33,363 nt of DNA from Planctomycetota bacterium (GTDB taxonomy: Bacteria > Planctomycetota > Brocadiia > JAJRTI01), in the NCBI GenBank assembly GCA_024278415.1, contig JAJRTI010000923.1:1-33363 (forward strand), given 5' to 3'. Positions 1-33,363 of this stretch are shown in pieces. The position numbers were made by a program, and so were the translations under genes. The notes beneath the pieces were generated by a model. That model was not told the origin of the DNA and searched no databases. It saw nothing but the letters and a program-made list of their open reading frames with translations. The first letter of the stretch is position 1, and the number at the start of each line of letters is the position of its first letter.

Positions 1-91
1 CCCAGGGTAGCGGCCTGCGGCCGCAACCCTGGGCTAGAAGCCGGAAGCCCGTTGGGCTTCCAAACAGCGTTGCGTCAAGCGGAAACGCTGT
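1..91. repeat. Three consecutive REP-like hairpins
   Basis: Three inverted repeats are directly visible. The first (1-33) has arms CCCAGGGT/ACCCTGGG, an A-A mismatch, then GCGGCC/GGCCGC around a TGC loop. The second (43-61) is GGAAGCCC-GTT-GGGCTTCC. The third (64-91) is ACAGCGTT/AACGCTGT with a 12-nt loop. Such clustered palindromes resemble REP/BIME elements of intergenic DNA. No function is evident. The rest of the stretch up to the first gene (92-289) shows nothing convincing. Confidence 0.7.
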
Positions 92-289
92 CGCGCACGT
101 TCATGGGGCCAACGGCTGTTGCAATCGGCTGAAGTGTTACATTCATTTTTCTTCGTGTCACTGGGCGTCTTCGTGGCCTCCGTCCCTTTGTGAATCCGCT
201 ATTGCAGGACACGAGACAAGCGTAGGCCTTCCCACACGAAACAGCGAAGAACTGGAAACCTGTGTTCCAGCGTGCTCATGGAGACGCGA

Positions 290-2164
290 ATGAAAGCTAA
301 ACTACAGATCGCGTTCATCGTCGTGGGCATGGCCGTGTCCGTGTTCATCTGCGTGGCGGCCCTCTCCCAGGCCCGCAGGCAGGCCGCCCGGGAGGTGAGC
401 CTGCCCAAGGGGTGGAAGCCGCGCACCACGGAATACAAGAAGCTGCTGGACGACATCAACCAGGGCAAGCGGCTGCTCGACGATGGGAAGTTCGATGCCG
501 CGGAGTCGGCGTTCGCGGCGATTATCCAGAAGTACGATGCGAACAAGCATCTGGACAAACGCCACGTGTACGAAGCGCACCTGCGCCTGGGCATGGCCCT
601 GCGCGGCCAGGGCAAGCACAAGGCCGCGCTCGAACAGTTTCGCCAAGTCATCGACGAGTGCGAATGGCGCTACCAGAAGGCCCGCGGCTGGATCGGGCTA
701 GGGCGCACCTATGTGGCCATGGGCGCCCCTGACCAAGCGCTGGCCAAGTTTCAGAGGGTTATCGACAGTTTCTCCGAGGATATCCACGCCTGTCCCGAGT
801 CGTACATGGCCATGGCCAAGGTGCACATCGCGGCCGGCGACCTGGGCAAGGCCACGGCCGCGCTGGAGCGGATTATCCGCGACTACCCTGGCAGCGAACG
901 GGAGTGGGAGATCGAGGCGAAGGCGGTGCTCAAGGACGTGGCCAAGCTACAGGCCGAGCGCCGCGGGGCCCTGCTCGCCAAGGCCCTGGAAGCCCCAGGT
1001 GTTAAGCATCTGGCGGGCCCCATCGCCCAGGACACGGTGTTGGGCAAGGGCGTGTACGTGGCCAGTGAGACGCTTGTGGTGGCCAAGGGCGCCACGCTCG
1101 AACTCCAGCCCGGCGCGACTCTCAAGTTCATGCTTGGCGCGCCGCTCATCGTGCGGGGCGCGCTCGTGTGCCAAGGCGCGGCGCGGGATCCGGTGGTGCT
1201 CACGTCGGCCAGCGAATCGCCGGGGCCTTTTAGCTGGGTGGGCGTGCTCATCGAGCCCGAATCGGGGGCCGCGTCGTCGTTCAGCCATTGCCGCATCGAG
1301 CATGCAAAAGGTGGTGTGGAGTGCGACGGAGCGTCGCCCACCTTGGCAGACTGCGCCATCGTGGGCACGGGGCAGTGCGGGCTGAGGGCCAAGAACAAGT
1401 CCGAAGCCAAGGTGCTGCGGTGCACGATCGAGAAGGGCGAGGGCGACGGCGTGCAGTGCGTGCGCCGCACCAAAGCGCTGCTCGAAGGCAACACGATCCG
1501 CGGCAACCGCGGCACGGGCTTGAGTATCTCGATCCTCTGCGACGTGCAAGCCAAAGGCAACACGATTGCGGCCAACCGCGGCTACGGCATCCATTGTGTG
1601 GAAAGTACGGGCTCGGTGCTCGTGGGCAACACGGTGCAGGGCAACCGGCGCGCTGGCATCTTGTGCCACCACAGCTCGCCACCGGTCACGTCGAACGTAA
1701 TCGAGAACAACGTCGGCCCAGGCCTCGCTTGCCAGACGGGCGCTTCGCCCCAGGTGGCGGGCAACACCATCCGCGGCAACACAAGCGGCGGCATCGCGTG
1801 CAAGGATTCCTCGTCGCCGTCCATCGTGGGCAACCGCATCGAAGGCAACGTTGCGTTTGGCATCGCGTGCGAGCGGGCCTCCGCGCCCACGATCCAGGGC
1901 AACACGATCGCCGGCAACAGCGGCCCCGGCATCGTCGCCAAGGACTCCAGCGCGCCCGTGATCCACGGCAACAACATCACCGGCCACAAGCGATGGGCGC
2001 TGCGCAACGACGGCTCGGCCCAAATCGACGCGTCGGGCAACTGGTGGGGCACGGCCAATCTCGGCGAGATTGCGAGGCGAGTGTTCGACGCGGCCGACAC
2101 GCCCGCTGCGGGCAAGGTGAAGCTGGAGCCGATTCGGTCGGGGCCGGCGGCCGTTAAGGAGTGA
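290..2164 (+). CDS. TPR plus right-handed parallel beta-helix protein, membrane-anchored
   Basis: This 624-residue protein begins with MKAKLQIAF and a hydrophobic stretch at about residues 8-25, read as a signal anchor or signal peptide. Residues of about 45-215 form TPR-like helical pairs. A capping region then leads into about 12 turns with recurring GN-(T/R)I-xGN words (about 330-595), typical of PbH1/NosD-type beta-helices, ending in the NWWG motif common at the end of such folds. The likely place is the periplasm or cell surface, with a binding or carbohydrate-related role; no enzyme activity can be assigned. The frame stays open to GTG at 272 and ATG at 278, but ATG 290 has GGAG seven bases upstream and starts right at the signal segment. 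The gene converges on the pilus operon with a 28-bp gap. Confidence 0.8.
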   Translation: MKAKLQIAFIVVGMAVSVFICVAALSQARRQAAREVSLPKGWKPRTTEYKKLLDDINQGKRLLDDGKFDAAESAFAAIIQKYDANKHLDKRHVYEAHLRLGMALRGQGKHKAALEQFRQVIDECEWRYQKARGWIGLGRTYVAMGAPDQALAKFQRVIDSFSEDIHACPESYMAMAKVHIAAGDLGKATAALERIIRDYPGSEREWEIEAKAVLKDVAKLQAERRGALLAKALEAPGVKHLAGPIAQDTVLGKGVYVASETLVVAKGATLELQPGATLKFMLGAPLIVRGALVCQGAARDPVVLTSASESPGPFSWVGVLIEPESGAASSFSHCRIEHAKGGVECDGASPTLADCAIVGTGQCGLRAKNKSEAKVLRCTIEKGEGDGVQCVRRTKALLEGNTIRGNRGTGLSISILCDVQAKGNTIAANRGYGIHCVESTGSVLVGNTVQGNRRAGILCHHSSPPVTSNVIENNVGPGLACQTGASPQVAGNTIRGNTSGGIACKDSSSPSIVGNRIEGNVAFGIACERASAPTIQGNTIAGNSGPGIVAKDSSAPVIHGNNITGHKRWALRNDGSAQIDASGNWWGTANLGEIARRVFDAADTPAAGKVKLEPIRSGPAAVKE

Positions 2165-2192
2165 TGCGCGAGCGAGGCGAGAGCCGCCTGGG

Positions 2193-3725
2193 CTATCGAT
2201 CCCAATGGAGCCGGGCAATCACCATCACGTCGCTCCCGCACGTGACGTTGTCGGCGTTCGTGATGGACGTGATGCGCTCGAAAACGCCCTGCTTGGAAAG
2301 CTCGGCGAGCGTGCGAGGGTACCAGTCGGGAAACACAGCGAGGTAGTCGGGCCTCACGCGCCTGATGAACTCCAGCGCGCCGCTGTCGCGGGCGGGCTCC
2401 CCCGGTCTGCCGTAGCGCTCGAGGAAATCGAGCGCTTCGGGCGTAGCGATGCCCCGCAAGTCGATCACCGGCCGGTCGGCCACATACGAGATCACCCCGA
2501 TGTCGTTCACGGCCACGGTCGCGCCACGGGGCACGTGGCCGAGGATCCAGGCGGCGGCCGCAAACTGCATGCGCTGGATGTCCCGCACGTTGAGCACGAA
2601 AAGGCCGGCCCGCGCCCATGCGCCGGCGAGCAGGTCCAGCGCGAGGATCGCGGCCCCGATGCGCACAACCGCCCCGCGCCCCGGCGCCTGCGCCGCGAGC
2701 CAGCGTAGCCCCATGAGGCTGAGGAGGGTGGCCATGGGAAACAGGATGTAGAAGTGCCGGCCGAAGTTGGCGCCGGCCTCCGTGTTGCCGATGAGCCCAT
2801 ACGCGACCGGCAGCCCGAACACCCAGCCCGCGAGCGCGAGCCCGCGCCGCCGGCAACGGGCGTCCAGAAGCAGCGCGGCTGCTCCGACGACCACGGCTGC
2901 GGCGAGCAGGCGCGAGTCCTGTGCGAGCGCGGCCCGCGCGCGCATGACACACTCCCACACGAACGCCCACGAGAAGGGGGCGCCAGCCTTGACGTAGAAC
3001 GTCGTGGGCAGAAGCCGGCCGGTGGTGGCGTACGAGAACCAGGCATACGGTGCGGCGATGGCCACGGCGATGGCCAACTGGCAGATTCCTTGCGCGAGCC
3101 AGCGCCCCCAGCCTCGTAGCCGCCATGCCTGCGCGGCGACGAGCACGACCGCGAGCCCCAGCACCTCGGGCCGCGCCCATGCGGCCAGGCCCAGCAGCCC
3201 GGCCTGCTGGAGCGCGAGCGGCCAGCGCTGGCGCCGGTTGAGCACGTGCAGCCGAATCGCATGCAGTGCGAGGACGTTGAACAAGCCCACTTCCAGGGCC
3301 CCTGCCGCGGACCACGCGAGCGCGCCGGAGCAGGCAACCAGCGCGGCCGCCGCGAGCGCAAGCTGGCGCGGCATGAGCCGCCGGGCGAGTTGGTACGCGG
3401 CCCACGCGGCGAGCGCGTTGAGCGCGATGCTGAGCCCCTGCGCGGCGCCCACGGGGGGGAGGCCCAGCCAGTCTGCGAGCGCGATGATGGCGGCCCAGCC
3501 CGGCGCGGTCTCCCCCGGCGTGGGATCGCCCTTGTTCAGCGACAGGCCGTATCCCTTGGCCAGGTTGTCCGCGTAGCGGATGTGAATCCACGAGTCGTCC
3601 AGCGGCAGCCCGTTCGTGCCGTTGGTGCGCCACGACACGGCGATGAACAGCAGGGGGATCGCCACGGCCGGAGCCGCGGCGAGCAGCGGCCACAGCATCC
3701 GTCGTGCGTGTGGCCTGGCGATCAT
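2193..3725 (-). CDS. GT-C type membrane glycosyltransferase (PMT/ArnT-like)
   Basis: This is a 510-residue polytopic membrane protein with about ten hydrophobic segments. The first periplasmic loop holds an Asp pair (D43-D44, in PLDDSWIHIRYADNLAKGYG), the position of the catalytic acid in GT-C enzymes that use polyprenyl-phosphate sugars. The C-terminal soluble part contains NDIGVISY and VIDLRG, common in this family. The start at ATG 3725 is chosen because it lies 7 bp after the stop of the FHA/TPR gene; an upstream in-frame codon at 3752 would overlap that gene. The tight spacing makes it the last gene of the pilus operon, so glycosylation of a pilin or surface protein is a reasonable inference. 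The sugar and acceptor cannot be read from sequence. Confidence 0.8.
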   Translation of the reverse strand: MIARPHARRMLWPLLAAAPAVAIPLLFIAVSWRTNGTNGLPLDDSWIHIRYADNLAKGYGLSLNKGDPTPGETAPGWAAIIALADWLGLPPVGAAQGLSIALNALAAWAAYQLARRLMPRQLALAAAALVACSGALAWSAAGALEVGLFNVLALHAIRLHVLNRRQRWPLALQQAGLLGLAAWARPEVLGLAVVLVAAQAWRLRGWGRWLAQGICQLAIAVAIAAPYAWFSYATTGRLLPTTFYVKAGAPFSWAFVWECVMRARAALAQDSRLLAAAVVVGAAALLLDARCRRRGLALAGWVFGLPVAYGLIGNTEAGANFGRHFYILFPMATLLSLMGLRWLAAQAPGRGAVVRIGAAILALDLLAGAWARAGLFVLNVRDIQRMQFAAAAWILGHVPRGATVAVNDIGVISYVADRPVIDLRGIATPEALDFLERYGRPGEPARDSGALEFIRRVRPDYLAVFPDWYPRTLAELSKQGVFERITSITNADNVTCGSDVMVIARLHWDR

Positions 3726-3732
3726 GGCCTGG

Positions 3733-5805
3733 CTATTCCCCGGCCCCGGCATTGCCCGCTTTCTGGGGCAGCCTCGACAGTTCCAGCAGCACCTTGGGAT
3801 AGAGGTCGTCCCCTGGGCGCAGCATATCCTTCACTTGGAGCAGTAGCTTCTTCGCCTCGTCTGGCCTTGACGTGCGGAACGCATACGCGCGGTAGTAGAG
3901 GCGCTCGGCCATCTTGACCATCTCTTGGATTGCGGCGACGCCGGCCTCGCCCTTCGGGTCCATCTTCTTGGCTTGCTCGAAGGCGTCGCGCGCGTCCTTG
4001 TATTTGGCGTCTTGGAAGGCCTTCATGCCCTTGTCGACCAGCTTCATGGCCAGCTTCTCGACTGTTTCGTCCCAGCCCTTGATTTTCCTTTCGGCCTCCT
4101 GGCGATAGCGGTTATCCTCGTTTTCGATCACGCGCACCACGTCTTGCCACCGCGCCACGGCGGCCGCGAAGTCCTTCTTGGCCGAGGCTTCGTCGGCTTT
4201 CTGGAGTGCGGCGAGCACGTAGCGGATGGTGCCGGCGAGGTGCTGGGCTTCGGGCGTATTGGACGCGGCGAGCTTCTTCAGCGCGCCCTCCGCGTCGCCG
4301 CTGTCGAAGAGGCTCTTCGCGGCCGCGCACACGCTCTTAGTCGCGACCAGTTTCTTCAGGTCCGCGGCTTCCGACGCGTACGGGCCTTTGGGGTTGATGC
4401 CGTCCACGAGCAGCGCGACCTGCTCCCAATCTTCTTGCTCCTTCGCGGCCTTGGCCTCTTCGAGCTTCTTCTTGTCCACCGCGTTGTGCTTGCACTCCTC
4501 CACTTTTTGCTTTGCGTTGGGGTAATCGGGCTCGTACTGGAGCACGACCTTGTACTGTTCCAGCGCCTTGTCCCAGTCTTGTTCGTCGCAGGCCTTGCTT
4601 GCGGCGTCCAGAGCGTCGTTCACGATCGTGAGCTTGATCTTGGCCTTCAGATCCTTGACTTCCGCGTAGAAGATGCTGTCCTTAGAAAGGCGGTCGAAGT
4701 ACTCGAACGCCTTGGCCCAGTTTTTTCGCTTCGCGTACTGGTTGGCGGTGTATAGGATGCCTTCGTTGTCGTTTTCTTGGTAGATCCAGTCGAGTTGCTT
4801 ACGCGCGAACGTGCGCGCCTTCTGGGGCACGTAGGCGGCGTCTGCGATCTCTTCGAACAGGCTCTCGGCCTCGCCGCGCACCGCGCGGAAGTCTTTGCCC
4901 TTGAGGTCGATCCAGAGCTTGCTCACGTCGAGGAGCATCTTGGCCGCCTTCATCTTGGGCAGGTCTCTCTGGGCTCTGCGCAACAGCTTTTCCGCGCCCA
5001 GCACGTTGTTCTCTTCGAGTTTGCCGATCGCGTCCTCGATCATCTGCTCGTATTGGGCCTTGGTCGGGGTGTTCCCGCTTGGGCCGGCAGGCTTGTTGCC
5101 TCCTTTGCCCTTGGACGCGAGGCCGGCCACGATGGCAAGGACGATGATGAGCGTCAGGCCAATGATGGCGGCCTTGGTGATGGGCCGAAGCTGGGCGATC
5201 TTCTGGAGCAGCGAGCCGGCGGGCGGCTTGGCCGGGTAGCCCACGGGCTGGATCTCGATCTCGCGCCCGGTAGTGGGGTCGACCGCGTACCAGCGGCCGT
5301 TGCGCTCCACCACGCGCGCCTCACTGGTGGCCTGGCCGGCGTACTGGGCCGGCAGCATGTTCTCGTCCTCGGGCGTAGGCTCGTCGTCCTCGTCCACGGC
5401 TCCTTCTGGGGCCGCGGGCCGTGAGGGCACGTTCTTGAGCCGGTCGTCTACGGTGGGCGGCGGCGGTGGGGCGCCGGGTGCGGGCGGGGAGCCGGTGAGC
5501 ACGGTCGCCTGGTCGGACACGTCGCCCTGGTCGAAGATGAGCTGCACTTCGCCGCCCACGCGCAGCGTATCGCCGTTCATGAGCTTGCACTCGGAGACCT
5601 GCACGTCGCTGACGAACGTCCCGTTGCGGCTGCCCAGATCTTTGATCACGACCTGCCCGGCCTTCACCGTGCACTGGAGGTGCCGGCGCGAGACCTTCGG
5701 GTGGTCCAGCACGATATCGCAGCTTTGGTCGCGGCCCACGATAGTCGTGCCTTCCTTGAGCGGGAATTCGAGCCGCTCGCGGCCGCTGTCGATGATAAAT
5801 TTCAT
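3733..5805 (-). CDS. FHA domain - TM - TPR protein of the Tad operon
   Basis: This 690-residue protein starts with an FHA domain (residues 1 to about 92) carrying the usual phosphothreonine-binding pattern: VGRDQSCDI, SRRHLQ and GSRNGTFV. A Pro-rich linker follows, then one TM segment (about 206-228), then about 440 residues of TPR-like helices rich in Lys, Ala and Asp. The FHA part should be cytoplasmic and the TPR part on the other side of the membrane, as a scaffold. Start choice is uncertain. ATG 5805 begins exactly at the FHA fold, as in the other two FHA proteins here. GTG 5871 would overlap the previous stop as GTGA, the same junction as the next gene upstream, and would add 22 residues. 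Neither has a clear Shine-Dalgarno sequence. Confidence 0.8.
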   Translation of the reverse strand: MKFIIDSGRERLEFPLKEGTTIVGRDQSCDIVLDHPKVSRRHLQCTVKAGQVVIKDLGSRNGTFVSDVQVSECKLMNGDTLRVGGEVQLIFDQGDVSDQATVLTGSPPAPGAPPPPPTVDDRLKNVPSRPAAPEGAVDEDDEPTPEDENMLPAQYAGQATSEARVVERNGRWYAVDPTTGREIEIQPVGYPAKPPAGSLLQKIAQLRPITKAAIIGLTLIIVLAIVAGLASKGKGGNKPAGPSGNTPTKAQYEQMIEDAIGKLEENNVLGAEKLLRRAQRDLPKMKAAKMLLDVSKLWIDLKGKDFRAVRGEAESLFEEIADAAYVPQKARTFARKQLDWIYQENDNEGILYTANQYAKRKNWAKAFEYFDRLSKDSIFYAEVKDLKAKIKLTIVNDALDAASKACDEQDWDKALEQYKVVLQYEPDYPNAKQKVEECKHNAVDKKKLEEAKAAKEQEDWEQVALLVDGINPKGPYASEAADLKKLVATKSVCAAAKSLFDSGDAEGALKKLAASNTPEAQHLAGTIRYVLAALQKADEASAKKDFAAAVARWQDVVRVIENEDNRYRQEAERKIKGWDETVEKLAMKLVDKGMKAFQDAKYKDARDAFEQAKKMDPKGEAGVAAIQEMVKMAERLYYRAYAFRTSRPDEAKKLLLQVKDMLRPGDDLYPKVLLELSRLPQKAGNAGAGE

Positions 5806-5867
5806 GGGCGATTCGGGTTTCTGCTCCAGCGCCACCGCCGAGGTAGATGGCGCGCCGTCACGGGGAA

Positions 5868-7109
5868 TCACTTGCGAATTCGGGCCTGCCGTTCGAGTTG
5901 CTGCTCGATGAGTTGGGTGTAGATATCGACCACCTGGCGGCGCCAGTCGCGCTCATCGGGGAAGAGGCTCTGCATCTCGCGCAGATGTACTGCCGCGGCC
6001 TCGGCGTCGTTCGTCTCCAGCTTCTGTTTGAACTTGAACCGCAGGTCGACCCACTTGGACTGCAACTCGCGCTCGGCCCGCTTGAGGGACAGCTTGGTCT
6101 CCATGTACAGCGGCGGTTTGACGGGCAACGGATCCATGAGTGCGAGCGCGGTCTTGTAAAACTGGATGGCCCGGTACAGCTCCGTCTTGCGCAGGGTGTT
6201 GGCGCGCAGCACATTCTCCCGGGCGATTTCGAGCCGCTGGTCGTTGTTGAGTCGGCGGTCGAACTGTTCGGTGAGGTCGGGCATGGACCCGCGCACGATG
6301 ACGCGCAGGATCATGGGCGAGCCGTTGAGCCGCTTCACGTTTACGTCGACCGTGCCCGAGTCGATGGCCTCCAGCACGATGATCTTGGGGTCCTTGATCT
6401 CGTCGATCACCTTCACGACTCCCTCTTCGCTGAGGGTGACCGATTCGGGGTCGTACGCCATGCCCCGCGCGACCAAGGGCTGTGCCCGCTGCTCGCCGCG
6501 CTTCATGAGGATGTCCACGACCGGTATTTTCTTGGCGCCCTTCTGCGCGGGCAGGAAGATGTAGGCGCCGGCCAGGGCCAGGATGACGATGCTCACGAGC
6601 GTCCAGAGGAATGCGAGCGCGCTGCTGCGGGCCTGGTCGTCTGGCGGCAGGGGGGCTGGCGGGGCCCCGGCGCCGGGCGCGGCGCCAAGCCCAGGCGGTT
6701 GGAACGCGCTGGGGCCGGGCTCGGGCGCGAGCGCCGGTTCGGGCGGCGCCGCCGGCGGCAGCGGCGGGGGGGCGTCGCTCACTTTGGTCGGCGGCGGCTT
6801 CGGCATGGCTTGGGGCAGGGGCGGCGCGTCGAAGACGGCCTGCACCTCCACGTCGCCGATAAACACCACGTCGCCGGGCTTGACCACGCCCTCTTGCACG
6901 CGCTGGCCGCCGACCTGGATGCCGTTGCGGCTGTTGAGGTCGCGGATGACGTATCGGCCGCCTTCCAGCGTGACTTGCGCGTGCATGCGCGACACGGACC
7001 CTTGGTCCATGATCACATCGCAATCGGGTGAGCGGCCGATGGTGAACATGTCGCCTTCGACATGGAACTCACGGCCCTGAAGCTCTGTATTGAGGCAGAC
7101 CAGTTTCAC
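5868..7109 (-). CDS. FHA domain membrane protein of the Tad operon
   Basis: This 413-residue protein starts at GTG 7109, overlapping the DUF192 stop as GTGA, which suggests translational coupling. An FHA domain fills about residues 1-95 (TIGRSPDCDV, SRMHAQ, NSRNGIQV). A Pro/Ala-rich linker and a TM segment (about 165-186) follow. After the membrane there is a beta-type segment of about 70 residues that includes TVDVNVKRLNG. It weakly recalls the small domain at the N-terminus of pilus secretins, but this is only a resemblance. The C-terminus is helical and TPR-like. It could link a phosphorylation signal to the assembly platform. The frame extends further upstream inside the DUF192 gene, but that stretch is Arg-rich shadow sequence. 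Confidence 0.8.
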   Translation of the reverse strand: MKLVCLNTELQGREFHVEGDMFTIGRSPDCDVIMDQGSVSRMHAQVTLEGGRYVIRDLNSRNGIQVGGQRVQEGVVKPGDVVFIGDVEVQAVFDAPPLPQAMPKPPPTKVSDAPPPLPPAAPPEPALAPEPGPSAFQPPGLGAAPGAGAPPAPLPPDDQARSSALAFLWTLVSIVILALAGAYIFLPAQKGAKKIPVVDILMKRGEQRAQPLVARGMAYDPESVTLSEEGVVKVIDEIKDPKIIVLEAIDSGTVDVNVKRLNGSPMILRVIVRGSMPDLTEQFDRRLNNDQRLEIARENVLRANTLRKTELYRAIQFYKTALALMDPLPVKPPLYMETKLSLKRAERELQSKWVDLRFKFKQKLETNDAEAAAVHLREMQSLFPDERDWRRQVVDIYTQLIEQQLERQARIRK

Positions 7110-7471
7110 GGTTCGTCGTCTCGCACTTCCAGCGTATCGCCCGTCCGCACGTCGAGCCCGGCCAGCGCGCCGGCCGGCAGCTCCACGACGGAATGGGCGC
7201 GCCAGGCCGCGGACAGGCGCCACGGCTTGAGGTTCTCGACAAGCTTCACGACGCGCTGCTTGCGGTCGAGGTAAATCACGTCGATTGGGAACGCCATGAA
7301 AAACATGTGGATGCTCGCCACGCCAAGGACCGCGCAGGGCACGATCCAAAGGCCCGCGTTGGCGGGCAGGCTGTCCCGGCCGAGCAGCCCTCTGCTCCGG
7401 GCCGCCGGGGTGTCCGCCACTTCCAAGTTTTCAGCGACCGTCTGGCCGGTGCGCGTGTTGGCGAGGCGGAT
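7106..7471 (-). CDS. DUF192 family protein, apparent AUC start
   Basis: This 121-residue protein has the DUF192 pattern from near its first residue: RSRGLLGR, then GLWIVPC, then IHMFFMAFPIDVIYLD, ending in LPAGALAGLDVRTGD. DUF192 proteins are small, often exported or membrane-associated, and of unknown biochemical role. Between the TadC stop (7492) and the domain there is no in-frame ATG, GTG or TTG. The best ribosome-binding site in the stretch, GAAGGAG (7479-7485), lies exactly 7 bases before ATC at 7471, where relatives normally have Met. A CTG at 7495, overlapping the TadC stop as CTGA, is the alternative. An AUC start or a single-base error at that codon would both explain this. The stop overlaps the next gene as GTGA. 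Confidence 0.75.
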   Translation of the reverse strand: MRLANTRTGQTVAENLEVADTPAARSRGLLGRDSLPANAGLWIVPCAVLGVASIHMFFMAFPIDVIYLDRKQRVVKLVENLKPWRLSAAWRAHSVVELPAGALAGLDVRTGDTLEVRDDEP

Positions 7472-7491
7472 GGCGGGGCTCCTTCGTCGGC

Positions 7492-8439
7492 TCAGCCTGA
7501 AAACATGGGAATCAAGTATTTCAGGACAATGGGGCCGGCTAGTATAATGAATGTATTGGGGAAAATGAAGGCGATGAGCGGGGCCAGGATTTTGACAGGG
7601 GCTTCCATCGCGAGTTTCTCCGCGCGCTGGGACCGGCTGTTGCGCAGTTGCTCGCTTTGCACCCTCAAGATGGGGCCCAGCGGCGCGCCCAGTTGGTCGG
7701 CCTGGATGAGCGCGCTCGTGACGGAGGTCATTTCCGCGACGGAGACGCGCCGGCCCAGGTCGCGCAGGGCTTCGGCGCGCTGCTTGCCGAGCTGCACTTC
7801 CCGCAGCATGATGCCCAACTCGAACGCGAGCGCGGAGCCGCGCAGCTTGTCCACGATGCGCTCGACCGCGGTGGTGAAGTCCAAGCCGGCCTCGACCGCG
7901 AGCGTGAGGAGGTCGAGCGCGAACGGCAGCGCTTTCTGGATCTGGACTTGCCGGCGCCGGGCGCGGTCGTTGAGCCAGATCGAGGGCAGGAAGAAGCCGA
8001 GCATCACGGCCGCGAGGATCAGCACGGGCATGCCGAATCTTTGCCACACGAAGACGCCGATGCCGGCGCCGGCCATAGCCGAAATCACCATGAGGCCCAG
8101 GAACTCGTCGGGCGTGAGGCCTTCGGGGTTGCCCGCGGCGAGCAACTGGCGTTGGAGGCGCATGCGCGTGGCGAGCAGGAACGACTTGCTCGGGTCGTTG
8201 CCCACGCGCGCCTCCGTGCGCCGCGCGGCGCTGTTGAAGACCGTGCCGAAGACCCGGGCCAGCGGCTTGAGCGCGCGGAACAGCGGCGACCGTGCGGATT
8301 CGGCCTCGGCTTCCCATACGTTTTGGGCTTGCTGCCGCGCTTCCATGATCAGGAAGGTCAGGAACCACGTGAGAAACGCGGCGCATCCGCCCGCGGCCGA
8401 GAGCGAGACGTAGTAGTCGAGTGTGGGGTTGGAGGTCAT
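7492..8439 (-). CDS. tadC: Tad pilus inner-membrane platform protein TadC
   Basis: This 315-residue protein has an N-terminal TM, a central pair of TM segments (about 110-150) and a C-terminal TM (about 285-308). Between them lies a T2SSF-type helical domain (about 160-285) with LPFALDLLTLAVEAGLDF and ALIQADQLGAPLGPIL, both typical of TadC. TadB and TadC together form the inner-membrane platform that couples the TadA ATPase to pilus growth. It follows TadB after a 104-bp spacer and is close to full length for the family. ATG 8439 has no strong Shine-Dalgarno sequence. Confidence 0.92.
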   Translation of the reverse strand: MTSNPTLDYYVSLSAAGGCAAFLTWFLTFLIMEARQQAQNVWEAEAESARSPLFRALKPLARVFGTVFNSAARRTEARVGNDPSKSFLLATRMRLQRQLLAAGNPEGLTPDEFLGLMVISAMAGAGIGVFVWQRFGMPVLILAAVMLGFFLPSIWLNDRARRRQVQIQKALPFALDLLTLAVEAGLDFTTAVERIVDKLRGSALAFELGIMLREVQLGKQRAEALRDLGRRVSVAEMTSVTSALIQADQLGAPLGPILRVQSEQLRNSRSQRAEKLAMEAPVKILAPLIAFIFPNTFIILAGPIVLKYLIPMFSG

Positions 8440-8543
8440 GCAGGTACCGTTCGAGTTCCGGATGCTGTCTCAGCGCGGCGCTCTCGCGGCCTGCTGCGCA
8501 CGCGGCTTGCGCTGGCGGGCCGTCTCGCTTCGCTGCGGCGGCC

Positions 8544-9425
8544 TCATACGTCGATCTTGGTGATTTTGTAGATGAAGTAGAGCCCGAGCACTTCGAGCAC
8601 CACGACCGAGGCGAGCATGAGTGCGCCGGGCACGGTCGTGTAGAGCGGCACGAGGAAGTCGGGCGTGAGCACATTGATCGCCAGAGCGATGCCGATGGGC
8701 AGCATGCTGATGACGATGCCTTGGAGCTTGCCTTGTGCGGTGAGTGCGGCGATCTTGCCTTCGATGCGGCGCCGCTCGCGGATGGTCTCCGCGATGTTGT
8801 CGAAGACTTCCGTGAGGTCGCCGCCCACGTCGCGGGAGATGGTCACCGACGTGACGAGCAGGTCCATGTCTTGGCCTGGCATACGATGGGCCAGGTGCTC
8901 GAGGGCTTGCTCGGGGGCGACGCCGAGGCGCATCTCCTGCACGACGAGCCGCATTTCCTGGCTCATGGGGTTCTCCATCTCCCGTTGCACCAGGTCGATC
9001 GCCTGGGGCAGCGTGAACCCTGCGCGCAGCGAGTTGCCCATGTTCACCAGCGCGTCGACGAGCTGCATGCCGAACGCCTTCTCGCGCCGGTACTTCATGA
9101 ACACGAGGAAGACTTTGGGCAAGGGCACGCTGAACGTGCCGAGGATGGCCGTGATGATCCAGTTCTGGCTCACCGCGAAGACCACGGCCGACACGACCGC
9201 GCCCGCGACGAGGCTGAGGTAGAACACGTTCTGCACGGGCATGGTCATCCAGATCGCGTCGAGGCTGCGCTGCGCTCCCTCGACGTATTTTTCCTCGTAG
9301 CTCTGCCACCCGGTGGTGAAGAGGCGCAAGCCCACGAACACGAACGTGCCCACCGCGAGGAAGAGCGCGGTCAGGCCGATGTAGAGGTCGGCGTTCGAAG
9401 TTGCGGCTATGGGATCGGTGGCCAT
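8544..9425 (-). CDS. tadB: Tad pilus inner-membrane platform protein TadB
   Basis: This 293-residue protein has TM segments near residues 12-32, 68-102 and 240-290, flanking a T2SSF domain (about 120-235). Family signatures include LVDALVNMGNSLRAGFTLPQ and SVTISRDVGGDLTEVFDNIA. It partners TadC in the pilus assembly platform. The gene starts 39 bp after the tadA stop. A 104-bp spacer to tadC (8440-8543) has GC-rich partial repeats but no clear hairpin. Confidence 0.92.
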   Translation of the reverse strand: MATDPIAATSNADLYIGLTALFLAVGTFVFVGLRLFTTGWQSYEEKYVEGAQRSLDAIWMTMPVQNVFYLSLVAGAVVSAVVFAVSQNWIITAILGTFSVPLPKVFLVFMKYRREKAFGMQLVDALVNMGNSLRAGFTLPQAIDLVQREMENPMSQEMRLVVQEMRLGVAPEQALEHLAHRMPGQDMDLLVTSVTISRDVGGDLTEVFDNIAETIRERRRIEGKIAALTAQGKLQGIVISMLPIGIALAINVLTPDFLVPLYTTVPGALMLASVVVLEVLGLYFIYKITKIDV

Positions 9426-9464
9426 GTCAGTCGATAGGGGTATGGGATTCCTGGCTGCGTGCGG

Positions 9465-11165
9465 TCACGTGGCCGGGCCTTCGAGCATGCTGGCGGTCGG
9501 CGGTTCCAGCGCATCGGCCGCCTTGAACCAGTCCATGTTGACCGTGATGCTGCGTTGCTTGAGTGCGTCGATAAAGTCGGGCACTTCGCCCGTGGGCACA
9601 TAGTCGCCCACGACCTTGCCATCGGCGTCGAAGCCCGATTGTTTGAACAGGAAGATGTGGCGCACGTCCATGTCCTCGCCGCGCTCGCCGATGATCTCGG
9701 AGATGTAAGTGATCTTTCTCGTGCCGTCGGGCATGCGGGAGGTCTGGACGATGAAATCGATCGCGCCCACGATCTGGTCTCGAATCGCGGCCGACGGCAG
9801 CTCCATGCCGGCCATGAGCACGAGGGTCTCGAGGCGGTTGAGCGCGTCGCGCGGGGTGTTGGCGTGCAGGGTGGTGAGCGAGCCGTCGTGGCCGGTGTTC
9901 ATGGCCTGGAGCATGTCCAGTGCTTCGGCGCCGCGGCACTCGCCCACGACGATGCGGTCGGGCCGCATCCGCAGGCTGTTGCGCACGAGTTCGCGGATCG
10001 GGATCGCGCCTTCGCCCTGGATGTTGGGCGGCTTGCTTTCGAGCGAGATCACGTGCTCCTGGCTCAAGCGCAGCTCTGCCGCGTCTTCCACGGTGACGAT
10101 CCGCTCGTCGTCGGGGATGAAGTTGGAGACCACGTTGAGCAGCGTGGTCTTGCCGGAGCCGGGGCCGCCGGAGATGAGGATGTTGGCGCGGTATTTCACG
10201 GCCAGGGCCAGGAAGTCGGCCATGGTCCGGTTCATGGAGCCAAAGCCGATGAGGTCGTCGACGGTGAAGGGATCGGTCGCGAATTTGCGGATGGTGATCG
10301 TGGGCCCGGACAGTGAGAGCGGATGGATGATGGCGTTGACGCGCGAGCCGTCGGGCAGACGCGCGTCGACCATGGGGGTGGTTTCGTCGATGCGCCGGCC
10401 AATGGGGGCGATGATGCGCCGAATGACGGCGAGGACTTGGTCCCGGCCTGAGAAGCGCGCCTTGGTGCGCTCGATCTTGCCGTGGCGTTCGACGTAGATG
10501 CGGTCCCAGTCGTTGACCATGACCTCGTCGGTCTCCTCGTCGGCGAGCAGGTCTTCCAGCGGCCCCAGCCCCAGGGCCTCGTCGATGATTTCCTTGAGCA
10601 GCTTCTCTTCCGAGAGCCAGGGGGGCATCTGGTTGCGGACGCGCTTGATGATATTGCGCACGACTTCGCTGGTGCGTTTGTAGAGTTCCTCCTCGGTCTG
10701 CTTGGTGAAGTCGTGCTGCTTCAGGTCCATGTCCTTGAGCAGTTCTTTGTGGATGAACTGCTTCAGCTCGATGGGCGTCTGGCCCTCTTCGTCGGTGGAG
10801 GCAGGGGCGGGTTGCGCCGCGGTGGACGCGGGCGTGGCGGCCCTCGGCGCGGCCGGCACTTGTGCGCCGGATGCGGGCTGCGTCATGTGGAACCGAAGCG
10901 GCACGCTCGCCACGTGGATATCGGCCCCGTCGCGGAGTAGCGTGCGGCCTACGACGCGCGTGCCGTCGACGAAAGTGCCGTTGCGGCTGTCGAGGTCGCA
11001 GAGGGCGTAGCCGGATTCGGTGGCGATGATCTCCGCGTGCTCGCGGGAGATCTTGACGTCGCTCAGCACCAAGTCGTTGCCTTGCCGCTTGCCGATGGTG
11101 AAGCGCGGCTTGGTGATCTCGATTTGGCGCTGCTGGCCACCGTCTATGTAGACGAGGAAGGGCAT
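9465..11165 (-). CDS. tadA: FHA-TadA fusion: Tad pilus assembly ATPase
   Basis: This 566-residue protein is a TadA/CpaF secretion ATPase with an FHA domain added at its N-terminus (about 1-95: FTIGKRQGNDLVLSD, SREHAE, DSRNGTFV). A linker of about 40 residues leads to the ATPase. Visible ATPase parts are Walker A GGPGSGKTT (about 332-340), GECRGAEALDMLQA (about 406) and the His box TLHANTPRDALNR (about 428). It would power pilus extension at the inner membrane. Usual TadA proteins of about 430-480 residues lack FHA, so assembly here may be tied to Ser/Thr phosphorylation. ATG 11165 is chosen because the FHA fold starts there; the open frame upstream runs into repeat DNA and has no protein-like sequence. 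Confidence 0.93.
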   Translation of the reverse strand: MPFLVYIDGGQQRQIEITKPRFTIGKRQGNDLVLSDVKISREHAEIIATESGYALCDLDSRNGTFVDGTRVVGRTLLRDGADIHVASVPLRFHMTQPASGAQVPAAPRAATPASTAAQPAPASTDEEGQTPIELKQFIHKELLKDMDLKQHDFTKQTEEELYKRTSEVVRNIIKRVRNQMPPWLSEEKLLKEIIDEALGLGPLEDLLADEETDEVMVNDWDRIYVERHGKIERTKARFSGRDQVLAVIRRIIAPIGRRIDETTPMVDARLPDGSRVNAIIHPLSLSGPTITIRKFATDPFTVDDLIGFGSMNRTMADFLALAVKYRANILISGGPGSGKTTLLNVVSNFIPDDERIVTVEDAAELRLSQEHVISLESKPPNIQGEGAIPIRELVRNSLRMRPDRIVVGECRGAEALDMLQAMNTGHDGSLTTLHANTPRDALNRLETLVLMAGMELPSAAIRDQIVGAIDFIVQTSRMPDGTRKITYISEIIGERGEDMDVRHIFLFKQSGFDADGKVVGDYVPTGEVPDFIDALKQRSITVNMDWFKAADALEPPTASMLEGPAT

Positions 11166-11172
11166 TTCGCAG

Positions 11173-11239
11173 AATGGTTGATGGTTAATGGTGGATGATT
11201 GATGATGGCAGAGGCTACCGGTTCCGATCATTAACCACT
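11173..11239. repeat. Heptad-word inverted repeat upstream of tadA
   Basis: A run of 7-base words with T-G-A-T character (GGTTGAT, GGTTAAT, GGTGGAT, GATTGAT) at about 11176-11205 is followed by a short inverted echo, ATCATTAACCACT (11227-11239). This is low-complexity DNA between cpaB and tadA and is not coding on either strand. Confidence 0.6.
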
Positions 11240-11247
11240 GTCTGTCT

Positions 11248-11303
11248 GGGGACACGTTGCGATCCGTCCCGCACATGCGGGACGGCTTCCGCATCGCGTC
11301 CCC
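11248..11303. repeat. Long GC-rich hairpin between cpaB and tadA
   Basis: An inverted repeat of 56 nt is visible. Its inner stem is CCGTCCCGCA/TGCGGGACGG with a CA loop (11264-11285, perfect 10 bp). Its outer stem pairs 11248-11261 with 11290-11303, 12 of 14 positions. In transcript order it starts 9 nt after the cpaB stop. There is no T tract, so it is not a classic terminator. It could stabilise or partition the operon mRNA. Confidence 0.7.
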
Positions 11304-11311
11304 GGGCGCCG

Positions 11312-12124
11312 CTAAGGCTCGATGGGCTCGTCGATACCGGTTGCGGACGGGGCTTTCTTGACGCGTTTTTGGTTGGCTTGCTTGGCCAGGTCGAGGAAGG
11401 TGTCGAGCCCGACCTCGATGGGTTCTTCGATTGCGCCGACCGTGGCGGAATCACGCAGGGTGCAGTAGAGTTCGCCGGCGCCCTGGGCGAAGATGAGCAA
11501 CGCGGCTTCTTGGGGCGACACGGCCAGCGTGAGCGAGGAGTAGCCCTGCTTGCGCCGCTCGCGTGAGGACGCGCGTGCGAGCACGCTCTGCGTGACGTTG
11601 TCGATCGCGAGCACGGTCACGTCGGACAGCAGCATCACGGTCTTGCGCACGGTCGCGGTCTGCTTGTTCTTGGTTTCGATGAGCGAGAAGGTGCCGTAGA
11701 TATCGATGCGGCTGTTGGGGCGAATGAGCCCGGCCACGCCGCGGATGTTATCCACGGGGATCGTCACGGCGCGCTCGTTGGACATGAGCGTGCGAGTCCG
11801 CGTCGCCTCGGGCGGGTCGAAGAAGCTCCACAGCAGCACGTCGCCGCGGTCCACGTTGCGCCGGATCGTCTGGCCCACGAGCCGGCTTGTGTTGGCCCGG
11901 TCGATGGCTTCGGAGGGCACGAAGCGCTTCTCGATTTGCGTGGTGGTGAGCATGGCCCGGGTGATGACCGAGCCGGCCTTGATGCGCTTGGCCGCGGCGA
12001 GCAGCGTGACGGGCTGGGTGCCGCGGCTGAGCTTCTTCTGCTGCTCCTGGAGGTAGCGGTTGACGCCGACGACGGCGACCGCGCCCAGGACAATGGCCAT
12101 GAACAGGGGGACGATGGTCTTCAC
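11312..12124 (-). CDS. cpaB: Flp pilus assembly protein CpaB/RcpC
   Basis: This 270-residue protein has an N-terminal TM (about 5-24). A SAF-type domain (about 40-105) follows, with AAKRIKAGSVITRAML, and then the RcpC/CpaB region containing AVTIPVDNIRGVAGLIRPNS. CpaB proteins sit in the periplasm and help the pilus reach the outer-membrane pore. The start is GTG 12124, supported by AAAGGAG six bases upstream. It lies 38 bp after the preceding gene. The presence of CpaB argues for a diderm envelope, although no secretin gene is in the window. Confidence 0.9.
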   Translation of the reverse strand: MKTIVPLFMAIVLGAVAVVGVNRYLQEQQKKLSRGTQPVTLLAAAKRIKAGSVITRAMLTTTQIEKRFVPSEAIDRANTSRLVGQTIRRNVDRGDVLLWSFFDPPEATRTRTLMSNERAVTIPVDNIRGVAGLIRPNSRIDIYGTFSLIETKNKQTATVRKTVMLLSDVTVLAIDNVTQSVLARASSRERRKQGYSSLTLAVSPQEAALLIFAQGAGELYCTLRDSATVGAIEEPIEVGLDTFLDLAKQANQKRVKKAPSATGIDEPIEP

Positions 12125-12162
12125 GGGTGGCTCCTTTCAGGAGGCGTGAACGGGCGTTCGCA

Positions 12163-12960
12163 TCAGCGCACGAGCAGCGTCGTCGCGACTTCGCCCGAAG
12201 GCCGGTCAGACATGCTGATGATACACATGCGGTTGGCTTTCTTAAAGGCCATGATGTCTTCGGCCAACACGACGTCCGAGTCGACTTGTGCCTGGCTCAT
12301 CGCGCGGCTCATGACTTCGTCGAACGTCCAGCCGAGTTGGGGCATGCGTCGGAGGTAGAATTCCCGCGTGGCGGAGGCGGCGTTGAAGCCGTGGTAGAGG
12401 ATCATGAACTGGCCGCTGCCCTTGGGGTTCTCCATGGCGAGAACCCGGCGGGAATCCGGCGGCCGGGGCACGTCCTTCACGTCTGCGCCCGGCGCGTCGC
12501 GATCGGAATCCATGGACCACTGCGCCGGCTCGCCATACACCAGGATCGCCTGGGTGCCGCGGCCGCTGGTCGCCGAGAGCACCGCGGTCACGTGCTGGCC
12601 GGCCCGGTCGCGGTAGCTGACCACGCACTGGCCGTCGAGCATGGGTTGCACCTGGGGCCGGATGCCGGCGCGGCGCAGTTCGTTCACGAACTCCTTGGCG
12701 AACACCTGCGGCGGCTTAGGCGAGCGTATGGTCTTCACTGTCGAGTCGTGGCCGCCGACTCGCACGGTGCGGGAATCGACGCGTTCGGCGCCGCGCATGG
12801 CCTTGCTGGCGCCCAGGCCGTGGGGCCCGGCCATGCCGAGCCAGAGGCCGCCTGCGATCAGCGCTGACGCGAGCGCGGCTATTGTAACACCTCGCCTGAT
12901 TTTTGTGGAGAGGGGAACGTCGGGGGTCATGGTGGCACTGTTCGGCACGGAAGGGGCCAT
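12163..12960 (-). CDS. Unknown membrane-anchored protein of the Tad locus
   Basis: This is a 265-residue protein from ATG 12960 (or 255 from ATG 12930; neither has a Shine-Dalgarno sequence). A single TM segment lies at about residues 22-44. The rest appears to be two small alpha/beta units. The second contains FYLRRMPQLGWTFDE, a pattern seen in short domains where a helix is followed by a conserved Gly-Trp. I do not recognise a named family. The position between a TadE-like gene and cpaB suggests an accessory role in pilus assembly. The open frame upstream of 12960 runs into a hairpin repeat and is not counted. Confidence 0.65.
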   Translation of the reverse strand: MAPSVPNSATMTPDVPLSTKIRRGVTIAALASALIAGGLWLGMAGPHGLGASKAMRGAERVDSRTVRVGGHDSTVKTIRSPKPPQVFAKEFVNELRRAGIRPQVQPMLDGQCVVSYRDRAGQHVTAVLSATSGRGTQAILVYGEPAQWSMDSDRDAPGADVKDVPRPPDSRRVLAMENPKGSGQFMILYHGFNAASATREFYLRRMPQLGWTFDEVMSRAMSQAQVDSDVVLAEDIMAFKKANRMCIISMSDRPSGEVATTLLVR

Positions 12961-13009
12961 TGGCAGACCGCGGCGATTGGAGTGTGATTCTCCCGTCGTG
13001 GCAGGTTGT

Positions 13010-13059
13010 CGGTTGTGGGTGTTCGGGCTGCGCAGTCGAAAACCCAACACCCACAACCG
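13010..13059. repeat. 17-bp stem inverted repeat
   Basis: The right arm is CCCAACACCCACAACCG (13043-13059). The left arm (13010-13027) is its complement with one bulged C, and the loop is 15 nt. The arms are made of short TTGTGGG-like words. It lies in the spacer between the TadE-like gene and the unknown membrane gene. Confidence 0.75.
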
Positions 13060-13081
13060 GCCTTGGCCGCTAGCGAATGGA

Positions 13082-13114
13082 CGAGGGGACCGTCCCAGCG
13101 GGACAGCCCCCTCG
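13082..13114. repeat. GC-rich hairpin next to the 17-bp stem
   Basis: The stem is CGAGGGG/CCCCTCG (13082-13088 with 13108-13114), with an inner GTCCC/GGGAC and an AGC loop. Together with the preceding inverted repeat it fills the spacer. No T tract follows on either strand. Confidence 0.65.
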
Positions 13115-13149
13115 TGGCGGGAAGCAACGTCGTCGCATGGCTGCGAGGC

Positions 13150-14040
13150 TTACGGATTCGGCGACGTCGTCGCCGTCGGGTCGCCGGGCTTCCAATACGA
13201 CTGGATGCTGCTGATGTCTTCAAACGTGCGGATGTCTTGCCGCGCCTGGGAGTCCACGTGCATGCCGTAGCTGGCGATGAAGTCGAGTGTTTTCTCCAAC
13301 ATCTCCGGGCCGGTCACGTTGTTGCTGCTTCCTTCGCCGGTGGCCGGAGGCTCTTCCAGTTGGCCCTGGTATCGGATCATCATGCGGAACGAACTCTCCC
13401 AGGGCTCAAGCTCCAGGCTCGTGGGCGGGCCTTCGAGTGTGAGGTAGTCGTGGTACGCGTCGGGGGTGTCCGCGTCCTTGTGTTCGCTAGGGTTGGAGAA
13501 GATGAGGTCGGCGAACTCTGGCTCGTACGTGTACGCCACGTCGGCTCGCGTGCGCACCATCCAGATTCGCCCCTGGCTGTCGCGGTTGAGGAGATTCGCG
13601 ACCGCGACCTTGTAGTCATCGATGCGGTCGGCCATATCCTCCATGAAGCTTGACGAGTAGTCGCCCACTTCGCGGTACACGCGCTCCAGGCCGTTCGGTC
13701 CCAGCACGAGGTCTGCGATGACGTGTTTTTGCGCCAGGTCTTGGAACGTGAGCGCCAGGTCCGCCTGGCTCCAGGGATCGGTCTCGTTCATGCCGCTGTC
13801 GTCTGAGACCTCGAACTCGCCGTCGATTTCTTGGCAGAAGATATCGTCGAGCCGCTGAGCATCGCTGGAGCCAGAGAGTCCGACGTACCACACCGCGGCG
13901 CGCTGCTTCTGCCGGCCCAACATCAGGTTGCCGAAGAAGATCACGCCCAACAGGACAACGCAGTACGCCGGCATGATGATGGTCGTCTCGATCATGGCCG
14001 AGCCGGGTTCGCGGCGCTTGGGATGTCGGAAGTGCATCAT
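13150..14040 (-). CDS. TadE-like pseudopilin
   Basis: This 296-residue protein has a basic N-terminus, then GSAMIETTIIMPAYCVV, a TadE-type processing and TM region (about 15-40) with the conserved Glu of prepilin signals. The remaining 250 residues are soluble, rich in Asp, Ser and Trp, and end in a Pro/Thr-rich tail. It should be processed by the TadV peptidase and act as a minor pilin or assembly factor. Start: ATG 14040 or ATG 14037 (adjacent codons). The longer open frame upstream is repeat DNA. Confidence 0.75.
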   Translation of the reverse strand: MMHFRHPKRREPGSAMIETTIIMPAYCVVLLGVIFFGNLMLGRQKQRAAVWYVGLSGSSDAQRLDDIFCQEIDGEFEVSDDSGMNETDPWSQADLALTFQDLAQKHVIADLVLGPNGLERVYREVGDYSSSFMEDMADRIDDYKVAVANLLNRDSQGRIWMVRTRADVAYTYEPEFADLIFSNPSEHKDADTPDAYHDYLTLEGPPTSLELEPWESSFRMMIRYQGQLEEPPATGEGSSNNVTGPEMLEKTLDFIASYGMHVDSQARQDIRTFEDISSIQSYWKPGDPTATTSPNP

Positions 14041-14061
14041 GGCAACAGAACCAGGTTGTTC

Positions 14062-14118
14062 GTCATTGGTCATTGAGCCATTCGATGTCGTGTGCATCCG
14101 GCCCCAATGACTAATGAC
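14062..14118. repeat. Heptad-word inverted repeat
   Basis: The left arm GTCATTGGTCATTG (14062-14075) pairs with the right arm CAATGACTAATGAC (14105-14118): 14 pairs with one G-T wobble, 29-nt loop. The word ACTAATG continues to 14124 and returns at 14264-14284. Confidence 0.75.
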
Positions 14119-14158
14119 TAATGAGTGTCCGCCGCGAAATGCCGCGCGACAGGCGCTT

Positions 14159-14234
14159 GTAGCGCGCTCGTAAGAGCGTCTCTGGCCGGTAATGCGGGAA
14201 ACCACAGAGCGGAACGCACTGACGTGCGTGCTAC
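14159..14234. repeat. Two-headed REP-like element (BIME-like)
   Basis: The left head is GTAGC, then a CGCTC-GTAA-GAGCG hairpin, then CTCT. The right head is AGAG, then a CGCAC-TGAC-GTGCG hairpin, then GCTAC. The ends (GTAGC/GCTAC) and inner flanks (CTCT/AGAG) are complementary. The same plan recurs at 18692-18766 with different stems. Confidence 0.75.
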
Positions 14235-14263
14235 CCGCGGGCTCCGTACCTTTCGCGACAGAG

Positions 14264-14284
14264 ACTAATGACTAATGACTAATG
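14264..14284. repeat. Three exact tandem ACTAATG heptads
   Basis: ACTAATG is present three times without a gap, ending 4 bp before the stop of the TadG-like gene. The same word occurs at 14110-14124 on the other side of the BIME-like element. Confidence 0.8.
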
Positions 14285-14288
14285 GCGA

Positions 14289-16934
14289 CTAGTGATACAG
14301 CACGTCCTCGAACTTCACGTCGTCGGTATCGGTCGCGCCCTGTTGGTCGCCAAACTGGAGGCGGCGGCCGTCGCGCCGGCGCATGGAGTTGAGTGCGGGG
14401 ATATTCTCAAGCTTGTTCTCGCGCACGAGTTTGCTGATGTAGTGCGATTCGCCGCTCGCGAAAAGTTGGTAGAGCCACCCCGCGGCGGAGTCGGACATGC
14501 GGCCTTCGAGTTCGTGGCCTTCGAGTTCCAGGTCGTCGGGGTCGATGTTGTTCTTAGTGGACACGAGCCGCGCGGCCCAGCGAGTCACGTAGAGGTTGCC
14601 GCCGCTGGACTGGCCTTCGAGCCACTTGGTCCGCACGCTGTCGTCTTGGGGCGCGGGGTCGCCGGGGCGGGTCTCCACGTGCACCGGGCCCTTGAGCTTC
14701 CACACGAACCCGTTGGCATCGGCCGACTCGGTATGGGCCAGGGCGGGGTCGTAGAAGCCAGCCCGCGCGGAAGCCACGGCCATGCAGCCCCAGTCGGGCA
14801 TACGCGGGGTTTCGTCTCCCTTTGTCGGGTCCACGAAGGGGTTGATGAGAATGGGCATGAGCGTGGAGCCGCTGGGATCTTCGCGGCGGGTGCCCACGTC
14901 CATGCCGGGCCAGGGGTTGGCCCACACGGCCACGTTCATGCCGTACTTGAAGAACTCCTCGGTCAGCACAAGCGGCTCCTGCACCTTGCCCTCCACGCCG
15001 TACGAGTTATCCTTCGCCATCTGGAGCTGGAGGAAGTTTTTCCAACTCTCGCTGCCTTGGTGGCGGTATGCGGTGTCCTTGGGCCGCACGCACACCTGCG
15101 TGGTCGCTTGGCCCCAGGTCTGGCCTTTGCACACGGGGCAGGTGTAGGTCTCCTGGACCATGTTGCCCGAGCCGGGCGGATCCTCGATGGTGCGCGTCTT
15201 CTCTCCGCTGCCGTCGCAGTACCAGCAGGGGCGCATCTGGTAGAATTGCGACTTGGGCGGCGTGTACCCGGGCTCCCAGGGGGAGTCCTTGGGCGACTTA
15301 GCCTCATAGGTCATGCCCGTGTCGTCGTCGCCCCCGGGCGCCACGCCCATCCAGTACATCCAATCCGGCAAGTTGTCGGTCGCCACGGCGGACTCGAAGT
15401 TGCCCCAGTCGGAGTAGTCGTCGAAGTTCCAGCGCACGGCTTGGTTCAGTCCCAGCCGATAGCGGTTGGACTCCCAATTCAACAGCGACCCTAGTTCTTC
15501 ATAGTTGTATTCCCATTTGTTATTAGGGAACTCTGGGTCTGGGGTGAGCCGGTGTTGCCACCAGTAGTCGCCTCGTTCATCGTAGTACTTGCGCCACCGG
15601 CCGTCCGCGTTGTCCACGGTCAGTGTGTACTGGCGCACGGTGATTCGGAAGTGGTCGATGACTCCGAGGTGGACAGGCCCGACCGTGTGCGAGAAGGAGA
15701 TAGGCGTGCGGAGGGAGAAGTACGTGCCGTGCGCGCTGACCGCGGGCGGGTTGCCTATGTATACGCTGAGCCCCTCGTCGATGCGCACCCAGTCGTCGAT
15801 CTGCACGCGCACGCCGTCGTGCTCGTATTCGGTCAGGCTCACCCAGTCGCCGTTGCGCCGCACTTCTAGGTCGTGGCTCGTGGGGTTGCGCCGGAAGATC
15901 TCGACCACTTCGCCGTCGACGATGAGGTCATAGGCGCCATCGCCGAGCGAGGGATGGGGCCTCGCGCCGATGCTGTGGGGCGTCTGGCCGGGGGCTTGCG
16001 TGCTGACGATCCAAAACGCGGTGTCGCCAGAGCCCACCTTCTTGCAGTGCACCTCGGTGCCCTGCGGGCTGCGCGTGATGAGCCACTCCTCCTGCGCGTC
16101 GTCCAACTGCTCGATGTGCAAGGTTTCGTCTTGGTCCACGCCGGCGACGCTGCGAATGGTCCACACCTTCTCTGTTGGGTGCCGCACTTCGATGTAGCGC
16201 GTCGTTTTCCCGTTCTCCCACACCTCGATGTTCCACCCGTCCTCCTCGTCGAGCTTCTCGATCATCATGTCGACCTTGCGCGCATTGAGGGGGTACCAGC
16301 GGCTGCCCCAGAATACGCTCTTGTGGCTCGCGCCGGCCTCGTACGCGGCCTTGTCGATCTCGTCCTCGATCAGCACCGGCCCCGCGAGCACGATGGCTTG
16401 CTCGATGTGAGACAGCTCCATGAGCCAGCGCTTGGCCTCGGGGAACACGACTTCTGCGCGTGCGGAGAGTTCCGCGAGTTTCTGGCACGCGAAGCCGGGC
16501 GACGGCGCGGCTTCCGCCTGCGCCAGGTAGGGCGAGTTGGCCCCCCACAAGTTCAGCACGCCGCATGGGTACCCTTCTGGCGGCATGAGCGATGTGCCGG
16601 AGCGGAGCAGGCTCTTGGGGTCTTCGAACTCGGCCAACACGGCGAAGGTGGTGATGTCGGCCATCTGCCGCAGCAGCGAGTGGTAGATCTGGGCCATGCC
16701 GTTGTTGATCCAGCCCACGGAGCTGAGGCAGTTGGCTTGGATCATCGCGGCGGACATGGCCGCGGAGTCGGCCGCGGTCTGCACCTTGATGCGGGTCATG
16801 CAGACCTGGCCCACGTTGTAGACCATGGTTGCGGCCATGATGATGATGAGGAAGCTCATGGCCGCGAACACGAGCCCCTGGCCGCGCTGGTCGCTGTGCA
16901 GGCGCTGTGTCGCGCGTGTGATGATGCGGATCAT
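14289..16934 (-). CDS. Large TadG-like protein with a DnaJ-type CxxCxGxG site
   Basis: This 881-residue protein starts with a TadG-type N-terminal TM (about 20-42) followed by VQTAADSAAMSAAMIQAN, the conserved helix of the TadE/G-like N-terminal family. The large remainder is probably extracytoplasmic, acidic and rich in Trp and Tyr. It holds a four-Cys pattern: CWYCDGSG (C570/C573) and CPVCKGQT (C599/C602). The first matches the DnaJ zinc repeat CxxCxGxG exactly. TadG proteins are assembly factors or tip pseudopilins; this one is about twice the usual size. ATG 16934 is chosen because the upstream frame is repeat DNA. No Shine-Dalgarno sequence is seen. Confidence 0.8.
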   Translation of the reverse strand: MIRIITRATQRLHSDQRGQGLVFAAMSFLIIIMAATMVYNVGQVCMTRIKVQTAADSAAMSAAMIQANCLSSVGWINNGMAQIYHSLLRQMADITTFAVLAEFEDPKSLLRSGTSLMPPEGYPCGVLNLWGANSPYLAQAEAAPSPGFACQKLAELSARAEVVFPEAKRWLMELSHIEQAIVLAGPVLIEDEIDKAAYEAGASHKSVFWGSRWYPLNARKVDMMIEKLDEEDGWNIEVWENGKTTRYIEVRHPTEKVWTIRSVAGVDQDETLHIEQLDDAQEEWLITRSPQGTEVHCKKVGSGDTAFWIVSTQAPGQTPHSIGARPHPSLGDGAYDLIVDGEVVEIFRRNPTSHDLEVRRNGDWVSLTEYEHDGVRVQIDDWVRIDEGLSVYIGNPPAVSAHGTYFSLRTPISFSHTVGPVHLGVIDHFRITVRQYTLTVDNADGRWRKYYDERGDYWWQHRLTPDPEFPNNKWEYNYEELGSLLNWESNRYRLGLNQAVRWNFDDYSDWGNFESAVATDNLPDWMYWMGVAPGGDDDTGMTYEAKSPKDSPWEPGYTPPKSQFYQMRPCWYCDGSGEKTRTIEDPPGSGNMVQETYTCPVCKGQTWGQATTQVCVRPKDTAYRHQGSESWKNFLQLQMAKDNSYGVEGKVQEPLVLTEEFFKYGMNVAVWANPWPGMDVGTRREDPSGSTLMPILINPFVDPTKGDETPRMPDWGCMAVASARAGFYDPALAHTESADANGFVWKLKGPVHVETRPGDPAPQDDSVRTKWLEGQSSGGNLYVTRWAARLVSTKNNIDPDDLELEGHELEGRMSDSAAGWLYQLFASGESHYISKLVRENKLENIPALNSMRRRDGRRLQFGDQQGATDTDDVKFEDVLYH

Positions 16935-16963
16935 GGGAAGGCTCGGAGGCTGAAGGGGCGAAG

Positions 16964-17045
16964 CGTAAAAACGTAAAACGTAAACCGCAAGGTCGGAAAC
17001 GCGCACCGAGAGGGTCTCTGCTTACGTTTCACGTCTTTACGTTTT
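16964..17045. repeat. Inverted ACGTAAA heptad arrays
   Basis: The left array is GTAAAAACGTAAAACGTAAA (16964-16983). The right array (17021-17045) has the inverse words TTACGTT, TCACGTC and TTTACGT. A GC-rich stretch lies between. It fills the spacer between the two pilin-like genes. Confidence 0.65.
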
Positions 17046-17874
17046 ATTCCTCCGCCAACACCACGCTCTTGTACTGCACGCCCACGTCCACGAGTGTGAT
17101 GTGCGGCGCGCCCCAGCGCTCGGTCGCCGTCTGGAGCGACGGTATCCGATCCTTGACGTCGGAGCCGGGCAGGTTGGGGTTGAGCGCGGAGAGAATGGCG
17201 AAGAACTCGCCCACGAAGGGGAGCGCGAGTTCGTAGTCGTGCGCCACGGCCACGACCACGGCCCGGTCGTCGCCGCCAAGCTGGTTGCCGACTTCGGCGA
17301 GCATGGGCAGTATGCTAGGGTCGGGAGCGAAAGTTTGGCCGCTGATGCACGTCCACGTGCCGCCGTCGAGGCGGTACACGTATGTCTTGGCCTGGGCAAA
17401 CGACGACTTGTCCGGCTCGCCGGATTGGACGAACGCGGACTCGCCGCGGCGCTCAGGCGTGAGGTATCGCTTTTCGTCGCCGAAAGGGTTCGTGCCTTCC
17501 GGGTCGGTGTGCCAGATTGCCCGCGGGGGCGGCGGCACGAGCAGGCCCCAGCCGGGCAGCCGAATGAGCGGGTACACGTCAGTCGTGACCGAGATGTTGG
17601 CCTTCGCGCTCGGCCCAGCAATGGCCGTGCAGATGATGGACGCGGCCTTGTACGCGTTTCGGTCGCGGTCCGCGTTGTTCACATCGTCGTCCTTCACCAA
17701 CTCTGCACGGGCGGCGGAGAACGCGGCGTAGTTCACGATTTGCTTCGCCACGAAAATCAGCGAGAGTTGGATAATGCCCAGAACGACCATGAGCTGGATC
17801 GGGAACGCGATTGCGAACTCGACCAGCGTCTGGCCGTCTTGGCGGCGATGAACGTTGTGGAAGAAAAGGGGCAT
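17044..17874 (-). CDS. TadE-like pseudopilin
   Basis: This 276-residue protein starts at ATG 17874 with a short basic leader, then DGQTLVEFAIAFPIQLMVVL: a prepilin-type site (Gly14, Glu19-Phe20) and TM helix (about 16-45). The soluble part (about 60-276) has a Pro-rich patch and one Cys. The TadV enzyme encoded next to it is the expected processing peptidase. The frame stays open to 18597, but that part overlaps tadV and reads as shadow sequence. Confidence 0.78.
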   Translation of the reverse strand: MPLFFHNVHRRQDGQTLVEFAIAFPIQLMVVLGIIQLSLIFVAKQIVNYAAFSAARAELVKDDDVNNADRDRNAYKAASIICTAIAGPSAKANISVTTDVYPLIRLPGWGLLVPPPPRAIWHTDPEGTNPFGDEKRYLTPERRGESAFVQSGEPDKSSFAQAKTYVYRLDGGTWTCISGQTFAPDPSILPMLAEVGNQLGGDDRAVVVAVAHDYELALPFVGEFFAILSALNPNLPGSDVKDRIPSLQTATERWGAPHITLVDVGVQYKSVVLAEE

Positions 17875-17894
17875 TGGTGAACTCTGACTTCCGC

Positions 17895-17977
17895 CCTTCG
17901 CGTCTTTGCGTTTCGCCGTTCCGCCTACGCAAAAGGGGGCAGACCGGCAAGCCTGCCCCTCGTCGCGGACGCGAAGG
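17895..17977. repeat. Nested inverted repeat upstream of a TadE-like gene
   Basis: The outer arms CCTTCGCGTC (17895-17904) and GACGCGAAGG (17968-17977) are perfect over 10 bp. Inside is GGGGCAG/CTGCCCC (17936-17942 with 17953-17959). The left side continues in 7-base words (TTTGCGT, TTCGCCG). Confidence 0.75.
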
Positions 17978-17999
17978 AATCCATGGGTGCGGTGCGGCG

Positions 18000-18620
18000 T
18001 TACCGTTGCGGCATGAGCAGCCATCCGCGATGGAGGAACACGAACCAAGCGAGCATCGTGCCCGTCGCCAGGGCGAAGCCGTAGGGCAACGTGAGCGACT
18101 CCGGCGGCTCCTGCTCCGGCGTGTTTGCGTCGGGCAGGGCATGTTTGTGCCGGCGGAGCGTGAAGAGCACGAGCATGCTGCGCTTGAGGCCCGACCAGGC
18201 CTCGCCGCGCCAGATGAGCACGCCCATGCCGAGCACGAAGCCGACCAGCGCCGCGTAGAGCATGGCGTAGACCACGAAGAAGTGGCCGCGCATGACCGCG
18301 CCTGACGCTGCGCCGATCGCCGCGGCAAGCTTCAGGTCGCCGCCGCCGAGCCAGCCCATGAAATACGGGAGGGCGAACAGCGCGCCGGCCAGCGCGAGCC
18401 CGAACACGCTGTTGAGCGTGTGCCGGTAGTGGCCGGGCGTGAGGCCGTCGAGCATGAACGCCAGCCCCAGGCCGATGAGGATGGCCGAGTAGGTGCACCA
18501 GTTGTACACCTTGCCCTTGGCCAAGTCCGTGTACGCCGCAACCACTACGAGGCCTAGCAGCAGGCAATGCTTCGCGAGCACCAGAATCGCTTGCCATCTT
18601 TGTAGGGCTTCAGGCGTCAT
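18000..18620 (-). CDS. tadV: A24 prepilin peptidase TadV/CpaA
   Basis: This 206-residue membrane protein has about six TM segments. Both catalytic Asp motifs of A24 aspartic peptidases are present: AYTDLAKGKVYN with D32, and GGGDLKLAAAIGA with D95 (the GxGD site). It lacks the N-terminal methylase domain of PilD, as expected for TadV/CpaA. It should cleave the Flp pilins and TadE-like proteins encoded alongside. ATG 18620 is close to the first TM. Confidence 0.9.
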   Translation of the reverse strand: MTPEALQRWQAILVLAKHCLLLGLVVVAAYTDLAKGKVYNWCTYSAILIGLGLAFMLDGLTPGHYRHTLNSVFGLALAGALFALPYFMGWLGGGDLKLAAAIGAASGAVMRGHFFVVYAMLYAALVGFVLGMGVLIWRGEAWSGLKRSMLVLFTLRRHKHALPDANTPEQEPPESLTLPYGFALATGTMLAWFVFLHRGWLLMPQR

Positions 18621-18691
18621 GCGGTCCTATCAAACCCGGGGGGTTCAGCGGAATGTCATCCTGAACGTAGCGGTTGCGTCGCCGGCCGTTC

Positions 18692-18766
18692 GTAGTGAGG
18701 CCCGTAAGGGCCGCCTCCGTTTGCGTCCGCGGGCCAGGCAGAGGCGACCCTGACGGGTCGCACTAC
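18692..18766. repeat. Two-headed REP-like element (BIME-like)
   Basis: The left head is GTAGTG, then GGCCC-GTAA-GGGCC, then CCTC. The right head is GAGG, then GACCC-TGAC-GGGTC, then CACTAC. The layout and loops match 14159-14234, while stem bases differ in a paired way. It lies between the Flp pilin and tadV. Confidence 0.78.
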
Positions 18767-18816
18767 AAACGCGGCGGCTCCCGCGTGTGGCATGACATCA
18801 CAGGCGCGGCACGGCG

Positions 18817-19077
18817 CTAGAAGTTCGTGCCGAGGTCTGCCGCTCCGCGGTTGTCCTGCGCGTTCGTGGCGTTAGACTCGGCCTCGTCTTGGTAATCGTC
18901 GTCTTGCTGGCCGGAGATCTTCGCGGTCGAGTGCGTGAACAGGTTCTTGATCTGTCCGCCGAACGCGGTGATCACGACGATCGCCGCAACCGCGACCAGC
19001 GCCACGATGATGATGTACTCAGCCGTGGCCTGGCCGTTGCGGCCATTGCGCATCAATCTGTCAAAGTGACCAATCAT
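18817..19077 (-). CDS. flp: Flp-type major pilin
   Basis: This 86-residue prepilin has a 15-residue basic leader ending in Gly15, then QATAEYIIIVALVAVAAIVV, giving the Flp signature (Glu20-Tyr21) and hydrophobic core. A polar, Asp-rich tail follows, longer than in many Flp pilins. AGGAGG lies 8 bases before ATG 19077, one of the clearest ribosome-binding sites in the locus, as expected for an abundant subunit. A BIME-like element lies between it and tadV. Confidence 0.92.
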   Translation of the reverse strand: MIGHFDRLMRNGRNGQATAEYIIIVALVAVAAIVVITAFGGQIKNLFTHSTAKISGQQDDDYQDEAESNATNAQDNRGAADLGTNF

Positions 19078-19159
19078 GGGGGTAGCCTCCTCACAAAAAG
19101 GGTGACACGGCTTCCGCGGCCTAGCGGCGCCGCGAAGCCAGATTCAACTTCGTTCGCGT

Positions 19160-19345
19160 TTACGGCAATGGCAGGCTAACCAGCGCGGCGGCATCGTAGA
19201 AATACCACGCCAGCCAGGTATGGAACGTGATGAGCACGTAGTAGGCCGCGATCACGGCCGCGCCGGTCGCGATCACGTACTCGGCCGTGGCCTGGCCCAG
19301 TTCACCTTTCGCGAGCCGAACAACACGTGTTGGGATCTTCCACAT
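19160..19345 (-). CDS. Second Flp-type pilin or pseudopilin
   Basis: The peptide of about 61 residues (from ATG 19345) has the leader MWKIPTRVVRLAKGELG, cleavable after Gly17, then QATAEYVIATGAAVIAAYY with the Flp Glu-Tyr pair. The C-terminus stays hydrophobic and aromatic, without the polar tail of its neighbour, which suggests a minor subunit. ATG 19354 and ATG 19390 are alternative starts; none has a strong ribosome-binding site. It is the first gene of the pilus operon. Confidence 0.8.
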   Translation of the reverse strand: MWKIPTRVVRLAKGELGQATAEYVIATGAAVIAAYYVLITFHTWLAWYFYDAAALVSLPLP

Positions 19346-19449
19346 GCCCAGCATCGATTCCGACAGCGGCCGCGCGCTCGTGAGCCCCATCCAGCGGGGC
19401 GGACAGCATGCTGCCGCAAAGAGTAACGTGTGCGATCTATTGCACTCAG

Positions 19450-19466
19450 GCTAGTGTACCACTAGC
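19450..19466. promoter_or_regulatory. Perfect dyad, possible operator
   Basis: GCTAGTG-TAC-CACTAGC is a perfect 7-bp inverted repeat that covers the candidate -10 box of the pilus promoter. A repressor or activator site is inferred from position and symmetry only. Confidence 0.4.
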
Positions 19467-19480
19467 AAATGCAAAATCAA
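19453..19480 (-). promoter_or_regulatory. Candidate sigma70-type promoter of the pilus operon
   Basis: On the minus strand, TTGATT (19480-19475) and TACACT (19458-19453) are spaced by 16 bp, each 4/6 to consensus. It lies about 110 bp upstream of the first pilin gene, in the only spacer before it. Confidence 0.4.
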
Positions 19481-19703
19481 GGCAAATCCGGCCTCGCCCA
19501 CTGCGCAGCCGACCCGCACAGGAGAAGCGCGAGGCGTGCAGTTGTTATGCATGCAGAATGCAAAGACCGGGCCAAGCGCGCACACTAGCCTCGTGTTTGG
19601 GTCGGACAGGCCAGCCCACGGCAAGCGCGTCCGCGCCTGCGGCACGACGCCGTCCCAGAGGAGTTGGATCTTTGCCCCCAACTCAAAGCGGGTGTTTTCC
19701 CAC

Positions 19704-19774
19704 ACGTAACACTGTGGCCTCATGGGCCGGCGCAGTTGGCGGCCGAGCCGCAGTGCTCGGCTGGCATGTTACGT
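19704..19774. repeat. Nested inverted repeat near the DUF4159 gene end
   Basis: The outer arms are ACGTAACA (19704-19711) and TGTTACGT (19767-19774). The inner stem is GCCGAGC/GCTCGGC (19742-19748 with 19755-19761), loop CGCAGT. A further pair GAGTTGG/CCAACTC lies at 19661-19684. Apart from these and the promoter, the 454-bp spacer 19346-19799 shows no convincing gene. Confidence 0.65.
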
Positions 19775-19799
19775 CTCTTGATGTGGTGCTGTGGAAGGG

Positions 19800-21986
19800 C
19801 TAGTTCGTCAGCCCGTACAACACCACGTTCGCCCCGAGCTTGAGCGCGTCGTCACGCACCACGCCGAGGCACTTCTGGCACGGATGGTTTTCCCAGCCGC
19901 ACCCCAGGCCGAACTTGGAGTACACCACCCCCAGCCGGCCCTCGAACTCGATGCCCTCCAGCCACGGCCCGATGGGGGCCTGCTGCTTCTCGATCACCGC
20001 TTGACGGTACTTCACGGAGCGAATCGAGAAGCCGGTGTGGAAGATCGGGTGCTCCGCGGGCAAACGCTTCAACGGCCGGTCTGGGAAGAGCTGTTCCATC
20101 AGCTTGCGAAACGACCCGTCGAACTTGGAGTTGCCACAGCAGCTTTCTGCAAACAGGAATCCGCCCCGCTCCAAGTACAGCTTCAGCCTGGCCTTCTCCT
20201 CGTCGGCGAGGACAACCGGGTGATGCCCCACCATGTAAAGGACGGGGTAGTCGAAGAGGTCCGGGTTCGTGAGCGCGACGGCGACCTTGTCCGAGCCCAC
20301 GTCGAGGTTCAGGCTCGACCGCATGTACTGGAGCAGTCCCGCCGCGGAGCGCGTGTCTGGCTCCCAATCGAAGCCGTGCTTGACTTGCGCGAGGACAAAC
20401 GCACCTCTCAGCGTCGGCCCGGTCTTGGTGGGCTCCACGATCTCCACCTTGTCCAGCTTCCCGCGCAGCGGCTCCATGCCGGTGGCATAGGCCAAGACGT
20501 TGATGCCTAGCTTGAACGCGGAGTCGGCGATCTGCTGCTTCTCCCACTTGCACGACATGTCCGTGGGGCTGTAGATGATCGACGTGCGGCAGCTCGCGCG
20601 AAGGCCAAACAGCGGCCGGCGCTCGTCGGGCGCGAGCTTGAGAAGCGCCGTGTACACGGGATGGTCCTTGGGCAGCTCCTCCAACTCCTGGTCGGGGTAA
20701 AGCTGCTTCATGAACGCGCGGAAGGACCGGTCGAACTCTTTCCTCGAGCAGCACGCCTCGGCGAAAATAAAGCCGCCCTGCGTGATGTACTCCTGCAACA
20801 ACGCGATCTGCGGCTTGGTGAACTTGAACTCGCGGTGGCCGTTGAAGTACAGCACGGGCGCGGCGAGCAGGTCGCGCAGGCTCATGTCGAAGTCGACGAT
20901 CTGCCAACTGACCCGCTGGCCTGCGACCTCGCTGAAGTACGCGCAGAGGTTCCGTATGTCGTTGGGGTCGTTGTTCCAGTCGCGGCGGCGTTTGAGCTTG
21001 TGCACGAGCACGGGCGCTTTGCCTTTGGCGAGGAAGAGGAGCGCGAAGCAGGTGTCGGGGATGCCGGCCACGCCGGATCCCCAACTGCCGTCAGGCTTCT
21101 GCATCTGCACGAGCAACTGGGCCCCCTCGCGATACCAGTCCTTCCCGCCGAGCCGGCGCCGGGCCGTGAGCACGCCGACGCGCTCGATCGCATAGAGGTA
21201 GTAGAGGTGGTTGCGGTTGCGCCCGGGGTTGGTCTGCACGGTGAAGAATCGGTCGAACCACTTGAGCGCGCGCAGCATGGAGGCGTCATACGCGTACTGG
21301 CCGCAGCGCTCGATGTTGCGCCGCTCCTGGGCGCCGCAGATGACAATGGACGCGAGCCCTGCCGCGGTCATGCTGCCATAGGACTTGTTGTACACCTGCC
21401 GGTAGCCCCAGCCGCCGTCGCCCCGCTGGCTGGAGCGGAAGTAGCCGTCGATCTTGTCCCATACCCTTCTCGGCGCGGGTGCGCCGGACTGCTGCGCGGC
21501 GCGCAAGCCGAGCACGGCGAACTGCGTGTTCGAGTTGTCCGGCTTAGCCTTCAGGCCCCGCGTGTAAGTCCATCCGCCGTTCGTCTGCTGTGCGAGCAAC
21601 AGCCAGTCGCGGCATGCGGTGATCTTGCCGATGTGCGCGTTCGAGTCCACGGTCGCGAGCGCCATGGCCGTGAGCGCGACGCAGTAGGTGAATTCGAGCG
21701 GCTTGCCATTGATGTAGAACACCCCTGCCTTCACGGCCGGGTCGCTGCGGGGCACCCCGGCGTTGATGAGCGTCAGCGTCGCGAGCGCGGTTGCGCCTTG
21801 GAGGTATCGTTGGGCGTATGGCCACGACCCGTCGGGCTGCTGCACGCTCTTGAGGTAGGCCACCCCGCGTGCGATTGCGCGGTTCACGTCTGCGGTCGTG
21901 ACCGGCGCGCCGGCGGCGAGCGCGGGGCTTGCGCCTACGCAGACCGCGGCCAGCCATCGCCATCGTCTTGCCGCATGGAGCGCCAT
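19800..21986 (-). CDS. Secreted squalene-cyclase-like repeat protein with two DUF4159 domains
   Basis: This 728-residue protein has a signal peptide (about 1-25). Residues of about 30-330 carry four QW-type words (QPDGSWPY, QTNGGWTY, QRGDGGWGY, QKPDGSWGS), the mark of the alpha/alpha toroid of squalene-hopene cyclases. The catalytic DxDD acid motif is not seen, so it is probably not a cyclase. Two related DUF4159 units follow (about 345-460 and 555-680). Each has a PVLYxxGH strand, a GGF(I/L)FAE(A/S)CC turn and a conserved FR..M.QL(Y/F)PD segment. The DUF4159 fold resembles glutamine amidotransferase-like domains. The function is unknown; the architecture is common in planctomycetes. A weak promoter at 21993-22021 could give a nearly leaderless mRNA. 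Confidence 0.82.
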   Translation of the reverse strand: MALHAARRWRWLAAVCVGASPALAAGAPVTTADVNRAIARGVAYLKSVQQPDGSWPYAQRYLQGATALATLTLINAGVPRSDPAVKAGVFYINGKPLEFTYCVALTAMALATVDSNAHIGKITACRDWLLLAQQTNGGWTYTRGLKAKPDNSNTQFAVLGLRAAQQSGAPAPRRVWDKIDGYFRSSQRGDGGWGYRQVYNKSYGSMTAAGLASIVICGAQERRNIERCGQYAYDASMLRALKWFDRFFTVQTNPGRNRNHLYYLYAIERVGVLTARRRLGGKDWYREGAQLLVQMQKPDGSWGSGVAGIPDTCFALLFLAKGKAPVLVHKLKRRRDWNNDPNDIRNLCAYFSEVAGQRVSWQIVDFDMSLRDLLAAPVLYFNGHREFKFTKPQIALLQEYITQGGFIFAEACCSRKEFDRSFRAFMKQLYPDQELEELPKDHPVYTALLKLAPDERRPLFGLRASCRTSIIYSPTDMSCKWEKQQIADSAFKLGINVLAYATGMEPLRGKLDKVEIVEPTKTGPTLRGAFVLAQVKHGFDWEPDTRSAAGLLQYMRSSLNLDVGSDKVAVALTNPDLFDYPVLYMVGHHPVVLADEEKARLKLYLERGGFLFAESCCGNSKFDGSFRKLMEQLFPDRPLKRLPAEHPIFHTGFSIRSVKYRQAVIEKQQAPIGPWLEGIEFEGRLGVVYSKFGLGCGWENHPCQKCLGVVRDDALKLGANVVLYGLTN

Positions 21987-21992
21987 ACCGGG

Positions 21993-22021
21993 ATTGTACT
22001 GCCCCCAGGATGAGGGCGCAA
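21993..22021 (-). promoter_or_regulatory. Weak promoter candidate for the DUF4159 gene
   Basis: TTGCGC (22021-22016, 3/6) and TACAAT (21998-21993, 5/6) are separated by 17 bp on the minus strand. Transcription would start within a few bases of ATG 21986, giving a leaderless message. Confidence 0.3.
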
Positions 22022-22053
22022 GAGAGAGGCTCGCCGGCAGATCGCCATCGCGG

Positions 22054-23079
22054 CTACGGCTCCCGCTGCTGGCCCCAGTGGCCTGGGGGCTCCTCTCGTT
22101 TCATCTTCTTGACGCGGCCCTCGTACTCTTCGAGTTCATCGGGCTCCAAGTCCTGGCGGAGCACTTCGTCCATAATCGCCAGCGCTTGCTTCTTGTGGCC
22201 GAGTTGGAAGTGGGCCACCGCGAGGGTGTCGAGGATGTGGGCCTTGTGCCGGCGCGTCAGGCGCACGGCCTCTTGGGCCAGCTTCAGCGCGCGCTGGGCA
22301 TCGGTGCTGTCTGCGCCGGGCCGGGTCAGCAAGATCCACGCGATACTGTTCATAGCCTCCGCGTGCTTGGGCAAGATTTTCAGCACGGCCTCGTACTGCT
22401 TGATGGCCGAGTCTGCGTCGTCGTGTTCGAGGTAGGCGCGTCCGAGCGCGAGCCGGCCCTCGACCCCGCTTGGCTGGAGCCGCACGTAATCCACCAGCTC
22501 CTCCACCTCGCTCGGCATCTCTCGGTCCACGGTGACCATGCCCACCGGCCGGCCCCAGCGCGAGAACGCGAACACCAGCGTGGCCGTGACTACTGCCGCA
22601 CCCACGAGCAGCGTGGCGAGTTGGCGCATGTTCATCGACGACGTCGATGCACGGCGCGTGTCGAGTTGAGGGTTGGCCGGCGCGTCGGCGAAGGCAGCGG
22701 GTGGCGGCTCGCGCTCCGGCGGCTCCGCCGCGGGCGTCTGTGGGGGAGAAGCTGCTGCCTGCGCCGCGGCCGCGACAGGCGGGCACGATGGACAGGCCGC
22801 GATCGCGGCCCCCAATTCGTTATGCAAGCTGGCCACTGCGTCTGCGGCCGCGTCGAGGTCGGCGTCGCCCGCGTCTGGCGCGTACACGAGCCCACATGCC
22901 GCGAGGCCCGGCGCGAAGTCGACGTCGGCGAACGCGTCCTCTTCGGCGAGCCGCTGCAAATGCTCGCGCATTGTTGCCGCGGCAGGGCGCGCGAGCCCGG
23001 CTTGCTCCAGCGCCGCGTCGAGTTGTGCTAGCGCCTCGCGCAGGCGTTGGCGGGGCGCGGTAGGGGATTCGGAGTGCAT
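22054..23079 (-). CDS. TPR membrane protein
   Basis: This 341-residue protein has a helical N-terminal cytoplasmic part (1-95) with CPSC at 96-99, and a long Ala/Pro-rich linker (100-148). One TM segment follows (about 152-173), then three to four TPR-like repeats (about 190-320). These include GRAYLEHDDADSAIKQYEAV and TLAVAHFQLGHKKQALAIMD. It is probably a periplasmic TPR scaffold. It resembles TadD-type lipoproteins only in having TPRs, and it has no lipobox. Its start lies just before a 9-base tandem repeat. No Shine-Dalgarno sequence is seen. Confidence 0.75.
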   Translation of the reverse strand: MHSESPTAPRQRLREALAQLDAALEQAGLARPAAATMREHLQRLAEEDAFADVDFAPGLAACGLVYAPDAGDADLDAAADAVASLHNELGAAIAACPSCPPVAAAAQAAASPPQTPAAEPPEREPPPAAFADAPANPQLDTRRASTSSMNMRQLATLLVGAAVVTATLVFAFSRWGRPVGMVTVDREMPSEVEELVDYVRLQPSGVEGRLALGRAYLEHDDADSAIKQYEAVLKILPKHAEAMNSIAWILLTRPGADSTDAQRALKLAQEAVRLTRRHKAHILDTLAVAHFQLGHKKQALAIMDEVLRQDLEPDELEEYEGRVKKMKREEPPGHWGQQREP

Positions 23080-23083
23080 AGGG

Positions 23084-23137
23084 CAGATCAGACAGATCAG
23101 ACAGATCGGGCGGATCGGGCGGATCGGGCGGATCGGG
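23084..23137. repeat. Six tandem copies of a 9-base unit (CAGATCAGA to CGGATCGGG)
   Basis: Copies run without gaps: two CAGATCAGA, one CAGATCGGG and three CGGATCGGG. The same word appears inverted at 25818-25844. It lies between the TPR gene start and the S24-like gene stop. Confidence 0.85.
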
Positions 23138-23152
23138 CGTGTGGGGAGCCCC

Positions 23153-23779
23153 CTACGGGAAGAGGCTCCAGGCCCAGTCGATCTTGCCGATGATGGGGTT
23201 GGGGGGTGCGGGCGTGTTGTCGTGGGGCCGGCGCTCCACGATGAGCGTGGGGTTCCGGGGTTCGCCGGTGCGGGGGTTGTAGTCGGGGTTTTCCGGCACG
23301 AAGGTGAGATGCCGGGCGTCCATGATGACCCGGCGCACGAGCAGGCCGCCCTGGTCGAGGTTGCGCACCGCGACGATCTTGCCGTTCAGCCCCCCAGGCC
23401 CGCGGCGGCTGCGGTTGATGGCGACGATGGAGCCGTCGTTGAGGATGGGGCACATGCTCTCGCCCCGCACGCGCACGCACACGGTGTTGGCCGGCGCGCC
23501 GAGCCATTTCTTGTAGATGATGCAGTAGCTTTCGATGCGCGGGTCGTCGACGTCGAGCGCGGGCGCGGCTGCGGCATCGTCGTGCATGAGGGGCACGGCC
23601 GCGTACTGGCTGGCCTGGTCGCCCAGCGAGTCCATGCGCAGTTTGACTTGTTCGGGGATGACGATTTCGAGCGGCCGCGCGGCAGGGGCGTGGCCGCCGG
23701 GCTGTTCGAGCGAAGCGACCTCGGCCGCGAGTTGCTGGAGGCGGTCCGAGAGTTTGCCAGTGGAGCCGGGTTCTGCCAT
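23153..23779 (-). CDS. S24/LexA-like protein without a DNA-binding domain
   Basis: This 208-residue protein starts at ATG 23779, with GGGAGG 10 bases upstream. Residues 10-28 form a short amphipathic helix. The S24 fold fills about 80-200, with VRGESMCPILNDGSIVAINR giving the nucleophile Ser108. The Lys expected in the VKR motif is Arg here (LLVRRVIMD, R149), so self-cleavage activity is doubtful. No helix-turn-helix is present, unlike LexA or phage repressors. The gene lies 16 bp after the two-TM gene. It could be a catalytically dead S24 protein used for binding. Confidence 0.72.
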   Translation of the reverse strand: MAEPGSTGKLSDRLQQLAAEVASLEQPGGHAPAARPLEIVIPEQVKLRMDSLGDQASQYAAVPLMHDDAAAAPALDVDDPRIESYCIIYKKWLGAPANTVCVRVRGESMCPILNDGSIVAINRSRRGPGGLNGKIVAVRNLDQGGLLVRRVIMDARHLTFVPENPDYNPRTGEPRNPTLIVERRPHDNTPAPPNPIIGKIDWAWSLFP

Positions 23780-23795
23780 GTTCGTTCGGCCTCCC

Positions 23796-24260
23796 TCAAC
23801 GGATGATGTCCGTGTCCGTATCGTCTGCCAGCGCCCCATTGCTATGGCGCCGGACCAGCCGCTTCGCGGGCGGTTTGGCGCAGCGCGCGGCGAGCCCCAG
23901 CGCAATGAAAGCCACGCCCAACGTGGCGAAAACTGTGCATAATACCAGGGGCAGACGCGTCTTCTCATAGAGCCGGTTCACCCGCGCCAGGACTTGCTCC
24001 GGGCGCACCGTGCTTGCCTGGCCAAGCTTGACGACCTGGATCTGGCCGGTTTCGACAAGCCGGCCCAGATCCTCATTGTTATCCTCATTGTTGATGAGCA
24101 CTTGGAAACGGCCGGTTGTTTGGTCGAGCGGAAGCGGGTGTTTCGCGTGAGTCCAATAGTCGTCCTGCCGGTATGCCTGAATGAGTTGGCTCAACGGCGC
24201 GGAGGACACACACAAGGAGATGAGGCCGGCGACGAGCAAGGGCCGAGCGGCAGAGCGCAT
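23796..24260 (-). CDS. Two-TM membrane protein of unknown function
   Basis: This 154-residue protein has an N-terminal hydrophobic segment (about 6-24, signal peptide or TM) and a periplasmic part (about 25-100) with an Asn/Asp-rich stretch. A TM segment (about 104-127) and a short basic C-terminal tail follow. No family is recognised. AGGAG lies 8 bases before ATG 24260. It is the first gene after the minus-strand promoter at 24320-24348 and is probably co-transcribed with the S24-like gene. Confidence 0.7.
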   Translation of the reverse strand: MRSAARPLLVAGLISLCVSSAPLSQLIQAYRQDDYWTHAKHPLPLDQTTGRFQVLINNEDNNEDLGRLVETGQIQVVKLGQASTVRPEQVLARVNRLYEKTRLPLVLCTVFATLGVAFIALGLAARCAKPPAKRLVRRHSNGALADDTDTDIIR

Positions 24261-24319
24261 CCTTGGGACTCCTGCAGTTCTGGAATTCCGTTCGAAGACT
24301 CCACGAGGCGCAGAGGTTG

Positions 24320-24348
24320 AGCATAGCCGGTCGGCCTGTCGGCGTCAA
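24320..24348 (-). promoter_or_regulatory. Sigma70-type promoter, minus strand
   Basis: TTGACG (24348-24343) and TATGCT (24325-24320) are separated by exactly 17 bp. The leader to the two-TM gene would be about 50 nt. It is divergent to the plus-strand promoter 21 bp away. Confidence 0.6.
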
Positions 24349-24368
24349 TGGCCGTCGTGGCGGCCGGC

Positions 24369-24397
24369 TTGACACGACCTCACGATTCGGATATCCT
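24369..24397 (+). promoter_or_regulatory. Sigma70-type promoter, plus strand
   Basis: TTGACA (24369-24374), a 17-bp spacer and TATCCT (24392-24397). It would drive the HlyD/DUF3467/GAF-HlyD/M50 operon from about 24404, leaving a leader of about 87 nt. Confidence 0.6.
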
Positions 24398-24490
24398 CTC
24401 GTGGCTTACCGTCTATCGCAGATACTGGCGGAAACGCCGCTTACGGCTTCGGCGCACCGCGGGCTTGTAATCTCCAGTAGGTGTATCGGG

Positions 24491-25357
24491 ATGCCCAACA
24501 CTCTTCGCCTCGCGGCTGCTCTTTTGATATGCCATTGCGGCGCTGGCTTAGGCCAGGAGCTGCCGGGGCGGCTCCGCCAAGAAGACTCCGTCTCGGTCAC
24601 GTGCTTCACCATGCCGTACCGCGAGTCGGCCTTGGCCAGCGAGGTCGGTGGGGTGCTGATGGAGGTGCTGGTGAAGGAGGGCGATAGCGTGCGCAAGGAC
24701 CAGCCGCTGGTGCGGCTCAAGGCCGACGTGCTCAAAGCCCAAATCGAGATCAGCAAGTCTCGCGTCATTTCGGCCCAGCACACGATCGACGCGTCGGAGG
24801 TCGACTATGACACGCGCAGGCGTGAGTACGTTCGCATGGAGAAGCTGCTCAGGGACAAGGGCGGCGTGGTGTCGCAGAAGGAGTATGATGACGCCAAACG
24901 CGACATGCTTGTCGCGCAGATCGGCTTGGCCGGAGCCAAGGTCGCCAAGCGCGAAGCCGAACTCACGGTTGCGCGCGACCAGGCGTTGCTCGACCAGACC
25001 CAGATCGACGCACCCTTCGACGGACTCGTGCGCGGCATCCTCAAGCGCGAGGGCGAGGCCGTGGAGCGGGACCGGGACGTGATCCTATCCCTCGCGTCCA
25101 TCGACCCACTTTACGTCATCGCCCACGTGCCCATCAGCACGATTGGCTACATCAAACCCGGAGACAAGGCCCAGCTCGTGCTGGAGCACATGCCCAAGAC
25201 GGTGTTGGTGTGCCAAGTGGACGTTGTGGACAAAGTCGCGGACGCGGCCAGCGGCACGTACCGCGTGCGGCTCCTGCTGCCCAACCCCGGCAAGAAGCTG
25301 CCGGCCGGAGCCAAGGGGCAGATCACGTTCAAACTGCCCCAACGGCTTGCGCCGTGA
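24491..25357 (+). CDS. HlyD-like periplasmic adaptor protein
   Basis: This 288-residue protein has a signal peptide (about 1-21). It then has the split lipoyl layout of membrane-fusion proteins: first half SALASEVGGVLMEVLVKEGD (about 48-67), an alpha-hairpin coiled coil (about 80-165), second half IDAPFDGLVRGILKREGE, and a beta-barrel (about 185-280). It should bridge an inner-membrane partner to the envelope. No RND or ABC transporter gene follows; the partners are the two HlyD-containing proteins downstream. ATG 24491 has AGGTG about 8 bases upstream; the frame upstream is promoter DNA. Confidence 0.85.
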   Translation: MPNTLRLAAALLICHCGAGLGQELPGRLRQEDSVSVTCFTMPYRESALASEVGGVLMEVLVKEGDSVRKDQPLVRLKADVLKAQIEISKSRVISAQHTIDASEVDYDTRRREYVRMEKLLRDKGGVVSQKEYDDAKRDMLVAQIGLAGAKVAKREAELTVARDQALLDQTQIDAPFDGLVRGILKREGEAVERDRDVILSLASIDPLYVIAHVPISTIGYIKPGDKAQLVLEHMPKTVLVCQVDVVDKVADAASGTYRVRLLLPNPGKKLPAGAKGQITFKLPQRLAP

Positions 25358-25425
25358 CCCTGCCCAAGACATCAACCAACAAGACGTAACCTGCCGCCCC
25401 CTGTTCAACCAAAGGAGTGTATGAC

Positions 25426-25809
25426 GTGGCCGAAAACGAAAACGCAGCCCAAGGCGACGCACAGCAGAACCGCGCGCAACTGCGGCTCAACTATGACAAC
25501 GTCAAGACGAGCTACACCAACTTTTTCATCGTTAATGCCCGCGCAGAAGAAGTGGTCGTGAACCTGGGCCTGAGCGTCATGCCCCCGCAGCAGGCGCCAG
25601 ACCAAGTCGCGCAAGTCATGGTCGAGATCACCGACCGCATGATCATGACGTACTCGTCGGCCAAGCGCCTCGCCGTGACGCTGGGCAACATCATCCAGCA
25701 GTATGAAAACGTCAACGGTGTGATTGACCTGACGCCTCCGCAGCAGCAGGCCCAAGGCCAGACCCCTGGCTCCGCTCCGGCTGCCGGCGCGGAGTCGCAA
25801 GACTCGTAA
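25426..25809 (+). CDS. DUF3467 family protein
   Basis: This small cytoplasmic protein of 127 residues has the DUF3467 pattern: YTNFFIVNARAEEVVVNLGL, then ITDRMIMTYSSAKRLAVTLG and a final IIQQYENVNGVID. The tail is Gln/Pro/Ala-rich. The biochemical role of DUF3467 is unknown. The start is GTG 25426, with AAAGGAG 8 bases upstream; the earlier in-frame GTG 25417 overlaps that site. It follows the adaptor gene after 68 bp. Confidence 0.8.
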   Translation: MAENENAAQGDAQQNRAQLRLNYDNVKTSYTNFFIVNARAEEVVVNLGLSVMPPQQAPDQVAQVMVEITDRMIMTYSSAKRLAVTLGNIIQQYENVNGVIDLTPPQQQAQGQTPGSAPAAGAESQDS

Positions 25810-25817
25810 GCCCGCCG

Positions 25818-25844
25818 CCTGATCTGCCTGATCTGTCCGATCTC
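25818..25844. repeat. Three 9-base units, inverse of the 23084-23137 array
   Basis: CCTGATCTG, CCTGATCTG and TCCGATCTC are the reverse complement form of the CAGATCAGA family. They occupy the 47-bp spacer before the GAF-HlyD gene. Confidence 0.75.
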
Positions 25845-25856
25845 TGGATCGCGATA

Positions 25857-27794
25857 GTGGAGCCCCGAGTGAGCCAAGCGGCCAACCAAGAACGCATCGA
25901 GCAGCCGCCACCAGGTGAGACGCGGCAGACGCATCTGCCTATCCTCAGCTTGGTGGAGACGCTCGAGCAGGTTTGCCTGTCCGACCAACCTCCGGACAAG
26001 CTCATCTCGGAACTCTTGCGCGGGTTTGTGGGGCTGTCCGACGCTGAATACGCGGCGTACTTGCGGGTGGACGCCCACTCCAAGCAGTTGGCCGTGGCGG
26101 CGGAACTCATGCCCCGTGTGACCGAGGCCGGGGCCCGCGCCTGGGGGCCGCAGATCGCGGAGCTGGCGGCCGGCGTGATCCAGCAGGCCATCATTCGCTA
26201 CCGCGCGGTCAGCGAGCCCGGCGACCGTGTCCTCACCGGCCAGGGCTACACCGCGGTCGCGTTCCCTGTGCGGGGCGACGCCGCGGTCGCGGGCGCGGTC
26301 GTGGTCGTGGTCAAGGACGGCAGCGTCATCCTGACCGACACGGGCATCTCGATGCTGCGGCTGCTCGCGAACTTCGGCCTGCTCTCCACCACGCACCGCG
26401 CGGCGCACGCCGCGCAGCAGACCTACCACTCGCTCTCGAACGCGTGGTCCGTGGTGAGCGAGATCATGGCCTTCACCAAGCCGGTCGAGATGGCCGAGGT
26501 GCTCGTGAACCGCGCACGCAGCGCGTTTGGCGCGGACCGGGCGTCGGTCGGCTTTGTCAAGGGCGAGAAGGTGACGGTGGCCGCGGTCAGTGGGCAAGAC
26601 ATCATCGACAAGCGCAGCAACATTGTGAAGCACATCCGCGCCGCGCAGATGGAAGTCGTGGTGTCTGGGGAGGCGCACTCGTACCAGATCCCGGCCGAAG
26701 GCGAGGACGACGCGGAGCAGCGGTCTCGAAGCCCCCAACACGTGGTGCTCGCGGAGGAAGGGGAAGCCAAGACGGTCTACAGCCTGCCGCTGCGCCACGA
26801 CCAAGACATCGTCGGCGTGGCCACCTTCGAGTACCAGAAAGAGCCCCTGGCCGAGGGCGTACGCCAGGTGCTCGACATCGTCGCCGGCCAGATGGGGCCC
26901 TTGCTGTATCTGGCCCTTCAGAACGCTCGCGCGATTCGGCAGCACATGCGGGACGGCGCCAAGGCGGCCGCGCAGAAGGTGTTTGGCAAGGAGCACCCCT
27001 GGCGCCGCGCCATCGGCACCGCCATCGTCGCGCTGCTCGTCTTCGCCATCTTCGGCCGGTGCGACTTCAATATTTCCGGGAGCTGCCAACTCGAGCCCTC
27101 GCTCCGGCGCATCTATTCCGCGCCCTTCAGTGCGGTGATCGAGGCCGCGCCAGTGCGGCCGGGCGACCTGGTGAAGAAGGGCGACGTGATCCTCCGCTTC
27201 GAGCAAGAGGACCTGCGCATGCAATTGCGCGAGATCTCCGCGAAGCTCGTGAGCACGGAAAAGCAGATGGCTTCGGAGCTGGCCGAAGGCAAGGTGGCCG
27301 ACTACGCGGAGTCCGTGGCGCTGCGCCAGGCCTACCTCGCGGAGAAGCAGTTGATCGAGCGGCATCTCGCCCAGACCGTGGTCAAGAGCGGGCAGAACGG
27401 CATCGTGCTCGAAGGCGACTTGAAGCAGGACATCGGCCGGCCCGTGCAGATGGGCACGCAACTTATCATCGTGGCGCCGCTGGAGCAACTGCTGCTCGAA
27501 ATGTACGTGGCCCAAGATGACGTCGCGTACATCAAGCCGGAGCAAGAGGGCGAGTTCACGACCAAGGCCGTGCCCGGCAAATCGATCCCTTTCACCGTCA
27601 CCAAGGTCCGGCCCTCGCCTGTGGTGTACCAGGGCGAGAGCATGTTCGTGGCCGAGGCCCTCGTGTCCAACCCGTCCGGAGCCTTGCGCACGGGCATGGA
27701 AGGCGCGGCCAGGGTCACCGTCGGCCGGCGCAACGTGACCTGGATCGCGACACGCAAGATCCTCAACTGGCTGCGGCTCAAGCTGTGGTGGTAG
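25857..27794 (+). CDS. GAF-GAF-TM-HlyD hybrid membrane protein
   Basis: This is a 645-residue protein from GTG 25857 (GTG 25869 also possible). The cytoplasmic part has two GAF-like domains (about 30-185 and 195-355). The second includes FGADRASVGFVKGEKVTVAA and a long polar loop. A TM segment (about 385-402) follows. The periplasmic part is a HlyD-type adaptor with lipoyl halves SAPFSAVIEAAPVRPGDLVK and SGQNGIVLEGDL, a short hairpin and a beta-barrel. The last residues (WIATRKILNWLRLKLWW) form an aromatic, basic helix, echoed at the end of the M50 protein. It probably senses a cytoplasmic signal or ligand and passes it to an envelope assembly. Confidence 0.82.
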   Translation: MEPRVSQAANQERIEQPPPGETRQTHLPILSLVETLEQVCLSDQPPDKLISELLRGFVGLSDAEYAAYLRVDAHSKQLAVAAELMPRVTEAGARAWGPQIAELAAGVIQQAIIRYRAVSEPGDRVLTGQGYTAVAFPVRGDAAVAGAVVVVVKDGSVILTDTGISMLRLLANFGLLSTTHRAAHAAQQTYHSLSNAWSVVSEIMAFTKPVEMAEVLVNRARSAFGADRASVGFVKGEKVTVAAVSGQDIIDKRSNIVKHIRAAQMEVVVSGEAHSYQIPAEGEDDAEQRSRSPQHVVLAEEGEAKTVYSLPLRHDQDIVGVATFEYQKEPLAEGVRQVLDIVAGQMGPLLYLALQNARAIRQHMRDGAKAAAQKVFGKEHPWRRAIGTAIVALLVFAIFGRCDFNISGSCQLEPSLRRIYSAPFSAVIEAAPVRPGDLVKKGDVILRFEQEDLRMQLREISAKLVSTEKQMASELAEGKVADYAESVALRQAYLAEKQLIERHLAQTVVKSGQNGIVLEGDLKQDIGRPVQMGTQLIIVAPLEQLLLEMYVAQDDVAYIKPEQEGEFTTKAVPGKSIPFTVTKVRPSPVVYQGESMFVAEALVSNPSGALRTGMEGAARVTVGRRNVTWIATRKILNWLRLKLWW

Positions 27795-27801
27795 CCGAGG
27801 A

Positions 27802-27880
27802 ATGGTTCATGGTTGAGGGTTAATGGCTGATGCGGATGTGCGTCCGCCCATCAACCATTCATCATGAACCATCAACCATG
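27802..27880. repeat. Heptad-word inverted repeat before the M50 gene
   Basis: ATGGTTCATG (27802-27811) pairs perfectly with CATGAACCAT (27863-27872). Surrounding GGTTAATGG and CCATCAACCAT words extend it. A small GC hairpin, GCGGA/TCCGC (27832-27847), sits at the centre. Confidence 0.75.
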
Positions 27881-27886
27881 TGTCCC

Positions 27887-30073
27887 ATGGCCCTCTTCAA
27901 ACGCAAACGTCCCGACTACGACCTCTCCGGCGAACTCGAATTCGCCGAGTACGCGCCGCAGCTCCGGCTCCAGAAGCCGCGCCTGCGGCCGGACGCGACA
28001 GTCGTCGAGCAGACGTTCCGGGGCCGGACGTACTATGTGCTGAAGGATCCGGTGAGCCTTCAGTTTTACCGCGTGGCCGACACGGAGCGGGAGGTCATCG
28101 ACCGGCTCGACGGGGAGCACACGCTCGACGATATTCAGCAGCACCTGGAGCAAAAGTTTGGGGCCGAGGCGCCGGCGTTCCGGGAACTCGCGCGGTTTGT
28201 GCTCATGCTTCGGCACGCCAACCTCACTGCGCCGGACGAATCGGAGGATCTGAGTTGGAGCGTCAAGCGCGCGCACAAGAAGCGCATGGACCGGCTCAAG
28301 CAGCGCGCGTCCAGCTTCATGTACATGACCATCCCGATCCTGGATCCGGAGCGGTTCCTCAACGCGACCATGCCCTACCTGCGATGGGCCTTCACGAAAC
28401 CGTTCTTTTTCGTGTGGCTCGCGACGGTGCTCTCGGGCGCGTTCATGATGGTGTACAACTTCCCCGAACTCGCGCAGCAGGCCAACGGCATTCTGGAGCC
28501 GACGAAGCTGCCGCTGCTCTACGTGGCGTTCGTGTTCATCAAGACGCTCCACGAGTTGGGCCACGCGTATGCGGTGAAAGTGCGGGGGGGCGAGGTGCAC
28601 CGCATGGGCATCATGATGCTCATCTTCACTCCCTGTTTCTACGTCGACGCCACGCCGATCTGGGAGTTCAAGGGCCGCTGGCCCAAGGTGCTCGTGGGCT
28701 GCGCGGGCATGATGGCCGAGCTGTTCTTCGCCACCTTCGCGCTCTTCGCCTGGCTCAATGTGGAGCCGGGCACGCTGCGCACGCTGCTCTTCAACGCGGT
28801 GTTCATCGCCAGCGTGTCCACGCTGTTGTTCAACGGCAACCCGCTGCTGCGCTACGACGCCTACTACATTCTCAGCGACCTGCTGGAGATCGTGAACCTG
28901 CGGCAGCGCTCCACGCAATACCTCCAGTACTTGGCCAAGCGCTACCTCATCGGCGAGCGCTTGCCCCCGAGCACGGACCCGCCCGACGAGCGGTTCCACT
29001 TCGTGTGGTATGGCATCGCGGCCACGTGCTATCGGTTTTTCATCATGACGATGATCATCCTGTTCGTGGCGTCGAAGCTCTTCTTCGTCGGCGTGGCCAT
29101 GGCCCTCATCATGAGCGCGTTGTGGGTGCTGACGCCGGTGGTGAAGATGGTCAAGTACATCTTCTTCGACCCCGCGACGCGGCCCGTGCGCGCGCGCGCG
29201 GTCATCGTGTTTGCGGCCGGCTTGCTCTTGGCCGTCATCCTGCTCGGCGGCATTCCGTTCCCGAATGCGGTGCGCGCACCGTGCGCGATCGAGCCGCGGG
29301 AGATGGATTACCTGCGCGCGGCGGAGCCGGGGTTTGTGCGCGAGGTGTACGTGAGGGACGGCGACGTGGTGAAGGAGGGCCAAGTGCTCGCCGTGTTGTT
29401 CAATGAGGACCTGGAGTACCGCATGCGCATCAAGCGGTACGACATCGCCCGCGCCCAGGCGCGGCTGCGCAAGCTGGAAATGGAGCACATGGCCTCCGCG
29501 CAGGCCATCGCCTACCAGCTTGGCGTGTTCCAGCAAGACTTGGCGGAACTGGTCCAGCGCCATGCGAAGCTCACGTTCCGTGCGCCGTTCGACGGGCAAG
29601 TCATTGCGCCGAAACTGGAGCGGATTCAGGGGATCTTCCTCCAAGCGGGCGACCCGCTGTTCGTGGTCGCTTCGCTAGGGGAGTATCGGGTCACCGCGGT
29701 GGTGAGCACGGAGGACGTGGTCGCCCTGAAGGAGGCCGGGCACGTGAAGGTGCGGGTGAAGCTCCGGTCCGCGCCGGGGCGGGTGTGCCTAGGGCGCATC
29801 GAGCGCCTCCACCCTGCGGCCACGCATGCCGCGCCTCCGCAGGGCTTGGCCAATCGGGCCGGGGGACCGGTGCTGCTCGACCCCCAGGCCACGCCCCAGC
29901 AGCCCCGCACGCTGTTTCCGTGGTACCGTGTTGACATCGTGCTGGACGAGGGGCAGTTGATCACCAACATGGGCGCAACGGGGCAGGTCCGCTTCGTCGT
30001 GGGCTCGGAGCCGCTGGGCGCGCAGATCTGGCTGAGGTTCCGCCGGCTCTTGCACCGCCGGTTCCTCATCTAG
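27887..30073 (+). CDS. PqqD-like / M50 site-2 protease / HlyD hybrid
   Basis: This 728-residue protein begins with a cytoplasmic PqqD-like region (about 20-115: YYVLKDPVSLQFYRVADTE, RLDGEHTLDDI). The M50 membrane core (about 145-450) has HELGH (H222, E223, H226) and the third zinc ligand in NPLLRYDAYYILSD (D324, with Ala where Gly is usual). After further TM segments comes a HlyD-type half with lipoyl motifs AAEPGFVREVYVRDGDVVKE and TFRAPFDGQVIAPK and a barrel. It belongs with peptide zinc metalloprotease proteins of the COG1994 type. Catalytic residues look intact. The substrate is unknown. ATG 27887 is chosen; ATG 27878 is possible. Upstream is repeat DNA. Confidence 0.87.
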   Translation: MALFKRKRPDYDLSGELEFAEYAPQLRLQKPRLRPDATVVEQTFRGRTYYVLKDPVSLQFYRVADTEREVIDRLDGEHTLDDIQQHLEQKFGAEAPAFRELARFVLMLRHANLTAPDESEDLSWSVKRAHKKRMDRLKQRASSFMYMTIPILDPERFLNATMPYLRWAFTKPFFFVWLATVLSGAFMMVYNFPELAQQANGILEPTKLPLLYVAFVFIKTLHELGHAYAVKVRGGEVHRMGIMMLIFTPCFYVDATPIWEFKGRWPKVLVGCAGMMAELFFATFALFAWLNVEPGTLRTLLFNAVFIASVSTLLFNGNPLLRYDAYYILSDLLEIVNLRQRSTQYLQYLAKRYLIGERLPPSTDPPDERFHFVWYGIAATCYRFFIMTMIILFVASKLFFVGVAMALIMSALWVLTPVVKMVKYIFFDPATRPVRARAVIVFAAGLLLAVILLGGIPFPNAVRAPCAIEPREMDYLRAAEPGFVREVYVRDGDVVKEGQVLAVLFNEDLEYRMRIKRYDIARAQARLRKLEMEHMASAQAIAYQLGVFQQDLAELVQRHAKLTFRAPFDGQVIAPKLERIQGIFLQAGDPLFVVASLGEYRVTAVVSTEDVVALKEAGHVKVRVKLRSAPGRVCLGRIERLHPAATHAAPPQGLANRAGGPVLLDPQATPQQPRTLFPWYRVDIVLDEGQLITNMGATGQVRFVVGSEPLGAQIWLRFRRLLHRRFLI

Positions 30074-30117
30074 GGTTTTGTCGCGGCCGAAGCGTCGAAC
30101 GCGGCGCCAACCTGCTC

Positions 30118-30448
30118 GTAGTGGCGACCGTAAGGGCGCCCTCTGGCTCGCATGGCGAATGGCCACCCGAGCGGAAGGCCCTCACGGGCCTACTACAAGC
30201 GCGATCATCCGAGCGAGAGGCCCTCACGGGCCTACTACAAGCGCGGTCATCCGAGCGGAAGGCCCTCACGGGCCTACTACAAGCGCGATCATCCGAGCGA
30301 GAGGCCCTCACGGGCCTACTACAAGCGCGATCATCCGAGCGGAAGGCCCTCACGGGCCTACTACAAGCGCGGTCATCCGAGCGGAAGGCCCTCACGGGCC
30401 TACTACAAGCGCGGTCATCCGAGCGGAAGGCCCTCACGGGCCTACTAC
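30118..30448. repeat. REP-like left head plus seven tandem 42-bp right heads
   Basis: A left head (GTAGTG, then GCGACC-GTAA-GGGCGC, 30118-30139) is followed by seven units of 42 bp. Each has a core GGCCC-TCAC-GGGCC and TACTAC at its end; cores start at 30177, 30219, 30261, 30303, 30345, 30387 and 30429. Units differ only at the GGAA/GAGA word and one A/G position. All frames stay open because 42 is a multiple of 3; it is not coding. It lies after the M50 gene. Confidence 0.88.
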
Positions 30449-30618
30449 AAGCGCGGTCTCCCTTTTTGCGATCTACACGCATAGCTTGAAACAATTGCAC
30501 CTGTAATCCTGGCGTCGTAACAAGATCGACCTGGTGCGTGCTCCTGGCTCTCGCGTTGCCCATGGGCCCCTCCCCAAGGCCTTGGGCCTTAGCGGGGGGC
30601 ATCGGACCTTTTTTCTTG

Positions 30619-30648
30619 TTGACACGCCACGTTCTACAAGTGTATATT
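30619..30648 (+). promoter_or_regulatory. Strong sigma70-type promoter of the sigma factor gene
   Basis: TTGACA (30619-30624, 6/6), an 18-bp spacer and TATATT (30643-30648, 5/6). The start would be near 30655, leaving a leader of about 305 nt. The leader holds small hairpins: TGTACC/GGTACA (30769-30788) and the palindrome GAGACGCGTCTC (30887-30898). No known riboswitch is recognised. Between the array and this promoter, CCCAAGGCCTTGGG (30573-30586) is a perfect palindrome. Confidence 0.7.
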
Positions 30649-30960
30649 ACGTCACCTTATGCAGGCACACTAGCAGTCCCCAGCAAACGGAACGTTCCCT
30701 TCAGTGCCAAGGGCGACCTCTCGCCAGGCCGGGTGCTCCAGGTCGGATGGCGCCGGCTGGCTGTGTTTTGTACCGTGTCTTTGGTACAGCCGCGGCTGCG
30801 GACACCTCTGCGATGGCCTGAACGCGCGTTGCGCCTCGGGCTTGTTTCGTGTCCATCCCCGAAAAAAGTTTGCATAGCTTTGGGGCGAGACGCGTCTCTA
30901 CGAAGGTATCACCCTTCATCTCGTCTAACCTCAGTCCCGTCTCGGCCGGAACCCGAATCC

Positions 30961-33192
30961 ATGCCGACGCCCTCGCAGGCATACCCTCAGACGTATGAGG
31001 CCGACCAGTTCGCTGAGCTGGCGCGGCGCTATGCGGACATGGTCTACGGCACCTGCCTGCGGGTCACGCGTAACGTGCACGACGCGGAGGACGCCGCGCA
31101 GGAGTGCTTCCTCAGGCTCCTCAAGCGCGGAGACACCATCACGACCAGCGCGGCCGGCTGGCTCCACACGACTGCGGTCCACTGCTCCGTGGGGCTCATC
31201 CGCAAGGCCTCTACGCGCCGGCGCCACGAGGCGCAAGTGGCGCCAACGGCCCTCGCCTACGAAGAGACCACCGAGCCCTCCTGGGAAGATATCGCGGCCA
31301 TCATCGATGGGGCGATCGACGGCCTGGCTGACCCCTTGCGTGTGCCGCTGGTGATGCACTACCTCGACGGGCTCAGCCAGATGGACATCGCCGCGGAACT
31401 CGGGGTGAGCCAATCGACCATCTCGCGGCGCATCGAGCGCGCGCTGGCCGAAGTGAGCCGCAAGCTCAAGAAGGCCGGCCTGTTTGTGCCGCTGCTCCTG
31501 CTTGCGGCGATGCTCAACAAGAACGCCTCCGCGGCCGCGGCCCCGGCCTCGCTCACGGCGGCGTTGGGCAAGATGGCGATCGCCAGCGCCGCGCGCAGCG
31601 CGGACGCCGGCGCGGCCGGGGCAGCCCCAGGCCTCACCTCATCCACGCTCGCGCGCACCATCTTCGGCGCGTGGCGCGGCAAGGCCGTGGTCTCCACGGT
31701 TGGGGCGCTCTTCGTCGCGGTCGGCATCGCCATTGGCCTCCGCGCGGGGGGCCACCGCGCACACCGCGCCGCGATCGGCGCGGGAGGGACAGGCGCGGCC
31801 GCACAGCATGCCGCACACACAGGCGCGGGCGCCGCACTCACCGCTACCCAGAAGGCCGAGTTGCTCCAAAAGGTCGTGCGCGCCAATCGGCTCAACCGGG
31901 AGCAGATCCAGACCTGGGCGTGGGTGATGCGCACCGGCACAGGCGTTTTCGCCGCGGCTTCGGACGGTACGAGCGTGCGGGTGCAAGAACTGGGCGGCGC
32001 ACTCCCCTCCCGCACGCTGGCGCGTGCGGCGACCAAGCTCTGGGGCGAGGATTTCTACGCCGAAGGCGAGCCTGGCCCCCTCGGCCCGCTGTTCGTGCAA
32101 CCCCGCGGCGTAGCCGACCCGGATCCCTACGACCCGCGCACGAAGCTAGCCGACGTGCAGCCGCGCGCGGCCTGGGATATCCAGTGGGATGACGGGCTGG
32201 TGCTCCTGGCCAGCCGCGAGCCGCAGCGCACGACCGAGACGTGGCTCGCACCCGGCCGCGGGTACGCGCCCGTGCGCCGGCGCGTGCGCGGCGACCGGAA
32301 CTTCGACGAGGAGTTCGTGGTCGAGCAGCACGACGGTGTGTGGTTTCCCATGCAGACTCGCCGCCGGCTCGTGGACGCAGACGGCAACGTGGTGGGCGAA
32401 GAAACCGAATTGGCCGAGGCGGTGCGATTCAATGCGCGCATCGACTGGACCGCGGTCGACATGGGCGCGGCGTTCGGCCTTGCGCCCGAAGCGATGGTCG
32501 TGGACTCGCGCTTCGGCTCTTCCGCATATCAGTTCGGCTCGCGCGCGCCCGTGCGAGGGGGCGACGAATCGCCCCTCTCTCATTCGCTCGTGCAAGCGGC
32601 GCAAGACGTGATGGCCGCGGATGGCGCTCATGCCGCGCCGGTCGCCTCCTGCGCGGCGAGCGACCCGCTGTCCCTCGCGCTCGCGCTCAACGGCTTGCCC
32701 TCGCCCGGCACGCCTCCCGCGGCGGCTGATCTGGGGGATCTGTTGGCCCTGGCCAACGACGCCGGCGCGGCCGGCGACTTGCGCACCGCGTCGTGGGGTG
32801 AGTTGAAGAAGCACAACGGCTGCGCCATTGTCCATTGGGGCGACGGGCCGCGGCCGGCGCTGTTGCTGCCGGCGTACGGCGACGAGATGGTGCTCGTCGA
32901 GGCTGGGGCCGAGCCGCGTCTGGTGAGCCGCGGCGAGTTTGCCGCGGCCTGCGCGGGCTCGGACGTGCTGCTCATCGACGGCCCGCCGGACGAAGGCGGT
33001 GATACGGGCGTGTCCGCATCCGACGCGGAAGGCGGCGTTTCGCAGTCGATGGCCCCATCTGATACCAACCCGGAGGCTCGCGCCTCCTCGCAATCTCAAT
33101 CTATGACATCGCAATCCGAGTCCGCCGCGTCCGCGGCGTGGGACTCGCCAGCTTCGGCCGAATCGGCACGAACGGAGGAAACGAGCAAGTGA
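30961..33192 (+). CDS. ECF sigma factor fused to a membrane, LolA-like and degenerate C39-like region
   Basis: This 743-residue protein has sigma region 2 (about 16-90: DAEDAAQECFLRLLKRGD) and region 4 (about 112-170: LSQMDIAAELGVSQSTISRR). Two hydrophobic segments follow (about 173-186 and 242-260). Residues of about 290-480 look like a LolA-type beta fold (ETWLAPGRGYAPVRRR, HDGVWFPMQTRRRLVD). Residues of about 560-680 resemble a C39 peptidase-like domain (DLLALANDAGAAGDLRTASW, CAIVHWGDG). A Cys is present near 564, but the expected catalytic His and Asp are missing. The tail is Ser-rich. The sigma part would be held at the membrane and might be controlled from outside or by release. ATG 30961 is used although the frame is open to 30538, since the promoter lies inside that stretch. 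Confidence 0.83.
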   Translation: MPTPSQAYPQTYEADQFAELARRYADMVYGTCLRVTRNVHDAEDAAQECFLRLLKRGDTITTSAAGWLHTTAVHCSVGLIRKASTRRRHEAQVAPTALAYEETTEPSWEDIAAIIDGAIDGLADPLRVPLVMHYLDGLSQMDIAAELGVSQSTISRRIERALAEVSRKLKKAGLFVPLLLLAAMLNKNASAAAAPASLTAALGKMAIASAARSADAGAAGAAPGLTSSTLARTIFGAWRGKAVVSTVGALFVAVGIAIGLRAGGHRAHRAAIGAGGTGAAAQHAAHTGAGAALTATQKAELLQKVVRANRLNREQIQTWAWVMRTGTGVFAAASDGTSVRVQELGGALPSRTLARAATKLWGEDFYAEGEPGPLGPLFVQPRGVADPDPYDPRTKLADVQPRAAWDIQWDDGLVLLASREPQRTTETWLAPGRGYAPVRRRVRGDRNFDEEFVVEQHDGVWFPMQTRRRLVDADGNVVGEETELAEAVRFNARIDWTAVDMGAAFGLAPEAMVVDSRFGSSAYQFGSRAPVRGGDESPLSHSLVQAAQDVMAADGAHAAPVASCAASDPLSLALALNGLPSPGTPPAAADLGDLLALANDAGAAGDLRTASWGELKKHNGCAIVHWGDGPRPALLLPAYGDEMVLVEAGAEPRLVSRGEFAAACAGSDVLLIDGPPDEGGDTGVSASDAEGGVSQSMAPSDTNPEARASSQSQSMTSQSESAASAAWDSPASAESARTEETSK

Positions 33193-33363
33193 AACGCACC
33201 GAACCCAAGGCCCGCAAGCGACAGTTGAAGCTCGACCGCCTGGAAGACCGCATCCTGCTCAACTTCACGCTGGGGCCGGGCCAGTGGACCTACTTCAACA
33301 CTAGCTCCACCAACCCGAGTGGCTTGGACTCCCGAGACGTGGTGGTGATCAATGCGAGTCCGA
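33189..33363 (+). CDS. N-terminus of a predicted giant surface protein with an LEPR-XLL-like motif (partial)
   Basis: The first 58 codons are present; the gene runs off the window. It starts at GTG 33189, overlapping the sigma gene stop as GTGA, with GGAGG about 10 bases upstream. The basic N-terminus leads to LDRLEDRILLNF, a close variant of the LEPR-XLL motif found at the start of very large secreted or surface proteins of planctomycetes. The overlap implies coupled translation with the sigma factor. Length and repeats cannot be judged here. Confidence 0.7.
   Translation, partial: MKRTEPKARKRQLKLDRLEDRILLNFTLGPGQWTYFNTSSTNPSGLDSRDVVVINASP

Follow-up and report, generated by a model that had tools for sequence, protein, structure and literature searches.

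What might three adaptor-type envelope proteins do together when one is fused to a membrane protease and another to a GAF domain? This question is raised by a 33,363-nucleotide stretch of DNA from a Planctomycetota bacterium (contig JAJRTI010000923.1), the whole of which we call the window.

Gene content of the locus

The plus-strand operon occupies positions 24491–30073 and encodes an MFP adaptor, a DUF3467 protein, a GAF-TM-HlyD protein and a PqqD-M50-HlyD protein. Profile searches agreed with the original prediction on the families and coordinates of these genes and of a sigma factor gene beyond them, and on the presence of three HlyD-type proteins, which match TIGR01730 (MFP), HlyD_3 (GAF-TM-HlyD) and HlyD_D23 (PqqD-M50-HlyD). 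As for the predicted lack of a pump and an outer membrane channel, a Pfam scan of the nine proteins from 19.8 to 33.2 kb found no ABC or RND transporter, and tblastn searches of the 33-kb window with relatives' proteins as queries (1e-4) found no SecA-like or TolC-like gene.

The first gene (24491–25357, plus strand) encodes a periplasmic adaptor of 288 amino acids, which is short and, unlike the other two of the module, stands alone. It scored 134.5 bits against RND_mfp TIGR01730 (cut-off 94.9) and 74 bits against HlyD_D23, both computed on the frame from 24374 rather than from the start at 24491. Its N-terminus, MPNTLRLAAALLICHCGAGLGQ, resembles a signal peptide by eye only, as a hydropathy scan raised no flag. 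The DUF3467 protein (130 amino acids, 25417–25809, plus strand, with a possible alternative start at 25426) matched PF11950 with 48.2 bits (cut-off 25), as had been predicted. A structure search revealed no convincing solved relative (best E-value 0.18), and a structure prediction from four sequences (pLDDT 47) was set aside.

The GAF-TM-HlyD protein (641 amino acids, 25869–27794, plus strand) was assigned from profiles, relatives and hydropathy. It exceeded the cut-off of HlyD_3 with 48.4 bits, while three GAF models scored 21.9–26.3 bits, each below its own cut-off; the best was GAF_3 (26.3 bits, E-value 1.1e-5, cut-off 27). Since all three matches fall on one stretch, residues 211–347, the GAF pair proposed earlier could not be confirmed. 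Hydropathy indicated hydrophobic segments at residues 130–156 and 378–402, the second of which, ahead of the HlyD part, we take as the membrane anchor. The GAF domain is presumed cytoplasmic and the adaptor part periplasmic.

Between the operon and the sigma factor gene lies a tandem array (30167–30458, plus strand) of seven copies of a 42-bp unit, each with a GGCCC-TCAC-GGGCC hairpin. It is followed by a promoter-like site, TTGACA-18-TATATT (30619–30648, plus strand), which matches the consensus at 11 of 12 positions; one such site was found, compared with a mean of 0.2 in shuffled sequence. This consensus match suggests that the sigma factor and the presumed giant protein form a transcription unit separate from the operon. 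The ECF sigma factor (30961–33192, plus strand) matched PF04542 (41.0 bits) and PF08281 (40.3 bits) and has a long C-terminal extension, with a hydrophobic segment seen by eye and then a part without Pfam match. A by-eye suspicion that this part is RseB-like or C39-like was dropped after no Pfam match appeared at an E-value of 10, and a structure search gave no convincing solved relative (best E-value 0.066).

The predicted coupling of the sigma factor to the next frame was borne out by a 4-bp overlap, in which the GTG start at 33189 precedes the sigma factor stop at 33190–33192. This plus-strand frame, which starts VKRTEPKARKRQLKLDRLEDRILL, is still open at the window end (33363). The LEPR-XLL-like giant protein of the original prediction stands in part: the leader motif LEDRILL is present, but it scored 11.8 bits against LEPR-XLL NF012209, below the cut-off of 17 (E-value 0.14). 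Only 58 residues of it are visible in the window, so its giant size is presumed.

The fused M50 protein

The last operon gene (27887–30073, plus strand) encodes a fusion of 728 amino acids, consisting of a PqqD/RRE domain, an M50 intramembrane metalloprotease and an HlyD part, as indicated by profiles, alignment and an AlphaFold2 model (pLDDT 80.5, pTM 0.52). It scored 23.5 bits against PqqD (PF05402, cut-off 23.4), 25.6 bits against the M50 model (cut-off 27.2) and 47.6 bits against HlyD_D23. The site-2-type combination of HExxH with a second-motif Asp is present: H222, E223, H226 and D324 are invariant in 16/16 and 11/11 sequences of two alignments that have two members in common.

RREs are the leader-reading domains of peptide natural-product enzymes. 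A structure search with the model matched residues 29–117 to such leader-binding domains and residues 454–722 to MacA/AcrA-type adaptors. Adaptors fill most of the structure matches, so the lack of a solved S2P among the matches listed is not counter-evidence. The PqqD assignment is backed by both the PF05402 score and the RRE fold. Residues 29–117 share their fold with the RREs of PqqD (3g2b), TfuB1 (6jx3) and TbiB1 (5v1u), with weak sequence similarity. Unlike these, the domain is fused to a membrane protease, and its proposed ligand would be the leader of a giant protein.

Relatives and their gene neighbourhoods

The original prediction called this system undescribed, but its core was reported in 2015 (Kamneva, Poudel and Ward, PMC4452313). 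According to that paper, which lists META1p2399–2402 of Methylobacterium extorquens AM1, the module comprises GAF/HlyD, M50/HlyD and HlyD proteins, a secondary SecA_DEAD ATPase proposed as the motor, and sometimes a TolC-type channel; it occurs in Planctomycetes among others without an ABC transporter, and its broader biological role was "completely unknown". The window has the same neighbouring genes, with no ABC transporter seen among the nine scanned proteins: a GAF protein with an HlyD/biotin_lipoyl part (GAF_3 just below cut-off), an M50 protein with an HlyD domain and membrane helices (M50 model below cut-off) and the third HlyD protein at 24491–25357. SecA_DEAD was not found in the window, which ends inside the presumed giant frame; in some genomes of the 2015 study partner genes were located elsewhere (PMC4452313). 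The terms DUF3467, PqqD, LEPR and giant do not occur in the main text of PMC4452313, and we noticed no cargo named there; the present analysis connects the module with both a giant gene and an RRE domain. Among the open-licence papers searched, LEPR-XLL occurs in two, once in each, DUF3467 in one and DUF4347 in four; we found none that ties giants to the module, and passages of PMC3482391 and PMC12288469 gave nothing on it.

We then turned to the neighbourhood of relatives. The GAF-TM-HlyD protein matched 14 plasmid records, in 13 of which an M50-HlyD gene lies directly downstream. The association looks less strong when the M50 protein is the starting point: of the 75 plasmid records that it matched (1e-5), only 13 also matched the GAF protein (1e-10). 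Those examined were the 13 GAF-positive records and four others (L014, L049, L050 and L051), which represent a second lineage, type B, without a detected GAF domain. Type B hosts are E. coli, Burkholderia, Azospirillum and Kosakonia, and no SecA-like or DUF3467 gene was found at these loci. At the 15 type A loci, SecA_DEAD is present in 13 and DUF3467 in 10. Giant ORFs adjoin the module at plasmid loci; every one of the 15 type A loci has one on the upstream side, in one case split. The longest protein here reaches about 13,000 residues. ORF counts include circular wrap, so one long ORF (W04) was counted twice. The earlier idea of a joint function, in which the proteins act on the giant as a complex in the envelope, is partly supported by the GAF-M50 adjacency and the adjoining giants.

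The giants beside the module share a leader motif of the LEPR-XLL type. This comparison rests on eight N-termini; it left aside six of the 15 type A giants (L020/L046, L032, L033, L035, L036 and L052), as well as L014 and L050 from type B. The L045 giant (W01) carries LEPRLLL and is near-identical to that of L041, but was not counted among the eight because in-frame stops separate this motif from the module's ORF. The control set lacks type A giant N-termini, as these fall outside its loci.

Beyond plasmids, a genome-contig scan yielded one locus, L001, with GAF-HlyD, M50-HlyD and SecA_DEAD; a search of nine genomes from the phylum of L001 gave matches to the daptide protease profile NF041824 in four, none over the cut-off. 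Scans of viral contigs yielded no relatives. In metagenomes, 9 of 28 GAF-HlyD relatives had a longest contig of the same size as that of an M50 relative (10 of 28 before exclusion of a 2347-base match, too short to hold both genes), a coincidence that we rejected as evidence of linkage. The 28 were taken from 34 rows after omission of P0122, which is the window protein itself, and of the remote P0151–P0155, and were compared with 41 M50 relatives (P0003–P0043) of 120 listed.

A possible export route for giant proteins

The operon is probably the envelope part of an uncharacterised export machine, with one or more giant repeat proteins as cargo, here the likely product of the frame at 33189. 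The support in hand comprises gene content, a conserved giant-linked neighbourhood, the leader motif, a conserved active site and an RRE-like fold.

A RiPP-type system, in which the PqqD-M50 part processes a small daptide- or epipeptide-like precursor for export through the HlyD proteins and the giant merely happens to lie nearby, seems unlikely. The RRE-like N-domain fits such a role, and the best NCBIfam profile for the M50 protein is that of a daptide protease, NF041824 (E-value 5.6e-48), which spans both its PqqD and M50 parts. The score of 164 bits is nevertheless under the cut-off of 300. The daptide and epipeptide proteases (NF041824, NF058609) share the M50 part with HExxH, but the window protein scores under their curated cut-offs, carries a fused MFP and adjoins giants instead of small precursors. 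The constant presence of giants upstream of type A modules also argues against this reading, as does the annotation of these loci, incomplete as it is, which names no peptide-maturation enzyme beside the module.

Quite unlikely, too, is a membrane-stress relay in which the M50 protein, working like a site-2 protease, would target the fused ECF sigma factor with its anti-sigma-like tail to switch on the giant gene, export proceeding otherwise. The sigma factor gene, with its hydrophobic segment and long tail, does lie beside that of the M50 protein, and the giant gene is coupled to it. However, the M50 protein has a complete MFP half, and in the incomplete annotation of the plasmid loci module and giant occur together without an annotated sigma factor gene. 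Ordinary adaptors for RND/ABC efflux pumps encoded elsewhere, with merely regulatory M50 and GAF fusions, are very improbable: the free MFP exceeds the RND-adaptor cut-off, the MFP part of the M50 protein matches MacA, and ABC importer genes lie about 6 kb (L010, L017) or 4.7 kb (L034) downstream, with a substrate-binding protein at a distance of 1.4 kb in L032, yet none of these is an exporter touching the module, no RND gene is annotated at annotated module loci, a scan of 15 loci with one motif pattern gave no ABC ATPase signature up to 5 kb from the module, and SecA_DEAD occupies the pump's place at most of them.

In the export machine that we favour, the PqqD/RRE domain would bind the N-terminal LEPR-XLL-type leader of the cargo in the cytoplasm, and the M50 membrane domain, with its intact HExxH/Asp site, may contribute to inner-membrane passage, leader cutting or both. 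The free adaptor, together with the MFP parts of the M50 and GAF proteins, could then form a periplasmic channel to a TolC-type outer membrane protein, as family membership and TolC genes at some relatives' loci suggest. Speculatively, the GAF domain may gate the machine in response to a cytoplasmic ligand. Transport would be powered by a secondary SecA_DEAD ATPase, as proposed by Kamneva et al. 2015 (PMC4452313), which would be encoded elsewhere in the genome or past the window.

Type 1 secretion of giant adhesins such as LapA and SiiE uses an MFP and a TolC-type channel for very large repeat cargo. The proposed system resembles it in the MFP, the presumed TolC-type channel and the presumed very large repeat cargo, and differs in its N-terminal LEPR-type leader and in its M50 and SecA-like parts; no ABC transporter was seen among the nine scanned window proteins. 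More tentatively, and with somewhat less than even confidence, we propose a distinct two-membrane secretion system, in which an RRE-protease-adaptor fusion reads the LEPR-XLL leader and a wing-less SecA pushes megadalton-scale cargo through M50, MFP and TolC, while in the second lineage it would work with neither a SecA-like gene nor DUF3467 detected beside the module.

The link of the module to LEPR-XLL giants and the proposed one of its RRE to their leader turn an orphan module from 2015 into a testable secretion pathway. This pathway may be one answer to how some bacteria move proteins as long as about 13,000 residues out of the cell and, if true, NCBI's LEPR-XLL label would gain a suggested function.

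The window operon as a probable member of a known module

Four plus-strand genes span 24491-30073 in the window, with gaps of about 60-90 bases between them. They encode, in order, an adaptor (MFP, 288 aa) with a start that resembles a signal peptide by eye, a DUF3467 protein, a GAF-TM-HlyD protein (641 aa) and a PqqD-M50-HlyD protein (728 aa). The GAF pair of the original prediction was not recovered, as Pfam gives a single GAF stretch in the third protein, with a score under the cut-off. The minus strand of the window carries a DUF4159 protein with prenyltransferase/squalene-cyclase-like repeats (19800-21986; DUF4159 264.5 bits, two stretches) and a Tad/Flp pilus-like cluster identified by eye only (3733-17006; FHA-domain, CpaF/TadA-like ATPase, TadB/TadC-like and CpaB-like proteins).

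We identified 3963 relatives of the M50 protein at E ≤ 1e-3 among the 7993 candidates scored. The GAF-TM-HlyD protein matched 14 PLSDB plasmid records at 1e-10, and the predicted neighbourhood of the two genes held in 13 of these, where the M50-HlyD gene comes directly after the GAF-TM-HlyD gene (coordinates, with a tblastn check). The exception is the apparently decaying Terrarubrum locus (L032), where the GAF-HlyD gene is split and has no adjoining M50 gene. The M50 query matched 75 plasmid records at 1e-5, 13 of which were also matched by the GAF protein; the four examined among the 62 M50-only records all belong to a second lineage (type B). In metagenomes, 9 of 28 GAF-HlyD relatives share the exact longest-contig size with an M50 relative (originally ten pairs, one of which was impossible and was removed), which suggests that they lie on the same contig.

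Module composition was surveyed at 15 GAF-bearing (type A) loci over 14 plasmid records, with two loci from Pseudosulfitobacter. At 13 of the 15 loci, a secondary SecA_DEAD gene was found on the downstream side of M50; a separate short MFP and DUF3467 were each found at ten. SecA_DEAD scored above the cut-off on 8/9 plasmid records searched, and none was found anywhere on the whole Thalassospira plasmid. On the Rhizobium johnstonii plasmid (L020) the match consists of two overlapping pieces, apparently in a decaying copy. Four SecA-like proteins scanned (638-679 aa) contain SecA_DEAD with no wing-scaffold match listed, in agreement with the description of the module by Kamneva, Poudel and Ward 2015 (PMC4452313). 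TolC-type genes adjoin the module in Methylosinus and Thalassospira. Within 5 kb of the modules, a search with one motif pattern found no ABC ATPase signature. Farther off, three loci (L010, L017, L034) carry annotated ABC importer genes and L032 a substrate-binding protein. Judged by sequence, membership of the Kamneva module is the best reading of the window operon, with its SecA gene not in view. The words DUF3467, giant, LEPR and PqqD are absent from the main text of that paper, and no paper linking giant proteins to the module came up in searches of an open-licence library.

Giant ORFs and their leader motif

Fourteen loci were scored for a giant ORF upstream of the module. At 13 of them a stop-to-stop ORF without interruption, with 2158-6351 aa visible, shares the strand of the first module gene and either ends at most 296 bases before it or overlaps it. 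The first module gene was set by tblastn hits at four unannotated loci (L021, L035, L036, L052). In two cases the giant and the gene after it share 4 bases, and the longest stop-to-stop ORF reaches 12,957 aa. At a fifteenth locus (L020), the giant, of at least 5326 aa, sits on the far end of the record (L046). At L032 an 873-aa ORF is preceded by an overlapping ORF with a length of 3423 aa or more. L052 has, besides its 2158-aa ORF, another long one that overlaps it, and on plasmid W01 (L010/L045) the frame with the motif is cut off by stops from the ORF at the module; these giants look broken as well. All three (L032, L052, W01) are apparently decaying copies with split giants.

In eight giants the reading frame is continuous from the N-terminus up to the module, and all eight contain [LMIFY]EPRxLL followed by [SNA]AD. 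They come from Pseudosulfitobacter (two), Methylosinus, Pontibrevibacter, Alisedimentitalea, Thalassospira, Sinorhizobium (traced across two overlapping loci, L048 and L021) and Pseudohalocynthiibacter. As a control, 396 complete ORFs with a minimum length of 150 aa were taken from 20 loci, a set that excludes the N-termini of the type A giants; related motifs occurred in the first 150 aa of three type B giants only. A scan of 777 ORFs on four complete plasmids returned five positives, four of them module giants; a fifth module giant was missed because its sequence reads YEPRLLL. The remaining positive is a second giant ORF (5796 aa) on the Pontibrevibacter plasmid (W04:115242-132629), away from the module and with MEPRIMLDAS near its N-terminus; this machine may carry it as a further cargo.

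A second lineage

Type B loci in E. coli, Burkholderia, Azospirillum and Kosakonia have the gene order giant, TolC, MFP, HlyD, M50-HlyD. SecA and DUF3467 gave no match at the four type B plasmid loci searched, and GAF gave none in the two HlyD proteins scanned; the M50 proteins retain the HExxH and Asp of type A. The three giant leaders examined read LEPRVVY, LEPRMLF and LESRQLF. One type B locus (L014, L016) has a giant Ig-like protein. The M50 gene of this locus matched in 24 of 5426 E. coli genomes (at least 80% of the gene in 22), with 21 of 25 matching places on plasmids. Transposase genes or remnants adjoin both copies examined.

The presumed window giant and the likely cargo of the module

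The window operon is followed by a tandem array of seven near-perfect 42-bp units (30167-30458), each with a GGCCC-TCAC-GGGCC hairpin. A two-unit RNA of this array folded better than shuffles (z −2.6; 1/200 equally good). A promoter-like site at 30619 separates the array from a plus-strand ECF sigma gene (30961-33192), whose product has a long tail of about 500 residues that includes, by eye, a hydrophobic segment; Pfam gave no match in this C-terminal tail. The sigma stop overlaps the start of the next frame, which begins VKRTEPKARKRQLKLDRLEDRILLNF and stays open to the window's end. The LEPR-XLL-like start proposed for this presumed giant draws a profile match whose score lies below the cut-off. 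Together with the sigma gene, the window giant looks like its own transcription unit downstream of the operon, unlike the giants at the plasmid loci. Because of this placement, the window giant would be a weaker candidate for cargo than the giant LEPR-leader proteins as a class, which are the most likely cargo class of the module.
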